In this document: positions 1 through 64,000 of the stretch, in pieces
Position numbering within the stretch: position 1 is the stretch's first letter
How the letters are laid out: each line of letters begins with the position of its first letter
NCBI RefSeq assembly: GCF_012033735.1
Contig: NZ_JAAVJD010000002.1
Span: 1-64,000 of the forward strand
Source: Streptomyces lonarensis
GTDB lineage: Bacteria > Actinomycetota > Actinomycetes > Streptomycetales > Streptomycetaceae
DNA: 64,000 nucleotides
Direction of reading: 5' to 3'
Made by a program: the position numbers and the translations under genes
Notes under the pieces: generated by a model
Seen by the model: only the letters and a program-made list of their open reading frames with translations
Databases searched by the model: none
What the model was told of the DNA's origin: nothing

Positions 1-103
1 AGCCCTTCGGGGTGCCGATCCGGCGACGGTGCGCGGCCAGCAGACGGGCCAGATACTCCACGAGGTGGCGTGGGACGTCGAGCATGGCAGCATAGGGGAC
101 CAA
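1..103 (-). mobile_element. IS transposase, N-terminal fragment cut by window edge
   Basis: On the minus strand, from a TTG at 103 (or ATG at 85), the frame reads LVPYAAMLDVPRHLVEYLAR and goes on with LLAAHRRRIGTPKG to the window edge. This is the N-terminus I know from DDE transposases that are common in Streptomyces and usually filed with the IS5 group. The helix before the zinc-less HTH is recognisable; the catalytic DDE residues would lie outside the window. Whether the element is intact cannot be judged here. It marks the left edge of the accessory island. Confidence 0.6.
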
Positions 104-104
104 C

Positions 105-164
105 GTGAAGCCTCTGGTTCATCGGACGATCTTGTGGTGAGAACCGTCCTACCAGGGGCTTCAC
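105..164. repeat. Inverted repeat beside the IS fragment
   Basis: GTGAAGCCTCTGGT at 105-118 is matched in inverted orientation by ACCAGGGGCTTCAC at 151-164, with one mismatch in 14 and a 32-base loop. It sits directly upstream of the transposase start, so it may be the terminal inverted repeat of the IS or a hairpin that limits its translation. Confidence 0.5.
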
Positions 165-234
165 GTCTGCCCACACCCGGGCCACCACTGTCCACCCGAG
201 CCCGCAGGGACCAGATCAACCCGATTCGCGAAGA

Positions 235-528
235 TCAGCTCGCTGAGAAAACCTCAGTGTTCGAGGCCTCGCCCGTATAGAGCTTGAGGGCGCGTAGTGC
301 TGCCGTACTGTCCGCGAGGCGGCTCTCGAGTGCCGCGAGCCGCGCCGCTGCCTCGTCGCGCTCGCGCCGGGCAGCCTCGATACCCTGCCGCAGCTCATCG
401 GTCTGCGCACTCAGCTGCGCCAGGAAATGGTGGGTAGATGTGTCGATGTCGTCCACCGGTACTACCCCCTCCCCGTCTCTGTCAGCCTTGGTATCCAAGA
501 TCTGCGGCGACAGCTTAGACAACAACAA
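235..528 (-). CDS. Small coiled-coil protein, unknown
   Basis: I do not recognise this protein. An ATG at 528 gives 97 aa. A GTG about 24 codons in (GTGGACGACATCGAC) would give a shorter form beginning at the conserved-looking part. Residues about 30-80 are a heptad-like helix rich in Glu, Arg and Ala (ELRQGIEAARRERDEAAARL), typical of a short coiled coil. There is no signal peptide or membrane segment. It lies alone between an IS fragment and a pseudogene, so it could be a remnant of a larger protein. Confidence 0.35.
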   Translation of the reverse strand: MLLSKLSPQILDTKADRDGEGVVPVDDIDTSTHHFLAQLSAQTDELRQGIEAARRERDEAAARLAALESRLADSTAALRALKLYTGEASNTEVFSAS

Positions 529-699
529 CTCCCCGTGTCACACGGTCTGTTGGATGCGCATCAACTCATGAGTGCGCTATGAAGTACTACTTCGGATGCG
601 TCTGCTGTGACCAGCGAAAACGGCCGCACGAAGGAATGCTGTTTCTTGGTGCGGAGGAGGGAAGTACTGGGGTGCGCACCAAAGTTGCAGGTGCGTCCT

Positions 700-2170
700 G
701 CGAGGTTGCACCCTCACTGCGCGGCTCCAGCACGGGGGCGTGTCGAACTGCCCGCCTCCCACCGGCGCCGTCGGAGCGCCGGCACCGCTGCGGAGGACGT
801 GCCCGTTGGCGGCGGACAGAGCGGCCAGATAGAAGTCGCTCACCCGCCGTACCGCCTGAACCGTCTCTATCCTGCCTCCCTGACTAGCCAGGCCCTCCGT
901 GCATAGTCACGCAGAAGGTTATGCAGCCGGTACCGGTCTCCGGGCTGCTCATCGATCAGGTGTGCCTCGTCCAGCTCCTCCAGCCGGCTGCGCGCCTCGG
1001 CGACAGAGACGGAAGCGATGGCCGCGCCCGTGTAGGCATCGAGGTCGGTCCCAGCGTAGAAACCCAGGAGCCGGAAGAAGCGCTGCCGCTCCGCGTCCAG
1101 GCCCTGGTAGGACAGCTCGAACGCCGCGGCCACCGCCCTCTCGCCCGCGCGCAGCTCGGCCAGCCGGTCGCGTGGCACGAGAAGACGGCTGCGCAGATCG
1201 TCCGCACTCCACGACGGGTGGTGCCGAGCCGGGCCGCCAGCAGCGAGATCACCAGCGGCAGGCACCCGCACAGCCCGACCAGCTCCTGCACGACCGCCCG
1301 CTCGGGCGACTTCGCGGGCCTGCCGCTCAGCCGCACGAACAGCTCAACGGCGTGGCCCTTCGGAGGGGCCGCGACCCGCAGCACCACCTCCTCGCTCGCC
1401 GCCGGCCGCTTCCGGCTCGTCACCAGCACCAGGCAACCGCTGTCACCGGGGAGGAGCGGCTCGAGCTGTCCGTAGCTGGCCGCGTTGTCCAGGATCAGCA
1501 GCGCCTTTTTCGGACAGCCGCGTGCGCCCCATCGCCACCCTCGCTTCGGTCACTGGGGTGGCGTTGTCACCGACCGGGATCTGTCCGGCCGGCACCCCGG
1601 CCGCCGCCAGTAACGACGCGAGCGCGTCGCCGGGCTGCACCGGGCTCCGGCCGGTGGTGGGGCCGTTCAGGTTCACGAACAGCTGCCTGTCCGGGAACAT
1701 GTGCGTCATCAGATGGGCGGCGTGCACCGCGAACGCCGTCTTCCCGACCCCAGGCATCCCGTCGATCACATGCACCGGCAACGCCTCGCCACGCTCCTGC
1801 GCCTCCTGTACCGACCGCACCAGCGCCTCAAGCTCGGCGGTCCGGTCGGTGAACACCGTGGTGTCACGGCGCAGCACCAGCGCGGCGCTCAACGGGCCTT
1901 CCTGCGGCGGCGAGGCTTCGGGGCATGATGTCGGCGTCGCCGTGGGGGTGCGTCCCGCGTCTCGGGCAGGGCGGCCAGCGCCGCCGACATCACGACCAGC
2001 AGGCCCCCGAGCAGCAGAAACGAGGCCCAGGCATGATCCTGGATCCAGCCCAGCCATCCCGGCCAGCGGCTCTCCTCCGAGACGGCGTTGGTCACCAGAC
2101 CGACGAACAGTGTGGTGACAGCGCCGCCGCCGGCCACGATGGCGACCGACGCCCCACGCCGGAGTCTCAT
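700..2170 (-). pseudogene. NB-ARC (STAND) ATPase pseudogene with multiple frameshifts
   Basis: The pieces of one STAND protein are spread over at least three frames. An N-terminal part with two hydrophobic segments (MRLRRGASVAIVAGGG..., then WASFLLLGGLLVVMSAAL) stops at 1889. The P-loop part GMPGVGKTAFAVH sits in the next frame (about 1700-1760). The GxP-type NB-ARC piece CGCLPLVISLLAARLG returns to the first frame near 1250-1300. The winged-helix part FRLLGFYAGTDLDAYTGAAI and LLRDYARRAW follow in another frame. The TPR-proximal piece RRVSDFYLAALSAANGHVL reads in a third frame near 800. Intact relatives are Streptomyces regulatory or defence ATPases with TPR repeats; that repeat region is gone. 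It cannot make a working protein. Confidence 0.75.
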
Positions 2171-2401
2171 TCGGACACCAGCTGACGGGCTGCGCGGCTC
2201 CCACTTGCCGTACTGCGGAAGCACTCCGGTCGCTTGCGTCCCTTGCGCATCACGACCCCCCGGAAATCGGCATCTGCTGCAAGAGCGTCAGGGTAGGTGA
2301 AGACAGTCAAGAGTGCTGATTCGGCTGCTTGGCCCTATAACGCCCATCAGGGCAAAGGCCGGAATCTCCCGTCCAGGCGGCGCTGTGGTGCACGGGAGGC
2401 G

Positions 2402-2776
2402 TTAGGCATTGCCTGTCCATACGATCCGCTGCTGGAACGCGCCACGACCCAGGGCCTTCTGGACGCGGACCACGTCGAGTTCGGCGGGCGTGAACCCCAG
2501 GTGCCGGGCGAGGGCGTGCACCACCTCCAGGACATCGGCGAGCTCTTCCACCTGCGCCGAGACATGCTCGGCGACCAGGAACTCGGCGAGTTCCTCCTGA
2601 AGCTTGTCCTTCAGACGCTGCACGTACTCCTCGTCGTCAGCGACGTAGGTCCGAGGCTCCCCGCCATCGCGACGGATGATCTCCGGGATGAGATCGCGGA
2701 CGAGTTTCCCCTGCGCCGCACCAGCGGACAAAGCAGGGGAAGAGCCGCCGTCTCCTCCGGTGTTACGTGAACTCAC
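2402..2776 (-). CDS. MazG-like nucleotide pyrophosphohydrolase (COG4997-type)
   Basis: This small all-alpha NTP pyrophosphatase resembles the predicted house-cleaning family COG4997: KLVRDLIPEIIRRDG near the N-terminus, then the metal-binding helices KLQEELAEFL and QVEELADVLEVVHAL with the E-E...E-x-x-D spacing, and the closing RGAFQQRIVW. The family removes pyrophosphate from non-canonical nucleotides. I chose the GTG at 2776, which overlaps the last codons of the PLD gene; an ATG at 2815 is possible but would lie on PLD coding sequence. It is the fourth gene of the helicase-GHKL-PLD operon, so it probably works in, or is carried along with, that defence module. Possible roles are depleting or editing the nucleotide pool during infection; this is inference. 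Confidence 0.75.
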   Translation of the reverse strand: MSSRNTGGDGGSSPALSAGAAQGKLVRDLIPEIIRRDGGEPRTYVADDEEYVQRLKDKLQEELAEFLVAEHVSAQVEELADVLEVVHALARHLGFTPAELDVVRVQKALGRGAFQQRIVWTGNA

Positions 2777-3680
2777 GGCCCTGTCGAATCTCCCAGGGCC
2801 CTGTAGGGACGACACGTACTTCGCCGAAGTACTTGAGCCACTCGCAGATGTTCTCCGCGGCCCGCTGCGCCTGTGCCTCCGTGGTTCCGTCCGCCTCCAT
2901 CAACTGCTGCTGAAGGTCGGCCATGCTCAGCCGTCCGCTCGTCACCAGCTGCTCGACCTCGGGCATGGCGTGTAGCTCCGCCAGCACGGCCTTGGAGAAG
3001 GCAGTCTCACTGAGCCCCTGGGGCAGGTTGAGGTGGGCCAGGTCCCGGACCACCCCAGCGAGGATCTCGCTGACGTAGTCGTGGCGGCTGCCCCTGTAGA
3101 CCGGGTAGAGGCGATGCGGCGCCCGCGTCTCGGGACGCCAGGAGGGACCGTCTTCTTCCGCCTCTTCCGTGACCACGACGAACTTCGGGCAGTCTTCGTC
3201 GCTCTTCAGGACGTCGGCCTGAGCGCGAATCTGGCGCGCAAGTTCGAGCGTCGCCGGCACAGCGGTCGCCTGGATGTCGCGCAGGAGTTGCTGCACCTCG
3301 GGATGCGCTTCGGGTACCTCGACCAGGACCTCCAGGTTCCTCGGCTGCCGACGCCCTGTGGCCTTCGCGGTGAGGTTGGCGGAGCCCACCAGGCACCGGT
3401 CGTCAGCGAGGTACAGCTTCGCGTGGAGATCGTGGCACAGCAGGATGGAGACCCGGCTGTCGGCCGCAGCAAGTTCGGCGATCTCCGGGTCGGACACGCC
3501 GGCCGCCACCTCCATCACGGACCAGCGAGTCACGCAGAGGATCTCCGCCTCGGCCGCCGTGACAGCGCCCACGGCGGCCGCGAAGACCTCGCGCTTGATG
3601 AACGGCGCCACGAGGACCACGCGGCCGCGAGCGGTCGCGAGCAAGCCCTCGATCTGCCGCCAGACGTGGTCAGACGTCAC
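2763..3680 (-). CDS. Phospholipase D-family nuclease of the GHKL/helicase defence operon
   Basis: A 305-aa protein with one HKD motif: H86-x-K88-x4-D93 followed by G99-S100-x-N102 (HAKLYLADDRCLVGSANLT). PLD enzymes with a single motif usually dimerise to build one active site, and many bacterial defence nucleases have this form. The rest is a predicted helical C-terminal domain of unknown function, with no signal peptide. The ATG at 3680 overlaps the stop of the GHKL ATPase gene by four bases (ATGA), and the 3' end overlaps the MazG gene, so the set is translationally coupled. Likely role: DNA cleavage directed by the GHKL ATPase and helicase. A lipid-cleaving role is possible but unlikely in this setting. 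Confidence 0.85.
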   Translation of the reverse strand: MTSDHVWRQIEGLLATARGRVVLVAPFIKREVFAAAVGAVTAAEAEILCVTRWSVMEVAAGVSDPEIAELAAADSRVSILLCHDLHAKLYLADDRCLVGSANLTAKATGRRQPRNLEVLVEVPEAHPEVQQLLRDIQATAVPATLELARQIRAQADVLKSDEDCPKFVVVTEEAEEDGPSWRPETRAPHRLYPVYRGSRHDYVSEILAGVVRDLAHLNLPQGLSETAFSKAVLAELHAMPEVEQLVTSGRLSMADLQQQLMEADGTTEAQAQRAAENICEWLKYFGEVRVVPTGPWEIRQGREFT

Positions 3681-5590
3681 TCGTCATCCTCGTCGTCGTC
3701 ATCGTCGTCAGGGAGGTCGGCGGTGAAGAACTCGCTGGCCAGGCGACCCCAGTCCTGGCGCATCTTCTTCACTCGGTCCTTGGCCTTGGACTCGTCCGGA
3801 AGCTCATCCTCGAAGCGCGCCCACGAGAAGAGCAGGAGCTTGAACGCGCTTGCCGCCTGCTCGAGGCGGTGGGCGAGCTCGGCCCGGCTGGCATCCTCAA
3901 CGTCGCTGTCGAGGACGGCCACGAGCTGGTTGTACACCGGGTGGTCCATGTTGAGCGCGACCTGGAGCAGGCCCGGGATGAACTCGATGTTGAAGAAGGC
4001 CGGCGAGTCCGGGTTGCGGCTGGTCAGCAGCCGCACCTTGCGATGCTGCGCCGTCGTCTCCTCGATGATCCGCTTGGCATCGGCTTCCGGGTACCGATGA
4101 GTCTCCACGAGGCTCTCGAGCTGGGCCTGCTCGATCTCCTCAGGGGTGGCCTCTTTCTCCAGGGCCTCGGTCCGGCTCGGAGGAACCTCGGTGCGGCGCT
4201 TCTTGACCGCCTGGTCCGCTTGGACCTCGGCGGTCTCGTGCCGCTTCCTGTTGCTCCGACCGCCACGGGTCTGATCCTGGAGGTCCTTCCGGAGCCGGCC
4301 GATCAGCTTCTGGCGGATGTGGTAGACGATGTCGATCAACGGAAGTCGCTGATCCCCTTCTTCCTGGAGCTGTGCACGGAACTCGCCCCAGCTCATGCCG
4401 GTCCCCGCAGCTTCCTCCTCCCAGTCGAAGTGAGCCAGGTTGGAGAAGGCGGTGGCCGCCTGCTTGTTGTTGGTGACGCCGAACACCTCGTCGAGCTGGG
4501 GCGGAAACTCGATCTCGATGCCCCACCAGCGCTCGACCGGGTCGTAGGTGCTGGTCCAGCCCTTGTCGAGGTCCAGCTCGCGGTTGGCTCTGATCAAGGA
4601 GACGCCCAGGTTACGCGCCGCGTGCTTACCCCAAGGCGTGGAGCCCGGGTTGGCGGTGGGCGAGATGCCGTCCGGCCAGGGCTTGCCGTCGATGTCGGAG
4701 CGGCGGGCTTCATCCTTAGCGATGGAGGCCCGGACAATCACCGGGTACTCGTTGCCGTCGATGCCCTTGACCATGAACTCTTCGACACCCACCTGCCCGA
4801 CGGAGCCGGCGCCGCACGGACGGAACATCGGCGCGGTGTCGAACGGGTAGGGGGTCGACGTGTGCGGCATCAGGTACAGGGGGTCGTTCGGTCGCGCGTC
4901 CTTGGCGTCGACCTCTTCCCCTCCGTGGACCGGGACGAGCCTGATCCGGCAGATGCCGTCAGAGATGAACCGCCGGTAGACGCGACCGATCAATTCCTCG
5001 GTGTTCCGCAGAGTCGCCGTGGCGCCGAGCCACTGGACACGGTCGAGGTTGGTCCACAGGACGAGCGTGCCCGACTGCCCGAGCCCCTGGCTGAGCTTCT
5101 GCCACTCGTCGGGCAGGGGGTAGTGCGACGGAGCCGGAACCTGGGCATGGGTCCCTTCTATCTCCTCGATGTCCAGGTAGGTGTAGAGCGCGTTGTCCGG
5201 GCCGTTCTGCCAGGACCACACCTCGACGCGCTTGCACTGGGACATGCTGGAGTTGGGCAGTCCGACTCCGAAGCGCCCTATTCCCTTGCGGTCCTGTCGG
5301 GTACCGACGCCGAACCGGAGGGACCGGCGCAAGGTCTCGCGGTCCATCCCCCTGCCGTTGTCCATCACGGCGATCTTCTCGACGTGGTACCGAGCGCGCT
5401 CGGTGCGGCGCTCGGACGCCTCCACCGCAAAAAGCTCGACGATGTCGGCGCCCGCCTCGATGCCGTTGTCGATCAGCTCGGCGATGGCGTGGGCAGTGGA
5501 CTTGTAACCGCTGTCGCGCATCGCCTTGATCGTCATGTCGGAGCTGACGATCGGGTAGGAGTCCTCGATGTCGATCACCTGTTGCTCCAT
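3677..5590 (-). CDS. GHKL ATPase (MORC/MutL-like), defence operon subunit
   Basis: The 637-aa protein has a clear Bergerat ATP-binding fold at its N-terminus: N-box E38-LIDN42, G1 box DNGRGM at 77-82 and G2 box GIGRFGVGLPNSS at 103-115. The GVGLPNSS form resembles prokaryotic MORC-type ATPases, which Iyer, Abhiman and Aravind (2008) linked to restriction-like loci with helicases and nucleases. The C-terminal half is helical, has a basic stretch (KKRRTEVPP) and ends in an almost purely acidic tail (DDDDDDEDDE). The ATG at 5590 overlaps the helicase 3' end by 16 bases. ATP-driven clamping on DNA is the expected role; the nuclease would be the PLD protein downstream. Confidence 0.85.
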   Translation of the reverse strand: MEQQVIDIEDSYPIVSSDMTIKAMRDSGYKSTAHAIAELIDNGIEAGADIVELFAVEASERRTERARYHVEKIAVMDNGRGMDRETLRRSLRFGVGTRQDRKGIGRFGVGLPNSSMSQCKRVEVWSWQNGPDNALYTYLDIEEIEGTHAQVPAPSHYPLPDEWQKLSQGLGQSGTLVLWTNLDRVQWLGATATLRNTEELIGRVYRRFISDGICRIRLVPVHGGEEVDAKDARPNDPLYLMPHTSTPYPFDTAPMFRPCGAGSVGQVGVEEFMVKGIDGNEYPVIVRASIAKDEARRSDIDGKPWPDGISPTANPGSTPWGKHAARNLGVSLIRANRELDLDKGWTSTYDPVERWWGIEIEFPPQLDEVFGVTNNKQAATAFSNLAHFDWEEEAAGTGMSWGEFRAQLQEEGDQRLPLIDIVYHIRQKLIGRLRKDLQDQTRGGRSNRKRHETAEVQADQAVKKRRTEVPPSRTEALEKEATPEEIEQAQLESLVETHRYPEADAKRIIEETTAQHRKVRLLTSRNPDSPAFFNIEFIPGLLQVALNMDHPVYNQLVAVLDSDVEDASRAELAHRLEQAASAFKLLLFSWARFEDELPDESKAKDRVKKMRQDWGRLASEFFTADLPDDDDDDEDDE

Positions 5591-7200
5591 ACGTCCTCCC
5601 AGTTCGTGAATGCCTGCGCTACGTCCCCGAATCCTGGGAGATCAGGATCGATGACCGTGATCACGTCACACGTTGAGGTGCCCCCCGCCTTGGGGCCGCG
5701 GATGACCCGTCCCACCATCTGGCTGTACAAGACCAACGAGCGGGTGGGCCGAGCGATAACGGCTGCGCTTGCAGCCGGCGCGTCGAAGCCGGTGGTGAGC
5801 ACGCCGAAGTTGGACAGGACCATCGGCTTGCTCGACGGCCCCTTGAACCGAGCGATGACCTTGTCCCGGTGCCGGGGCGGCGACTCGGCCGTCACCTGCT
5901 CGGCGTCGATCCCGAGGGCAGACAGGGTCGCGACCAGGAGGCGGCTGTGCTCGACGGAGGCTGCGAACAGGATGATCCGCCGGTGTTCCTCCGCCAGGTC
6001 GAGGATGGTGCGCACCACCTGAAGGTTCCACTGCTCGTTGGCCGCGAGTGCTTCGACCATGCCCTCGGGTAGATCGAAGGTGGCGGCGACTGCGCGCCGG
6101 TCCGCAGCGCTCAGCTCCATGCCTGAGGAGGCCGCGACCGTCCGGAAGTCGGGGCGAGCCAGGTAACCCTGTTCGATCAAGGCGGTGACCGGATTGTCAT
6201 AGCCGTCGATCTCGAGCATCACCTTCTGCCGCGCGAAGAACTCCGACAGCTTCTCGTCCGCCGAGATGTCGGCCCAGGTGCGACCGGGCGTCGCCGTCAG
6301 CCCGAGCAGGCTCGCGTCACGCCGCAGAGTGAGCGCCTCCACCACTCGGCTGTAGGTGGGCGCGATGGCTTGGTGAGCCTCGTCAAAGACCGTAAGCGTG
6401 GTGTGCAGCGCGAGCCGGTCGTAGAACGACGGATCGGCCTTGGCAGCAGCGACCGCCTTGTCCACGCTGAGAACAACGAGGCCGTCCGTGACGCCCTCCA
6501 GGTCAGCGGGAGTGTCGCCCCACATGCGCACCACGCTGACGTCGCGGTTGCCCAGAGCACCCCAGGCGCGCTCGAACTCGCCGGCGGCCTGCTCAAGAAG
6601 CTCACGCCCTCGGGCAAGCCACACCACCACAGTCGGTTCGTGTGCCCGGAGGTGGTCGCAGATGATGTTCATTCCGGTACGGGTCTTACCGACGCCGGTG
6701 GGCAGGTGCAGCACCGCACGGCGTTCGCCGGAGTAGAGCAACTTGTGTACTCGGCTCGCGGCGCGGCGCTGATGCGGGAAGAGGCCGTAGGCCGGTGTGG
6801 CGGAGGATCGCGGAGAAACGCGCGTCTCTGATGCACGCTCAACTACCAAGCCCAGAAAGCCGAACAGCGTCCGCTTCTGTTCGGCCGACCACTCGACCTT
6901 GGAGAGGAAGGCGTCCTCGCTGGCAGAGCCGTCCCAGCCGAGTCGCTGGGCGAGCTCCCGCCGCTTGGGGGCAGGCACCAGAGCAAGGAAAGCGCTCCGG
7001 TCCTCCGGATCCGCCATGACCGCTTCGGCCGACACGGCACTCGCCGCGACCTTGCGCAACAGCGCCTCGTCGGCCGCTCCACCGCTGAGCAGGTCGAGCA
7101 GCGAGCAGGCGCTGTCGCCGAGCAGATGCCGCACATATGTGAGGGGCGCCTGCTCAAGCACCTCTTGAAACGGGTAGCCGGGTGATGAGGCCGCGCTCAC
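5575..7200 (-). CDS. SF2 DEAD/DEAH-box helicase, first gene of defence operon
   Basis: I place the start at GTG 7200, preceded by GAGGCAGGG, which gives 541 aa; a TTG at 7293 adds 31 unlikely residues. Helicase motifs in order: FPHQRRA (141-147), motif I PTGVGKT (167-173), motif II DEAH (273-276), motif III TAT (302-304), a GFDAPA motif V region (471-476), and motif VI QMVGRVIRG (494-502). This set resembles type I/III restriction and Rad25-like translocases. The first 140 residues are a family-specific helical domain. It is divergent from the phosphorothioation operon, sharing about 400 bases of upstream DNA, and starts the helicase-GHKL-PLD-MazG operon. It probably unwinds or scans incoming DNA. 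Confidence 0.9.
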   Translation of the reverse strand: MSAASSPGYPFQEVLEQAPLTYVRHLLGDSACSLLDLLSGGAADEALLRKVAASAVSAEAVMADPEDRSAFLALVPAPKRRELAQRLGWDGSASEDAFLSKVEWSAEQKRTLFGFLGLVVERASETRVSPRSSATPAYGLFPHQRRAASRVHKLLYSGERRAVLHLPTGVGKTRTGMNIICDHLRAHEPTVVVWLARGRELLEQAAGEFERAWGALGNRDVSVVRMWGDTPADLEGVTDGLVVLSVDKAVAAAKADPSFYDRLALHTTLTVFDEAHQAIAPTYSRVVEALTLRRDASLLGLTATPGRTWADISADEKLSEFFARQKVMLEIDGYDNPVTALIEQGYLARPDFRTVAASSGMELSAADRRAVAATFDLPEGMVEALAANEQWNLQVVRTILDLAEEHRRIILFAASVEHSRLLVATLSALGIDAEQVTAESPPRHRDKVIARFKGPSSKPMVLSNFGVLTTGFDAPAASAAVIARPTRSLVLYSQMVGRVIRGPKAGGTSTCDVITVIDPDLPGFGDVAQAFTNWEDVWSNR

Positions 7201-7597
7201 GCCCTGCCTCGCGGTCGCCGCACACCCAACATGACCTGTGGAGTCTTCATCGACACCTGTACGCCCCCCCGGGCTACTTGCGTAATGACACAACTACTCA
7301 TCGCCACAGGGTCGGGATCAGTCGATCTCGCGGCGAGTGGTTCAGCGTAACCTCCACCGCCGACAGCAGAGGCGTGCCTGCGACGGAATGCCGCGGTTCG
7401 GGGATCACGTTGCAGCTAGCGGCTGCTTAGTCGAGGCGCGAACGGCTTCCGGTGCCCCCACCCGACCCTCCGTTACTGCGGACTGTCATAGGTGGCGGAT
7501 AGCATCCCGGTACACTCCTGGTGGAAGAAGAGAGTCCGCCGAAAATCTCCACCAGGACCGGCCCAAGATCATTACAGCGAGGGGGGGAGTGGCGCGC
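7201..7597. promoter_or_regulatory. Divergent promoter region with a 10-bp inverted repeat before sspA
   Basis: About 400 bases without a gene separate the two divergent defence operons, so both promoters must lie here; I cannot pick the -35/-10 boxes with confidence. A perfect inverted repeat, TCCTGGTGGA at 7516-7525 and TCCACCAGGA at 7548-7557, lies 40 bases before the sspA start and would sit in its 5' leader or over its promoter. It may be an operator or an RNA hairpin. The ribosome site AGGGGGGGAG (about 7580-7589) fits the ATG at 7598. Confidence 0.5.
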
Positions 7598-8764
7598 ATG
7601 CGTACGGAGGGCGAGGTCGTCTACCTCGACTACAACGCCACGGCGCCCATGCGACCCGAGGCGCTCGAGGCCACTGTCTCGGCGATGCAAACCGTCGGGA
7701 ATGCCTCAAGCATGCACCATCTCGGGCGAGATGCCGCAACTCGCGTAGATCATGCCCGGCGTCAGGTGGCTGATCTGCTGAACTGCTCTCCGGGTGAGCT
7801 GATCTTCACGTCAGGGGCCACCGAAGCCAACAACCTTGCCCTGCACGCTGCCTACGCGCGTGGAGGGTATTTGATGACGTCTGCCGTCGAACACCCGGCC
7901 GTCCTGGAAGCTGCCCGGTCGCTCACGGCGGAGCAGCCGGATGCCCTCGTGGTTCTCCCCGTGGACTCCGATGGGGCGCTCGATCTGGAGCTGCTGTCGT
8001 TCACGCTTGCGGAGCGTGATGTCGCCCTTGTTTCGATCATGCTTGCCAACAATGAGACCGGCGTCCTGGTCGACCTCCGCCCGGTTGTCGAGGCGGCCCA
8101 CGCGGCCGGTGCCCTGGTCCACACGGACGCCACGCAGTACGTGGGCAGGCTCCCGCTGGACCTGAGCGAGCTCGACGTTGATCTGCTCTCTCTGTCGGCG
8201 CACAAATTCGGAGGCCCGCAGGGAGTCGGAGCGTTGTTCGTTCGCCGCGGTGCCGCCCTGCCATACAGGCCGATCCTGGTGGGTGGAGGCCACGAGCGTG
8301 GCTGGCGCGCCGGCACGTTGAACGTCGCGGGCATCGTCGGCCTCGGGGCGGCGGCTGAAGCAGCGGGTAAGCGGCTGGAACATGAGGCTGTTCGCATCGG
8401 CGAGCTGCGTGACCGGCTAGAGGGACTGCTCCTGGCGAAGGTCGATGACTGTCACATCAACGGTCGCCGCCTGGCGCGGCTTCCCGGAGTCACGAGCGTT
8501 ACGTTCCCCGGAGTGCCAGCAGATGCGGTACTGGTCGCGATGCCGCACGTGGCTGCATCTGATGGCAGTGCTTGCTCCTCCGGAGCGCCTAGCCCGAGCC
8601 ACGTGCTTCTCGCGATGGGCCGCAGCAGGGAGGACGCCGACTCGACGATCCGGCTCTCACTCGGCTACGCCACAACAGAGCAGGACATCGAACGAGCCGC
8701 CGAGGCTGTGGTGGCCGGAGTGCAGCACGTTCGCACGGTCTTGGCCGCCACGCACGCCCCCTGA
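7598..8764 (+). CDS. sspA: Cysteine desulfurase of DNA phosphorothioation system (SspA/DndA-like)
   Basis: A 388-aa PLP enzyme of the NifS/IscS class. It begins with VYLDYNATAP, has the PLP lysine K203 in SLSAHKFGG, the phosphate-binding SGATEANNLA, and the catalytic cysteine C326 in GSACSSG. It takes sulfur from cysteine and holds it as a persulfide. In Dnd and Ssp systems this sulfur is handed to the DndC/SspD ATP pyrophosphatase. The first gene of a four-gene operon whose other members match SspB, SspC and SspD, so a role in DNA backbone sulfur modification is much more likely than general Fe-S assembly. I chose ATG 7598 because of the strong purine-rich site before it; GTG 7589 is in frame but too close to that site. 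Confidence 0.9.
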   Translation: MRTEGEVVYLDYNATAPMRPEALEATVSAMQTVGNASSMHHLGRDAATRVDHARRQVADLLNCSPGELIFTSGATEANNLALHAAYARGGYLMTSAVEHPAVLEAARSLTAEQPDALVVLPVDSDGALDLELLSFTLAERDVALVSIMLANNETGVLVDLRPVVEAAHAAGALVHTDATQYVGRLPLDLSELDVDLLSLSAHKFGGPQGVGALFVRRGAALPYRPILVGGGHERGWRAGTLNVAGIVGLGAAAEAAGKRLEHEAVRIGELRDRLEGLLLAKVDDCHINGRRLARLPGVTSVTFPGVPADAVLVAMPHVAASDGSACSSGAPSPSHVLLAMGRSREDADSTIRLSLGYATTEQDIERAAEAVVAGVQHVRTVLAATHAP

Positions 8765-8820
8765 GCGACGTTGCCTTTATAGACCTTTTGACCGCATATC
8801 TAGGGAAGGGCGCAACCCCG

Positions 8821-9927
8821 ATGCCAGACAGTCGGCTTGCTGAAGCCGTCGAGCTTTCCTTTGGGCGCCATGAGACCTTTGCCCCGCGCTTCGGCTGGCT
8901 CCACAAGGCTTACATGCAGGTAAAGGACCACAGTGACATCTTCCTTCGCGATGACGCCCCCGTGGTGCTCGGCGTCGGCAAGAACATGGTCTACGCCATG
9001 CGGTACTGGTCGCGCGCGTTCAAACTCACCAAGGAACACGACCACGAGGACCCCAAGCAGCGGGCGCAGCTTGCCGCTCCCACGTGGCGGGCACGCTGGC
9101 TCCTCGACGAGGACGGGGCGGACCCCTACCTCGAGGACACCGGAAGCCTGTGGCTGCTCCACTGGTGGTTGCTCTCCGCCGACTCACCGGCTGCCAAGTG
9201 CTGGGCGCCGAGTTGGTACGTGACATTCAACCTGGCCCCGCGGTCCCGGGTGACCGCGGCCGAGCTGACCCGGGTGATCACTCGTCACGTCCACGAGACC
9301 TTCCCAGAGAAGGACTGGCCGGCGGCTGAATCGATCAGCCGGGATGTTGACTGCTTGATCAAGATGTATGCCTCTGATCAGGAGCTCAACCCTCTGTCGC
9401 CGGGCAGCTTCGAGGACCTGCTGATGTCTCCGTTCCGCGAGCTCGGTCTGCTGGAGGGCCAGGGGAAGGGCAAGGAGCGCACATGGCGCTTCACCAACGG
9501 CGCACGGTCGAACCTCCCCGCCGCCGTCCTTGCGTACGTGTGCCTGGACTACGCGGCACGATTCCACTCGAGCGCCGGCTCCATTTCCGTCGCCCGCCTC
9601 GCCGAAGAGGAAGGGGCACCGGGCCGGGCCTTCCGAATGCGCGAGCCGGAGATCACCAAGGCGATCGAATCGATCGTCAGCGACCACCCGCGTCTCCAGC
9701 TGGTCGAAGCTCTCGGGCAGCGCAGCCTCCGCTTCGAAGATGCGCCGCAGGATCTGGCCTGGGACATCTTGGACGAGCACTACGACCACGTCCGGAGGCG
9801 GGACCGCTTCCCAACGCCGGAGGACTGGGAGGAGCGCTACCCCGGGCTCCGCCGTGCCGGCGTGAAGCGTCCACGCAAGCAGGGGCAGCGGACGGAAGAG
9901 CAGGACCTGATCGAGGGGATGGCGTGA
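8821..9927 (+). CDS. sspB: DUF4007 protein, SspB-like subunit of single-strand phosphorothioation
   Basis: The 368-aa protein opens with LSFGRHETFAPRFGWLHKAY and then DDAPVVLGVGKNMVYAMRYW, the signature I associate with DUF4007. In the published SspABCD system SspB is a DUF4007 protein reported to nick DNA so that sulfur can be inserted in one strand. I see no classical nuclease motif by eye. ATG 8821 follows AGGGAAGGG at a good distance; the TTG at 8788 is less likely. It lies 56 bases after sspA, and its stop overlaps the sspC start (GTGA), as in a coupled operon. A DndB-like regulator role is less likely because the gene order is that of ssp. Confidence 0.85.
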   Translation: MPDSRLAEAVELSFGRHETFAPRFGWLHKAYMQVKDHSDIFLRDDAPVVLGVGKNMVYAMRYWSRAFKLTKEHDHEDPKQRAQLAAPTWRARWLLDEDGADPYLEDTGSLWLLHWWLLSADSPAAKCWAPSWYVTFNLAPRSRVTAAELTRVITRHVHETFPEKDWPAAESISRDVDCLIKMYASDQELNPLSPGSFEDLLMSPFRELGLLEGQGKGKERTWRFTNGARSNLPAAVLAYVCLDYAARFHSSAGSISVARLAEEEGAPGRAFRMREPEITKAIESIVSDHPRLQLVEALGQRSLRFEDAPQDLAWDILDEHYDHVRRRDRFPTPEDWEERYPGLRRAGVKRPRKQGQRTEEQDLIEGMA

Positions 9928-12900
9928 TCATGGAAGCCCAGTCCACCCAGCTGGCTAGCCTGGTGGCCGCTCCCCCTCAGGTTCCTGCCGGCATCTCGCT
10001 CGTCGGTTCCCAGATGCGCTCCACCAATTTGGAGCGCGATGTTCAGCTGCAGGACCTCGGAGAGCCGTACTTCGGGGTGCGAGCCCTGGACATCCTCGAT
10101 CGCGTAACCAATGCCATCGAGGATCTTCGACGTCCCCGTGCATGGTCGTTCACTGGTCCGTACGGCTCCGGTAAGTCGACCCTCTCGAACCTTTTCGACG
10201 CGCTCCTCGGTGACGACCAGGCCCGCCGCGATGCAGCCCACAGGGCTGTCACCGCAACCAGCGAGGGGCAGGCGAACAGGCTTGCGCGAGTGCGTGACGA
10301 ACTCGCCGAGAAGGGCTTCCTCGGAGCGGTCGCCACGGCGCAGCGAGAGCCTCTGGCCGTCACGCTTCACCGAGCACTGGAGACCGCGGCCACCCGGCGA
10401 TGGGGGAAGCGGCGCCCGAAGGACGTCGCCGCGGCTCTGGCCGCCTGCGCCGAAGGGGAGCTGCCCACTCCGCAGAACCTGATCGAAGCGACCACCGTTC
10501 TGTGCAGCAAGGACCCCGTCCTGCTGATCATCGACGAGTTCGGCAAGACGCTGGAGTACCTGGCCGCTCAGGGCGACTCCGGCAGTGCTGCGAACGATGT
10601 CTACCTGCTCCAGATGCTGGCCGAGAAGGGCGCGGGCCGTACCGGCCTCCGGCTCTTCATGTTCACCCTGCAGCACCTGTCGTTCACGGACTACGCCGCC
10701 CGCTCGAGCGCGATCCAGACCCAGGAATGGGCCAAGATCCAAGGGCGCTTCGAGGACATCACCTTCGCACCGAACCTCGGCGACTCGGTTCACCTGATGT
10801 GTCGGCGCCTGGACCACTCCAAAGTCAGCGCACAAGGACACGCGCTCATCAGGGCTCAAGCTGATGCCGCTGACGCCTTCTGGCGTGACAACGCGCTGCT
10901 CTCGGTTGTGGACATCTCAGCGCGGAGATTCGCCCTCCTGTACCCGCTGCATCCGTTGACCGCAGTGGCTGCTCCGCTTCTGGCCTCCCAGATCGGGCAG
11001 AACGACCGGAGCCTCACGGGCTTCCTGTCGAGCGACGAGCCGAACACCGTCCGCCGAACGCTGGAGACTGCAGCGTCGGAGGCCTCCGAGCGGGCCACGA
11101 CCATCCGGGTGCCCCAGCTCTACGACTACTTCTTTGCGTCGGGACGCACCACCATCCTGGCGTCTTCGAACGCCAGTCGCTGGCTGGAGGTGGACTCCCG
11201 GATCAATGAGGCTCACGGGCTGCCGACCGAGGACCAGGAAGTCCTCAAGGCGATCGGCATCCTGAACCTCATCGACACTGACGGGCTGCTGAGGGCAACC
11301 CCCTCGATGATCCACTTCGCGCTGAACGACCCGGTGCAGGTTACCGACCCTGTGTCGTTTGCCGCGCTGCAGGAGCGGCTTGAGAGGTTGGTAGAGGACG
11401 GCTTCGTCGTCCACCGTGCCTATAGCAACGAATACCGCGTCTGGCAGGGAACCGACGTCGACATCGACAACCGGGTCCGGGAAGTCACTGCCCGTATCGA
11501 TCCGACCGATGTCGTGCAGTACTTCAGCCAGCACCTGGGGAGCGTGCTGCCGTCGGCAGTCGTCGCCGGCGGACACAGCCAGCGCACTGGCATGCTCCGC
11601 TACTTCACCACGGCGGTAAGCCACAAGGGCGGCAAGGTCAGTGGTCCGGACGTCATTCAGGACGCAGCGGACGGCATGGTCCTGTTCCACCTCGGACCCA
11701 TCGAGGACCGGCCCATGGTGGACTCACCCTTGCCGGTGCTGATCGGCACGACGAAGGACCCGGACGCGGTGCTGCGCGCCGGCATCGACCTGGTTGCGCT
11801 CGAAGAACTTCTCGACGATGACACCATCGACCACGTCGCCAAGCGTGAGATCGAGGAGCGAGCCTCCGAACTCGCCCAGAACATGGGCTTCCTGCTGGAC
11901 ACGGCCTTCCACCCGCTGGCCTCCCAGTCGACGTGGTCTCTGTGGCACAAGGGCACGAATGTCCCCGACCAGGACAGTGAGCCGATCGAGGCGCGCAGCT
12001 ACGCGAACCTGGCCTCCCAGGCGTGTGACCGCGTCTACAAGCACACGCCGCACATCCGAAACGAGATGCTCGGCCGTCACCAGCTCACCAGCAACGGAGC
12101 CCGTGCCCGTCGGGAGCTGCTGACCGCGACGCTTCAGCAGTCGGGTCTCCCTCTCCTCGGCTTCGACAAGACGAAGTACACGCCCGAGCGGGCGATGTAC
12201 CACGGTGTCCTGGAGTACCTCGGGCTTCACCAGGCGGCGGGGGAGGTCAAGGCCGGCACAGAGGGAGGAAGCCTCCTCACCCACGGCCTGAGCCGCCCGA
12301 GCGCTGAGAAGAACGAGAGCGTCCTCGCTGTCTGGGAAGCAGTGGACGAAGCCCTCACCCACGCCAAGCAGCCCACCCCAGTCGTGGACATCTACCGGCA
12401 TCTGATGGCGCCGCCCTACGGCGTGAAGGCCGGCGTCGTGCCGATCCTGCTCGTCACGGCACTGATCCTCCGCTCGCAGGACGTCGCCCTCTTCGAGGAC
12501 GGAAACTACTGCCAGCGACTCACGCCAGAGATCATCGAGCGACTCAACGTCCCGTACCCGGACCGGTTCACCGTCAAGGCGTCGCCGTCCGGTCGAGGCC
12601 AGCGCCGGCTTGTCGTTGACCAGCTCGCCAAGTCCCTCAACGCGGACACCCCCAAGTCCCGAACGGCACGTAACCCAGCCCTTCTCTCGGTGACGCGGGC
12701 GATCCTCGAGCGGATCATGGTCATGGACCCGTACGGCCGTCAGACCCGCCGACTCAGCCCCGAAGCGGTCGCCATCCGCGCGGTGCTCTCGGCGGCGACG
12801 GATCCTGACGAGCTGGTCTTCATCTCGCTGCCCCAGTCTCTTGGCATGGAGCCGATCGGCCCGAGCATGCCCAGGGATGAGGGCGCCGCCCGGGCCTACG

Positions 12901-13538
12901 TCGATCGCCTCACGACGGCGCTCGACGAGCTCTCCGGGGCCAGAGCGGCCCTGCGGCGCGAAGTCGTCGGTGTCCTCGCCCGGGAGTTCAGGCTCCCCGC
13001 CGACCTGACGGAGTTGCGTACGGGCCTGACCGAGCGCCTCAGCGGGTTCGCCAGCGCGCCTCTGGAGCTCAGCCTGCAGGGTTTCGTCTCCCGGGTCCTC
13101 AACAAGAGCCTGCCGGACGAGGACTGGCTGGACCCGCTCATCATCCGCCTGACGAACAAGGCTCTGGGCGACTGGAACGACAGGGACGTCGAAGCGTTCC
13201 CGCGGCAGGTCCGCGAAGTCGCCCGAGCTCTTGACCGCGTGAGCCACCTCTACGAGGTCCAGGAGGCTTCGACCACCGGCGAGGGCAAGGCCGCCAAGCC
13301 GCGTCAGATCGACACCCATCTGCTGACGCTTACCACACCCAGTGGCACCGAGGAGCGCACGCTAATCCACGTGCCTCGACAGTCGCGCCAGACTGCTGAC
13401 GAGCTTGTTGTCAGTGTCATCAAGCAAGCTGAAGATGCACTGGGCCCCGACGGAGCACGCATCCTGCTCGCCGCACTGGCCGAGCACCTTGCCGCGAAGG
13501 ACTCCGCCGAGCAGCCCCATACTAAGGAGACGCCGTGA
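9924..13538 (+). CDS. sspC: Large P-loop ATPase, SspC-like
   Basis: About 1,200 aa. Counting from the ATG at 9930, Walker A is GPYGSGKST at 76-84 and Walker B is VLLIIDEFGK at 197-206. The rest is a long region without obvious motifs, ending in an acidic tail. SspC is the ATPase of the ssp operon, thought to drive the DNA transactions of modification together with SspB and SspD. Two starts are possible: GTG 9924, which overlaps the sspB stop and lies five bases after GAGGGG, or ATG 9930. Everything upstream in the same open frame is the antisense-like shadow of sspB and should be ignored. The size and context also recall BrxC-type ATPases, but the neighbours are not BREX genes. Confidence 0.85.
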   Translation: MIMEAQSTQLASLVAAPPQVPAGISLVGSQMRSTNLERDVQLQDLGEPYFGVRALDILDRVTNAIEDLRRPRAWSFTGPYGSGKSTLSNLFDALLGDDQARRDAAHRAVTATSEGQANRLARVRDELAEKGFLGAVATAQREPLAVTLHRALETAATRRWGKRRPKDVAAALAACAEGELPTPQNLIEATTVLCSKDPVLLIIDEFGKTLEYLAAQGDSGSAANDVYLLQMLAEKGAGRTGLRLFMFTLQHLSFTDYAARSSAIQTQEWAKIQGRFEDITFAPNLGDSVHLMCRRLDHSKVSAQGHALIRAQADAADAFWRDNALLSVVDISARRFALLYPLHPLTAVAAPLLASQIGQNDRSLTGFLSSDEPNTVRRTLETAASEASERATTIRVPQLYDYFFASGRTTILASSNASRWLEVDSRINEAHGLPTEDQEVLKAIGILNLIDTDGLLRATPSMIHFALNDPVQVTDPVSFAALQERLERLVEDGFVVHRAYSNEYRVWQGTDVDIDNRVREVTARIDPTDVVQYFSQHLGSVLPSAVVAGGHSQRTGMLRYFTTAVSHKGGKVSGPDVIQDAADGMVLFHLGPIEDRPMVDSPLPVLIGTTKDPDAVLRAGIDLVALEELLDDDTIDHVAKREIEERASELAQNMGFLLDTAFHPLASQSTWSLWHKGTNVPDQDSEPIEARSYANLASQACDRVYKHTPHIRNEMLGRHQLTSNGARARRELLTATLQQSGLPLLGFDKTKYTPERAMYHGVLEYLGLHQAAGEVKAGTEGGSLLTHGLSRPSAEKNESVLAVWEAVDEALTHAKQPTPVVDIYRHLMAPPYGVKAGVVPILLVTALILRSQDVALFEDGNYCQRLTPEIIERLNVPYPDRFTVKASPSGRGQRRLVVDQLAKSLNADTPKSRTARNPALLSVTRAILERIMVMDPYGRQTRRLSPEAVAIRAVLSAATDPDELVFISLPQSLGMEPIGPSMPRDEGAARAYVDRLTTALDELSGARAALRREVVGVLAREFRLPADLTELRTGLTERLSGFASAPLELSLQGFVSRVLNKSLPDEDWLDPLIIRLTNKALGDWNDRDVEAFPRQVREVARALDRVSHLYEVQEASTTGEGKAAKPRQIDTHLLTLTTPSGTEERTLIHVPRQSRQTADELVVSVIKQAEDALGPDGARILLAALAEHLAAKDSAEQPHTKETP

Positions 13539-14371
13539 CCAGCACGAACACCCCGGAAGGGAAGAAGCGCCACGTCCTCGGCCTGTCCGGGGGCAAGGAC
13601 TCCTCCGCTCTCGCGATCTACATGCGTGACCGCGTCCCGGACATGGAGTACTTCTTCTGCGACACCGGCGCCGAGCTGCCGGAGACCTACGAATACCTCA
13701 ACCGCCTCGAAGCTGCGGTCGGCAAGCCGATCGTCCGCCTCAACGCGAGCCGGGACTTCGACCACTGGCTGGAGGTCTACCAAGGCACCCTGCCCAGCCC
13801 CCAGATGCGCTGGTGCACAAAGAACCTGAAGATCAGGCCGCTCGAAGAGTGGGTGGGCGACGACGAGGTCATCTCGTACGTCGCGATCCGTGCTGACGAG
13901 AACCGTCTCGGCTACGTCAGCACCAAGCCGAACATCGAGGCCGTCTTCCCCTTCCGGGAGGACGGCATCGACCGGGCCGGGGTGGACCGCATCCTCGACG
14001 AGGCCGGCATCGGCCTCCCGGCCTACTACGAGTGGCGCACGCGCTCCGGCTGCTACTTCTGCTTCTTCCAGCGCAAGCACGAGTGGGTCGGTCTCAAGGA
14101 CCGGCACCCGGAGCTTTTCGAGAAGGCCATAGCGTACGAGGAGAAGGTCAACTACCGGCGCACGGCCATGCAGGAGCGTCAGTACACCTGGTCCCAGGGC
14201 GAGTCGCTCCACGAGCTCATAGAACGCCGCGACGAGATCGAGGCCAAGCACGAGGCCGCCCTGGAGCGTGCCGCGAAGCGCACGAAGCCGAACCGCCCGC
14301 TCCTGGAGATCCTCTCCGACGCCCTCGACGAGGACGACGACTCGGCAGCCTGCGCGGTCTGCCACCTGTGA
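13535..14371 (+). CDS. sspD: PAPS-reductase-family ATP pyrophosphatase, SspD/DndC-like
   Basis: The 278-aa protein has the PP-loop SGGKDSS at 18-24 and the family cysteines: C94 in MRWCTKN, then C173 and C176 in SGCYFCFFQRK. DndC-type proteins use such cysteines for an Fe-S cluster. It activates the DNA backbone phosphate with ATP so that sulfur from SspA can replace a non-bridging oxygen. An extra C-terminal CAVC (about residues 273-276) follows a charged helical stretch. GTG 13535 overlaps the sspC stop and is preceded by AAGGAGA. Last gene of the operon; a strong hairpin follows. Free PAPS reductase activity in sulfate assimilation is the alternative, but the operon argues against it. Confidence 0.9.
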   Translation: MTSTNTPEGKKRHVLGLSGGKDSSALAIYMRDRVPDMEYFFCDTGAELPETYEYLNRLEAAVGKPIVRLNASRDFDHWLEVYQGTLPSPQMRWCTKNLKIRPLEEWVGDDEVISYVAIRADENRLGYVSTKPNIEAVFPFREDGIDRAGVDRILDEAGIGLPAYYEWRTRSGCYFCFFQRKHEWVGLKDRHPELFEKAIAYEEKVNYRRTAMQERQYTWSQGESLHELIERRDEIEAKHEAALERAAKRTKPNRPLLEILSDALDEDDDSAACAVCHL

Positions 14372-14381
14372 TCTGCGCCCT

Positions 14382-14415
14382 GAGCCCGGTCCACGCATCA
14401 GCGTGAACCGGGCTC
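14382..14415 (+). terminator. Hairpin terminator after sspD
   Basis: GAGCCCGGTCCACGC (14382-14396) pairs with GCGTGAACCGGGCTC (14401-14415) with one mismatch and a four-base ATCA loop. No U-run follows, as is usual in high-GC actinobacteria. It separates the ssp operon from the following GHKL/GIY-YIG pair. Confidence 0.75.
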
Positions 14416-14436
14416 AAGCATGCAACCGGCGGGGCA

Positions 14437-14456
14437 GTGTCAGAGTTACCTGACAC
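14437..14456 (+). promoter_or_regulatory. Palindromic operator-like site before second GHKL ATPase
   Basis: GTGTCAG (14437-14443) and CTGACAC (14450-14456) form a perfect 7-bp inverted repeat with a 6-base spacer, 70 bases before the ATG at 14526. The size fits a dimeric HTH repressor site. No regulator gene is adjacent; the XRE proteins at 18.7-19.8 and 21.7-22.1 kb are possible partners. Confidence 0.4.
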
Positions 14457-14525
14457 ACTGTGAGGCCAGAGAGAACTTACGGTTCTTCTTTCCAAGATCA
14501 GTCGCTTGCAAGGGGGCGGGGAAAG

Positions 14526-16202
14526 ATGGTTGAGCAGCACGGACAGCCTGCGCCAGACGCCGTGGTCGCGGAGGTTCCAATCAATCCGGGCCGGGTACTC
14601 CGCGCCATCGCGCGCATCGGCTACACGCCCGAAAGCGCAATCTGTGACATCGTAGACAATTCGGTTGCAGCTAACGCTCGTAGGGTTGCGATCGTCCTTG
14701 AGCGGCAGCCCAACGTGGCTGAGTCGCGCCGCAATAGTGCCGCGCGATACGTCATTGCCGATGACGGCGACGGTATGGACGAGACGAGCCTGATCGAAGC
14801 GCTGGGACTGGGCACCGAGAGGCCATACGACAAAGACAGCCTCGGGAAATACGGTCTCGGGCTGAAGAGCGCTGGTCTTTCACAGGGAGATCGCCTCGTC
14901 GTGGTCAGCGCTCCACGAGGGGGCAGCTGGAGCAAAGTTGTACTCGACCTTCCGCATGTGGAGAAGGTCGGGAAGTTGGAATGCTTGGTCATGGAGCCGA
15001 ATGAGGTCGACCTCGCGCGTATTGAGCAACTGATCCCGGGAGCTGAGCACGGAACAGTCGTTACTATTGAGAAGGTTCATAAGTCCAATCATCCCAGCAT
15101 CCGTAAGACGCGAGAAGCCCTGAAGCGAAACCTGGGGGTGACTTATTTCTATTTCCTTCAGGGCGGGGACCGTGAGTTCGATATTTGGCTCGACGGTGAG
15201 CCCGTAGCTCCATTTGACCCCCTGTTCGTTGACGAAGCTGACGCCGGAGGTAATCTGGACGATTCGACGTGGGATGGCCGCTCGGTTCGATGGCTTGAAC
15301 GCCAGCGTTCGGTAGTACTGGACTCCGAAAATGGTGTGCGAGCACAGTTGGAGGCCACCCAGCTTGTGCACCCGCCAGCCTTCGATAATCCCGCAGAGAT
15401 TCGTAAAAAGTACATGATTGGAGCCGGTCACTACGGCTTCTACATCTACCGGAACAGGCGGCTCATTCGCTGGGCTGAGCGTTTCGATGGGATCATCCCA
15501 ACAGATCAGGATTTCTTTGCATTTCGAGGTCGGATTCTGATCGATGATACTGCTGACGACGCATTCAATATCGACGTCAAGAAGTCCCAGATACTGCTGA
15601 GTGAAGAAGCTGAGCAGTCGCTGGATGATGCCGTACATGAAGCTAAGCGCCAAAGCAAAGTTGCATGGAAGACGGCAGCCAAAATCCTCAGGCGGAAGGC
15701 GAACTCTGATCCATACAGCAAGGCAGCCGAGGCTCTGAGCGAGATTGAGTTCCCGGACCTTCTGCCGGCTGACCCCGACGACGTTATGGCCGAGGCGGAA
15801 CGCAGTAAGCGTGCCGAGAAGGAGTCGGTTAGGCATCCGCTGAAGAGCGGTGAGCGCGAGCAGGCCCGCAAGGACGGGGCCAGAGTCACCCTCGTTGATC
15901 AGCTGGACGATAACGCGCTTTGGGAGCGAGCCCACGATGCAACGCTCGGGACAGTGGTGAGGGTAAATCGATCGCATCGCTTCATGCGCATGTTTGAGGA
16001 GCGATTCGGCAGTGATGCCGACGTCGTCCTCCTGCTGCAGGCCCTGTTCTTGAGCTTGGCATTCGCTGAAAGCGGGACAGTGCGCAATAAGCAAGACCTC
16101 GATGACGAGATCATTGAAGAGGTGTTCGTCAGGTTCCGCAATCAGGCTTCTGCGGCAGTCTATAAGGCGACCACTGACGCCCTTGAGCGGCGCTTCGCTT
16201 AG
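14526..16202 (+). CDS. Second GHKL ATPase, partner of GIY-YIG nuclease
   Basis: A 558-aa protein with a Bergerat fold: N-box region AICDIVDNS (D41-N45), G1 DDGDGM (79-84) and G2 GKYGLGLKSAGLSQG (107-121). It belongs to a different subgroup from the ATPase at 3.7-5.6 kb: the usual Glu of the N-box is Asp here (D41), and the lid is GLGLKSA. The C-terminal part is helical and charged. ATG 14526 follows AAGGGGGCGGGG; an upstream GTG at 14460 has no ribosome site. Codon use is clearly more AT-rich than in the ssp genes, which suggests separate acquisition. The GIY-YIG gene begins 13 bases after the stop, so the two form a pair: ATPase plus nuclease. Confidence 0.8.
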   Translation: MVEQHGQPAPDAVVAEVPINPGRVLRAIARIGYTPESAICDIVDNSVAANARRVAIVLERQPNVAESRRNSAARYVIADDGDGMDETSLIEALGLGTERPYDKDSLGKYGLGLKSAGLSQGDRLVVVSAPRGGSWSKVVLDLPHVEKVGKLECLVMEPNEVDLARIEQLIPGAEHGTVVTIEKVHKSNHPSIRKTREALKRNLGVTYFYFLQGGDREFDIWLDGEPVAPFDPLFVDEADAGGNLDDSTWDGRSVRWLERQRSVVLDSENGVRAQLEATQLVHPPAFDNPAEIRKKYMIGAGHYGFYIYRNRRLIRWAERFDGIIPTDQDFFAFRGRILIDDTADDAFNIDVKKSQILLSEEAEQSLDDAVHEAKRQSKVAWKTAAKILRRKANSDPYSKAAEALSEIEFPDLLPADPDDVMAEAERSKRAEKESVRHPLKSGEREQARKDGARVTLVDQLDDNALWERAHDATLGTVVRVNRSHRFMRMFEERFGSDADVVLLLQALFLSLAFAESGTVRNKQDLDDEIIEEVFVRFRNQASAAVYKATTDALERRFA

Positions 16203-16215
16203 AGAAGGATAGAGG

Positions 16216-16719
16216 GTGGGGGACTCTCCGGCGGAAGGAGAATGGGGCTCCGCAATCATTGGGCGCCCCACTCTCTGTCGCACTCGCGCGTACGTCTACT
16301 GCGGCTACTCAAGAAGTGTCCGCGTTGCCTATATCGGCATGACCATGGGCCGTAATGGCATATTCGGCAGATGGGGTGATCACCTCGGGCGCGCTCTTGA
16401 GAGATCATCGTTTCGTAGGCGACTCTACGAGTTTGATGAAGATGCATGGGATCGCATGGATGACCTTGCCATCTTTTGGGCCGAAATGGGCGAGCAGCAG
16501 GAGTTTGTGACTGTGGAAACGCTCCATCGCGAGGCGGTTGAGTATCTTGTGCAGCGGGAATTGCGTGAGATTGTTGCTCTGGGTGACCCGCCTCTGCGAG
16601 TGATCAGCAAGGTGCGTTCCAATCGAGCTGTGCAACTTCCAATGGTGAGGCAGGGTGCCGGTCGTATTGTGGCTCAGTTCCGCGATCACTTCGAGGCTGC
16701 TAACGGGATGGCCTTCTGA
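16216..16719 (+). CDS. GIY-YIG-family nuclease
   Basis: A 167-aa protein with the GIY-YIG layout: RAYVYCGYS at 24-32 for the first half, AYIGMT at 38-43 for the YIG half, a conserved GRWGDHL that may supply the arginine, and E106 in LHREAVEYLVQ, where the metal-binding glutamate of this fold is expected. Such nucleases cut one DNA strand at a time. GTG 16216 is preceded by GAAGGA. It shares the low GC of the ATPase gene just upstream and overlaps the convergent phage remnant gene by 20 bases, so the pair seems to have been inserted next to the prophage fossil. The motif match is partial, so the catalytic call is less certain than the fold. Confidence 0.75.
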   Translation: MGDSPAEGEWGSAIIGRPTLCRTRAYVYCGYSRSVRVAYIGMTMGRNGIFGRWGDHLGRALERSSFRRRLYEFDEDAWDRMDDLAIFWAEMGEQQEFVTVETLHREAVEYLVQRELREIVALGDPPLRVISKVRSNRAVQLPMVRQGAGRIVAQFRDHFEAANGMAF

Positions 16720-17008
16720 TAATAAAGGCAGGCGTCGACGATTCTTCTTCCCGCATCGACGATGCTGTCATTCCCTCGATTTGTCTCTCCAGTGCACGGA
16801 CATTTTCTGCGCTGTTCACCGTGGCGACTCCCTGGACAGTCACGGTCAGGGGGTCGGATAGGAGGGCAGCTCTTCGGTCCTGCAGGACCTCCAGGGCGAC
16901 GGCTTGGAACGACCCGAGGCGCTGGTGTCGGCGGTCCAGGTCGGCTCGGTCTGCCTCGCCGAGTTCGGAGCATAGGTAGGCGTACTCCGCATCCGTGAGG
17001 GCGGTCAT
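16700..17008 (-). CDS. Phage head-region protein, unknown (prophage remnant)
   Basis: From ATG 17008, 102 aa beginning MTALTDAEYAYLCSELGEAD. The body is soluble and helical, with a short beta-rich central part (LTVTVQGVATV). Genes of this kind follow the major capsid gene in Streptomyces-type prophages, where a small head-completion or connector protein is usual, but I cannot name it. It lies directly behind a truncated capsid gene in the same direction. Its last codons overlap the GIY-YIG gene end, so the original C-terminus may be altered. Confidence 0.5.
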   Translation of the reverse strand: MTALTDAEYAYLCSELGEADRADLDRRHQRLGSFQAVALEVLQDRRAALLSDPLTVTVQGVATVNSAENVRALERQIEGMTASSMREEESSTPAFIIRRPSR

Positions 17009-17027
17009 GTCGGCTCCGCCTTGGCGA

Positions 17028-17327
17028 GGTGTCGAGGAGGATCTGCTCCAGCTCGCCGCCGACGAGCTTCTGGCCGAGGGGCGGCAGCATGCCCTCGGTG
17101 ATGATGCGCTCCGCCTGGCGGCGGGCGACTGCCGTCTGGGCGTCGTACGCACGGAACTTGGCGGCGTTGACGCGGCGCTTGCTGGACCGGATCCGGAACT
17201 TCACGGAGTTCAGGCGCCGCTCGGGCATGACCGTGCGGGTCAGCTCGTAGTCGGCGGGGGTGGTCATCGTGCGGGCGAAGGCGTTGAGGTCGGCGGCGTC
17301 CACGCCGCGGAGCAGGGTGTCGAGCAT
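17028..17327 (-). pseudogene. Phage major capsid protein, 5' fragment
   Basis: ATG 17327 starts MLDTLLRGVDAADLNAFART and runs in a capsid-E-like N-terminus for 100 codons, up to GELEQILLDT. The frame then passes out of register across the next gene. Complete capsid proteins of this kind have about 330-350 residues, so roughly two thirds were deleted and the remaining 5' part was joined to the next gene. It is part of a dead prophage head module. Confidence 0.65.
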
Positions 17328-17355
17328 GAGGGGATGAGCTCCTTCGGCGGGTAGG

Positions 17356-17769
17356 TCAGACGAAGTGGATCTGGGCGGTGGACGTGGCGGTGGCAGCCGC
17401 GGGGTCGAGGCCGCCGGGAATCTGGGCGGCTTCCACCACGCCGTGCCAGAGGAGTGCGGCGGCGGCGCGTCCGGAGCCGGGAGCGAACGCCACGTCGGTG
17501 AGGAGCAGGCCGGTGAAGGCGGCGCGGCTGTCGGTCGCGGAGGAGTCCCAGGGGCCGTACAAGCCGGTGGCTGCGATTTGGCCCAGGGGGAGCCCTGCGT
17601 GCATCACGTTGTGCGGCCGTCCCAGCCCGGGCGGCATGTAGTGGGTGCCCTCGGCGAAGAGGCTGGTGTCGAGGGTGATGGTGAGCGGGGCGTCGAGTCC
17701 GTGCCGCGAGGCGAGCCAGGGGCGGTCTGCGGTGGCGGACTCGAAGTATCGGATGGGCTGCAGGTCCAT
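17356..17769 (-). CDS. Phage head decoration protein
   Basis: From ATG 17769, 137 aa. MDLQPIRYFES leads into PLGQIAATGLYGPW, then AFTGLLLTDVAFAPGSG and ALLWHGVVEAAQIPGG, which is the pattern of lambda gpD-like decoration proteins: a conditionally filled slot for value, unit and metadata. It stabilises the outer capsid surface in a living phage. The gene is open along its length, but its neighbours (scaffold upstream, capsid downstream) are broken, so it is a passenger in a prophage fossil. Confidence 0.7.
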   Translation of the reverse strand: MDLQPIRYFESATADRPWLASRHGLDAPLTITLDTSLFAEGTHYMPPGLGRPHNVMHAGLPLGQIAATGLYGPWDSSATDSRAAFTGLLLTDVAFAPGSGRAAAALLWHGVVEAAQIPGGLDPAAATATSTAQIHFV

Positions 17770-17908
17770 GCCTGCTCCTTCGCACGGGCGGGCCGGGTCG
17801 GCCACGGGTCCGTACGGTCACCGGTCGGTGCCGTCGTCCGCGGTGTGTCAGCCCGACGTGCGGGGTGGGGCGCGGTCCCCAGGTGGTGCGGTGTGGGCGG
17901 GCGGGTCG

Positions 17909-18624
17909 TCAGGAGGGCGGCAGGTGGCCGCGGCGGCGCGCGATGTCCAGCCCGCGCTGGCCCGGAGGCGGCGGCGATCCGCCGGCTCGTCCCGGTACGC
18001 CGGACGGCGGGCCTGCCGGGGGCCGCCCCTGTTCCTGCCCCTGGGCGAAGAGTTCGGGACGTCGCCTCTTCAGGTCGTCGGCCGCCTGGGCGAGCGCGGC
18101 GTCGTCCGCGTCCGGCTCGATGTCCCGGGTGAGCAGCGCGACGGCGTCCTCCAGGCCATCGCCGGCAGCACAGAGGTTGACGAGGACGGCTCGTCGGGCG
18201 GCGTCCCGTTCGCGGAGGGCGGCAGCGCTCTCACGTTCCCCCGCCTGGCGTTCACGCTCGGCGGCGGCCTGCTCGCGACGCTCCGCCTCGGAGAGGCGTG
18301 CCTGCTCTGCGGCTTTCCGCTCGTGCTCGGCGTCACGCTACGCCTGCACGAAGTCGGTGAGGGCCTTCTGCGAGTCGAAGCCGAGCCGGGCCATCAGGTC
18401 CCGCACGCCGGCGCGGCGCTCCTGGTCCTTCTCCCTGGCGAACAGGCGGGACAGTTCGTCCTGGGGGACGCTGATCGGTGTTCCGCCAGTGCTTTCGCCC
18501 CCGCGCCGCCAGCAGGCCCGTTGCTGGGGTCGTCGGCCGATGCGCCGAGGATCGGGTAGATCGGGCGGCCGTCCTTGCGGAAGCCGAGGGGTGCGGCTGA
18601 GGGAAGGGGCGCGTGTGCGGCCAT
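17909..18624 (-). pseudogene. Phage capsid scaffolding protein, broken by frameshift and stop
   Basis: The N-terminus MAAHAPLPSAAPLGFRKDGR with PIYPILGAS is typical of scaffold proteins in actinophages. Near 18,500 the reading continues one frame over as ISVPQDELSRLFAREKDQER and RAGVRDLMARLGFDSQKAL. An in-frame TAG at about 18,340 (FVQA-stop-RDAEHERKAAEQ) interrupts the long Glu/Arg/Ala coiled coil, which goes on to the end at 17909. So there is one frameshift plus one nonsense change in an otherwise well-kept coiled-coil scaffold gene. It cannot be functional. Confidence 0.7.
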
Positions 18625-18707
18625 GGGGAAGCTCCTTCGCCCAGACGTCCCCGCGTCGCGCGGAGCCTAACGCGTCATGGCGCTGTCGGCACCCTCGGAA
18701 GCCACGG

Positions 18708-19808
18708 TCAGCTGGTGACCAGCCGCAGTGCCGGCCGCTGCCGTTCCTCGGTCTTGGTCGTGCTGCCGCCGCTCTCGACGGTGGTGAGGGTGAGGCCGAA
18801 CAGCATGGAGTTCATCTCCTCGACGGTGATGTCGAGTTCGGCGGCGACGTCGGCGGGCCGGATGCCCTTGGTCCGCAGGGCCCGGAAGACCTTGGTGAGG
18901 ACCTGTGAGGTCTCGCGTTGCTTCAGACCGTTCGGTTCTCCGGTGCGGTAGCCGCGGGAGCTGAGTTCGGCGCAGACGGAGCGGTACTGCCAGTCGGTGA
19001 GGAGGTTGAGGTCGTGCAGCCGGTAGGTGAGGGCCATGGCCGACACCTTCCAGATCGACTTCGCCTCGAGGACCTGGTCGACTCGGGCGCCGGCCGGCAT
19101 GTGGCCGAGGACGCTGGCGGCGGGCATGAGGAATGCGCTGGCAAAGCTGTTGGCCTGGCGCTCGGCGTCGGGGCCGCTGCAGTGTCTGTCGTCGCTGCCG
19201 TGCATCACTAGGTGGCCGAGCTCGTGGGCGGCGTCGAAACGGCCTCGTTCGACGGACTTCATGGTGTTGAGGAAGACGAACGGGATGGTGCCCCGCCAGA
19301 CGGCGAAGGGGTCCACCTCGAGGGAGTCCGCGGGAAGGGAGAAGACGCGGACGCCGTGGGCCTCGAGGAGGTGAACCATGTTGGGCGCGGCGGCGTTCCC
19401 CAGGCCCCATCGGCTACGGACCATCTCGGCCGCGGTCTCGGCGTCAGGCTTCGTCAGCGAGGGGAGGTCTGGTTCAGGTAGGCGGAACTGCTCGTCGATC
19501 CAGTCGTAGAGGCGGGCTGCCAGGGTGCCGGCCGCTCGGGCGGCGTCGAGTGTGCGGGGTGGCGTCTTGGTGCGTGCCCGCCAGGAGATCCCTTCGGCAG
19601 GCAACTCGTCGATCTCGCGACCGCTGAAGAAGCCTTCCGGGAACCCGAGCGCCTCGGCGAGACGGCGCACGGTGGTGGAGCGAGGCGCGGTCCGGCCCGT
19701 CTCGTAGTTCGACAGGCTCTGCAACGACAGGCCCGTTGTTCGGGAGAGCTCGGCGAGGGTGAGCCCCCGGCGTCTCCGGGCCAGCGTGATGCGGGATGGG
19801 GTCACCAT
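18708..19808 (-). CDS. XRE HTH / ImmA-IrrE zinc metalloprotease
   Basis: 366 aa from ATG 19808. Residues 5-60 are an XRE-type helix-turn-helix (LTLAELSRTTGLSLQSLSNY), followed by a linker and an ImmA/IrrE (DUF955) domain with zinc motif H195-ELGH199 and downstream ERQANSFASAFLMP, where the third ligand region lies. Proteins of this class bind DNA and cut or sense repressors; many control mobile elements or act with a toxin-like partner. It is 77 bases downstream of a 221-aa gene in the same direction, so the two form an operon. The pair is intact although it is embedded between broken phage genes, suggesting that selection still acts on it. Confidence 0.85.
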   Translation of the reverse strand: MVTPSRITLARRRRGLTLAELSRTTGLSLQSLSNYETGRTAPRSTTVRRLAEALGFPEGFFSGREIDELPAEGISWRARTKTPPRTLDAARAAGTLAARLYDWIDEQFRLPEPDLPSLTKPDAETAAEMVRSRWGLGNAAAPNMVHLLEAHGVRVFSLPADSLEVDPFAVWRGTIPFVFLNTMKSVERGRFDAAHELGHLVMHGSDDRHCSGPDAERQANSFASAFLMPAASVLGHMPAGARVDQVLEAKSIWKVSAMALTYRLHDLNLLTDWQYRSVCAELSSRGYRTGEPNGLKQRETSQVLTKVFRALRTKGIRPADVAAELDITVEEMNSMLFGLTLTTVESGGSTTKTEERQRPALRLVTS

Positions 19809-19885
19809 GGTCGTCGACTGCCTCGCGGGTTGGGTGGTGCGGGGGTGCGGCACTCCCGCCAAGAGTGCCGCACCCGGACGGTTGA

Positions 19886-20551
19886 TCAGCGGAAATCGAT
19901 GGCGATGTTGATCTCGCCATCCCCATCATCGTCCGGACGTTCGATTCCGTCCATCTGAAACGCCGGGAGAAGGATCCGCTGCTCCCACCGCGTGACGTAC
20001 CCGTCCGTTACGTCTCCAGGCAGGGACAGCTCGCAGGGGAAGAACACCTTGTCGCCCACCTGATGGCGGTACCAGACGAGGAACCACACCTGCAGGCGCT
20101 GGGCCTCATCCTTGCTGAGAACGATCTCGTTGCGAGGGCGGGGACCGGAGAAGAGCTCCATCTGCTGGAAGGCGTTCTCCTCGGCTGCCCGCGCCGTCGA
20201 TCCGCCGCGGCGGCGGGCGTTGCGGGGAAGCAGAAGAGGGTCGCCCGTCGCCGTGTCGCCGGGCATGACGCCGATGGCGACGGCTCCGTCCGGCGAGCAG
20301 ACGAGCTCAAGGTAGTCGTGGCGGAGTCGCTTCCAGCCCTCGTGCCGGATGTGCATCTCGCGAAGGATCCGGACGTGCTCTTCGTACGCCCGAGTGCCCG
20401 CCGTGTTGGCCGGGTGGTTGAGGGTCGCGGTGCGGCGAGCTTCCTCGCCGGCGCGCAGCGCCTCGTACAGGTACTCCAGCTTGGTGCCGAGGGCGGCAAG
20501 CCGCGCGTGACAGTCGTGGTTGTCGGGCGCGGCGAGGGGAAGGACTGCCAT
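19886..20551 (-). CDS. Unknown protein co-transcribed with XRE/ImmA gene
   Basis: From ATG 20551, with GGAGGT just before it, 221 aa. I do not recognise it. The N-terminal third is helical with many charged residues (LEYLYEALRAGEEARRTATL), the middle holds a Ser/Arg-rich loop, and the C-terminal part contains aromatic beta-like stretches (VWFLVWYRHQVGDKVFFPCEL) and an acidic end (PDDDGDGEINIAIDF). There is no signal peptide or membrane segment. Because it precedes an ImmA/IrrE regulator it may be the substrate, toxin or effector of that pair. No catalytic motif is visible. Confidence 0.65.
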   Translation of the reverse strand: MAVLPLAAPDNHDCHARLAALGTKLEYLYEALRAGEEARRTATLNHPANTAGTRAYEEHVRILREMHIRHEGWKRLRHDYLELVCSPDGAVAIGVMPGDTATGDPLLLPRNARRRGGSTARAAEENAFQQMELFSGPRPRNEIVLSKDEAQRLQVWFLVWYRHQVGDKVFFPCELSLPGDVTDGYVTRWEQRILLPAFQMDGIERPDDDGDGEINIAIDFR

Positions 20552-20653
20552 GCAACCTCCGGGGTGGGGAACAGATCTTATAGGAACCATACCGCATCTG
20601 CGGTTCCATTCTTATAATCGCCTGCTGCTGGCTGAGCGTTACATCGCCCCCGT

Positions 20654-21688
20654 CTATCCCCGGTTGTGGACTGGAATCCTGGGGCCGTTCTGTTCGGCGG
20701 CGCTGTCGACCTGACCACGCAGTCGCTCAGCTTCCGCCGTGACGTCCTCGACGGGGAAGCCTGCCTCGAGGAGGAGGCGAATCCCGGTCTCGAGGGACAG
20801 GACCTTGGCCTGCACGCCCCGGGCGCCGAGATCGAGATTGCCCGCTCGGTCGGTGGGGAGGAAGGCGCCGAAGGAGAGGGTGGCCCGGGGGTAGTGCGCC
20901 ACCGAGTTGGTAGAGGCGCTGCACCATCTTCAACAGCAGCGGGTACTTGGCCTCCCGTGCCAGGCGCATGGACCTGACCATCGCCTCCAACAGCCCGAAA
21001 GGTGAGTTGTAGGGCGTAGCCGGACGGCACTTCGGCCGGGCTGACGGTGCCGATGACGCTGGCGGGGAGGCGGGAGACGACGGAGGGCCGCTCCCGCAGG
21101 GTCTTCACGTAAGCCCGTAACTCCGCGAGCTGGGTAAAGGTGTCCACGGTGCTCAGCCGGCCATCGTCGCTGAGGGGCCACACTATGCCTGGCTCCACCT
21201 GGACCGGTAGCGTCTGGCCTGTCCGGCGGTCAACGGGGAGCCGGGCGCCGGACAAGCCGATGATCGGTGAGCCGGTGGTGGCGGAGGCGCGCTGGCTGTC
21301 CGTGTCGGCGGAGGCGATGTCGTCAAGGAGCTGGGGCGAGCGCCAGCAGGCTGGACTGGCCGAAGTGGCCGACGCTGCTCACGGTGTTCGGCACGTGTAC
21401 GAGCGGAATGAAGTCGAACTCCAAGTCGAGGTGGTCGAGCACATCGCCGTCTGCGTTCGTGCGGAACCGGGCGTGCCGTAGGGAGAGGGCGTCCACCGTG
21501 CCGGTGCGGTCGACCTTCTCGAGGTCCCATTCCGCGCCCGTCAGATAGCACGTGACCGAGCTGGGCCGTGCCGACCACGGGTAGATGCGAGTCGCCGTTC
21601 CGCTCTCGTCGATCGTGCCGAGCTCGTACGTCACCCTCCGGAGAGTCGCCCTCCGGCCGGTGGCCGGGTCCGCGGGAACCTGCGGCAA
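20654..21688 (-). pseudogene. Phage portal protein pseudogene (several frameshifts, N-terminus lost)
   Basis: Consecutive portal-like blocks lie in different frames: LEFDFIPLVHVPNTVSSVGH (about 21,360), GARLPVDRRTGQTLPVQVEP with GIVWPLSDDG (about 21,200), ELRAYVKTLRERPSVVSRLP (about 21,090), EAMVRSMRLAREAKYPLLLK (about 20,960), and AHYPRATLSFGAFLPTDRAG running to the end at 20654. At least three frameshifts separate them. The first hundred or so residues of a normal 450-500-aa portal are missing. With scaffold, decoration and capsid downstream it marks the head module of a decayed prophage. Confidence 0.65.
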
Positions 21689-21720
21689 TTACATATGCAC
21701 GTCTTCGCGGATCGCCATGC

Positions 21721-22065
21721 TCAGGGCCGCTCCCGCTCGGTCCACGCCTCCAGGCCAGGCCACAAGCGAGCTCCCAACGCGACCTCAAGGCGGGCGAGGG
21801 TTCCCAGGTCCGGCAAGACCATCCCGCGCAGCAGCCGACTGATCGTCGCGTGGGAGACACCCGCTCGGTCTCCCAAGGCCCGCAGGCCGATCTCGGACGC
21901 TTCCATGGCGCGCGTCAGGTTGCGCGCAAACGCCTGGCCGTAATGCGCACTGACTGGAGCATCCCCGGACAGTTGGGCGTACGGCCAGTCGCCTGACGCG
22001 ACGTATGTCGCAGGCAGTTGGTCGTTGTTGCTCCGGGGCATGCCGAGATGATCCCACGTCCCCAT
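21721..22065 (-). CDS. XRE-family DNA-binding protein
   Basis: 114 aa from ATG 22065, preceded by GGAGGG. The C-terminal half is an XRE helix-turn-helix: IGLRALGDRAGVSHATISRL followed by LPDLGTLARLEVALG. The N-terminal part (PRSNNDQLPATYVASGDWPY) is family-specific. No protease or toxin domain is attached. It is a likely repressor or antitoxin-like protein left from the mobile element, lying just ahead of the portal remnant. Confidence 0.7.
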   Translation of the reverse strand: MGTWDHLGMPRSNNDQLPATYVASGDWPYAQLSGDAPVSAHYGQAFARNLTRAMEASEIGLRALGDRAGVSHATISRLLRGMVLPDLGTLARLEVALGARLWPGLEAWTERERP

Positions 22066-22212
22066 GGGTCCCGTCCCTCCTGCCGCAGGAGTCGGCGCAC
22101 ACCTCCGGCTGGTGCAAGTACACACCACCATAGAGGATGGAAGAGCCGGTTGTGTGGTCTTGCTCGCATCCCGGCGAGCCGAATCCCTCGGCCCAGAGGT
22201 GCACGCGCTTGA

Positions 22213-22713
22213 TCACTCGACGAGCGTGATCGGGCCATCAGGAATCCGGCCTTCGACATACCCCCGGAGAAGAGGGCCGAGCTCACGCGGATGCACGTCG
22301 AACTCTGCAGCCTCGACGGTTGAGAGCGGATGCCAGATGTAGTCGGCTTTGAAACCGTGGGTGGCCTGGGGTCGGAGAATGAGCGAGTGGATCTTGTCTC
22401 GGCGCACAATGAAGATGCGTACTGCTTCCGTCGGCTCCTTGTTCTTGGCAAGGGGTGCGAAGTGGCCAACCACCGGAGTGGGGGCGAGGAAGCAGTGCGT
22501 GAAAAGAGAGTCGTGAACGTGCACTATCGACGATCTGGAGGGCCGCAGACGGATGACCCGCGCCCTCACTGGGCGCCAGGTCGTCTGACCGTGACGACGG
22601 CACAGCAAAACACGCTCGTCGTCGTCGATCACGACCAGCGCTGTGGAGTTCTTGCTCCGAAGGGCCTGTCTCATGTGCCGAGAATCGGTCAGCGCTTGTA
22701 TCTCGGCCACCAC
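22213..22713 (-). CDS. Hypothetical protein with a NUDIX-like N-terminal strand
   Basis: I chose GTG 22713; TTG 22779 and ATG 22674 are alternatives. The segment NSTALVVIDDDERVLLCRRH looks like the first strand pair of a NUDIX domain, but the Nudix box (G-x5-E-x7-RE-x2-EE-x-G) is absent, so hydrolase activity is not supported. The remainder (KADYIWHPLSTVEAAEFDVH, then ELGPLLRGYVEGRIPDGPI) looks like a coherent protein. It may be a NUDIX relative with an internal deletion or an unrelated family. It stands just left of the CRISPR array but is not a Cas protein that I know. Confidence 0.4.
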   Translation of the reverse strand: MVAEIQALTDSRHMRQALRSKNSTALVVIDDDERVLLCRRHGQTTWRPVRARVIRLRPSRSSIVHVHDSLFTHCFLAPTPVVGHFAPLAKNKEPTEAVRIFIVRRDKIHSLILRPQATHGFKADYIWHPLSTVEAAEFDVHPRELGPLLRGYVEGRIPDGPITLVE

Positions 22714-23000
22714 TGGGTTTCCAGGCGAATGAAACCGATAAGGCGGACTGGTTCCCTGAGTTGAAGCGGAGCGATGCAACAGCTTCCTGGTGGGCTGCGC
22801 TCAGACCCTGGCCCGAACCCACTGCATCACAGAGGTGCCGGTGCTCGGCAGAGAGCGAAGGGGCGTGCGCATCAGAGTCGATGTCGACGGGCTGAGTCAC
22901 CGCACCTGACCAGTGCAGATGGCCTTGGCGTTCCCGGATCACCCTCGGTGCGTTTCGGCCGCGATGCGCGCACCCGCTGTGATCTGCGGCGGAACACTTC

Positions 23001-23561
23001 CGATCAAGCCCCCCTACGAGGGGTAGCAACAGGAGCTGGAGGAAGTCGGCACGGTCTTCCGCAAGGGTCCTCATCGCCCCTACGAGGGGTAGCAACGGTC
23101 GGACGCGGCGTCCTTCCCGCAGCGGATCGTCACCGGTCCTCATCGCCCCTACGAGGGGTAGCAACCCGGTGAGGGCGGGGACGTCAACGTGCTTGACGTC
23201 TTGTCCTCATCGCCCCTACGAGGGGTAGCAACCCGGCCGAGCCAACAGCCAGCGCGATGAAGAGCAGTCCTCATCGCCCCTACGAGGGGTAGCAACACGG
23301 AGACGATCCCGCCGCAGGGGCAGAGCTTCCGGGTCCTCATCGCCCCTACGAGGGGTAGCAACGTGACGGCGACGGAGACGCCAGCGGACTTGCCGCTGGT
23401 CCTCATCGCCCCTACGAGGGGTAGCAACCAGATGTGCCCGAGGACATCCGAGAGGATCAGGGCGGTGGTCCTCATCGCCCCTACGAGGGGTAGCAACGCG
23501 CCCGTCGATCATGCACCGTGCGGTGCCTGCGGTCCTCATCGCCCCTACGAGGGATAGCAGC
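23001..23561 (+). CRISPR. Orphan CRISPR array, nine repeats, eight spacers
   Basis: Thirty-base repeats containing GCCCCTACGAGGGGTAGC start at 23067, 23136, 23203, 23267, 23333, 23399, 23468 and 23532. A first, half-decayed repeat occupies 23001-23030, of which only the last 20 bases are conserved. Spacers are 34-39 bases and all differ. The repeat has a CCCCT/AGGGG stem, and its 3' end GTAGCAAC looks like an 8-base crRNA handle, so the + strand is probably the transcribed one. The last repeat has two changes (GGGA, CAGC), consistent with the leader-distal end lying at the right. No cas gene is found anywhere in the window, so activity would need Cas proteins from elsewhere. Confidence 0.95.
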
Positions 23562-23662
23562 CCGCCGAGGGCAGGCCGCCGGTTCACGGCGCCAGGCTCT
23601 GGGCCTTTTCGGCAGACAGGTGAAGCGCGTTGCCCCGGAGGCACGTGGCTCGTTCACCGGTC

Positions 23663-23902
23663 ATGAAGAAGATCATCGCCTCTGCCGCACTTGCCGTGGG
23701 AAGCCTCGCCCTTGCTGCACCGGCCCACGCGGACAACGATTCCAACTTCGGTGAGGGTGTCAACGCCGCCAACAATTGGAACTTCACTGCGGCGGCTGTC
23801 TGCCTGCAGGAGGTAGCAGTCGTCCCCGTTCTGGGGGACTACGTAAGTGACCACGTCAACAACTGCTCGAACGGAAACGTCATCGACCACTCGGGGCGGT
23901 GA
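23663..23902 (+). CDS. Small secreted protein
   Basis: From ATG 23663, 79 aa. A classical signal peptide MKKIIASAALAVGSLALAAP ends at AHA-DND, leaving a mature peptide of about 54 residues that is rich in Asn and holds two cysteines (C in AAAVCLQE and C in HVNNCSNG), which could form a disulfide. The style recalls the small Asn-rich surface proteins of Streptomyces (rodlin/chaplin-like), but the sequence matches neither closely enough for me to name it. It lies about 100 bases right of the CRISPR array, and nothing links the two functionally. Confidence 0.7.
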   Translation: MKKIIASAALAVGSLALAAPAHADNDSNFGEGVNAANNWNFTAAAVCLQEVAVVPVLGDYVSDHVNNCSNGNVIDHSGR

Positions 23903-24190
23903 CGCCGTGCCTCCGGTTCGAGAGCCGAGCCTGCCTCGGGCCGGAGGCCCCGGTCAGCCGGGTCGGCGTAGCCCGCTGTCAGCGCGCCGACGCTCCCGCC
24001 AGGTCTCGTCCAGGTGGGCACTCGACGAGTCGGAGACGGGCCGAGGCCCAGGACAACGGCCCCGGGCGCCAACTGGCCCGGGGGGCGTCGAGCACCTGGG
24101 CCGGTCCGGGGCCGCACCGCCAACGGGCAAGCCCAGCCATCGCTGACCGGCGTCCCAATCGCGCGGCGACTGTCCTGCACTGCGGCGCAG

Positions 24191-24562
24191 TCACGGCGCA
24201 CCACCGCCAGCCCCGGAGACGCGAGCAACCCAGTGATCGAGCTGGGTCTCGACCTCGGAGGTCGAGGTGATGCCCGCAGCCGGGAGGCTCCCGGCGTCGT
24301 CGAGGTCGGCAATGACGTCCACGTCGGCCCAGCCGCCCCGGAACAGCACGATCGACAGCTCCGCCTCGTCCGGGCCGGTGACGACGATGCCGAGCGAGTC
24401 GGGGTCATGGACTCGCTCCCTGTCGGTGTGGTGCGGCTGAGGCCACGGCGCCGCCCCGTCGCGCCAGGTGAGCTGGCCCACCTCCAGCCCGGCCGAGGTC
24501 CAGGCTTCGGCCCGTTGGGCCAGCAGGGCGGCCACCGCATCGAGATCGACAACGTGGTCCAT
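24191..24562 (-). CDS. Hypothetical soluble protein
   Basis: A 123-aa protein from ATG 24562: MDHVVDLDAVAALLAQRAEA, then a beta-rich middle (LGIVVTGPDEAELSIVLFRG) and an acidic stretch (WADVDVIADLDDAGSL). It is small, acidic and without signal or membrane segments. The fold style resembles small immunity or YxiM-type proteins, but I cannot assign it. It follows the gene at 24585-25232 by 22 bases in the same direction, so they may share an mRNA. Confidence 0.6.
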   Translation of the reverse strand: MDHVVDLDAVAALLAQRAEAWTSAGLEVGQLTWRDGAAPWPQPHHTDRERVHDPDSLGIVVTGPDEAELSIVLFRGGWADVDVIADLDDAGSLPAAGITSTSEVETQLDHWVARVSGAGGGAP

Positions 24563-24584
24563 GGGTGAAGGATCGTCTCCCTGC

Positions 24585-25232
24585 TCAGTTGGCCCGGGAG
24601 CTGCGGGTCAGGGGCGTGTGGTGCGGCAGGGGCCTGCCTGTCTGCTCTTCCGCGCAGGCGCGGAGCGTCGCGAGGAGGATGCCTCCGGGGTAGGTGTCGA
24701 ACGACGGATGGCGCCATCGGTAGTAGCACGACCAGTAGCTGACCACTCGCCGTTCGGTCCGGGCGAAGAAGGCCGGGTTGCTCGCGATGAACTCGCCGTA
24801 GAGGCGGCGCTGCGGCGAGCCGGGGGTGGCGAGGCCGGGCAGACCCCGGCCGATCGCCTCGACGATCTCCAGCACGTACTCACCAACGAGTCGGATCACG
24901 TACGGGACGACACACGGTTCGTCAGAGGTCAGGATCTGCTCCACGTGCCGCTGGCGCACGTAGCCGTCGCCGTGCCGCGTGTACAGGCAGTGCAGCACCA
25001 GCCGTTCCGAGGGCGTCAGCGCCTGGAGGGCAGCGGGCCCCGGTTCGTCTGCGTTGAAGCGTTCCGGGACGACGAGGACTTCGCCTCGTACGTCGACGGT
25101 GAACGACTGGTTCGCCGGGTACCGGTCCGGTGGTACCGCCTCCAGCACCCGCGCGACGTCACCGGCCAGCCGGGTGGGGAAGGCCGCCGGCCAATTGGCT
25201 TCGGGGCGCAATGCCCGCGGGGCGTCGTTCAT
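24585..25232 (-). CDS. Hypothetical protein, 215 aa
   Basis: Begins at ATG 25232 with MNDAPRALRPEANWPAAFPT. A conserved-looking core has HVEQILTSDEPCVVPYVIRL followed by VGEYVLEIVEAIGRGLP and a Trp/Tyr-rich segment SYWSCYYRWRHPSFDTYPGG. It is soluble, with no catalytic motif that I recognise. The aromatic HPSFDTYPGG region looks like a structural core of a Streptomyces-specific family. It stands upstream of the 123-aa gene in the same direction and marks the right end of the accessory island. Confidence 0.65.
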   Translation of the reverse strand: MNDAPRALRPEANWPAAFPTRLAGDVARVLEAVPPDRYPANQSFTVDVRGEVLVVPERFNADEPGPAALQALTPSERLVLHCLYTRHGDGYVRQRHVEQILTSDEPCVVPYVIRLVGEYVLEIVEAIGRGLPGLATPGSPQRRLYGEFIASNPAFFARTERRVVSYWSCYYRWRHPSFDTYPGGILLATLRACAEEQTGRPLPHHTPLTRSSRAN

Positions 25233-25290
25233 TGCGGCATCGTAGGCCGCGCGACGGCCCTGGCAGGTCGCGCCGGAGGGGCTGTCCCGG

Positions 25291-25470
25291 TCACGCCGTA
25301 CGGCGGTTGGCGGTGACGAGGAAGAGCCAGGTGCCGGTGAGGCCGAGGATGAGCAGCGGGATGTCGGCGCCGGCGAGGGCGAAGAGCGCCGCGGCGGCGA
25401 ACAGGCGCAGGGCGACGGCGCGGGCGAGGCGGGGTGTGGTGTCGGCGGCGGGGGTGGGGGCGGTCTGCAT
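25291..25470 (-). CDS. Small membrane protein
   Basis: From ATG 25470, 59 aa. The sequence has two closely spaced hydrophobic segments (LFAAAALFALAGADIP and LLILGLTGTWLFLVTA) after a short Thr/Pro-rich cytoplasmic start, and ends in NRRTA. A ribosome site AAAGGTGA precedes the start. Function unknown. It lies 95 bases downstream of the TSUP transporter gene in the same direction and may be co-transcribed. Confidence 0.6.
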   Translation of the reverse strand: MQTAPTPAADTTPRLARAVALRLFAAAALFALAGADIPLLILGLTGTWLFLVTANRRTA

Positions 25471-25565
25471 GGTCGTCACCTTTCTGCGGATTTCTGCGGA
25501 GGGCGGCAGCGGTCCGGCGGTCGGGAGAAGGGTGGTCGGGGCTCGGGGACGGGGGTCGGTGGTGG

Positions 25566-26360
25566 TCAGGCGGCGAGGAAGTAGAGGGTCGTGGTGGTGG
25601 CGGCGACGGTGAGGATCGAGCCCTTCAGCAGACGCGCCGAGAGCCGGCGGGCGAGGTGGGCGCCAGCCCAACCCCCGGCGACGGCGCCGCCGAGCATGCC
25701 GAGGAGCAGCGGCAGGTTGCCGCGGACGTCGGGCACGAAGACGAACAGGGCCGCCGCGCCGAGGTAGATGGCAGCGAGCTGGACCAGCCGCATCGGGTTG
25801 CCCGCCGCCGCGTCGAGGCGGAGGCCGACGCTCCACAGCGCCATCATCAGGATGCCGACGGCACCGCCGAAGTACCCGCCGTACAGGGCGAGGACGAACT
25901 GTCCGGCGAGTACGGCCCGCGGCCCGAGCACGGCGTCCTCCCCCACTGCCCGTGCCATGAGCCGAGAGAGTCGGCCGCCGAAGGCGAGCAGCAGTGTGGC
26001 GAAGAGCAGCAGCCACGGCAGGGCCGCGTCGAACGACTCGGACGGCAGCGCCAGCAACAGCGCCGCGCCGAGTGCGCCGCCGACGACGCTGACGGTGGTC
26101 AGCGCCCGGGTGGAGGTGCCGCCGAGCGGGGCGGCGTCGCGGCGGGCGACCCAGGCGGAGGCGACCGCGCCGGGCGCGAGTGCGATGCGTGAGACCGCGT
26201 TCGCGGCGACCGGCGGCACGCCGAACGCCACCAGCGCGGGCAGTGCGACAAAGGTGCCGCCGCCCCCGATGGCGTTCAGTGTGCCGGAAGCCACACCGAC
26301 GAGAACGATCACCACGATGTCGTACACATACCGATCATTGCTGGCAGAGCCGGGCGGCAC
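25566..26360 (-). CDS. TSUP (TauE/SafE) family membrane transporter
   Basis: A 264-aa protein with about eight hydrophobic segments and the TSUP repeat signatures: GTLNAIGGGGTFVALPALVA near the N-terminus and GGYFGGAVGILMMALWSVGL in the second half. The family exports or imports sulfite, organosulfonates or similar anions across the cytoplasmic membrane; the substrate cannot be read here. Start: GTG 26360, or GTG 26327 which begins at VYDIVVIV. It is divergent from a LysR gene 65 bases away, the usual arrangement for a regulator that controls its neighbour. Confidence 0.85.
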   Translation of the reverse strand: MPPGSASNDRYVYDIVVIVLVGVASGTLNAIGGGGTFVALPALVAFGVPPVAANAVSRIALAPGAVASAWVARRDAAPLGGTSTRALTTVSVVGGALGAALLLALPSESFDAALPWLLLFATLLLAFGGRLSRLMARAVGEDAVLGPRAVLAGQFVLALYGGYFGGAVGILMMALWSVGLRLDAAAGNPMRLVQLAAIYLGAAALFVFVPDVRGNLPLLLGMLGGAVAGGWAGAHLARRLSARLLKGSILTVAATTTTLYFLAA

Positions 26361-26424
26361 AATGCGTAATCCCCGAAGCCAGACTTAGGCCACAACAGAG
26401 GCTGAGCGGCGTAGGCTGTCCGGC

Positions 26425-27363
26425 GTGCGCTACGACCTGGACGACCTGCGGCTCTTCCTGCACACCGTGACGGAGGGGTCGATCACCGCCGGTGCAGCCC
26501 GGCTGCGGCTGAGCCTGCCCTCGGCCAGCGCCCGCATCCGCGCGTTGGAGCACCACGCGGGGGTGACGCTGCTGGTGCGGGGGCGCCGGGGCGTGCGGCC
26601 GACCCCGGCGGGTGCGACGTTGGCGCGTCACGCCCGCGAGGTGCTGGACCGCGCCGCGCTGCTGGAGAGCGCCGTGGGCAGCTACGTGCGGCCGGACACC
26701 GCGCCGCTGCGGCTGCTGGCGGGCGGCTCCGCAATGCACCACCTGGTGCCGCGCGCCCTGGCCTCGTTCCTCAGCGTCCATCCGCACATCGACGTGGCGG
26801 TCTCGGAGAGCCGGACGCCGCTCACGGTGCGGCGGTTGGCCGCCGGGGAGGCCGACCTGGGTGTGATCCTCAACGACGGCGCGCACGACGACGAGTTGCG
26901 GACGGAGTCGCTGGGCGACGACTCGCTGGTGGTCATCGGGCAGCGCGGCGGCACGCTCTCGGGACGCACCGCCGTCTCCTACGAGGAGGTGGCGGAACAT
27001 CCGCTCGTGGGGCTGAACGCCGAGTCGTCGCTGCGGCTGTGGATCGAGGCGCGTCTCGGGGAGCACGCCCCTGCGGTGCGCTACCGGACGACGGTCGCCG
27101 GGCCGGGGGTGGTGGTGGAGCTGGCGGCGGCCGGGGTGGGGCTGGCGATCGTGCCGCGCCGCACGTTCGACCCGGACCAGCCGTTGGACGTCTGCGAACT
27201 GCTGGAGCCGTGGGCGTCGCGCGAGCACCTGCTGGCGTGGGGCGCCGGTCCGGTGGCGGACTCGGCGGAGATCGCCGCGCTGGCCGACCACATCCGCCGC
27301 GCCACCCGCTCCCGCCGCCCGCACTCCCCCGAGCCGCCGCCCGGACCGGGCACTGCTGGCTGA
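26425..27363 (+). CDS. LysR-family transcriptional regulator
   Basis: A 312-aa LysR protein. The N-terminal winged helix is RYDLDDLRLFLHTVTEGSIT, AGAARLRLSLPSASARIRAL and HHAGVTLLVRGRRGVRPTPA; the effector-binding domain runs from about residue 90, with GEADLGVIL and GVGLAIVPR. GTG 26425 lies only ten bases after a TAGGCT box, so the mRNA may be leaderless. Divergent from the TSUP gene, which is its likely target. The C-terminal tail is Pro/Arg-rich and probably disordered. Confidence 0.9.
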   Translation: MRYDLDDLRLFLHTVTEGSITAGAARLRLSLPSASARIRALEHHAGVTLLVRGRRGVRPTPAGATLARHAREVLDRAALLESAVGSYVRPDTAPLRLLAGGSAMHHLVPRALASFLSVHPHIDVAVSESRTPLTVRRLAAGEADLGVILNDGAHDDELRTESLGDDSLVVIGQRGGTLSGRTAVSYEEVAEHPLVGLNAESSLRLWIEARLGEHAPAVRYRTTVAGPGVVVELAAAGVGLAIVPRRTFDPDQPLDVCELLEPWASREHLLAWGAGPVADSAEIAALADHIRRATRSRRPHSPEPPPGPGTAG

Positions 27364-27474
27364 GCGGGCGAGCGGCGGCCGACTGAGCGGACCGGACCGC
27401 GCCGCCGGGCCGCTCACCGGGTACAAGCGCCGCGCATCAGTGCCGCGTATCAGCGCCGGGCCCCGGCGCCGGCC

Positions 27475-28146
27475 TCAGCGGCGGGGTGCGGGCTCCAGCA
27501 GGTCCCAGCGGTTGCCGTACAGGTCGCGGAAGACGGCGACCGTCCCGTACGGCTCGTACCGCGGCTCCTCCTCGAAGGCCACGCCGGCCGCCAGCAGCCG
27601 CGCGTGGTCGCGTGCGAAGTCGTCGGTGTGGAGGAACAGCGCGACCCGGCCGCCCGTCTGGTCGCCGACCCTCTCCCGCTGGCCGCGGTCGGCCGCCTCC
27701 GCCAGCAGCAGTCCGGTCGCCGCGCCGGGCGGCGCGACGACCACCCAGCGCTTGCCGTCCCCGAGCGGGGTGTCCTCGCGCAGGTCGAACCCGAGCCGCC
27801 GCACGTAGAAGTCGATCGCCGGGGCGTAGGAGTCGACCACGACGGTGACCAGCGCGAGATGCCGGGGCACCCGGAGCTCGGACGTCCCCGCCGGCCGCAG
27901 GCCCGCCCCCGTGGGCCGCCGCGCCGCCCCCTCGGCTTCCGCGGGGCCGCGACGGTGGGCGAAGAGTCTGTGGAAGAACCACGAGGCGGCGACCACTCCC
28001 ACCGCCCATACGGCGCCTTCGGCCAACGCCAACGGCAGCGAGACCTCACCGGTCATGTCCGCCAGCATGGGCCTCGTGGAGAAGATGACGAACAGGATCG
28101 CCGCGTTGATCGCGACCCAACGCTCCTTGTACGTAAGCTTTTTCAT
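27475..28146 (-). CDS. Membrane-anchored VOC (glyoxalase-fold) protein
   Basis: From ATG 28146 (MKKLTYKERWVAINAAILFV), 223 aa. The first 80 residues hold two membrane segments (AAILFVIFSTRPMLA and ALAEGAVWAVGVVAASWFF). After an Ala/Gly/Arg linker comes a VOC domain: RHLALVTVVVDSYAPAIDFY, VRRLGFDLREDTPLGDGKRW and TDDFARDHARLLAAGVAFEE, ending YGNRWDLLEP. VOC domains bind metals and act as glyoxalases, dioxygenases or antibiotic-binding proteins. His at the start of the first strand and the Glu at the end of the last (WDLLEP) are in place for a metal site. A fusion of two helices to a VOC domain is uncommon and may be a recent gene fusion. Confidence 0.75.
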   Translation of the reverse strand: MKKLTYKERWVAINAAILFVIFSTRPMLADMTGEVSLPLALAEGAVWAVGVVAASWFFHRLFAHRRGPAEAEGAARRPTGAGLRPAGTSELRVPRHLALVTVVVDSYAPAIDFYVRRLGFDLREDTPLGDGKRWVVVAPPGAATGLLLAEAADRGQRERVGDQTGGRVALFLHTDDFARDHARLLAAGVAFEEEPRYEPYGTVAVFRDLYGNRWDLLEPAPRR

Positions 28147-28232
28147 CGCCGACGAGACTATCGGGGCGCGCCGGGGCACCTTGGATGACGGACAACCAGG
28201 CAGCGAACGGCCGGAGTTCGGCCGCGCACCGG

Positions 28233-28448
28233 TCAGGCGGCGGCGCGGGCCAGGTGGCGGTTGCGGAACTGGTTGGCGGCGCGGGCGCCGAACGCGATGC
28301 CGGGCACGAGGAAGAACAGCACGTTGACCGAGTCGCCGCCGCTGCTCGCCCAGAGCGTGATCAGCATCAGGGTGGCGATCACGCTGACGGCGACACCGAT
28401 GGCGATCTCGGCCCACCAGTTGCGCACCGGGTAAGCACGTCGGGACAT
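28233..28448 (-). CDS. Small membrane protein, 71 aa
   Basis: From ATG 28448: MSRRAYPVRNWWAEIAIGVA, with two hydrophobic segments (IAIGVAVSVIATLMLITLWA and SVNVLFFLVPGIAFGARAA) and a basic end. No known motif. It stands alone on its strand between the VOC gene and citrate synthase. Confidence 0.55.
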   Translation of the reverse strand: MSRRAYPVRNWWAEIAIGVAVSVIATLMLITLWASSGGDSVNVLFFLVPGIAFGARAANQFRNRHLARAAA

Positions 28449-28647
28449 TGCGGTCTCCCCATCCAGGCGGGCACGGAGCGGCACACGGCGGCGGTCCCGG
28501 AGCGGACACGGGCCCCCACCTGCCGTGAATGCGCCGACCATAGCAACGCCCCGCGCACTCCGCCCACCTGGACCCCGGCAGGGCGGCCCGGACGGCGGGG
28601 CCGGGGCTCGAACGGCCCAGTCCGGCCCCGCCTGCGGACGTCCCGCG

Positions 28648-29814
28648 TCAGGCCGCCGGGACGTGGCGTTCGGCCGGGCCGGTGTAGGCGCCGAGCGGGC
28701 GGATGAGGGTGTTGCCCTCGGACTGCTCGACGATGTGCGCGGTCCAGCCGGTGATGCGGCTCATCACGAAGATCGGCGTGAAGACGGGGATGTCGAACCC
28801 CATCAGGTGGTAGGCGAGACCGGCCGGGTAGTCCAGGTTGGGGTGGATGCCCTTCCGCTCGACCATCGCCGTCCGCAGCGCGGTGTGAAGGGTGGCGAGC
28901 CGGGTGGTCTCCGGGGAGCCGTCGGCGGCGATGAGCCGGTCCAGTGCCTCCTGCATCAGCGGCACCCGGGAGTCGCCGTGCTTGTAGACGCGGTGCCCGA
29001 ACCCCATGATCTTCCGCTTGGCGGCGAGGGCGTCGGTGAGCCAGGCGTCGGCGGCGGCGGGGTCGCCGATCTCGTTGAGCATGTGCATCACCGCCTCGTT
29101 GGCGCCGCCGTGCAGGGGGCCCTTGAGGGCGCCGACGGCGGCGGTGACCGCGCTGTGCAGGTCGGAGAGGGTCGAGGTGACGACGCGGGCGGTGAACGTC
29201 GAGGCGTTGAAGCTGTGTTCGGCATAGAGGATCAGCGAGATCTCGAAGCAGCGCACCACCTCGGGTGCAGGCACCTCGCCGAAGCACATGTGGAAGAAGT
29301 TTTCCGCCAGGCCGAGCGACGGGTCGGGCTGGATCGGGTCCAGGCCGCGCCGCCGCCGCTGGTCGGCGGCGACCACGGTCGGCAGCTTCGCCAGCAGCGC
29401 CAGCGCCTTGGTGCGGTTGGCCGCCGGGGAGCCGTCGTCCTCGGTGGGGTCCTCGGCGCCGAGGAAGCTGACGGCGGTCCGCAGCACGTCCATCGGGTGG
29501 CAGGTCTCGGGCAGCCGGGCGACGATCTCGGCGGTGGTGCGGTCCAGCGGGCGCATCGCGCGCTCGCGGGCCTCGAACTCGCGGAGCTGGCCGGCGTCGG
29601 GGAGTTCGCCGTTCCACAGCAGATGGGCGACCTCCTCGAAGGAGCGCGAGGCGGCGAGTTCCTGCACTGGGTAGCCGCGGTACGTCAGGGAGTTGCTGGC
29701 CTCAATGACGGTGGAGATGCCGGTGGTGTCCACGACGACCCCGGCCAGGCCGCGGTGGATGTCGGCGGCCGCGGGCCGGTCGGTGCCGGGCGGCGGGGTG
29801 GTTGCGGCGGTCAT
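28648..29814 (-). CDS. prpC: Citrate/2-methylcitrate synthase
   Basis: A 388-aa citrate synthase-fold enzyme. The catalytic histidines lie in LILYAEHSFNASTF and GHRVYKHGDSRV, and FDIPVFTPIFVMSRITGW is the C-terminal part of the active site. It condenses propionyl-CoA or acetyl-CoA with oxaloacetate. The short type and its position 300 bases downstream of prpB/prpD favour 2-methylcitrate synthase of the propionate pathway over the TCA enzyme, though both activities are common in this family. The ATG at 29814 is preceded by GGAGGTACC. Confidence 0.85.
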   Translation of the reverse strand: MTAATTPPPGTDRPAAADIHRGLAGVVVDTTGISTVIEASNSLTYRGYPVQELAASRSFEEVAHLLWNGELPDAGQLREFEARERAMRPLDRTTAEIVARLPETCHPMDVLRTAVSFLGAEDPTEDDGSPAANRTKALALLAKLPTVVAADQRRRRGLDPIQPDPSLGLAENFFHMCFGEVPAPEVVRCFEISLILYAEHSFNASTFTARVVTSTLSDLHSAVTAAVGALKGPLHGGANEAVMHMLNEIGDPAAADAWLTDALAAKRKIMGFGHRVYKHGDSRVPLMQEALDRLIAADGSPETTRLATLHTALRTAMVERKGIHPNLDYPAGLAYHLMGFDIPVFTPIFVMSRITGWTAHIVEQSEGNTLIRPLGAYTGPAERHVPAA

Positions 29815-30114
29815 GGCGGTACCTCCGGGTGCGGTCGGGCGGTGCGGGAGTCGGGGTGCGTGCTGGGTGCGTGCGGTGCCGTGCGGGCCCCGAGGGTGCG
29901 GCGCGGGCCGGGGTGCGGCGGGCCGGTTGCGGGGTCGCCCGGAGCCGGCGGGGCGCCGGGGGCGCCGCGGCCGGTGCGGGGAGTGGGTGAGGTGCGGAGT
30001 GGGGTGGAGGAGGGCCGCTCGGGGGCGCCGGGTGAGGCGGCGCCCCCGAGGGGCCGTTCGTGGTCCGGTCGGCCGCGCGCCGCGCGAGGGCGGTCGGCTC
30101 CGGCCTGGAGTGGG
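29815..30114. other. Gap between prpC and prpB
   Basis: Three hundred very GC-rich bases with no gene I can support. Several overlapping GC-rich inverted repeats could pair, but none stands out as a terminator. A separate prpC promoter is possible. Confidence 0.4.
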
Positions 30115-31020
30115 TCAGGTGCCGGGCGGCAGGGTGAAGTCGTGGACGCTGCCGTCGAAGGCGGCGTACTCCTCGTACCCCAGCAGTTCGTACAGCCGGA
30201 AGCGGGTCTGCATCCGCTCCAGCAGCGCACGCTGGTGCCCGTCGGCGGCCAGGGTGCGCAGCCCGTCCTCAACCGCGCCCATGGCGAGCCGCAGCAGCGT
30301 CACCGGGTAGAGCGCGATGTTGTAGCCGAGGTTCTCCAGAGTGGCGGCGTCGAGCAGGGCGCTCTTGCCGAACTCCGTCATGTTGGCGAGCAGCGGCACG
30401 TCGACCGCGGCGCGGAACGCCTCGAACTCCTTCTCGTCGGCGAGTGCTTCGGGGAAGACGGCGTCGGCGCCGGCGTCGACGTACGCCCTGGCGCGGTCGA
30501 TCGCCGCGTCGAGCCCCTCGACGGCGCGGGCGTCGGTCCGCGCCATCAGCAGGAAGTCCGGGTCGCGGCGGGCGTCCACGGCGGCCTTGATCTTCCGCAC
30601 CATCTCCTCGGCGGGGACGACCGTCTTGCCGTCGAGGTGGCCGCAGCGCTTGGGGTTGACCTGGTCCTCCAGGTGCAGCCCGGCGAGCCCCGCGTCCTCG
30701 ATCAGCTGGACGGTGCGGGCGGCGTTCATCGGCTCGCCGAACCCGGTGTCGGCGTCGACGAAGGCCGGCAGGTCGGTGACGCGGGTGATCTGTTGGGCGC
30801 GGGTAGCGACCTCGGTGGAGGTCGTCAGCCCGATGTCGGGCAGTCCCAGGTCGGCGGCGAGGACCGCGCCGGAGAGGTACACCGCGTCGAAGCCGGTCTC
30901 CTGGATCAGCTTCGCCGACAGCGGGTTGACCGCCCCGGGCACCCGCAGCAGCCGGCCGGACGCCAGCGCCTCGCGGAAGGCGCGGCGCCGTTCGGCGGGG
31001 GTGGTCCGGGTGTGCAGCAT
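30115..31020 (-). CDS. prpB: 2-methylisocitrate lyase
   Basis: A 301-aa enzyme of the isocitrate lyase/PEP mutase family. It has GAVNPLSAKLIQETGFDAVY, the metal-site DADTGFGEP and the signature NPKRCGHLDGK with the catalytic Cys. KRCGH, rather than the KKCGH of isocitrate lyase, together with the short length, marks methylisocitrate lyase, which splits 2-methylisocitrate to pyruvate and succinate. ATG 31020 directly abuts the prpD stop, so the two are translationally coupled. It is the last enzyme of propionyl-CoA breakdown. Confidence 0.9.
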   Translation of the reverse strand: MLHTRTTPAERRRAFREALASGRLLRVPGAVNPLSAKLIQETGFDAVYLSGAVLAADLGLPDIGLTTSTEVATRAQQITRVTDLPAFVDADTGFGEPMNAARTVQLIEDAGLAGLHLEDQVNPKRCGHLDGKTVVPAEEMVRKIKAAVDARRDPDFLLMARTDARAVEGLDAAIDRARAYVDAGADAVFPEALADEKEFEAFRAAVDVPLLANMTEFGKSALLDAATLENLGYNIALYPVTLLRLAMGAVEDGLRTLAADGHQRALLERMQTRFRLYELLGYEEYAAFDGSVHDFTLPPGT

Positions 31021-32559
31021 CTAGAACAGTCCCTTCGGGAGTTCGGCGTCGGACCGGGCGAGGGCGACGTCGTCGGAGACGGGGAACAGCGCGTCCAGAC
31101 CGCGGGCGTCCAGCTCCGGCAGGCTCTCGGCGGCGGCGAGGAACACCCGCTGGGCGCCCGGCTCGACGACGCCCTCGGCGAGGGTGCGGAACTTCGCCGC
31201 GTACTGCTCACGGGCGAACGGCCGCGCACCGGCCGGGTGGGCGTCGGCGACCGCCAGCTCCTGCTCCACCACGCGCCCGTCGGTGAAGGTCACCACGGCC
31301 CGGCCGCCGAACGCGCGCTTCTCCGGGTCCGGGTGGTGGTACCGGGTGGTCCACTCGGCGTCCTCGACGGTGCTGATGCGGCGCCACAGCGCCACGGTGT
31401 CGGCGCGGCGGGCGCGCTCGGGGGCGTAGGAGTGCTCGTGGTGCCAGCCGCCGTCCTGGAGCGCCACGGCGAGGATGTAGGGGACGGAGTGGTCGAGGGT
31501 CTCGCGGCTCGCCTCGGGGTCGTACTTCTGCGGGTCGCCCGAGCCGGAGCCGATGACCTGGTGGGTGTGGTGGCTGGTGTGCAGCACCACCGACTCGATG
31601 TCCTCGGCGAACCGGTCGACCGGGCCGAGCTTCTCCCGCAGCGAGCGGGCGAGGTCGATGACGGCCTGCGCCTGGTACTCGGCCGAGTGCTCCTTGGTGT
31701 AGGTGTCGAGGATGGCGCGGCGCGGCTCACCCGGCGCGGGCAGCGAGACCGTCCACTCGGCGTCCTTGCCGTCCAGCATCCAGGCGAGGTAGCCGTCCTC
31801 GCCCTCGTAGATGGGGGACGGCGCGCCCTCGCCGCGCATCGCCCGGTCGACCGCCTCGATGGCGGCCTTGCCGGCGTAGGCGGGGGCGAACGCCTTCCAG
31901 CTGGAGATCTCGCCCTTGCGGGACTGCCGGGTTGCGGTCGTGGTGTGCACGGCCTGCTGGACCGCCTGGTAGACGACCTCGGTGTCCAGCTTCAGCATCG
32001 CGCCCAGGCCGCAGGCGGTGGCGGCGGAGAGGTGCGCGACGTGGTCGATGCGGTGGGCGTGCAGGCAGATGGCGCGCACCAGCGCGACGTGGACCTCGTA
32101 GGCGGCGATGACGCCGCGCAGCAGGTCGGCGCCGGAGCGGCCGGTGTGCTGGGCGACGGCCAGCAGCGGCGGGATGTTGTCGCCGGGGTGGGAGTAGTCC
32201 GCGGCGAGGAAGGTGTCGTGGAAGTCCAGCTCGCGGACGGCGGTGCCGTTGGCCCAGGCGGCCCACTCGGGGGCGACGCGGAAGTCGGAGCCGGTGCCGA
32301 AGACGGTGGCGCCGGCGCCGCCGCCGGTCACCGGATGCGCGGTGGCCTGGGCGCGGGCCACGGCGACGGGGCGGCGGCGCAGCGAGGCCATCGCCACGGC
32401 GGCGTTGTCGATCACCCGGTTGATCGCCATGGCGGCGGACTCGGCGTCGATCTCGGCGGCCGAGGTTCCGGTCGCCACGGCGGCGAGCTTCCACGCCAGC
32501 TGCTCCTCACGGGGCAGGTGCGAGGCGCTGGGGTGGACTCGGACTCGGTGGTCGATCAC
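31021..32559 (-). CDS. prpD: MmgE/PrpD family 2-methylcitrate dehydratase
   Basis: From GTG 32559 with GAGGAG upstream, 512 aa, the usual length. It carries the family pattern [20 protein letters not shown] with the active-site [36 protein letters not shown] and [18 protein letters not shown]. It dehydrates 2-methylcitrate to 2-methyl-cis-aconitate. The long upstream extension in the same frame (to 33024) has no start with support. First gene of prpD-prpB; it faces the RamB/PrpR-type regulator across a 411-base gap with repeated TGCGAAA boxes. Confidence 0.9.
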
Positions 32560-32970
32560 GCGGTCTCCTCGACGGTACGCGACAGCACGGTACACACCCG
32601 AGGATTCCCCGCGACGGCGGGCGCCGCCACCGCTCCAGGCTGCGGAATCCGCACCGCGTGGCGCTGCGAAACGGCGAACTTTGCGAAAGATGCGGATGGT
32701 AGTTTCGCAAGTGTCCGCCGCTCGGGCGGGCGGGCCCGGGCGGGTGTGCGGTGGCTCACCGCGCGCGTCCCGGAGCGGGCGCGGCCGTCGCGCCACCGGG
32801 CGCGCGGGCGGCATCGGCGTGGACGGTCGGCCCGGTCGGCGTCGGGCCGGTCGGCGGCGAGCCTGTCTGCGTCGGGTCGGTCGGCGTCGGGCCGAGGACC
32901 GGCGCGCGGCGCCGCGGGCGTCGGCCACGGGAGACCGACGACGGACGACGGGGAGAGGACGGGAGCGGCG
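32560..32970. promoter_or_regulatory. prpD/regulator divergent promoter with TGCGAAA boxes
   Basis: The divergent gap holds three copies of one heptamer: TGCGAAA at 32665-32671 and 32682-32688, and its inverse TTTCGCA at 32703-32709. A perfect palindrome TGCGGATTCCGCA-type site (TGCGGA-A-TCCGCA) lies at 32641-32653. RamB and PrpR of corynebacteria and mycobacteria bind AAAGTTTGCAAA-like sites, and these boxes resemble half-sites of that motif. The XRE regulator encoded to the right is the likely binder. Confidence 0.55.
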
Positions 32971-34461
32971 ATGACGGCAGCGGAACCGGCGGGCCGAGGG
33001 CGCGGGCGGAAGGTCTGGGCCCACGCCCGGCTGCGGCGACTACGACGCGAGCACGGCCTCAACCAGGTGGAACTCGCCCGGCGGCTCGGCATCTCCACCA
33101 GCTACCTCAACCAGATCGAGCACAGCCAGCGCCCGCTCACCGCACCCGTGCTGCTGCGAATCTCCGAAGTCCTCGGCGTGGAGCCGGAGTTCTTCTCCGG
33201 CGCCGACGAGGAGCGGCTCGCGACCGACCTGCGGACCGCCCTGGGCGACGAGGCGTGCGACGCGGACCTCCCCACCGAGGAGATCAGCGAGGCGGTCCGC
33301 GACCACCCCGCGCTGGCGCGCGCGCTGGTGACGCTGCACCGCCGCTACCGCGACGCCGCCGAGCAGGCCGCCGCCCTCGCCGACCGTTCCGGCGCCCCGG
33401 CGCCGGAACCGACCGCCGCCGAACCGCACGACCAGGTACGCGACTTCTTCTACGCCCACCACAACCACTTCGCCGCGCTCGACGCGGCGGCCGAGCGGCA
33501 GGCCGCCGACCTCGCCCCCTACCCCGGCCGCGCCCCCGACGCCCTGGACGCGCACCTGGCGCAGCACCACGGCGTCCGCGTGGTCACCACCGCTCCGCGG
33601 GCCGGCGGGCCGCCCGGCGCACCCACCGACGCGCGGCGCTACGACCCGGACAGCCGCGTCCTGCACCTCTCGCCGTGGCTGACCGACGGGCAGCGCGCTT
33701 TCCAACTGGCCACCCAGCTCGGTCTGCTGGAGCAGCAGGAGCTGCTGCACCAGCTGTCCGACTCCGCCTCGCCGACCTCGCCGACCTCGCCGACCTCGCC
33801 GCAGTCCCGCGCCCTGGCCCGCATCGGCCTGGCGACGTACTTCGCGGGCGCCCTGCTGATGCCGTACACGGCGTTCCACCGCGACGCCGAACAGCTGCGG
33901 TACGACATCGAGTTGCTCCAGACCAGGTACGGCGTCGGCTTCGAGACCGTCTGCCACCGGCTCTCCACGCTCCAGCGGCCCGGGCTGCGCGGCGTGCCGT
34001 TCTCCTTCCTGCGGGTGGACCGCGCGGGCAACATCTCCAAGCGGCAGTCGGCCACCGACTTCCACTTCTCGCGCCTGGGCGGCACCTGTCCGCTCTGGAC
34101 GGTCTACGAGGCGTTCTCCACCCCCGGCAGGGTCCTGCCGCAGGTGGCGGAAATGCCCGACGGCAAGCGGCACTTCTGGATCGCACGGACCGTGACCCGC
34201 GGCGGCTGGGGGCACCGCGCGGCGCGCGCGACGTTCGCGGTGGCGCTGGGATGCGAACTGCGGCACGCGCACCGGTTGATCTACTCCGACGGCATCGCGC
34301 TGGACGACCCGCGTGCCGCGACGCCCATCGGGCTGGGGTGCCGCAGCTGCGAGCGGCGGGACTGCGCGCAGCGCGCCCGGCCGCCGGCCGCGGGAGCGCT
34401 GGCGATCGACCCCGATCGGCGGTCGTTCGTGCCGTACCCGGTGACCGAGACGCGCCCCTGA
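32971..34461 (+). CDS. RamB/PrpR-type XRE regulator of short-chain fatty acid metabolism
   Basis: From ATG 32971, 496 aa. The XRE domain is [20 protein letters not shown] with [15 protein letters not shown], then an acyl-CoA/Fe-S-type regulatory region: [20 protein letters not shown] (DUF955-like helix), [14 protein letters not shown], and a C-terminal cysteine cluster [16 protein letters not shown] that could hold an Fe-S cluster or metal as reported for mycobacterial PrpR. A run of Ser-Pro-Thr repeats ([11 protein letters not shown], about 33,770-33,800) is a triplet-type expansion in a loop. Divergent from prpD-prpB, which it most likely controls in response to propionyl-CoA. Confidence 0.85.
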
Positions 34462-34669
34462 CGACGGCGGGGCGCCGGTGGGCCGGGCGCCGGACGGGCG
34501 AGCGGCGTGGTCGGTCCGCGCGCAAAGCGGGCATACGGCGTGGTCGGCGCACGTGCCGATGGCCGGTCGAGGGCCCTTGGGAGGGGGCTGATTGGCGGCG
34601 GGGCAGGGGGGCGGGGCTACCGTGCGCGGCGATCGGCCGTTTCCCGGCCACCGCTCAGTAGGAGTTCAC

Positions 34670-35437
34670 ATGGCAGTGTCCCCGCCCGACTTCGCGCAGA
34701 TCCTGGCGCCCGGCACCGTGCACCCCGTCTTCGAGGACGGTACGACGCTCCGGGTGCGTGAGCTGCCCGGCGTGCCGCTGTCGCTGCCGTCCGGACGGCT
34801 GATCGCGATGGAGCCGTTCTCCGCGGGCATGGGCGACGCCGAGGAGTTGGCGTTCACCGACACCGTGGCGCCCGGTACCTACCCCGTGGTGCTCTCCCTG
34901 GTGGACGTGTACGAGCCCGACGGTTCCTTCACCGGCGACAGCCGGGTGGCGGCTGCCCGGCTGGTGGTGAGCGAGGAGCCGGTGGAGCGCTGGGAGCTGG
35001 CGCTCTCCGCCGGTCAGGACCTCGGCGACCTGGAGGACGACGAGTTCTACGGCTACCCGGTCGACGGCGGCACCGGCTCGTTCATGGACGTCGAGACGTT
35101 CCACTCCATCGGCGACCAGGACTTCGGCGACCGCGTGCTCTCGGCCATGTTCCCGGGCGCGGACGAGGAGCCGGCCGGCGAGCCGCCGGAGCCGGCGGAC
35201 GACCCGGTGACGCTGCCCGTCGGTGAGGACGAGCACGCGGTCGTGGCGTTCTCCACCGGCTGGGGCGACGGCGCCTACGCCACGTGGACGGGGCGGGCCG
35301 CCGACGGCTCCATCGCCTGCTTCCTCACCGACTTCAGCACCATGGACGAGGACAGCGACGAGGACGAGGACGAGGACAGCGAGGACGGGGAGCCCGTCGC
35401 GGAGGCGCAGCAGTCGCACGCGACCGCCTCGGCCTGA
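34670..35437 (+). CDS. DUF4241 protein
   Basis: From ATG 34670 with AGGAG upstream, 255 aa. It shows the DUF4241 layout: LPSGRLIAMEPF, DTVAPGTYPVVLSLVDVY, the middle GTGSFMDVETFHSI and a closing WGDGAYATWTGRAADGSIA followed by CFLTDF. The end is an acidic tail of Asp and Glu. Function of the family is unknown; members occur in polymorphic-toxin and immunity settings and as stand-alone genes. No toxin gene is next to it here. A convergent hairpin follows the stop. Confidence 0.75.
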   Translation: MAVSPPDFAQILAPGTVHPVFEDGTTLRVRELPGVPLSLPSGRLIAMEPFSAGMGDAEELAFTDTVAPGTYPVVLSLVDVYEPDGSFTGDSRVAAARLVVSEEPVERWELALSAGQDLGDLEDDEFYGYPVDGGTGSFMDVETFHSIGDQDFGDRVLSAMFPGADEEPAGEPPEPADDPVTLPVGEDEHAVVAFSTGWGDGAYATWTGRAADGSIACFLTDFSTMDEDSDEDEDEDSEDGEPVAEAQQSHATASA

Positions 35438-35448
35438 CAGCCGCGCGG

Positions 35449-35495
35449 CCCGCGCCAGGGGCCGGCCCGCCACGGCGGGCGGCCCCTGGCGCGGG
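35449..35495. terminator. Bidirectional hairpin terminator
   Basis: CCCGCGCCAGGGGCC (35449-35463) pairs perfectly with GGCCCCTGGCGCGGG (35481-35495); the loop contains a smaller GCCCGCC/GGCGGGC stem. It lies between two convergent genes, so it can stop transcription from both. Confidence 0.75.
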
Positions 35496-35542
35496 TGCTG
35501 GTCCGCCCGTGCCGCACCCGAGGCCACCGCCGCGGCCGCCGC

Positions 35543-36082
35543 TCAGCCGACGTCGGGGGCGGGCAGCGTCAGCATCTGAGGTGCCGTGCCCCAGAGCTGC
35601 ACCTCGACGGTGTCCAGCCGTTGGTCGCAGTCGACGGAGAGCGCCGCGCTGCCCCCTGACAGGACGGCGACGAAGCCGTCCTCGTCCGCACAGGCCAGCG
35701 GCACCCCGCGGGCCAGCGCGATCCGCAGCGGGACCACGGCGGCGCCGGTGTGGCGGTAGTGGCGGAACAGCAGCGTCACGGACTGCTCGGGGTCGTTGCC
35801 CGGGTGCAGCCCCGCAACGGGGCCGCCGCCGTGGGAGGGGAGCCAGACCGAGGGGCCCGGGTCCCCGAGCGCGGTGAGGCTGAACTCGCCGTCCGCGCCG
35901 GGCCGCTCCCAACTCCGGGAGACGCGCGTCGTCGCCGCGGGCGACAGCCAGCGCAGTTCGGGGTCCTCGCCGGTCAGCTTCCGGTACCGGCCCGCCAGCG
36001 TCCGGCGGAGCCGGCGGCGCTCCGCGTCGGCGGAGCGGTCCCGCCGTCGGCCGCCGAAGTCGGCCTGCCGTGTCCCGCTCAT
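35543..36082 (-). CDS. Hypothetical protein, 179 aa
   Basis: I place the start at ATG 36082 (MSGTRQADFGGRRRDRSADA). The first 40 residues are very basic; the rest is beta-rich: DGEFSLTALGDPGPSVWLPS, then a pattern of EQSVTLLFRHYRHTG and PLRIALARGVPLACADEDGF. No known motif. The arginine-rich start could bind nucleic acid or a phospholipid, but this is only a charge observation. It is convergent with the DUF4241 gene. Confidence 0.55.
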   Translation of the reverse strand: MSGTRQADFGGRRRDRSADAERRRLRRTLAGRYRKLTGEDPELRWLSPAATTRVSRSWERPGADGEFSLTALGDPGPSVWLPSHGGGPVAGLHPGNDPEQSVTLLFRHYRHTGAAVVPLRIALARGVPLACADEDGFVAVLSGGSAALSVDCDQRLDTVEVQLWGTAPQMLTLPAPDVG

Positions 36083-36592
36083 CTGACGCCCGCCCGCGAC
36101 CGGCACCACCAGGCCGTTCCGCACGCCGGTCCACCGTGTGTGCCGCGCGGACCGCGCGACCCCCACCCACCCGAGAACACCATGCGTGGCTCCCCTCTCA
36201 CAGCACGTCACGTACCCGCGCGAGGGGCGGGGTAAGAACTGATGACCGGTGGCGCGGGACCGATCGCCCGCACCGCAAGAGATTACGGCGCCTTTGCCGC
36301 GTCCGGCGGCGCAAGGGGCCCGGTGGGACGACTCTCACATTCCACACTACTTCGGCCGGGCGCCCCGGGGGACCCCCGCACTCCACCGGGAACCGCGGCC
36401 GACCGATGGGACGTCGCACCCGGGAGAGGTGTTCGGCTCGCCGCCGACCAGCGGTGAACCCGACCAACCCGGCAGCGCGATAGCCGAACGTGATTCAGCG
36501 AACCGCATGCGTGACCGATGTTGGTAGGTTCATCTCACACCATGACACCGGCGCCGGTCCTGCCGGCGCGGCCGACGAACAGGGGTGGGGAG
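36083..36592. other. Gene-free region with promoter of the beta-propeller lipoprotein
   Basis: About 500 bases without a supported gene. A TAGGTT box at about 36,525-36,530 lies 60 bases before the lipoprotein start and could be its -10. The rest shows no repeat or RNA structure that I can defend. Confidence 0.35.
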
Positions 36593-37900
36593 ATGCGCGG
36601 TACCGCGCGAAGGACCGGACGCGGGCGGGGTGGCGGCGGGCGAGGGGTGCGCACGGCGGCCGTCTGCCTCGCGGGGGCGCTGGCGCTCGCCGGGTGCAGC
36701 GGCGACGGCGGGGCGTCGGACGACGCCCGGGGGGAGCCGTCCGCGGGTGGGGAGGAACCGCCGGCCGACACCCGGGTCTCCGCGGAGTTCGCCGCCGACC
36801 CGACGCTGACGCTCTCCGAGCACTACGCCGGATCGGTGCGTGCCGTCCTCGACGCCGACACCGCGTACGTCAGCGACCACGGCGGGCTGACCGCCTACGC
36901 GCTGACCGACGGGTCCGAGCGTTTCCGGGTCGAACCCGCAGCGCCCGGTGTCGACGCCTACGAACCGGACGACATCCCGGAGAACGAGAGCGGCCGGCAG
37001 TGGTTCACCACCGGCCTGGCCAACCTCCCGCAGCCGCAGCTCACCGAGGTCGACGGGGTGGAGGTCCTCCTCGCCGCCCACCTCGTCGAGGCGGACGGCA
37101 ACGGCGTGCGCGGTTCCCTCATGGCCGTCGACGCGGCGAGCGGCGAGGAACTGTGGAGTCTGGAACTCGACCCGGAACACTGGCGGAGCGACCCGTCCAG
37201 TCCCACGCTGGCGCTCAGCACGGCGCACGACGGACACGTGGTCGTCACCAGCACCAACGGGGACTATCTCCATGAGCAGCCTCCCGTCACCCTCGAACGC
37301 CACGTCGTGGACCTCGCGGCCGGAGAGGTCGTGCGGGAGCTGGAGGACACCCTCATCGGACACGTCGACGGCGTCGTCTACACCGCGGTCGGCTCCGACG
37401 GGATCATCGGGGGAACGCTGGTCGCCGCCGACGCCGCCGACGGCGAGGTGCTCTGGGAGCTCGACGTCCCCGACCAGGGCTCCGCCGTCATCGGCCCGTG
37501 GCTGCTCCTCACCGACTGGGACGGGCTGACACAGGGCGACGGACAACTGCTCCGGCTCTCCGACCGCGAGGTCGTCCTCGACCGCGGGGAAGGGCCCGAC
37601 GCGGCCCGCGGCTGCACCCACGACGACGCATCCGCGGTGACGGCCTGCACGCTGGAGAACGAGCTGATCGGCATCGACGCCGACGGCGCGATCATCTGGA
37701 GCATCCCCACCGACGGCGGCTGGGTCAGCCTGGAGCCGGGCAACGGCTACCTGTACGGCCGGCCCGACGGCACCCCGCTGGCGATCGACGCGGCGACCGG
37801 TGAGATCGCGGCGGAGTTCGACCGCGGCCCGGAGGTGGTCGGCCCCGCCGGCGTGCTCCAGCGCGACGGGACCACCCTCACCTTCCACGCCTTCTCGTAA
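36593..37900 (+). CDS. Lipoprotein with PQQ-like beta-propeller
   Basis: From ATG 36593, preceded by GGGGAG, 435 aa. A basic start and hydrophobic segment end in the lipobox LALAGC, so the mature protein is anchored by lipid to the outside of the membrane. After a Ser/Gly/Glu linker come PQQ/WD-like blades with repeated GSLMAVDAASGEELWSLEL, GTLVAADAADGEVLWELDV and GIDADGAIIWSIPT motifs. Such proteins act as scaffolds or sensors outside the cell; no cofactor-binding catalytic site is evident. A strong hairpin shared with convergent proS follows. Confidence 0.8.
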   Translation: MRGTARRTGRGRGGGGRGVRTAAVCLAGALALAGCSGDGGASDDARGEPSAGGEEPPADTRVSAEFAADPTLTLSEHYAGSVRAVLDADTAYVSDHGGLTAYALTDGSERFRVEPAAPGVDAYEPDDIPENESGRQWFTTGLANLPQPQLTEVDGVEVLLAAHLVEADGNGVRGSLMAVDAASGEELWSLELDPEHWRSDPSSPTLALSTAHDGHVVVTSTNGDYLHEQPPVTLERHVVDLAAGEVVRELEDTLIGHVDGVVYTAVGSDGIIGGTLVAADAADGEVLWELDVPDQGSAVIGPWLLLTDWDGLTQGDGQLLRLSDREVVLDRGEGPDAARGCTHDDASAVTACTLENELIGIDADGAIIWSIPTDGGWVSLEPGNGYLYGRPDGTPLAIDAATGEIAAEFDRGPEVVGPAGVLQRDGTTLTFHAFS

Positions 37901-37930
37901 CGGCCCACGCCCGCCGCGGCCCCTGACGCC

Positions 37931-37976
37931 GAACGGCCGGTGGGGTCGGGCACTCCGCCCGACCCACCGGCCGTTC
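37931..37976. terminator. Bidirectional hairpin terminator between lipoprotein gene and proS
   Basis: GAACGGCCGGTGGGGTCGGG (from 37931) pairs with CCCGACCCACCGGCCGTTC (to 37976) with one bulged G and a short loop. It is long, GC-rich and located between two convergent genes. Confidence 0.8.
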
Positions 37977-38013
37977 ACGACCACGCCGCGCCACCCGGGG
38001 GCGGCGCCCGCCG

Positions 38014-39732
38014 TCAGAGCGCCGCGCGCGCCTCCGCGACCAGCGCGGCGACCCGCTGCGCCGCCTCCGCCAGCGGCAGCTCCTCCGCCTCGCCGCCGGC
38101 ACGGGAGGCGAACTCCACGACGCCGTTGGCCAGTCCGCGGCGGCCGATGGTGATCCGGTAGGGGATACCGACCAGTTCGATGTCGGAGAACTTCACGCCG
38201 GGACGCTCGTCACGGTCGTCGAGCACCGTGTCGACCCCGGCCTCCCGCAGCGCCTCGTACAGCTCGCCGGCGGTCTTCTTGATCTCGTCGTCCTTGCCGA
38301 TCGGCACGACCGCCACCTCGAACGGCGCCACCGAGACGGGCCAGAGGATGCCCTTCTCGTCGTGGTGCGCCTCCACGATCGCGGCGATGCCGCGCTCGAT
38401 GCCGATGCCGTAGCAGCCCATGATCGGCATGACGCTCTTGCCGTCGGGGCCGAGCACCGTGAGGTCGAGCGCCTCGGAGTACTTGTAGCCGAGCTTGAAG
38501 ATGTGCCCGACCTCGACCGAGTTCATCACCGACAGCGGCTTCCCGCAGGTGGGGCAGGGCTCGCCCGCGGTGATCTCCCGCAGGTCGGCCCAGCGGCCGA
38601 CGCTGATGTCGCGCGCCACGTCCACACCGCGGACATGGACGCCGTCGCGGTTGGCGCCGGTCGCCATGTTGGTGCGGCCGCGCAGCGCCTCGTCCGCGAC
38701 GACCGGCAGGTCGGTCACCCCGACCGCGCCGAGGCTGCCCGGGGAGGCACCGAGCGCGGCCCGGATCTCCTCGACCTGCGCCGGGCGGGCCTCGACCGCG
38801 CCGGTGGCGTCCGACAGCTTCTGCTCCACCAGGCTGTGGTCGCCGCGCAGCAGCACCAGGGTCAGCTCGCCGTCGAGCACGTAGACCAGCGTCTTCACCT
38901 GCCGCTCACCGGGCAGGTCGTGGTCGCGCGCCAGATCGTCGATGGTGCGCACGTCGGGGGTGTCGAACGGCTCCGGCGCGGCGGTGGCGGCGGGCTCGTC
39001 GGTGATCTTCGCCAGGGTGGAGGTCGCCTTCTCCACGTTGGCGGCGTAGCCGCAGCCCTGGCAGTGGACGACCAGGTCCTCACCGGCGGCGGTCTCCGTC
39101 ATGAACTCGACCGAGGCCGAGCCGCCCATCGAGCCGCTGGACGCCTCGACGCCGATCGCGGGGATGCCGAGCCGGGCGAAGATCCGCTCGTAGGCGGCGC
39201 GGTGCAGCTCGAAGGAACGGTCCAGGCCGGCCTCGTCGAGGTCGAAGCTGTAGGAGTCCTTCATCGTGAACTCGCGGACGCGCAGCAGACCGCTCTTGGG
39301 GCGGGGCTCGTCCCGGAACTTGGTGTGGAGCTGGTACCACATCTGCGGCAGCTGCTTGTAGGAGGCGAGCCCCTGCGCCGCGAAGGTCGTGAAGATCTCC
39401 TCGTGCGTCATGCCCAGCACGAGGTCGGCGCCCTTGCGGTCCTTGAGGTGGAACATCTCCTCGCCCATGACCTCCAGACGGCCCGAGCGCTCCCAGATCT
39501 CCGCCGGGTGCATGGTGGGCATGGCCCACTCCTGCGCGCCGATGCGGTTCATCTCCTCGCGGACGATCCGGCTGACCCGCTCCCGCACCCGGACGGCCAG
39601 CGGCAGCAGCGCGTAGTGGCCGGCCGACAGCTGCCGGACGAAACCGGCGCGGACCAGCAGCCGGTGGCTGGCGGCCTCCGCGTCCGCGGGGTCGTCACGC
39701 AGGGTGGGGACGTACAGCTGGGACCAGCGCAT
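38014..39732 (-). CDS. proS: Prolyl-tRNA synthetase
   Basis: A 572-aa class II synthetase of the bacterial type. Near the start LRDDPADAEAASHRLLVRAG, then motif 2 SGLLRVREFTMKDSYSFD, the proline-pocket regions HEEIFTTFAAQG and a full inserted editing domain (about residues 220-400) that clears mischarged Ala-tRNA, then motif 3 GCYGIGIERGIAAIVE and the anticodon-binding C-terminal domain. It attaches proline to tRNA-Pro. ATG 39732 is clear. It stands alone between two lipoprotein loci; I cannot tell whether this is the only proS of the genome. Confidence 0.95.
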   Translation of the reverse strand: MRWSQLYVPTLRDDPADAEAASHRLLVRAGFVRQLSAGHYALLPLAVRVRERVSRIVREEMNRIGAQEWAMPTMHPAEIWERSGRLEVMGEEMFHLKDRKGADLVLGMTHEEIFTTFAAQGLASYKQLPQMWYQLHTKFRDEPRPKSGLLRVREFTMKDSYSFDLDEAGLDRSFELHRAAYERIFARLGIPAIGVEASSGSMGGSASVEFMTETAAGEDLVVHCQGCGYAANVEKATSTLAKITDEPAATAAPEPFDTPDVRTIDDLARDHDLPGERQVKTLVYVLDGELTLVLLRGDHSLVEQKLSDATGAVEARPAQVEEIRAALGASPGSLGAVGVTDLPVVADEALRGRTNMATGANRDGVHVRGVDVARDISVGRWADLREITAGEPCPTCGKPLSVMNSVEVGHIFKLGYKYSEALDLTVLGPDGKSVMPIMGCYGIGIERGIAAIVEAHHDEKGILWPVSVAPFEVAVVPIGKDDEIKKTAGELYEALREAGVDTVLDDRDERPGVKFSDIELVGIPYRITIGRRGLANGVVEFASRAGGEAEELPLAEAAQRVAALVAEARAAL

Positions 39733-40306
39733 GGGAACTCTCTTCGTCGAAGCAGTGGCGGGCGCGGGCCGGCACGGCCCGGGAACCGGACTCGCCCCGC
39801 CACGCACCTGACGGCGCCCACCGCCGCGGCCGGTGCCCGTCGCGCGGTCCAGGGGGCCGGGGCGGGTCCGGACGGTGGCAAGCCACCCCGATCGTACCGA
39901 GCGACCCACCCCCTCCCCCACCGCTTTCACCCGAGGTGGCGTCCGTACGCCCGGGCGGTGGTCAGCGGACGATGGTCTGCACTTCCTGCACCTGGACGGA
40001 CTGCGAGGAGCCGAACTCACCCGAAGGAAGATCACCGCCGCTGCCGTCCCCGCCCCCACCGAACGCGTCACCTGCGGCCACACCACCGGAGCGGCCCGGC
40101 GACAGAAGGCGCGGCCGCCGCTCACCGTCCGAGGGTTGCAGGGCGCACCGGGCCCGCACCACGGAGAGGCACTCAGTGGACGGCGGTCCGCACCACCTGT
40201 GCGCGGACGTACGGGCAGGCAACGGCCTCACCCGCCTGGAGCGGGGTGCTCATCCGACGTCCCGCCGGCAGCGCGTACTCAACGAGACTGCCGCACGCAG
40301 CACGCC
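39733..40306. other. Gene-poor region between proS and lipoprotein array
   Basis: Apart from the 87-base remnant at 39,962-40,048, nothing in this stretch supports a gene. The proS promoter must lie in the left part (about 39,733-39,900). The right part reads like decayed sequence left by the recombination that removed most of the remnant gene. Confidence 0.4.
39962..40048 (-). pseudogene. C-terminal remnant of the 351-aa secreted protein gene
   Basis: The minus strand reads DGSGGDLPSGEFGSSQSVQV then QEVQTIVR and a stop, the same ending as the intact gene at 45,694-46,749. The DNA match over 87 bases (45,694-45,780) shows only a few differences. Everything upstream of it is unrelated, so this is the last 28 codons of a lost copy. 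Confidence 0.8.
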
Positions 40307-40981
40307 TCACCGACATTCGCTCCCGCCGGACTCGACGGAAAGTGACACGATCTGCCAGACGCCCCCTTCGGTCCGTTCGAGCCTGGATGCGTACAGGAAC
40401 TGCTCGTCGTCCTCCGGGAACCTGTCACCGGACTCGACCTCGACCATGAACGCATCACGGAAATCGGCACAATAGGCTGCCGTCGCCACCCCTTCCTCCC
40501 GAAGGGTCACCGACCTGTTGTAGTACTTCGTCCTGCCACTGATGCTGTAACCCTCGTCGTGGAATCGCGAAACGAAATCGAGGGAGGCGATCAGTCCCTC
40601 CCCTGTTGCGTAGAAACCCAACGCCGGGCGATCGACCGACCCGCTGGTGATCGCTTCGTCCACGGCCCAGATGTACTGCTCCTGATCGGCAAGGACAGCG
40701 AGCTCATCGGGGTCGTCGGTGTCGACCGGCTCGAACACCTTCTCCAGATCGTCCGGAACATCGATCCCAGGGCGGACCATGTCGCCGTCCCGAGCGTCAG
40801 CGGCGACGTCCGTGTCGCCTTCCGACACCTCCGGCTCCTCGCCCTCCGGCTCCTCCGACGGCGCCGGGTACTGGAGACCCGAGATGTTGTCGTCAGACTC
40901 GGATCCCCCACCCGAGCACGACGTCAGCAGCAAGCCAGCAGTCGTCGCAACGGCGACAGGCAGAACCAGACGATGCTTCAC
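40307..40981 (-). CDS. Paralogous lipoprotein 1 of tandem family
   Basis: From GTG 40981, 224 aa, subfamily A. The signal ends in the lipobox LLLTSC; an acidic Pro/Glu/Asp linker follows (EEPEGEEPEVSEGDTDVAAD). The core begins at DDLEKVFEPVDTDDPDELAV and LADQEQYIWAVDEAIT, then FHDEGYSISGRTKYYNRSVT and AAYCADFRDAF, ending with a second Cys near the C-terminus (GGSECR), a likely disulfide partner. The core domain is unknown to me. GGGGGAG precedes the start, and on this strand TCGGTAGCGTT-type sequence (41,030-41,040) resembles a shared promoter. No partner gene follows; only the remnant at 39,962. Confidence 0.8.
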   Translation of the reverse strand: MKHRLVLPVAVATTAGLLLTSCSGGGSESDDNISGLQYPAPSEEPEGEEPEVSEGDTDVAADARDGDMVRPGIDVPDDLEKVFEPVDTDDPDELAVLADQEQYIWAVDEAITSGSVDRPALGFYATGEGLIASLDFVSRFHDEGYSISGRTKYYNRSVTLREEGVATAAYCADFRDAFMVEVESGDRFPEDDEQFLYASRLERTEGGVWQIVSLSVESGGSECR

Positions 40982-41218
40982 AGCAAGAACTCTCCCCCGA
41001 CAAGTCGTGACCAGCAGACCCACGTTGCCGAACGCTACCGATCCACGACCCGACGGACCACACGCGCCCCGCACCCGCCGTCAGTCCCCGCAGCGGAGGT
41101 CCCCACCGGCATGCCGACGGCGCCGCGGCATCGCGCTCGAACTGTGCCCCGACGGCGTCACCGCCGCACTGGTCGCCGAATCAGAAGTCCGGGGCAGGGC
41201 GAGGGAGACGTCAACGGA

Positions 41219-41896
41219 TCAAGCGCACTTCCCCGCGCCGTCCTCCAGTGAGTAATCGACGGTCTGCCAGACTTCGGCCTCGTTGCGCTCCAACCGTGAG
41301 GTGTACAAGCCCTGCCGCTCGCCCTCCGGGAACCGCTCGCCCGACTCAAGGTCCACCATGGAGGAGTTCCGCCAGTCGACACAGTACGACGACGTGGCCG
41401 CCCCGTCTCCTCGCAGAGTGACCCTGCGGTCGTAGTAGCGCACGGTTCCCGAGACCGTGTATCCGTCATCGTGAAAACTCGAGATGTAGTCGAGAGCCGT
41501 CAGGTAGCCCTCCCCATCGCTGTAGAAGGCGAGCGCCGGGCGATCGACCGACCCGCTGGTGATCGCTTCGTCCACCGCCCAGATGTACTGCTCCTGATCG
41601 GCAAGGACAGCGAGCTGGTCGGGGTCGTCGGTGTCGACCGGCTCGAACACCTTCTCCAGATCGTCCGGAACATCGATCTCCGGGCGGGCCACGTCGCCGT
41701 CCGCGGGCCCGGAAGCGTCTTCTCCGTCGCCCTCCAGTGTGCCCGGCTCACCCTCTTCCGACGGCGACGGCGACGGCGACGGCGACGACATATCCGCGGC
41801 GTCGCCGGCCGGCTCGCGCTCCTCGGCTGAGCACGACGACAACAGCAACCCGGCCATTGCTGCAACGACAACGGACAGGGCCAAGTGGCGCTTCAT
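41219..41896 (-). CDS. Paralogous lipoprotein 2 of tandem family
   Basis: From ATG 41896, 225 aa, subfamily A. Lipobox LLLSSC after MKRHLALSVVVAAMAG; the linker has a short Ser-Pro repeat (SSPSPSPSPSEEG). Core: DDLEKVFEPVDTDDPDQLAV, EQYIWAVDEAITSGSVDRPA, SFHDDGYTVSGTVRYYDRRV, SSYCVDWRNSSMVDLESGER. The codons over about 60 bases around 41,600-41,665 are nearly identical to those of copy 1 at 40,700-40,760, so the duplication is recent or kept alike by gene conversion. The core has one Cys, and a second lies in the last residues (GAGKCA). Confidence 0.8.
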   Translation of the reverse strand: MKRHLALSVVVAAMAGLLLSSCSAEEREPAGDAADMSSPSPSPSPSEEGEPGTLEGDGEDASGPADGDVARPEIDVPDDLEKVFEPVDTDDPDQLAVLADQEQYIWAVDEAITSGSVDRPALAFYSDGEGYLTALDYISSFHDDGYTVSGTVRYYDRRVTLRGDGAATSSYCVDWRNSSMVDLESGERFPEGERQGLYTSRLERNEAEVWQTVDYSLEDGAGKCA

Positions 41897-42164
41897 GCGG
41901 ACTCCCCCCAGCAGGACAACCGGCAGCGGCACGATGGAGCGGCGTCACCACACGCTACCGACCGGCCACCCGCGGGCTCGCACGCGCCCCTGGTCGAACG
42001 CGTCGCAACTCCTCGTCTCACGACCGCGACCCCACCGGGGCACTCACGGCATCGAAGGCTGTACGACTTCCCGACCGGACGCATCAGCCCGGAATCCGAC
42101 TCCCGGCCGACGCGTCCGCTCCGTGAACGACGTCTCACGCACTACGAGAACGTTGCCGCGCTCC

Positions 42165-42830
42165 TCAGTCGCATGCCTCACCACCGGACGCGGCGCGCCA
42201 GGCCTCGACCTGCCAGACCCCGGAATCGTTGAGCACCTGCCGGAACGAGTAGAGACCCTGCTCGTCGCCGTCAGGAAACTCTTCCCCGGTCTCCACGTCG
42301 ACCGAATAGGCGTGGGAGAAGTCGACGCAGTAGGAAGACGTCGCTACTCTCTCGTCACGCAACGTCACAGACCTGTTGTAGTACCGAGTGGCTCCAGCGA
42401 CGCGATAGCCGTCCTCATGGAAACCCGTCACGAGCTCCAAGGCGTCGGCATAGCCTTCGCCCGTCGCGTAGAAGTCAAGGGCGGGGCCCACTTCCCCGGC
42501 AGCAATCGCCGCGTCCACCGCAGAGGCGTACTGCGCCTGGTCGGCGAGGACGGCACGTTCCGTCGGGTCGTCCGTGTCGACGTCCTCGAACTCCTTCGTC
42601 ATGTCGCCCGGAAGTTCGATCTTCGGCCGGTCGACGTCTTCGGCAGAGTAACCCTCGTCGCCTTCCGCGTCCTCCGACTCCCGTTCTTTCGACATGTCGT
42701 CCTCCGACGGCGACGAGACCTCTGCCCCCTTGACGTCGTCGGCCGCCCCGGAGCCCCCACCCGAGCACGCCGACAGCAGCAATCCAGCGGTCGTCGCAAC
42801 GGCAACAGACAGAACCAGACGACTCTTCAT
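42165..42830 (-). CDS. Paralogous lipoprotein 3 of tandem family
   Basis: From ATG 42830, 221 aa, subfamily B (DMTKEFEDVDTDDP in place of DLEKVFEPVDTDDP). Lipobox LLLSAC; an acidic linker rich in Glu/Ser (SKERESEDAEGDEGYSAEDV). The core EVGPALDFYATGEGYADALE and LVTGFHEDGYRVAGATRYYN closely match copy 7. C-terminal pair of Cys: SSYCVDF and GGEACD. GGGGGAG lies before the start and CACGCTACCGA at 42,892-42,902 marks the shared promoter-like element. Confidence 0.8.
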   Translation of the reverse strand: MKSRLVLSVAVATTAGLLLSACSGGGSGAADDVKGAEVSSPSEDDMSKERESEDAEGDEGYSAEDVDRPKIELPGDMTKEFEDVDTDDPTERAVLADQAQYASAVDAAIAAGEVGPALDFYATGEGYADALELVTGFHEDGYRVAGATRYYNRSVTLRDERVATSSYCVDFSHAYSVDVETGEEFPDGDEQGLYSFRQVLNDSGVWQVEAWRAASGGEACD

Positions 42831-43111
42831 ACCGGGAACTCCCCCACCTACCCGAACAAATGAACAACGGAACAACGGAACAACGTCACGACACGCTACC
42901 GATACGCACTGTGCACGCCCGACGCCGGGCAGGCCACAGGATGCCCAGGGGCGCTGAGGACATCGTTGAGGAGGCTGGGGCGCCAACCACGCCTCCGGCG
43001 GCATAGTTCGTTCGCTCCGGCGGGCAGGTCTGCACGCAGGGCGCTACGAACGGCCGCACCGGCCTCCGATCCTCCAGCTCACAGGCGGCGCCGCATGGCC
43101 CGCATGCCGCC

Positions 43112-43789
43112 TCATGGGCAGGCGCCGTCCTCGGATGTTGTCGACGTCTCCGAGACCGTCTGCCAGACGTCTGCCTCATTGCGTTCCGCACGCGTGGTGA
43201 CAAGAGCGCGCACGTCGCCCTCGGGGAACCGTTCTCCGGAGTCGAGCTCCTCCATGTGCGACTCGCTGTAGTCGAGGCAGGTGGAGGTGGTGGCCACGCC
43301 CTCGTCCCGCAGCGTCACAGTGCGGTTGTAGTAGCGGATCGACCCGCCGACGGTGTAGCCGTCCTCGTGAAAGGTGCCCACGTACTGGAGTGCATTGAGG
43401 TGAGCGATGTCGTCGGCGTAGAAGGACAGGGCTGGACGTTCACTGTCCCCGCTGGTGATGGCCTCGTCCACCGCCCAGAAGTACTGCTCCTGATCGGCGA
43501 GCACCGCGAGCTCGTCGGGGTCGTCGGTGTCGACCGGCTCGAACTCCTTCTCCAGATCGTCCGGAACAACGATCTCCGGACGGTCGATGTCGCCGCCCGG
43601 GGACCCGGAGGCGTTCTCCGCGTCGTCCTCCAGTTCGCCCACATCACCCCGTTCGTCGTCCTCCGACGGCACCGGGGACTGCACTCCCGCGGCGGCGCCG
43701 GCCGGCTCAGACTTCCCGCCCGAGCACGACGACAACAGCGACCCGGCCGCTGCCGCGGCAACAACCGACAGAACCAGACGACGCTTCAT
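43112..43789 (-). CDS. Paralogous lipoprotein 4 of tandem family
   Basis: From ATG 43789, 225 aa, subfamily A-like (DDLEKEFEPVDTDDPDELAV). Lipobox SLLSSC. The middle differs from the others (ADDIAHLNALQYVGTFHEDG in place of the ATGEGY motif), and the C-terminal half is the most diverged: TCLDYSESHMEELDSGERFP with ALVTTRAERNEADVWQTVS. Cys in TCLDY and GACP. It lacks the CACGCTACCGA element, so its control may differ. Confidence 0.8.
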   Translation of the reverse strand: MKRRLVLSVVAAAAAGSLLSSCSGGKSEPAGAAAGVQSPVPSEDDERGDVGELEDDAENASGSPGGDIDRPEIVVPDDLEKEFEPVDTDDPDELAVLADQEQYFWAVDEAITSGDSERPALSFYADDIAHLNALQYVGTFHEDGYTVGGSIRYYNRTVTLRDEGVATTSTCLDYSESHMEELDSGERFPEGDVRALVTTRAERNEADVWQTVSETSTTSEDGACP

Positions 43790-43902
43790 ACCGAGAGATC
43801 CCCCATCAGCACAACCGGCACAAACAACTACGGAACAGACGACCGATGTCGTAGCACGGCAACGTCGCCCACCACGACCCAGAACGCATGACTTATGTGC
43901 GT

Positions 43903-44568
43903 TCACTCCGAGACACAGAGGTCACCGCCCGACGTGACAGTCCACCCGACCACCTGCCACGTCCCATCGCCGTTCAGTTCGTGACTCAACGCATACCGTC
44001 CTTGTTCCGCGCCCTGCGGGGTCTGCTCACCTGTCTGGAGCTCGACCGAGTAGCTACGAGAGAAGTCAACGCACGCGGACGATGTCGCGCTGCCGTCCCT
44101 TCCCAACGTCACGGCACGGTCGTAATACCGGATCGGGCCTCCGATGCGGTAACCCCTATCCGCGTACCGTTCCACGAGCTCCAGGGCACTGATGTAGGCC
44201 TCGCCGCCCGCGTAGAAGTCCAGAGCGGCGCCCACTTCGCCCTCTGCCACTGCTCCATCCACAGCAGCGACGAACCGCTCCTGATCGGCCAGGACGGCAC
44301 GTTCGTCGGAGTCGTCGGTATCGACGTCCTCGAACTCCTTGGTCATGTCATCCGGGAGCGCGATCTCCGGGCGGTCGATGCCGTCGTCCGGGTCGTCGTC
44401 GGAGTCGTCCGGCTCCTCAGGCTCATCGCCCTCCGGCACCTCCGACGGCGGCGCGGACTGCGCGCCCGCAACGTCGTCGTCCGGCTCGGAGCCCCCACCC
44501 GAGCACGACGTCAACAGCAACGCGGCCATCGCAGCAGCAACGGCAGGCGGGACAAAGTGACGCTTCAC
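43903..44568 (-). CDS. Paralogous lipoprotein 5 of tandem family
   Basis: From GTG 44568, 221 aa, subfamily B (DDMTKEFEDVDTDDSDERAV). Lipobox LLLTSC after VKRHFVPPAVAAAMAA; long acidic linker (EEPDDSDDDPDDGIDRPEI). Core AVAEGEVGAALDFYAGGEAY, ELVERYADRGYRIGGPIRYY, SSACVDFSRSYSVELQTGEQ; last Cys in GGDLCVSE. A 400-base gap upstream carries a broken copy of the 351-aa partner gene. Confidence 0.8.
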   Translation of the reverse strand: MKRHFVPPAVAAAMAALLLTSCSGGGSEPDDDVAGAQSAPPSEVPEGDEPEEPDDSDDDPDDGIDRPEIALPDDMTKEFEDVDTDDSDERAVLADQERFVAAVDGAVAEGEVGAALDFYAGGEAYISALELVERYADRGYRIGGPIRYYDRAVTLGRDGSATSSACVDFSRSYSVELQTGEQTPQGAEQGRYALSHELNGDGTWQVVGWTVTSGGDLCVSE

Positions 44569-44640
44569 AACAAGTACTCCCCCGACAACACGACAACAGA
44601 GCAGCAGGGCCGAGGCACGCGAAAGCGCCAACGTACCCAT

Positions 44641-44860
44641 CAGTGGACGATGGCGTGCACTTCCTGCACGTGGACGGTCTGGGACGAGCCATACCAACAT
44701 GCTCATACACCAACTCAGCCAACACCCGCACATCCGGAATACCGGACATACTCGTGGGCGGATCGGAGTGCTCCACCCAGAGGTACGACCGCCCCCAGCT
44801 GTCCACGGACACCGCTGCAAGAGGCTTCCGCGGAGATACGGCCACCGTCACTACCCCCTG
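44641..44860 (-). pseudogene. Broken copy of the 351-aa secreted protein gene
   Basis: Two separated parts of the partner gene read on the minus strand. One gives SYLWVEHSDPPTSMSGIPDV and RVLAELVYEHVGMA (about 44,690-44,800), matching the middle of the intact protein (SYLWVEHSDPPPSVSGVPDA). The other reads GSSQTVHVQEVHAIVH-stop (44,641-44,690), matching its C-terminus. The region between has been deleted and the frame is not kept. Confidence 0.7.
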
Positions 44861-44967
44861 TGATCCGCCCCCGTGAGATCGTTCAAACCGCCTCGGGGCG
44901 GAGTCGCCGCCACGCTCGTGAGTCCCCCCAAGGACGACGGTCGCACCGATGAGGGCTCCAACTGACC

Positions 44968-45624
44968 TCAGACGCATTCGTCAGTCTCCGATGTGGCCGA
45001 CCACGCTGCGACCTGCCAGACCCCAGAGCCGTTCACCTTGTGAGCGAACACATAGAAGAACGACTGATCACCCTCCGGGTACTTTTCGCCGGACTCGATC
45101 TCCAACGAGTAGGAATCAGCGAAATCGGAGCAGTAAGTCGAGGTCGCCGTACCGTCGCCCCCCAGCGAGACCGAACGGTTCAGGTAGCGGAAATCCCCTC
45201 CGATGCTGTAACCGTCGTCGCGAAAGTCCGCGACCAGCTCAAGCGCGGTGATGTATCCCTCGCCCTTTGCGTAGAAGTCGAGCGCCTCAATAGCTTCCCC
45301 CCTCGTAATGGAAACGTTCAGCGCAGCGACGAATCGCTCCTGGTCGGCGAGGACTGCAAGCTCATCCGGGTCGTCGGTGTCGACGTCCTCGAACTCCTTG
45401 GTCATGTCATCCGGGAGTTTGATCTCCGGGCGGTCGATGCCGTCGTCCGGGACGTCCGTGTCGGCTTCGGCTTCCGCGTCGTCCAGCTCGTCGCCCTCCG
45501 GCGGTGCCGAGGTCTGTGCGCGCGCAATGTCGTCGTCCGGCTCGGAATCACCGCCCGAGCACGACGTCAGCAGCAGACCGGCCGTCGCCGCGGCGACGGC
45601 GGGCAGGACAAGATGACGCTTCAT
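44968..45624 (-). CDS. Paralogous lipoprotein 6 of tandem family
   Basis: From ATG 45624, 218 aa, subfamily B (DDMTKEFEDVDTDDPDELAV). Lipobox LLLTSC after MKRHLVLPAVAAATAG; acidic linker DELDDAEAEADTDVPDDGID. Core NVSITRGEAIEALDFYAKGE, ELVADFRDDGYSIGGDFRYL, STYCSDFADSYSLEIESGEK, last Cys in ETDECV. The first 40 residues are nearly identical to copy 7, so the pair duplicated recently. It lies directly downstream of the intact 351-aa gene (69 bases), and may share its mRNA. Confidence 0.8.
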   Translation of the reverse strand: MKRHLVLPAVAAATAGLLLTSCSGGDSEPDDDIARAQTSAPPEGDELDDAEAEADTDVPDDGIDRPEIKLPDDMTKEFEDVDTDDPDELAVLADQERFVAALNVSITRGEAIEALDFYAKGEGYITALELVADFRDDGYSIGGDFRYLNRSVSLGGDGTATSTYCSDFADSYSLEIESGEKYPEGDQSFFYVFAHKVNGSGVWQVAAWSATSETDECV

Positions 45625-45693
45625 GGCAACTCCCTTGTTGGGTGTGAGTACAGACCTGCGGGACGGAGGCGCACCAAGGTGGCAACGCGCCCA

Positions 45694-46749
45694 TCAGCGG
45701 ACGATGGTCTGCACTTCCTGCACCTGGACGGGCAGGGAGGAGCCGAACTCACCCGAAGGAAGATCACCGCCGCTGCCGTCGGACCCCTCCCAGCTCACCT
45801 CCCACGTCACGGTAGCGCTCAGCTCGTAACCATCCCCACCGTGCGTCGCACGGTGATAGGTGACGCCACACGGCGGCGTCTCACCCTTCCGCGCACTCGT
45901 CCACTCCGCGCCGATCACGCCGGCCGACGACACCGCACACCCGCCCGACCCCGCATGAACCGTGGCATCCGCGGTCCCCGCGTCCAGCGAAACCGACACC
46001 GGCCGCGCCGTCACCGTCGACGACAGATTCGCGTAACCGTCCAACCGCGCCGTCACCGACACCGGTTCCAATTCCGACGCCGGCAACCACACCCACGTCG
46101 CCAGGTTCACCTTCTGCGCATCAGCAGCCGGGTTCACCTCGAAGGAGAGCTCAGGAATATGCACGTGCTCATACGCCAACTCCGCCAGCACCTGGGCGTC
46201 GGGGACTCCCGAAACACTCGGCGGCGGATCGGAGTGCTCGACCCAGAGATACGACTCGTCGCTGTAGCACGCCATCGCATCTTCGGTGCCGCGAGCATTC
46301 GGATTGGTGTGGACCCCCCACCACGTACCCTCGTCCGCCCGAGCAACGTTGTGATCCTCGTATTTACCCTCCGGCCCGTAGAGCTTCTTGTGGTCCTGCC
46401 TCAGGTCGGATGTAAAACCGGGAGCCTCAGTCTTCTCCGCCATTGGCAACACATGACCGGTCCACCACTTCTTGAACTCCTCGGCGGTCCACTTCGGAGC
46501 GAAGTAGCAGGCCGGGGGCTCCCACAATGTCTTCACCGGGCTCATCTGACCTGCGCCTGACGCGTCGCCGCCTTCCACAATGACCCCGACGAACGACGCC
46601 TCTGCGGAGAGCACGCCCCCATCGTGGCCCGCGGCACTCTCTCTCGACCTGTCGAGAAAGTTATCTGAGGACTGGGCCCAGGCTGCGTGAACGGGAACGC
46701 ACAGAACTGCAGATACTACGAGAAAAACCCCCGCGCCCCTCAGTCGCAC
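45694..46749 (-). CDS. 351-aa secreted protein, partner of the lipoprotein family
   Basis: I do not recognise the family. GTG 46749 overlaps the end of lipoprotein 7 by ten bases, so translation is coupled. A signal peptide (VFLVVSAVLCVPVHAAWA) is followed by a secreted protein with many Trp: WEPPACYFAPKWTAEEFKKW, DEGTWWGVHTNPNARGTEDA, SYLWVEHSDPPPSVSGVPDA. The C-terminal half is beta-rich with repeated VTARLDGYANLSSTVTARPV, and it ends DLPSGEFGSSLPVQVQEVQT. It likely acts outside the membrane together with the neighbouring lipoproteins; two broken copies elsewhere in the array show that the pair was duplicated as a unit. Confidence 0.7.
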   Translation of the reverse strand: MRLRGAGVFLVVSAVLCVPVHAAWAQSSDNFLDRSRESAAGHDGGVLSAEASFVGVIVEGGDASGAGQMSPVKTLWEPPACYFAPKWTAEEFKKWWTGHVLPMAEKTEAPGFTSDLRQDHKKLYGPEGKYEDHNVARADEGTWWGVHTNPNARGTEDAMACYSDESYLWVEHSDPPPSVSGVPDAQVLAELAYEHVHIPELSFEVNPAADAQKVNLATWVWLPASELEPVSVTARLDGYANLSSTVTARPVSVSLDAGTADATVHAGSGGCAVSSAGVIGAEWTSARKGETPPCGVTYHRATHGGDGYELSATVTWEVSWEGSDGSGGDLPSGEFGSSLPVQVQEVQTIVR

Positions 46750-47408
46750 GAGTCACCACCAGAGGCGGCAGTCCAGGAATCGACCTGCCAGACCCCGGCA
46801 TCGTTGAGCACGTGCCGGAACGAATAGAGGCCCTGCTCATCGCCGTCCGGAAATTCTTCTCCGGTCTCCAGGTCGATCGAATAAGCATCGGAGAAGTCAA
46901 CACAGTAGGAGGATGTCGCCATGCTATCCTCACGCATCGTCACAGACCTGTTGTAGTAACGAGTGGATCCACCAACTCGATAGCCGTCCTCGTGGAAGCC
47001 CGTAACCAGGTCCAGTGCGCTGGCATAGCCTTCGCCGGTCGCATAGAACTCGAGCGCGGGGCCCACTTCTCCGGCAGCGATCGCCTCATCCACAGCTGAG
47101 GCGTAGCGGGCCTGATCGGCGAGGACGGCAAGCTCGTCCGGGTCGTCGGTGTCGACGTCCTCGAACTCCTTGGTCATGTCCTCCGGGAGTTCGATCACCG
47201 GGCGGTCGATGCCGTCGTCCGGGGCGTCCGTGTCGGCTTCGGCGTCCGCGTCGTCCTCCGGCTCCTCCGGCTCGTCGTCCTCCGGTGGTGCCGAGGTCTG
47301 TGCGCCTGCGATGTCGTCGTCCGGCTCGGAGTCCCCGCCGGAGCACGACGTCAGCAGCAGACCGGCCGTCGCCGCGGCGACGACGGGCAGGACAAGGTGG
47401 CGCTTCAT
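46740..47408 (-). CDS. Paralogous lipoprotein 7 of tandem family
   Basis: From ATG 47408, 222 aa, subfamily B. Lipobox LLLTSC after MKRHLVLPVVAAATAG; linker EPEEPEDDADAEADTDAPDD. Core: EDMTKEFEDVDTDDPDELAV, YASAVDEAIAAGEVGPALEF, VTGFHEDGYRVGGSTRYYNR, SSYCVDFSDAYSIDLETGEE, and WTAASGGDSCD at the end. The Cys pair (YCVDF and DSCD) fits a disulfide. First gene of the pair with the 351-aa secreted protein. CACGCTACCGA at 47,461-47,471 upstream reads TCGGTAGCGTG on the coding strand, with TAGCGT as a possible -10. Confidence 0.85.
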   Translation of the reverse strand: MKRHLVLPVVAAATAGLLLTSCSGGDSEPDDDIAGAQTSAPPEDDEPEEPEDDADAEADTDAPDDGIDRPVIELPEDMTKEFEDVDTDDPDELAVLADQARYASAVDEAIAAGEVGPALEFYATGEGYASALDLVTGFHEDGYRVGGSTRYYNRSVTMREDSMATSSYCVDFSDAYSIDLETGEEFPDGDEQGLYSFRHVLNDAGVWQVDSWTAASGGDSCD

Positions 47409-47556
47409 AGCGGTAACTCCCCCAACAACACGACAACGGAACAGCGGATCGACGTCACAGCACGCTACCGACCCGCGACCCGACCGGCCAGACGCACCCC
47501 GTACCGAACGCGTCACAAGCCGCCCACTCCGCCACCAACCCCACCACCAGGACACG

Positions 47557-47602
47557 CACGACGGGCCGGACACGCGCTGTCGCGCGTGTCCGGCCCGTCG
47601 TG
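47557..47602. terminator. Perfect 21-bp hairpin terminator
   Basis: CACGACGGGCCGGACACGCG plus C (47557-47577) pairs without mismatch with the inverse at 47582-47602, closing a four-base TGTC loop. It follows the alaS stop on the minus strand and shields the lipoprotein array from alaS readthrough. Confidence 0.85.
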
Positions 47603-47630
47603 GTTCAGGGTCGGTCGAGAACTCCTGCCG

Positions 47631-50276
47631 TCAGCCCAGCAGCCCCGGCAGTCCGTCGAGGGTGGTGGCGAGGTCGGCCGCGGGGATGCCGCCGCCTTGG
47701 GCCACGTCGGCGCTGCCGCCGCCGCGCCCACCGAGCAGCCCCTTGACGACGTCGGCAGCGGACCGGCCGGCCTCCTTGGCCGCCTTGTTGACGGCGACGA
47801 CCACGACGCCCTTGGGCCCGGCGCCCGCACCGACCACAGCCACACCCGGGGTGCGCTCGGGCAGCCGGTCGCGGATGGCGAGGGCCAGTTCGCGGGCACT
47901 GCCGCCGTCACCGTCGATGGTGGTGGTGACGGCGAGGGTGCCGGCGATGTCCCGTGCTGCGGCGGCCAGTTCGGTGGCGCGCCCCATGGACTCCTTGCGG
48001 CGCAGCTCGTTGATGGTGCGGTCGGCGGTCTTCAGCCGCTCCAGCAGCACACCGACGCGTTCGGTGAGCTGCTCGCGGGGCGCCTGGAGCTGCTCGGCGA
48101 GCTGGGCGACGAGGTCGCGCTCGCGCGCCAGGTAGGCGAAGCCCTCGACGCCGACGGCCGCTTCGACGCGGCGCATGCCGGCGCCGACGGACGCCTCGCC
48201 GGTGAGGGCGATGGTGCCGACCTGCGAGGCGTGCTGGACGTGGGTGCCGCCGCAGAGTTCACGGGACCAGGCGCCGCCGATCTCGACGACGCGGACCTTC
48301 TCGCCGTAGGTCTCGCCGAACAGCGCGAGCGCACCGAGTTCCTTGGCCTCGGCGAGCGGCATCCACCGCACGCCGACCGGCAGGTCCTGGCGCAGCGCGC
48401 GGTTGGCGGCCTCCTCGACCTCGGAGCGGACGGTCGGGGAGAGCGCCCCGCGCCAGGGGAAGTCCAGGCGGAGGTAGCCGGGCCGGTTGTAGGAGCCGGC
48501 CTGGAGCGCGGCCGGGCCGAGGATCTGCCGGAGGGCGGCGTGCAGCACGTGGGTGCCGGAGTGGGCCTGGCGGGCGCCGGTGCGCCACTCGGCGTCGACC
48601 GCGGCGCGTACGGTGTCGCCGGGGGCGAGTTCACCGGCGGTGACGCGCACCTGGTGGACGACGAGCCCGGGGAGGGCGCGCTGCACGTCGAGGACCTCGG
48701 CCTCGGCGGAGGTGCCGGTCAGGCGGCCGGCGTCGGAGTCCTGGCCGCCGGACTCGGCGTAGAACGGGGTGCGGTCCAGCACGACGGTGACGATGTCGCC
48801 GGCGGTGGCGACGGGCAGCGGCCCGGCGGGGCCGAGGAGGGCGAGGACCGTGGACTCGGTCTCCAGCGCCTCGTAGGCGACCCAGTCGGTGGGGCCGTTG
48901 GCGTCGAGCACGGTGCGGAGCGCGGCGGTGTCGGCGGCCCCGGCCTTGCGGTTGCGGGCGTCGGCGCGGGCGCGTTCCCGCTGTTCGGCCATGAGGGCGG
49001 CGAACCCGTCGCGGTCGACCTCGACGCCCTGTTCGGCGGCCATCTCCAGGGTGAGGTCGATGGGGAAGCCGTAGGTGTCGTGGAGGAGGAACGCCTGGGC
49101 GCCGGCGAGGGTGCTGCCGCCGTCGGCCTTGGTCTTCTCGACGGCGGTGTCGAGGACGGTGGTGCCCTGCTTGAGGGTCTTGCGGAAGGCGTCCTCCTCG
49201 CCGTAGGCCTGCTGTGAGATGCGCTCGAACTCCTCGGCCAGCTCGGGGTAGCTGGGCGACATGCAGTCGCGGGCGACGGGGAGCAGCTCGGGCAGGGCCG
49301 GGTCCTGGTAGCCGAGGAGGCGGGTGGCGCGGACGGCGCGGCGCAGGATGCGGCGCAGCACGTAGCCGCGGCCCTCGTTGCCGGGGGCGGTGCCGTCGGC
49401 GAGGAGCATCAGGCCGGTGCGGACGTGGTCGGCGATGACGCGGAGCCGGACGTCGTTCTCATGGTCGGCGCCGTAGCGGACGCCGGTGAGCTTGGCGGCG
49501 TGGTCGAGGATGGGCCGCGTCTCGTCGATCTCGTAGAGGTTGTCGACGCCCTGGAGGAGGCTGGCCATGCGCTCCAGGCCCATGCCGGTGTCGATGTTGC
49601 GGCGCGGGAGTTCGCCGAGGATCGGGAACCCGGACTTGCCGGGGCCCGCGCCGCGCTCGTACTGCATGAAGACGAGGTTCCAGAACTCCATGTACCGGTC
49701 CTCGTCCACCTCCGGGCCGCCGGCGGGCCCGTAGGCGGGTCCGCGGTCGTAGTACAGCTCGGAGCAGGGGCCGCAGGGTCCGGGGACGCCCATGGACCAG
49801 AAGTTGTCCTCGTCGCCGCGGGCGACGATGCGGTCGTCGGGCAGGCCGGAGACGCGGCGCCAGATCTCGCGGGACTCGTCGTCGCTGTGGTGGACGGTGG
49901 CCCAGATGCGGTCGGGGTCAAGGCCGTAGCCGCCCTGGTCCTGGGGGTTGGTGGACAGCTCCCAGGCGAACCGGATGGCGTCCTCCTTGAAGTAGTCGCC
50001 GAAGGAGAAGTTGCCGTTCATCTGGAAGAACGAACCGTGGCGCGTGGTCTTGCCGACCTCCTCGATGTCGAGGGTGCGCACGCACTTCTGGACGCTGGTG
50101 GCGCGGTCCCACGGCGGGGTGGCCTCGCCGGTGAAGTAGGGCTTGAAGGGCACCATGCCGGCGTTGATGAAGAGGAGGGTGGGGTCCGGCGTCGGCAGCG
50201 GGGCGCTGGCGACGCGGTGGTGGCCGCGCTCGGCGAAGTAGTCCAGGAATCGGCGGCGGATCTCAGCGGTACGCAA
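47631..50276 (-). CDS. alaS: Alanyl-tRNA synthetase
   Basis: An 881-aa class II enzyme of normal length. N-terminal aminoacylation domain: RRRFLDYFAERGHHRVASAP, LLFINAGMVPFKPYFTGEAT, KTTRHGSFFQMNGNFSFGDY. Editing domain zinc motif HSGTHVLHAAL with the C-GGTH-V counterpart (RELCGGTHVQHASQVG). The C-Ala domain has the Gly-rich end GGRGGGSADVAQGGG. It charges tRNA-Ala and edits Ser/Gly errors. ATG 50276. Downstream of tsaD (gap 52 bases, same strand), so likely one operon. Its context is not the one I know for the main alaS of Streptomyces; a second copy is possible. Confidence 0.95.
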   Translation of the reverse strand: MRTAEIRRRFLDYFAERGHHRVASAPLPTPDPTLLFINAGMVPFKPYFTGEATPPWDRATSVQKCVRTLDIEEVGKTTRHGSFFQMNGNFSFGDYFKEDAIRFAWELSTNPQDQGGYGLDPDRIWATVHHSDDESREIWRRVSGLPDDRIVARGDEDNFWSMGVPGPCGPCSELYYDRGPAYGPAGGPEVDEDRYMEFWNLVFMQYERGAGPGKSGFPILGELPRRNIDTGMGLERMASLLQGVDNLYEIDETRPILDHAAKLTGVRYGADHENDVRLRVIADHVRTGLMLLADGTAPGNEGRGYVLRRILRRAVRATRLLGYQDPALPELLPVARDCMSPSYPELAEEFERISQQAYGEEDAFRKTLKQGTTVLDTAVEKTKADGGSTLAGAQAFLLHDTYGFPIDLTLEMAAEQGVEVDRDGFAALMAEQRERARADARNRKAGAADTAALRTVLDANGPTDWVAYEALETESTVLALLGPAGPLPVATAGDIVTVVLDRTPFYAESGGQDSDAGRLTGTSAEAEVLDVQRALPGLVVHQVRVTAGELAPGDTVRAAVDAEWRTGARQAHSGTHVLHAALRQILGPAALQAGSYNRPGYLRLDFPWRGALSPTVRSEVEEAANRALRQDLPVGVRWMPLAEAKELGALALFGETYGEKVRVVEIGGAWSRELCGGTHVQHASQVGTIALTGEASVGAGMRRVEAAVGVEGFAYLARERDLVAQLAEQLQAPREQLTERVGVLLERLKTADRTINELRRKESMGRATELAAAARDIAGTLAVTTTIDGDGGSARELALAIRDRLPERTPGVAVVGAGAGPKGVVVVAVNKAAKEAGRSAADVVKGLLGGRGGGSADVAQGGGIPAADLATTLDGLPGLLG

Positions 50277-50328
50277 GGGATGCTCCGGGCGTCTGCGGGT
50301 CGGGGGGATCGGGCGGGCGGCGGCGGGG

Positions 50329-51408
50329 TCAGGCCGCCGCGGAGGCGGGTGTGCGTGCCGCGGGGGTGAGCGCCGCGTAGGTGAGGGGCGCGGAGGGGTC
50401 GATCGACAGGTCGAGCGGTGCGGGTTCGGCGCCGGAGCGGACGAGGAGGTCGCCGACGGCGGCGATCATCGCGCCGTTGTCGGTGCACAGGCCCAGCGGG
50501 GGGACGCGCAGGGTGATGCCGGCGGATCGGCAGCGCTGCTCGGCGAGTTCGCGGACCCGGGAGTTGGCGGCGACGCCGCCGACGACGACGAGGGTGGAGA
50601 CGTCGTGCTCGCGGCAGGCGTCGACGGCCTTGCGGGTGAGGACGTCGGCGACCGCTTCCTGGAGGGAGGCGGCGCCGTCGGCGACGGGGAGGTCGCGTCC
50701 TTCGGCGCGGTGCTGCTCGGACCAGCGGGCGGCGGCGGTCTTCAGGCCGGAGAAGGAGAAGGCGAAGCGGTGCCGTTCGTCGCGGGTGCCGGTGAGGGGG
50801 CGGGGGAAGGCGACGGCCTTCCGGTTGCCGTCGCGGGCGGCGCGGTCGATGGCGGGGCCGCCGGGGTAGGGCAGGCCGAAGACGCGGGCGACCTTGTCGA
50901 AGCACTCGCCGGCGGCGTCGTCGAGCGTGTCGCCGAGGTGGAGGATCGGATCGCGGACGAGGTCGCGGACGAGGAGCAGCGAGGTGTGGCCGCCCGAGAC
51001 GATCAGCACCATGCAGGGTTCCGGCAGCGGGCCGTGTTCCAGGGTGTCGGCGGCGACGTGCCCGGCGAGGTGGTGCACGCCGTAGAGGGGGACGTCGAGC
51101 GCGTAGGCGATGCCCTTGGCGCCGGCGAGGCCGACCTGGAGGGCGCCGGAGAGGCCGGGTCCGGTGGTGACGGCGACCGCGCCGATGTCGGACATGGTGA
51201 GCCCGGCCCGGTCGAGCGCCTGCTGGACGACCGGGTTGAAGGAGTGGACGTGTGCGCGGGCGGCGATCTCGGGGACGACACCGCCGTAGCGGGCGTGTTC
51301 GGCCATGCTGGAGGCGACGGCGTGGCCGAGCAGCTTGCCGTCCCGCACCAGTCCGGCGCCCGTCTCGTCACAGGACGATTCGATGCCCAGCACCACGCGA
51401 CCTTGCAT
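50329..51408 (-). CDS. tsaD: tRNA N6-adenosine threonylcarbamoyltransferase
   Basis: From ATG 51408 (ATG 51414 is too close to GGAGGA), 359 aa. ASKHA ATPase fold: [19 protein letters not shown], the metal-binding pair [11 protein letters not shown] preceded by [20 protein letters not shown], phosphate loop [11 protein letters not shown], and [12 protein letters not shown]. TsaD makes t6A37 on tRNAs that read ANN codons, together with TsaB and TsaE. TsaB and TsaE are not in this window. It starts an operon with alaS; both are translation-fidelity functions. Confidence 0.95.
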
Positions 51409-51852
51409 GTCCATTCCTCCGTGCTTGCCTGAGGCATTCAGAGTAGAGCGCCCGGCGTGTCCGACGCACACCGATAGCCGAGCCCGCCTCGGGGCGGACG
51501 GGTCGGGACGCGGGGGAGGACGGCGGCGCGCGGTGGGCGGGGGCGCGGGCCGGGGCGGGCCGGGCGCGGTGCGGCGGGGGTGCAGGGCGGCCGGCGGCGC
51601 GCCGGGGTGGTTGACGGGGGGCCGGTCCGTGGGGGCGCCCGGCCTGTGGTTGCACCGGGTGCCGCGATGCGGCGGCACCCGGTGCGGGCGGAGTGCTGGT
51701 CCGGCCGGGTTTCCCCTCGTCCCCCTCGTTGCGGGGTTGGCCGGTCCGCGACAGCTGCCGGTCGGCGCTCCGGTGAGCGGGGGCGACCGACCGGAATTCG
51801 ATGGCTCCGCCCTCTTGCTGGCACGCAGTGCCACTGTCACAGTTGAGAGCAG

Positions 51853-51882
51853 CGCATCACAGATGAGCAGAGCCGTGATGCG
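51853..51882. promoter_or_regulatory. Inverted repeat upstream of isocitrate lyase
   Basis: CGCATCAC (51853-51860) and GTGATGCG (51875-51882) form a perfect 8-bp inverted repeat with a 14-base spacer, 156 bases before the aceA start. The spacing suits a dimeric repressor or activator. The RamB/PrpR-like regulator in the window is one possible ligand, but these boxes do not resemble its TGCGAAA motif. Confidence 0.4.
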
Positions 51883-52037
51883 CGATGCTCCGCCGCGCCA
51901 ACAGCGGCCGCCTCGCGGTCACCATCACCGCCGACACCGCCGTCGGCGAACGGAACGGCACAGCCCGCCACGCCCCCGCACCGCCCGTCGACACCCCCGC
52001 GGCGCCCCACGCGCCGCCGCGACCACCGGGAGACGCC

Positions 52038-53426
52038 ATGGCCCAGCACCAGCAGCCCCTCCACCCCCTCCGGACGCTCCGCAACGGCCACGCGCCGGGC
52101 GCCGCACCAGCACCCGCGCCGGCCACCGCGCCCGCGGGCAGCGCGGCGCACGGCGCGGGCCCGCACGCCGACGAACTCGCCGTACGGTGGCGCACCGACC
52201 CCCGCTGGCACGGCATCACCCGCGACTACACCCCCGAGGACGTCCTGCGGCTCTCCGGCTCGGTGCGCGAGGAGCACACCCTCGCCCGCCGGGGTGCGGA
52301 ACGCCTGTGGCGCCAGCTCCACGAACTCGACTACGTGCACGCCCTCGGCGCGATGACCGGCGGCCAGGCGGTCCAACAGGTCCGGGCCGGCCTCCAGGCC
52401 GTCTACCTCTCCGGCTGGCAGGTCGCGGCGGACGCCAACCAGGCCGGCCAGACCTACCCCGACCAGAGCCTCTACCCCGCCAACTCGGTGCCGCAGGTGG
52501 TCCGCCGCATCAACAACGCGCTGCTGCGCGCCGACGGCATCGCCGTCGCCGAGGGCGGCGGCGACACCACCGACTGGCTGGTGCCGATCGTCGCCGACGC
52601 CGAGGCGGGTTTCGGCGGACCGCTCAACGCCTTCGAGCTGACCAAGGCGCTCATCGCGGCAGGCGCCGCCGGCATCCACTACGAGGACCAGCTCGCCAGC
52701 GAGAAGAAGTGCGGCCACCTCGGCGGCAAGGTGCTGGTGCCGACCTCGCAGCACATCCGCACCCTCAACGCCGCCCGGCTGGCCGCGGACGTCTCCGACG
52801 TCCCCACGCTGGTGGTCGCCCGCACCGACGCGCTGGCGGCGAACCTGCTGACCACCGACGTGGACGAACGCGACGCCCGGTTCACCACCGGAGAACGCAC
52901 CGCCGAGGGCTTCTACCGGGTGCGGCCCGGCATGGCGCCGGTGATCTCCCGCGGCCTGGCGTACGCGCCCTACGCCGACCTGCTCTGGATGGAGACCGGC
53001 ACCCCCGACCTGGCACAGGCCCGCGAGTTCGCCGAGGCGATACACGCCGAGTTCCCCGACCGGATGCTCGCCTACAACTGCTCGCCGTCGTTCAACTGGC
53101 GGGCCGCGCTGGACGACGACAGCATCGCGGCCTTCCAGCGGGAACTGGGCGCCATGGGCTACCGGTTCCAGTTCATCACCCTGGCAGGGTTCCACTCCCT
53201 CAACCACGGCATGTTCGACCTCGCACGCGGTTACGCACGCTCCGGGATGACCGCCTATGTCGATCTCCAGGAGCGGGAGTTCGCCAGCCAACGCGACGGC
53301 TTCACCGCCGTCCGGCACCAACGCGAGGTCGGGACCGGCTACTTCGACCTCGTCGCCTCCGCCCTCAATCCGGCCGCGGAGACGCTCGCGCTGCGGGGCT
53401 CCACCGAGGAGCAGCAGTTCCACTGA
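52038..53426 (+). CDS. aceA: Isocitrate lyase
   Basis: From ATG 52038, 462 aa. Family signature [14 protein letters not shown] with the catalytic Cys, substrate-binding [10 protein letters not shown] and [15 protein letters not shown], and the closing [19 protein letters not shown]. It splits isocitrate to glyoxylate and succinate, the first step of the glyoxylate shunt. The N-terminus has an Ala/Pro-rich extension ([15 protein letters not shown]) not needed for activity. The malate synthase-like gene follows in the same direction 197 bases on. Confidence 0.95.
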
Positions 53427-53622
53427 GCTTGGCGTTCAACCGGGGCGCCGCCCCTGCTCCACCTGGGCGGGGAGCGGCCGCTCACCGACGCCTCGGCGCG
53501 GCATGCCTCGCCGGCCGCGTTCCCCCACCGCTCGACCCCGCCCCGGGCCCGTCGCCCGGGGCGGGCCGCCGGCACGGACCGCTCGGCCCGTCCCCTCCGC
53601 TCCCCGCCCCCCGGGAGGACCC

Positions 53623-55266
53623 ATGGCGACCCCGACCCTCAGCTCCGGCGCCCGGCTGCTCGCCGCGCCCGGGGACCAGCACCGGGAACTCCTCACGCCG
53701 GAGGCGCTCGCCCTGCTGGCCGCGCTGCACGCGGCGGTCACCGGCCGGCACGCCGAACTGCTCGCCGAGCCCGCCGGCACAGCAACAGCGGCGACAGCGA
53801 CGACCGCGGATGGTCCTGCGCGGCGGGCGTCGCAGCGCGACCCGGCCTGGCTCGTCGCTCCCGCCCCACCGGGCACCGAGCGCCGCACCGTCGAAGTGGT
53901 CGCCTCACCCGCCGATCCGGCGGCCTCGGCCCGGGCGCTCTCCTCCGGCGCGGACGTCTGGGTGGCGGACCTCGACGACGCGACCCCCGACGACTGGGCA
54001 TCGCTGCTCGCCGGACAGCGTGCCCTCCGGGAGGCGGCCCGGCTCGTGCGGTCGACGCCCCGGCCCGAACCGGCCACCGGCACCGGCACACCCGGCGGGC
54101 CCACCGCCGCGCACCGCACCACCCGGTGGCGGGGCGCCCGGTCCGCGGCGGGGCCGGCGGGCACCGCCCGCCCCCACCGTCTGCCGCCGCAGCCGAATCC
54201 GGCCGGGGCTCCCCGCATCGTGCTCCGCCCCCGCGGCTGGCAGGCGGTGGAGCGCGCCGTGCTGCTGGACGGCCGTCCGCCGGCGGCGCCCGTCGTCGAT
54301 GTCGGGCTGTTCCTCTTCCACCACCTCGCGGCACGCCGCACGGTGGCCGCTCCCCCGCCGGGCCTCGTGCTCCCCCGCGTCGGCCACCGGGGCGAGGCGC
54401 TGCGGTGGCACCGGCTGCTGCTGGCGGCGGAGCGGCTGCTCGGGCTGGAGCCGGGGACGGTGACGGTGACCGTGCCGATCGAGCGTGTGCGGGCGGCTAC
54501 GGAGGCCGAGGAGATCCTCTTCGTCCTGCGGTCGCGGCCGGCCGCGTTGGCCGCCGCACACCACGCCTACCTCGCCGACCTCGTGGAGACCGTCAGCGCC
54601 GAGCGGCCCGGCACGGTCCTGCCCGAGCGGGACCGGCTCCCCGTGACGGCACCGTTCCTGCGGGCCTGTACGGATCTGCTGGTGCAGGTGGGCCACCGGC
54701 GGGGAGCCCACGTCATCGGCAGCGGCACCACCGCGACAGCCGACGCGGCCGCCGTCGGCGCCGCCCGGCTGGTGTTGGAGCGCGAGGCGGAGGACGGGTT
54801 CGACGGCACCCGGGTCGCGGACCCCGCGCTCGTCCCCACCGCCCGCGCAGCGTTCGCCCCGGTGCTGCGCGGCCGGAGCCACCAACTCGACCGTCAGCGA
54901 CCGGAGGTGGCGGTCACAGCCGCCGAACTGCTCGCGGTGCGGCGCACGGCGGCACCGCCCGGGCCGGAAGGGGTGCGGGCTGCACGGCAGTTGGTCGCCG
55001 GATACACCGCCGCCCGATCCGAGGGGCGCGCGACCGTGGTGATCGAGGGCGCGGTGCACGACGCGGCGTCGGTGGCGCTGGCCGTGGCGCAGCTGCGCCA
55101 GTGGTCCCGGCACGGTCCCGCCGGGGCCCGCGGCGACCGGCAGCCCGCGGCGGGCGTCGGGGCGCCCCCGGCCGTGCCGGGGGTCAGCCCGTCCGCACCC
55201 CCGGAAGGTCCGGCCGCCGGCGCCTGCGGGCCGCCGGCGGGAGCGGGGCGCCGGGCGCCGGGCTGA
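53623..55266 (+). CDS. Diverged malate synthase A-like protein
   Basis: From ATG 53623 with GGGAGGA upstream, 547 aa, the length of malate synthase A. Homologous positions can be followed: RPRGWQAVERAVLLDGRP for RGWHLPE, TVPIERVRAATEAEEILFVL for LIETLPAAFEMEEIL, FLRACTDLLVQVGHRRGAHV for FRAYTDLLVRTCHRRGAHA, and VIEGAVHDAASVALAVAQLR for NLMEDAATAEISRSQ with the general-base Asp kept. The RGW motif has lost its His, the block between lies in Ala/Gly/Pro-rich low-complexity insertions, and the PKxESHLEAR metal/substrate block is replaced by LPRVGHRGEALRW. Next to aceA it should be malate synthase, but it may be weak or inactive. Confidence 0.7.
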   Translation: MATPTLSSGARLLAAPGDQHRELLTPEALALLAALHAAVTGRHAELLAEPAGTATAATATTADGPARRASQRDPAWLVAPAPPGTERRTVEVVASPADPAASARALSSGADVWVADLDDATPDDWASLLAGQRALREAARLVRSTPRPEPATGTGTPGGPTAAHRTTRWRGARSAAGPAGTARPHRLPPQPNPAGAPRIVLRPRGWQAVERAVLLDGRPPAAPVVDVGLFLFHHLAARRTVAAPPPGLVLPRVGHRGEALRWHRLLLAAERLLGLEPGTVTVTVPIERVRAATEAEEILFVLRSRPAALAAAHHAYLADLVETVSAERPGTVLPERDRLPVTAPFLRACTDLLVQVGHRRGAHVIGSGTTATADAAAVGAARLVLEREAEDGFDGTRVADPALVPTARAAFAPVLRGRSHQLDRQRPEVAVTAAELLAVRRTAAPPGPEGVRAARQLVAGYTAARSEGRATVVIEGAVHDAASVALAVAQLRQWSRHGPAGARGDRQPAAGVGAPPAVPGVSPSAPPEGPAAGACGPPAGAGRRAPG

Positions 55267-55814
55267 CCCGGCCCAGCGCGCTCCCCCCCGACGCGACCGT
55301 GCAGCTGGGAACGTTGCCGGGCAGGCGGTGCGCCGTCGGCCGACCGAGCAGGGCGCGCCGCGCCGCGGCGGCAGTGCGGCCGCCGACTCGGTCCGGAGTG
55401 GAACCGGGGCGGGCGTCCCGCCGTGGAGCAGCACCTCGGCCCGGAGGGTCGCACCGTCCTGCATGAAGCGCACGACCGCGGTGTCGACACCGTCGTGGGA
55501 GGTACCGGAGATCCTGCGGAGTCCGCGCACCGTGGGGCCGCTCCTCTCGTCCACCCCCGCCCGGACCGACTCCTGCCGCCGCCCCGGGGCGGGGCCCCAC
55601 CGCCGGCAGGAGTCGGGCAACGCGGCGGGAGCCAGGGACCACAACGGGGCGCCGCGGGCCGAGTATCCACCGCGGTCGGCCGCACGGGGCGGCGCCGCAC
55701 CGTCGGCGCCCGCCGCTCCCGGCGGACGGGCCCGGGCCGGTGACCGCACGGGGCGCGTCCGTCATCCGGTCGCACTCTGGTTGGGAGGCGCCGCAGCGCC
55801 TAGCCTGGGCGGTG
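55267..55814. other. Gene-poor region between malate synthase-like gene and riboswitch
   Basis: No well-supported gene. On the minus strand, VDERSGPTVRGLRRISGTSH continues as DGVDTAVVRFMQDGATLRAE (about 55,430-55,550), which looks partly coding, but no reliable start or stop frames it and the open frame runs on into other genes. The metE promoter must be in the last part, before 55,815. Confidence 0.35.
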
Positions 55815-56012
55815 CAGCTGGTTCGCCCCGTCCGCCAGGCGGGGTGTCGCAAGAGGGAACCCGGTGGGAATCCGGGACTGCCCCGCAGCGGTGAGCGGGA
55901 ACGACCGCCGTCACACGCACTGGACGCGCCGCGTCCGGGAAGCGACGGCCAGTAGGTGCCGGTGTGCCCGAGAGGTGCGCGCCGGCGGGCCCGTGAGTCC
56001 GAAGACCTGCCA
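55815..56012 (+). ncRNA. Cobalamin riboswitch upstream of metE
   Basis: The conserved core is clear: AGAGGGAACCCGGTGGGAAT at about 55,852, then ACTGCCCCGCAGCGGTGAGC and GGGAACG, the B12 box GAAGCGACGGCCAGTAGGTG region (about 55,939), and the closing GAGTCCGAAGACCTGCC (55,995-56,011). AdoCbl-type riboswitches turn their gene off when B12 is plentiful. Here it lies 180 bases before metE, where B12-independent methionine synthase is not needed if B12 is available. The spacer before metE could hold the expression platform. Confidence 0.9.
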
Positions 56013-56188
56013 CTGCCCGTGCGCACCCATGGCGCGCGGCGACCTTCGGAGACCCTCGCGGGCGGGTCGGGAGGACGCGGGCCACCCGCGCGCCACCGGC
56101 GTGCGTGAAGGGTCGCCGCGCCGTTCCTTCGCACCGTGAGACGTCCCCCGGGGGCCGTATCTCCGCACGACTCGCGAAGGAGAGTCTC

Positions 56189-58507
56189 GTGACACCGAAG
56201 TCCGCAGCCGCGGCAGCGGGGGCGACCGTCCACGGTTACCCCCGGCAGGGCGGGAACCGAGAGCTGAAGAAGGCGATCGAGGGCTACTGGAAGGGCAAGG
56301 TCACCGCCGACACCCTCCGGACCACCGCGGAGGAACTGCGCCGGACCAACCGGCGGCAGCTCGCGGAGGCAGGCATCGCCGAGGTCCCCACGGGTGACTT
56401 CTCGTTCTACGACCACGTCCTGGACACCAGCGTGATGGTCGGCGCCGTGCCCGAGCGGCACCGCGCGGCCGTCGACACCGACGCGCTGGACGGTTACTTC
56501 GCGATGGCGCGCGGCACCCAGGAGGTGGCGCCGCTGGAGATGACCAAGTGGTTCGACACGAACTACCACTACCTGGTGCCCGAGTTGGGCCCCGACACCG
56601 TCTTTGCTGCCGACTCCACCAAGCAGGTCGCCGAGCTGCGGGAGGCGCTGGCCGACGGCCTCACGGCCCGCCCGGTACTGGTCGGCCCGGTCACCTACCT
56701 GCTGCTGGCCAAGCCGGCGCCGGGGGTGGACCCCTCGTTCGAGCCGATCACCCTCCTGGACCGCCTGCTGCCGGTGTACACGGAGGTGCTGGCGGACCTG
56801 CGCGCCGCCGGGGCCGAGTGGGTGCAGCTCGACGAGCCGGCGCTGGTGCAGGACCGCACGCCGGCCGAACTGAACGCCGCCGGGCGTGCGTTGCGCGATC
56901 TCGGCGCGCTCACGGACCGGCCGAAGCTGCTGGTCGCCTCCTACTTCGACCGGCTCGGTGACGCGCTGCCGGTGCTGGCGAAGTCCCCGGTCGAGGGGCT
57001 GGCGATCGACTTCACCGGCCCCGCGGCGGCCAACCTCGCGGAGCTGGCGGCCGCGGGCGGCGTGCCCGACAAGCGGCTGGTGGCGGGTGTCATCGACGGC
57101 CGCAACGTCTGGATCAACGACCTGACCGCCTCGCTCGGGGTGCTGGCGACGCTCCTCGGGCTCGCGGGTTCGGTGGACGTGGCACCGTCCTGCTCGCTGC
57201 TGCACGTGCCGCTGGACGCCACCGCGGAGCGCGACCTGGACCCGCAGGTTTCGCGCTGGCTGGCGTTCGCCCGCCAGAAGGCGGAGGAGACCGTCACCCT
57301 GGCGCGGGCGCTGCGCGAGGGCACGGACACCGTCACCGCCCGGCTGCGCGCCAACGCAGCCGACCTCGCCTCCCGGGCCGGTTCCGCGCTGACCCACGAC
57401 CCCGCGGTGCGGGAGCGGGCGGCCGCGGTGACCGACGCCGACGCCCGGCGTTCGCAGCCGTACGCCGAGCGGGCCGTCGCCCAGCGGGAGCGGCTCGGCC
57501 TGCCGCTGCTGCCGGTGACCACCATCGGTTCGTTCCCGCAGACCGACGAACTGCGGGTCGCACGGGCCGATCTGCGCGCGAAGCGGATCGACGCGACGGG
57601 GTACGAGGAGCGGATCGCCGCCGAGATCCGCGAGGTCGTCTCCTTCCAGGAGAAGGCCGGCGTCGACGTGTTGGTGCACGGCGAGGCCGAACGCAACGAC
57701 ATGGTGCAGTACTTCGCCGAGAAGCTGAACGGCTACCTGGCGACCCGGCACGGCTGGGTGCAGTCCTACGGCACCCGGTACGTCCGGCCGCCGATCCTGG
57801 CGGGCGACATCTCGCGGCCCGAGCCGATGACGGTGCCGTGGACGACGTACGCCCAGTCGCTGACGGACCGGCCGGTCAAGGGAATGCTGACCGGCCCGGT
57901 CACCATGCTCGCCTGGTCGTTCGTCCGCGACGACCAGCCGCTGGGCGAGACCGCGCGGCAGGTCGCGCTGGCGCTGCGGGAGGAGGTGCTGGACCTGGAG
58001 AAGGCCGGCACCGCGGTCATCCAGGTCGACGAGCCGGCGCTGCGGGAGACGCTGCCGCTGCGCGCGGCGGACCACGCCGCGTACCTGGGGTGGGCGACCG
58101 AGTCGTTCCGGCTGGCGACCGCCGGGGTGCAGCCGCAGACGCAGATCCACACCCACATGTGCTACGCGGAGTTCGGTGACGTCATCGCCGCCATCGACGA
58201 CCTCGACGCCGACGTCATCAGCCTGGAGGCGGCCCGCTCGCACATGCAGGTCGCGGACGAGCTGGCGGCGCACGGCTACCCGCGGGAGGTCGGCCCCGGC
58301 GTGTACGACATCCACTCGCCGCGGGTGCCGGACACCGCCGAGGTCGTCGCGCTGCTGAAGCGCGGGCTGGGCGCCATCCCGGCCGAGCGGCTGTGGGTCA
58401 ACCCCGACTGCGGTCTGAAGACCCGTGGTTGGCCGGAGGTCCGGGCGGCGCTGGAGAACCTGGTCGCCGCCGCGCGCGGCACCCGGGAGGCGCTGTCCGC
58501 CGAGTGA
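56189..58507 (+). CDS. metE: Cobalamin-independent methionine synthase
   Basis: From GTG 56189, preceded by GAAGGAGAG, 772 aa. The enzyme moves a methyl group from 5-methyl-tetrahydropteroyl-triglutamate to homocysteine. The C-terminal catalytic domain has the zinc ligands in [11 protein letters not shown] and [11 protein letters not shown] (Cys about 741), and [16 protein letters not shown] starts this half; the N-terminal half begins [20 protein letters not shown]. Controlled by the cobalamin riboswitch upstream. A hairpin follows the stop. Confidence 0.95.
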
Positions 58508-59562
58508 AGCCGGTGCGTCGGCGCCGCCGGCCGGTGAGCCGCTGAGCCGGTGAGCGGTTCACCGGCCGGCGACTCACCGGCGGGCCGGCGTGCGGGCGGT
58601 GGGGAGTGCCACGCCGCCCGCACGCCGCCCGCACACCGTCGTGTCCCGGGGCAGCCCCCGGCGACGAGCGGGGCCCGGCGGCCGAAGGCGAAGCCTCCCG
58701 CACCGAGGCCGGCGAACGGGTTCTCCTCGTCGAGGTTGACCACCTCGGCGCCGTTGGGCGGCGTGAAGTAGAAGGTGCCGCCGGCGGGCTGCTCGTACCG
58801 GATGTGGGTGAACGCCACGTCGACCAGGTTGCTCTCGGGGCCGGCGACGGTGACGGCCAGCGGCAGCCCCGTCTCGGCGTCGACAGAGATGCGCACCGAC
58901 TCCACGGTGCCGAACTCGCTGCCGTCGACCGGCTCGTTCGGGACGACCAGCAGCTGGTAGGCGTCCTGACCCGCGACCCGCGCGGTGCCGTCCACGGTGA
59001 TCTCCGCGTGCTCGCCGGCACCGGCGAGCACCTCCTGCGCCATCTGCTGCGGGGTGAGCGAGGCGAACTCCTCGTGCCCCGTGCCCCACTCCTCGTCGTG
59101 CGCCTCCGCGTCGTACTTCTCCGCGTGCTCGGTGAGGTCCGCGTGGTAGGCGATGTTGTCGGCGCTGTCGTACATCCAGACGTCGCCGTCGTTGTGAATG
59201 ACGCTCAGCTCCTCGTCGCCCTCGGCGATGACCAGCCGCTGCCGCTCCTCGCCGTCCAGCGCGACCTGGAGCGTGCTGTTGCCGGTGGCCAGCGACGCCA
59301 GCCGTGCGGCCGGGCCGCCGAACTGCTCGGCGAACGAGCCGATCGCCGGCACGTCGAAGCCCATGTCGACGCGGACGGTGCCGCTGAGCTGCTCGGTGTC
59401 GGACTCCGCGACCTTGACGATCAGTTCCTCGGCGGAGAGGGCGGGAAGGTCCGGGCCGCCGTCGCTGGCCAGCGCCGGGTAGACACCGGCCCCCACCAGT
59501 CCGACGCCGCACACCACCGAGCCCGCAACGACGGTTCGGCGGAGCTTCTTGTTCATGGCCAT
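58276..59562 (-). CDS. Secreted LolA-like protein, probably truncated at C-terminus
   Basis: From ATG 59562 (or 59556). A signal-anchor segment ([20 protein letters not shown]) precedes a LolA/LppX-type beta domain: [71 protein letters not shown]. In related Streptomyces proteins a further 100-130 residues follow. Here the recognisable part ends near 58,680 and the frame goes on in Arg/Pro/Ala-rich sequence to a stop at 58,276, on the strand opposite metE and through the metE terminator. The true end is unclear, and the last ~130 codons are probably readthrough of a truncated gene. Confidence 0.6.
58526..58570 (+). terminator. Hairpin terminator after metE
   Basis: GCCGGCCGGTGAGCCGC (58526-58542) pairs with GCGGTTCACCGGCCGGC (58554-58570), one G-T wobble, with an 11-base loop, just 19 bases after the metE stop. 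Confidence 0.8.
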
Positions 59563-59932
59563 CTCTTCCCCATCTCCTCGGACCCTGCGATCCTTCCCGG
59601 TTTCCCGGTTCACTACCGATTTCATCGCGGATCGGCGGGAAAAACGTCGGCCCAGGGGTTGCTGTCGGGCTCCTCCGCCGGTATGACCCCGGGGGCCGCC
59701 GCGGGCCGGGGCCCCTAGGGGAGCCCCCGAGCAGCCGGGGACGCGAGCCGCCCGCACCGCCACCATGGCCTGCATACCGGGTATGGAGCGGGTGTCAGGG
59801 GCAGCGGGCCGACCGACACCGCGCCCGCGGGCCGCCACGACCGGGCAGGCGGACGACACCGGCCGCCCGCCAGGGCGGGTCGAGCGGGAACAACCGGCCG
59901 GGCAGCCCCCGGTCAACCCCGCCGACCCCGGG
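59563..59932. other. Intergenic region, LolA-like gene and polyprenyl synthase gene
   Basis: Gene-free stretch of 370 bases. The promoter of the LolA-like gene should lie in its left part. GC-rich inverted repeats around 59,690-59,730 (CCCGGGGGCC/GGGGCCC) could form a weak terminator for the polyprenyl synthase gene; nothing else is visible. Confidence 0.4.
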
Positions 59933-60943
59933 TCAGACGGTCCGGTCCGCCACGGCGTCGCAGAGCCCGGCCAGCGCGGCCTTCGCCGGAATCTCCGGCA
60001 GCGGCGCCAGCGCCTCCCGCGCGGAGGCGGCGTACCGCAGCGCGTCCGCGCGGGCCGAGGCCAGCGTGGGGTGGGCGCGCAGCCCCGCGAGGGCCTCGGC
60101 GTGGCGGGCGTCGTCGCTGAGGTCGGAGTCGAGCAGCTCCACCAGCGCGCGGTCCTCGGGGGAGCCACCCTCGGCGGCCTGCTGCCGCAGCCGCAGCACG
60201 GTGAGGGTGTCGATGCCCTCCCGCAGGTCGGTGCCGGGCGTCTTGCCGGACTCGTGGGGGTCGCCGGTGATGTCCAGGACGTCGTCGGCGAGCTGGAAGG
60301 CCATACCGATCCGCTCGCCGAACTGCGTGAGCGTGTGGACGGTCGCCTCGTCCGCGCCGGAGAGCAGCGCGCCGAACCGGCCCGAGACGGCGATGAGCGA
60401 GCCGGTCTTGCCCGCGATGACCTCCAGGTGGTGGTCGACCGGGTCGTCCCCGGAGCGCGGACCCGCCGTCTCCAGGATCTGGCCGGTCACCAGCCGCTCG
60501 AACGCCTCGGCCTGGATGCGGACCGCCTCGGGGCCGAGCCCCGCCACGATCGCCGACGCCCGCGAGAAGAGGAAGTCGCCGGTCAGCACCGCCACCGAGT
60601 TGTCCCAGCGGGCGTTGGCGCTCGGCACGCCCCGCCGGACCTCGGCCTCGTCCATCACGTCGTCGTGGTAGAGCGTCGCGAGGTGCGTCAGCTCCACCAC
60701 CACCGCGGACGGCACCACACCCGGCGCGTGCGGGTCGGCGAACTGCGCCGCCAGCATCACCAGCAGCGGCCGGAAGCGCTTGCCGCCCGCACGCACCAGG
60801 TGCTGGGCGGTGTCGTTCAGGAACGGCACGTCGCTCTTGGTGGCCTCGACCAGGCCCGCCTCGACAGCGGTCAGCCCGGTCTGGAGATCGGCCTCCAGTG
60901 CCTGGTCCCGCACGCTCACCCCGAAGGGACCCACGACGGTCAC
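59933..60943 (-). CDS. Polyprenyl diphosphate synthase (trans, menaquinone side chain type)
   Basis: A 336-aa prenyltransferase from GTG 60943. First Asp-rich motif [15 protein letters not shown], second motif [13 protein letters not shown], and [16 protein letters not shown] near the start. It lengthens allylic diphosphates with isopentenyl diphosphate. The chain-length floor residues before the first motif ([13 protein letters not shown]) lack large aromatic blocks, consistent with a long product such as the side chain of menaquinone; the exact length cannot be read here. Divergent from the fumarylacetoacetase gene. Confidence 0.9.
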
Positions 60944-61128
60944 GAGCGCTTCTCCTGTCTCCGGTGCCTTGTCCCAGGCAGGGTATCCGGTCGTCCGTCG
61001 ATCACTGCCAGCGCGTACCCGGTCGCCACTGGGTCACGCCGGTCCCGTTCCCCGGGCCTCGGGTGGCCGGTCGGAACCGGCCGCCGCGCGGCGGTCCGAG
61101 CCGGGCTACCGGGCCGTAGGGTATGGCC

Positions 61129-62370
61129 ATGTCTGACGTGAGCCTGCCCGACGTGGCCGAGGACGACCTCTACGGCCCGGACAATCTGCCCTACGGCGTC
61201 TACACCACCGACGCCGCGCCCGACCGGCGCCGGATCGGCGTGCGCTACGGCTCCTGGGTACTGGACGTGGGCGCCGCCGCCGCGGCCGCCGACCACCCGT
61301 GGGCCGAGGTGCTGTCGGCCCCCTCCCTGAACCCGCTGCTGGCCGCCGGGCGGCCCGCCTGGCGCGAGGTGCGCGCCGCGGTCCGCAGCTGGCTGACGGA
61401 CGCCGCGCGTCGCGAACAGCTCGCCGCGGACGGCCTGTTGCTGCCGCTGGACGCGTCGGTGACACTGCACCTGCCGTTCGAGGTCGCCGACTACGTCGAC
61501 TTCTACGCCAGCGAGCACCACGCCTCCAACCTCGGCCGGATCTTCCGCCCGGACAGCGAGCCGCTGACTCCCAACTGGAAGCACATGCCGATCGGTTACC
61601 ACGGGCGCGCCGGCACGGTCGTCGTCTCGGGGACCCCGGTGAAGCGGCCGAGCGGGCAGCGGAAGGCCCCGGACGCGCCGGTGCCGGACTTCGGCCCCTC
61701 GCGGCGGCTCGACATCGAGGCCGAGGTCGGCTTCGTCGTCGGTGGCGCCACCGAGCCGGGCACCGCGGTGCCGCAGACCGCGCTGCGCGACCACGTCTTC
61801 GGCGTGTGCCTCCTCAACGACTGGTCGGCGCGGGACCTCCAGGCATGGGAGTACGTGCCGCTGGGCCCGTTCCTCGGCAAGTCCTTCACCACCTCCGTCT
61901 CCGCGTGGATCACCCCGCTGGACGCGCTGGACCACGCCCGCACCGAGCCGCCGGCGCGCAGCCACGAGCTGCTGCCCTACCTGGCCGACGGCGAGGGCAG
62001 CGGCGTCGAGGCGGCGGGGCTGGACCTGCGGATCACCGTCCGGCTCAACGGCGAGGTGATCTCCGAGCCGCCGTTCGCCGCCATGTACTGGACGGCGGCG
62101 CAGCAGCTGGCCCATATGACGGTGAACGGTGCGACGCTGCGGCCCGGTGACCTCTTCGGTTCGGGCACGGTCTCCGGCCCCGAGGTCGCCACCCGGGGCT
62201 GCCTGCTGGAGCTGACCTGGGCCGGGCGCGACCCGGTGGAGCTGAGCACCGGCAAGCGGACGTTCCTGGAGGACGGCGACGAGGTGACCCTGTCGGCCTG
62301 GGCGCCGGGGCCGAACGGCACCCGGATCGGCCTGGGCGAGGTCACCGGCCGGATCACCCCGGCGGCCTGA
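61129..62370 (+). CDS. fahA: Fumarylacetoacetase
   Basis: From ATG 61129 (ATG 61123 is two codons earlier), 413 aa. FAH fold: N-terminal NLPYGVYTTDAAPDRRRIGV and the catalytic core YVDFYASEHHASNLGRIFRP, HMPIGYHGRAGTVVVSGT, DIEAEVGFVVGG, VFGVCLLNDWSARDLQAWEY and GKSFTTSVSAWITP. Metal ligands (D, E and D) lie in these blocks. It cuts fumarylacetoacetate to fumarate and acetoacetate, the last step of tyrosine breakdown. A TAGGGT box lies only about 9 bases before the ATG, so a leaderless mRNA is possible. Confidence 0.95.
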   Translation: MSDVSLPDVAEDDLYGPDNLPYGVYTTDAAPDRRRIGVRYGSWVLDVGAAAAAADHPWAEVLSAPSLNPLLAAGRPAWREVRAAVRSWLTDAARREQLAADGLLLPLDASVTLHLPFEVADYVDFYASEHHASNLGRIFRPDSEPLTPNWKHMPIGYHGRAGTVVVSGTPVKRPSGQRKAPDAPVPDFGPSRRLDIEAEVGFVVGGATEPGTAVPQTALRDHVFGVCLLNDWSARDLQAWEYVPLGPFLGKSFTTSVSAWITPLDALDHARTEPPARSHELLPYLADGEGSGVEAAGLDLRITVRLNGEVISEPPFAAMYWTAAQQLAHMTVNGATLRPGDLFGSGTVSGPEVATRGCLLELTWAGRDPVELSTGKRTFLEDGDEVTLSAWAPGPNGTRIGLGEVTGRITPAA

Positions 62371-62375
62371 CCGGG

Positions 62376-62424
62376 CCGTACCCACCGGGCGGAGCGGCCC
62401 GGCCATACCGCCCGGTGGGTACGG
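62376..62424 (+). terminator. Hairpin terminator after fahA
   Basis: CCGTACCCACCGGGCGG (62376-62392) pairs perfectly over 17 bp with CCGCCCGGTGGGTACGG (62408-62424) across a 15-base loop, 6 bases after the fahA stop. Confidence 0.85.
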
Positions 62425-62658
62425 GAACCTCACGCAACCGTGCCCGGACCGCAACCGCCGCGCCCTAGGGTGGCGTGTACACCAACAAGTCAGGTATCGG
62501 CGTGCCGCGGTACGGACCGGACACGGCGCGGGTGGGGCTCCCCTCCGCGCGGTGCGCCGGTCGCCGCCGCGCGCCGGCGGCCGGGAGCGGCCGCGCGGAC
62601 GACGGGCGGACGCCCCGGGGCACAGCCCGGGCCGTGCCCGCGAGGGGGGCGAGGACTC

Positions 62659-63375
62659 ATGCACCGAGGCAGGCACGGCATACGACTGGGCGTGGCGGCG
62701 ACGGCCACGGCGGCACTGCTGCTCACCGGCTGCGGCAGCGGCGGCGACGACAGCGGCAGCGGCGGCTCCGCGAGCGGGGACGGCTCCGGCGGGGCGCTGC
62801 GCGACATGATCACCGACCTCCGCGAGGCACGCGACGCGTTCATGATCTCGCCCGGCGAGGGGCTCGGCGAGGACGACTTCGACATGGACGAGGTCGAGGG
62901 CTGGGACGACTGGCAGGACTGGGAGGACGACCCCGAGCCGTCACCGGACCCCGATGCCGACGCCGACGCCGACGCCGACGAGGACTCCGACGCGGGCGGG
63001 GGCGGCGCCGAGCGCCGTGAGGACGGCCAGGGTGTCCTGGATGTCGGTGCCGAGATCACCGGCGTGTGGCAGGGCGCGGACAACACCCTCTTCGGCGTCC
63101 TCTCCAGCCAGGAGTCCGGCACCGGCATCGCCAACGCCTTCTTCGTCGACACCACGTGGCTGCTGCCCGACGGCACACCGGTGGAGTGCGGCGGGCTGCT
63201 CTTCGGCAACGCGGAGGAGGGGTGGAGCAGCTTCCTCTTCTGCGACGACGAGGACGAGACCATGAAGACGGTCGAGTTGGCGCAGAAGGGCGACACCCTC
63301 GACGTCACCTGGACCGAGGAGGACCGCACCGTCAGCCACGCCTGGATGGGCGACTGGGACGAGGACATCGAGTAG
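62659..63375 (+). CDS. Acidic lipoprotein, 238 aa
   Basis: From ATG 62659. The signal (IRLGVAATATAALLLTGC) ends in the lipobox LTGC. A Gly/Ser linker leads to a helix and then a very acidic stretch (EGWDDWQDWEDDPEPSPDPD with four Asp-Ala repeats). The C-terminal half is a beta domain: GVWQGADNTLFGVLSSQESG, WLLPDGTPVECGGLLFGNAE, SSFLFCDDEDETMKTVELAQ, with two Cys that could pair. Function unknown. It is not a copy of the seven-member family at 40-47 kb, although the style is the same. Confidence 0.7.
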   Translation: MHRGRHGIRLGVAATATAALLLTGCGSGGDDSGSGGSASGDGSGGALRDMITDLREARDAFMISPGEGLGEDDFDMDEVEGWDDWQDWEDDPEPSPDPDADADADADEDSDAGGGGAERREDGQGVLDVGAEITGVWQGADNTLFGVLSSQESGTGIANAFFVDTTWLLPDGTPVECGGLLFGNAEEGWSSFLFCDDEDETMKTVELAQKGDTLDVTWTEEDRTVSHAWMGDWDEDIE

Positions 63376-63435
63376 ACGCCCTGCGACTCGGTCGGCGCAC
63401 TCCCCCGAGAGGCGGGCGCGCCGACCGCACGCGGG

Positions 63436-63642
63436 TCAGGCCGGGAAACGCCCCGACCGGACGCCATCGACGAACGACGCGAACGCGGAGACCGGCAACG
63501 CGAGCACCGGCCCGGCCACGTCCTTGGAGTCCCGCACAGGCACCAGCCCGTCCGACACCGCGAGATTCACGGCAACCTCGACACAGGCACCACCGTTGCT
63601 GCTGTAGGAAGAGGTGAACCAGCAAGCAGACTCAGTTGTCAC
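63436..63642 (-). CDS. DUF397 protein
   Basis: From GTG 63642, 68 aa. Clear DUF397 pattern: WFTSSYSSNGGACVEVA, VRDSKDVAGPVLALP, FASFVDGVRSGRF. DUF397 proteins are small Streptomyces proteins found beside XRE (DUF5753) regulators with which they work, as in the BldB/WhiJ-type pairs. No XRE gene is adjacent here, which is unusual; the gene on its upstream side is a CBS-domain protein. Confidence 0.85.
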   Translation of the reverse strand: MTTESACWFTSSYSSNGGACVEVAVNLAVSDGLVPVRDSKDVAGPVLALPVSAFASFVDGVRSGRFPA

Positions 63643-63766
63643 GGGAGTCCTTTCGTCGTGGCCGGAGGCACGAAGCCTCGGCTCGGGGCGGGTTGTGTCG
63701 GGGTGGCCGGTGGTGCGGAGCACCGAGGCCGCCGAGTCGACCCCGGGGCGGGGCGTGATGCGCTCG

Positions 63767-64000
63767 TCAGGCAGGCGCGCCGGGGGGTCGGTCGTCGTCG
63801 GCGTGGGGTACGGCGTCCTGGCGGGGCAGGATGTGCCGCAGGATGTCAGTGACGGTGAGCACGCCGACGCTGCGGCCCTCGTCCATCGCCACCGCCAACT
63901 GCTCGCTGGCGGCACGCATCCGGGACAGCGCCTCGTAGACCGGGAGGTCGACGTCGAGCGTCAGCACCTCGCGGCTGAAGGCGCCCACCGGACGGTCCGC
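63767..64000 (-). CDS. CBS-domain protein, C-terminal end (CNNM/hemolysin C type), cut by window edge
   Basis: The frame is open to the window edge and reads VGAFSREVLTLDVDLPVYEA, then ALSRMRAASEQLAVAMDEGR and SVGVLTVTDILRHILP, ending in an acidic tail. This is a CBS domain pair's second half, with the typical MR..SEQLAVxxDE-G form found at the C-terminus of CNNM/hemolysin C membrane proteins. The membrane part would lie beyond position 64,000. CBS pairs bind adenine nucleotides and gate such transporters. Confidence 0.7.
   Translation of the reverse strand, partial: ADRPVGAFSREVLTLDVDLPVYEALSRMRAASEQLAVAMDEGRSVGVLTVTDILRHILPRQDAVPHADDDRPPGAPA

Follow-up and report, generated by a model that had tools for sequence, protein, structure and literature searches.

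What do a GHKL ATPase gene and a putative GIY-YIG-type nuclease gene do directly behind the ssp genes of Streptomyces lonarensis? We analysed a stretch of 64,000 nucleotides (hereafter the window; assembly GCF_012033735.1, contig NZ_JAAVJD010000002.1, positions 1 to 64,000) from a 5.95-Mb genome assembled into 482 contigs. The original prediction took the two adjacent genes, which we call the pair, for a candidate two-gene defence system. According to published biochemical work on the family, SspABCD adds sulphur to one strand of host DNA; we found sspA, sspB, sspC and sspD intact, complete, in order and in one cluster directly upstream of the pair, with PADLOC matches over approximately the full model length (Table 1). 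The reading that we favour, and regard as fairly likely, is that the pair is an undescribed, swappable alternative restriction effector of the Ssp phosphorothioate (PT) system; it is probably a cutting module of Ssp rather than a separate defence.

Table 1. Features of the Ssp locus in the window, in order of position.
Feature	Position	Strand	Evidence
PLD-type nuclease-like protein, companion module	2763..3680	-	PLDc_2
Second GHKL ATPase (GHKL2), companion module	3677..5590	-	HATPase_c_3
ResIII/SF2 helicase, companion module	5575..7293	-	Pfam ResIII; PADLOC PbeA 72.8 bits
sspA, cysteine desulphurase, start inferred	7586..8764	+	PADLOC SspA 433 bits, DndA 405 bits
sspB (DUF4007)	8788..9927	+	PADLOC SspB 399 bits; Pfam DUF4007
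sspC, large ATPase, start inferred inside a longer open frame	9930..13538	+	PADLOC SspC 1290 bits
sspD, PAPS-reductase-like sulphur-transfer protein	13535..14371	+	PADLOC SspD 400 bits
Terminator-like hairpin 3' of sspD	14381..14416	.	Inverted repeat, 16-nt arms, 94%, 4-nt loop; no T run
Short palindrome 5' of the pair, possible operator	14437..14456	.	7-nt arms, 6-nt spacer
GHKL (MORC/MutL-like) ATPase, 558 aa	14526..16202	+	Pfam HATPase_c_3; 7-sequence alignment; MORC profile and fold matches
GIY-YIG-type nuclease (putative), 167 aa, GTG start	16216..16719	+	Invariant motif residues (8 homologues); fold rows

The first protein of the pair matches Pfam HATPase_c_3 (1.6e-26), and its N box, G1 and G2 motifs together with an ATPase fold place it in the GHKL superfamily. 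D41..D44-N45, D79-x-G81-x-G83 and G110-L-G112 are invariant in the seven homologues aligned, with an Asp (D41) in the N box where Glu is usual. Its fold matches are MORC/Hsp90 ATPase domains (Z up to 14.9, in a model that is unreliable from about residue 232 on), and MORC chains are also closest by profile, through a weak match to MORC2-4 (best E 1.3e-4). PADLOC returned only a weak match to MzaB of the MZA system, a member of the same ATPase superfamily. This similarity spans residues 26-394 and scores 97.0 bits, where 850 is the curated cut-off (NCBIfam NF041932), which leaves the pair's ATPase outside the MzaB family.

The second protein has no GIY-YIG match in the Pfam scan. Y26-x-Y28, Y39-x-G41, R52, H56, E106 and E109 are invariant in an alignment of eight nuclease homologues, the most distant of which is 31% identical to the window protein; the Tyr pair, Arg, His and Glu of GIY-YIG nucleases are thus all present, and either E106 or E109 is the candidate catalytic Glu. 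We saw among these homologues no invariant Asn comparable to the one in I-TevI. In the AlphaFold model, which has a mean pLDDT of 75 and falls below 50 at residues 1-21 and 48-61, a strand pair is followed by helix, strand and helix. Foldseek by itself yielded no match with E under 0.001, nor any GIY-YIG protein among the 50 matches listed. When the model was looked at a second time with VIA-align, the best 10 rows were all GIY-YIG nucleases, including PD-T4-3, I-TevI, UvrC and Slx1, at weak Z-scores of 3.5-4.8 (next row 2.4); the best of them was the 5hmC-specific nuclease PD-T4-3 (9u75_A, Z 4.8). Searching PDB sequences with the profile of the nuclease produced two rows, both discarded as chance (E 0.4 and 0.64), and PADLOC matched 24 residues to UzuA. 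Motifs and weak Z-scores together point to GIY-YIG as the likely fold of the small protein. Both domains named in the original prediction are supported, the nuclease with weak fold rows.

Is the pair found away from ssp genes? We searched for relatives with the ATPase alone or with the pair as query, and ssp genes were no criterion. Adjacent GHKL/GIY-YIG pairs, which the original prediction had proposed to look for, do occur elsewhere: we found 10 full-length pairs, the window included, in Actinomycetota and Bacteroidota, two of which (L044 and L046) are near-identical. In all 10 the nuclease gene lies directly downstream of the ATPase gene and SspB, SspC and SspD are encoded on the same contig. 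Among 391 genomes of the same order, the ATPase has one other full-length relative (G343, 78% identity) and the nuclease occurs in the same two genomes; weak nuclease matches in G052 (1.1e-5) and G246 (9e-4) were rejected as chance frames on the opposite strand of an apparently intact OmpR-type regulator gene, named by eye from its translation. A genome-collection scan by a single-protein query and exact peptide patterns, which under-counts the distribution and gives lower bounds, yielded at least 21 loci. The full-length kind makes up seven of these: one from Streptosporangium, one from a Bacteroidales MAG and five from Flavobacteriaceae. The Bacteroidota sample held the full-length pair in 2 of 345 genomes, namely the search's own centre and G809.

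ATPase profile scores were bimodal: complete full-length proteins scored at least 781 bits and the next match 142, cut pieces of full-length proteins aside. Just one of 14 more distant ATPase loci has ssp genes (L053, an Acidobacteria MAG, where they lie beside a GHKL2-type ATPase). The nuclease profile matched only loci with a full-length ATPase, about 1.5 kb on each side being covered at the low-scoring loci from genome searches. Across 396 genomes of the phylum it matched the window's own genome only, and in plasmid records the nuclease had no match. The ATPase had 36 plasmid matches, all below 60% identity, a single one of which reached at least 80% coverage, at 26%. Neither protein had a relative in viral contigs by pattern-based scans.

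What stands behind sspD in other Ssp loci? SspD was present at E <= 1e-30 in nine of the 391 order genomes, full-length in eight and as a fragment in one (G100), whose stretch shows no helicase-GHKL2-PLD genes and no other ssp genes. Behind sspD, the eight same-order loci hold the pair in two cases (the window and G343), a full-length SspE in one (G177, 962.6 bits), a DndB-like gene in two (G287, 66.8 bits, and G388, weak at 23.2 bits; L104:14536-15825, L106:4043-6040) and no recognised gene in three (G080, G110 and G241). In seven of the eight actinobacterial DNA comparisons made, collinearity ended no more than 5 bases from the stop codon of sspD; in the eighth, between G080 and G241, which are 97% identical, the alignment runs through the stop. 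Over the stretch that runs from the PLD gene to sspD, G343 and G177 share 83% identity, and they realign beyond the slot (80% over 0.9 kb). The insert between these borders measures 2.9 kb with SspE in G177 and 6.1 kb in G343, where it holds further frames besides the pair. This comparison bounds the slot on both sides; in the window the near border alone is defined. Thus, the pair and SspE are exchanged at the same place in otherwise closely related loci.

No SspE match was found by PADLOC in either protein of the pair, and the sole DUF262 match of the genome, on contig C431, is Orf5-like (468 bits vs 75 for SspE). SspF, SspG and SspH were not named by PADLOC among the subset of window neighbours that was scanned. 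In the gap between sspD and the pair, the original prediction had placed an ssp terminator and a promoter-like palindrome. A terminator-like hairpin and a palindrome are indeed there, but the hairpin lacks a T run, and our scan of 14300-14600, which covers not all promoter types, detected neither a sigma-70 promoter nor a hairpin with a T run.

In Bacteroidota the linkage is tighter, for in six of seven loci sspB, sspC, sspD and the GHKL and GIY-YIG genes follow one another with overlapping, touching or, in the Flavobacteriaceae, nearly touching frames. A Bacteroidales contig has these five genes alone, flanked by apparently unrelated genes; in G809, sspD is separated from the pair by a transposase and an 817-residue gene. 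With all ten full-length pairs in Ssp loci and six of the seven Bacteroidota pairs in an sspBCD operon, the idea of a self-standing two-gene system is not supported. Proteins of 817-849 aa with a weak GHKL match (HATPase_c_3) occur in six of the seven Bacteroidota loci (e.g., L044:1827-4325 and L072:9636-12089); they had no PADLOC match, and tblastn found none in the actinobacterial loci. L044 and L046, from the two genera Marinirhabdus and Winogradskyella, have 21.6 kb including the Ssp cassette in common at 99.4% identity. Because this stretch holds conjugation genes (TraG, in L044), its near-identity suggests a recent transfer on a conjugative element.

Has the pair been acquired separately from its neighbours? 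As originally predicted, it is more AT-rich than they are: GC is 57.7% for the ATPase gene and 57.3% for the nuclease gene vs 65.5-69.1% in ten other window genes measured, and GC3 is 0.65 and 0.60 vs 0.75-0.93. We rejected low GC alone as proof of recent import, since in 6/6 loci measured sspC and sspD have a higher GC than the pair, SspE or DndB-like genes that they accompany. Divergence is more informative. Between G343 and Streptosporangium, SspB, SspC and SspD are 87, 86 and 96% identical and the ATPase and nuclease only 66 and 68%; between the window and G343, the same core proteins are 60, 53 and 86% identical and the pair 76 and 66%. Synonymous differences per site, computed with our own Nei-Gojobori script and possibly influenced by the differing GC of the genes, are 0.40 (SspD) and 0.41 (SspC) vs 0.81 and 0.92 (pair) for G343 and Streptosporangium, and 0.43 (SspD) vs 0.82 and 0.71 (pair) for the window and G343, so that at synonymous sites the pair has diverged about twice as far as the core genes compared. 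In the latter comparison the nonsynonymous differences are far lower (0.14 in the ATPase gene, 0.19 in the nuclease gene), indicating purifying selection on both genes. The core tree joins G343 and Streptosporangium (support 100/100). The pair tree prefers the window with G343 at a support of 82/96, and the core's own grouping (AU 0.114) and the other alternative (AU 0.089) are not rejected; we therefore dropped the notion of a contradiction between the trees. It is the doubled synonymous divergence, not the trees, that leads us to suggest that the pair has in part moved independently of the core genes, although every case found lies in an Ssp locus. Of the predicted separate acquisition, a partly separate history thus survives.

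How could the pair act within Ssp? Since it occupies the position that SspE has in a sister locus, and since the five-gene Bacteroidales cassette offers no other candidate effector, we propose that it is a PT-coupled restriction effector. By analogy with the MORC/paraMORC restriction scheme (PMC2292703) and the fused VcSduA (PMC12137116), both as set out in the accessible portions of these papers, the GHKL ATPase would dimerise into an ATP-driven clamp that closes on DNA, and the PT state would block or license this clamp, either directly or through SspB/SspC. The ATPase, acting as sensor or switch, would then turn on the GIY-YIG protein as the blade, which would nick or cut incoming phage DNA. 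Such a scheme supposes that the two proteins form a physical complex, that the small one is an active nuclease, and that the pair depends on PT and protects against phage. The pair sits in the slot which in a close sister locus belongs to SspE, and as an effector it would travel as a cassette between Ssp loci.

A more specific version, possible but rather doubtful, makes the pair a MutL/MutH-like restriction engine: the one-stranded PT of Ssp would be the strand signal, and the GHKL clamp, stopped by PT on self DNA, would elsewhere license the separate GIY-YIG nickase. If so, the pair would represent a further PT effector class beside SspE, SspFGH, DndFGH, DndI and Pbe, swapped in and out behind sspD in the manner of a cartridge; with the helicase-GHKL2-PLD genes added, some of the Ssp loci that lack an assigned effector would then have one.

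Two observations speak against a simple swap: (i) SspE and the pair coexist in Streptosporangium, where SspE (1076 bits) and the pair share one island but the pair is not behind sspD; there sspA starts about 12 kb and sspD ends about 18 kb from the pair, and this interval contains SspE and the companion module; and (ii) the companion module is a steadier presence than the pair, as helicase-GHKL2-PLD lies divergently upstream of sspA in all nine actinobacterial Ssp loci examined (the eight same-order loci and Streptosporangium). Moreover, of the eight full Ssp loci found among the 391 order genomes, six lack the pair, and Ssp thus works without it. The companion module may be the main effector, or it may be a more general and also unnamed Ssp effector, similar to PbeA split into two genes. 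PbeABCD, according to the available text of PMC6459918, is a PT-dependent effector whose PbeA carries PLD, ResIII and helicase domains, which the companion module has in separate genes; PbeABCD resembles this module and not the pair, and PbeC is described there as SMC-like, not GHKL. A MazG/PRA-PH-like gene ends the companion module in the window (2402-2815, - strand) and likewise in G080, G110 and G241 (4/9 loci), and a remote second PAPS-reductase-like protein (22-24% identity to SspD; L035:3030-3731) is encoded beyond the PLD gene in G343, G177, G287, G388 and G775.

Could the pair be a suicide back-up instead? Rakesh 2024 (PMC10853773) places URI/GIY-YIG nucleases near Dnd genes and, in the part of the article available, proposes such a role for stand-alone URI (GIY-YIG) nucleases bordering Dnd loci; GHKL is absent from what is accessible of its main text. 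Applied here, a non-specific killer nuclease would be restrained by the ATPase and freed when Ssp fails or is attacked, causing abortive infection with no reading of PT. We consider this unlikely: the AT-richness of the pair and its position at the border of the actinobacterial loci would fit, but in Bacteroidota it mostly lies inside the sspBCD operon (6/7 loci), and in the G343/G177 comparison it stands in SspE's position. There is little chance that the pair instead helps to write PT, with the nuclease nicking for sulphur insertion or the ATPase loading SspC and no restriction at all; most full order Ssp loci (6/8) do without it and unrelated proteins, including SspE, take the same slot, which outweighs its location directly 3' of sspD in the Bacteroidota operons. 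Least probable is a type IV-like modification-dependent enzyme directed at modified phage DNA and merely complementing Ssp, for which the 5hmC-specific PD-T4-3 as best fold row and the other defence-like genes nearby (RmrA/RmrT, CRISPR-like array) might speak, but the GIY-YIG rows lie within 1.3 Z of each other, making this match unspecific, and the expected occurrence away from Ssp was seen in 0/10 full-length pairs.

A restriction effector composed of this pair would differ from known systems, which we compare here from the accessible parts of the cited papers. SspABCD-SspE has the same modification genes, SspE in the same slot (G177) and an NTPase joined to nuclease function; SspE, however, is one protein with a DUF262-type N-terminus, whereas the pair consists of a GHKL ATPase and a separate GIY-YIG protein. 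SspFGH is likewise a separate multi-gene effector for sspBCD (PMC8092258), and is described as a three-gene set that includes a Walker A and an FtsK-like protein, as against the two genes here. The MORC/paraMORC restriction systems (Iyer 2008, PMC2292703) are modification-based and place a GHKL ATPase beside a nuclease, but they use methylases, SF2 helicases and RE-fold, HNH or HKD nucleases, and the terms GIY-YIG, PAPS and URI are absent from the text of that paper as available. In VcSduA, a Shedu protein with a GHKL domain (PMC12137116), GHKL ATPase and nuclease are both needed for phage defence; unlike the pair, it is a single fused protein with a PD-(D/E)xK nuclease and, in the text available, stands without PT genes. 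PD-T4-3 and other GIY-YIG defence nucleases share the predicted fold of the pair's nuclease, which in addition has a GHKL partner and Ssp genes.

In the accessible text of PMC10952713, GIY-YIG is named once, for PD-T4-3 and PD-lambda-1, and the main text of a 2026 BREX survey (PMC12839542) contains no GHKL, MutL, GIY-YIG or URI. We found a GHKL plus GIY-YIG pairing for restriction or defence in none of the open, published papers searched. The original statement that the combination is not known as a named system agrees with this outcome and with PADLOC, which gave only the weak MzaB and short UzuA matches. The pair would then constitute a restriction module of the GHKL plus GIY-YIG type, for which the open papers searched contained no published example.

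Why would such a module matter? In the available part of Wang et al. 2021 (PMC8092258), 2,678 sspBCD occurrences are counted, 196 with sspFGH, 199 with sspE and 36 more with both; the remaining 2,247 (84%) have no known cutting partner by the searches of that survey. The defined position behind sspD, whose contents are interchangeable, tells where to look for the missing Ssp effectors and renders the question testable.

Other candidate defence genes lie close to the Ssp locus in the window. RmrA- and RmrT-like genes (18708-20590, - strand; PADLOC 501.7 and 176.7 bits), an HTH plus M78 peptidase protein and its partner, form another candidate defence pair, and at 23001-23568 there is a CRISPR-like array, in which a repeat of about 30 nt occurs nine times with a spacing of 64-69 nt.
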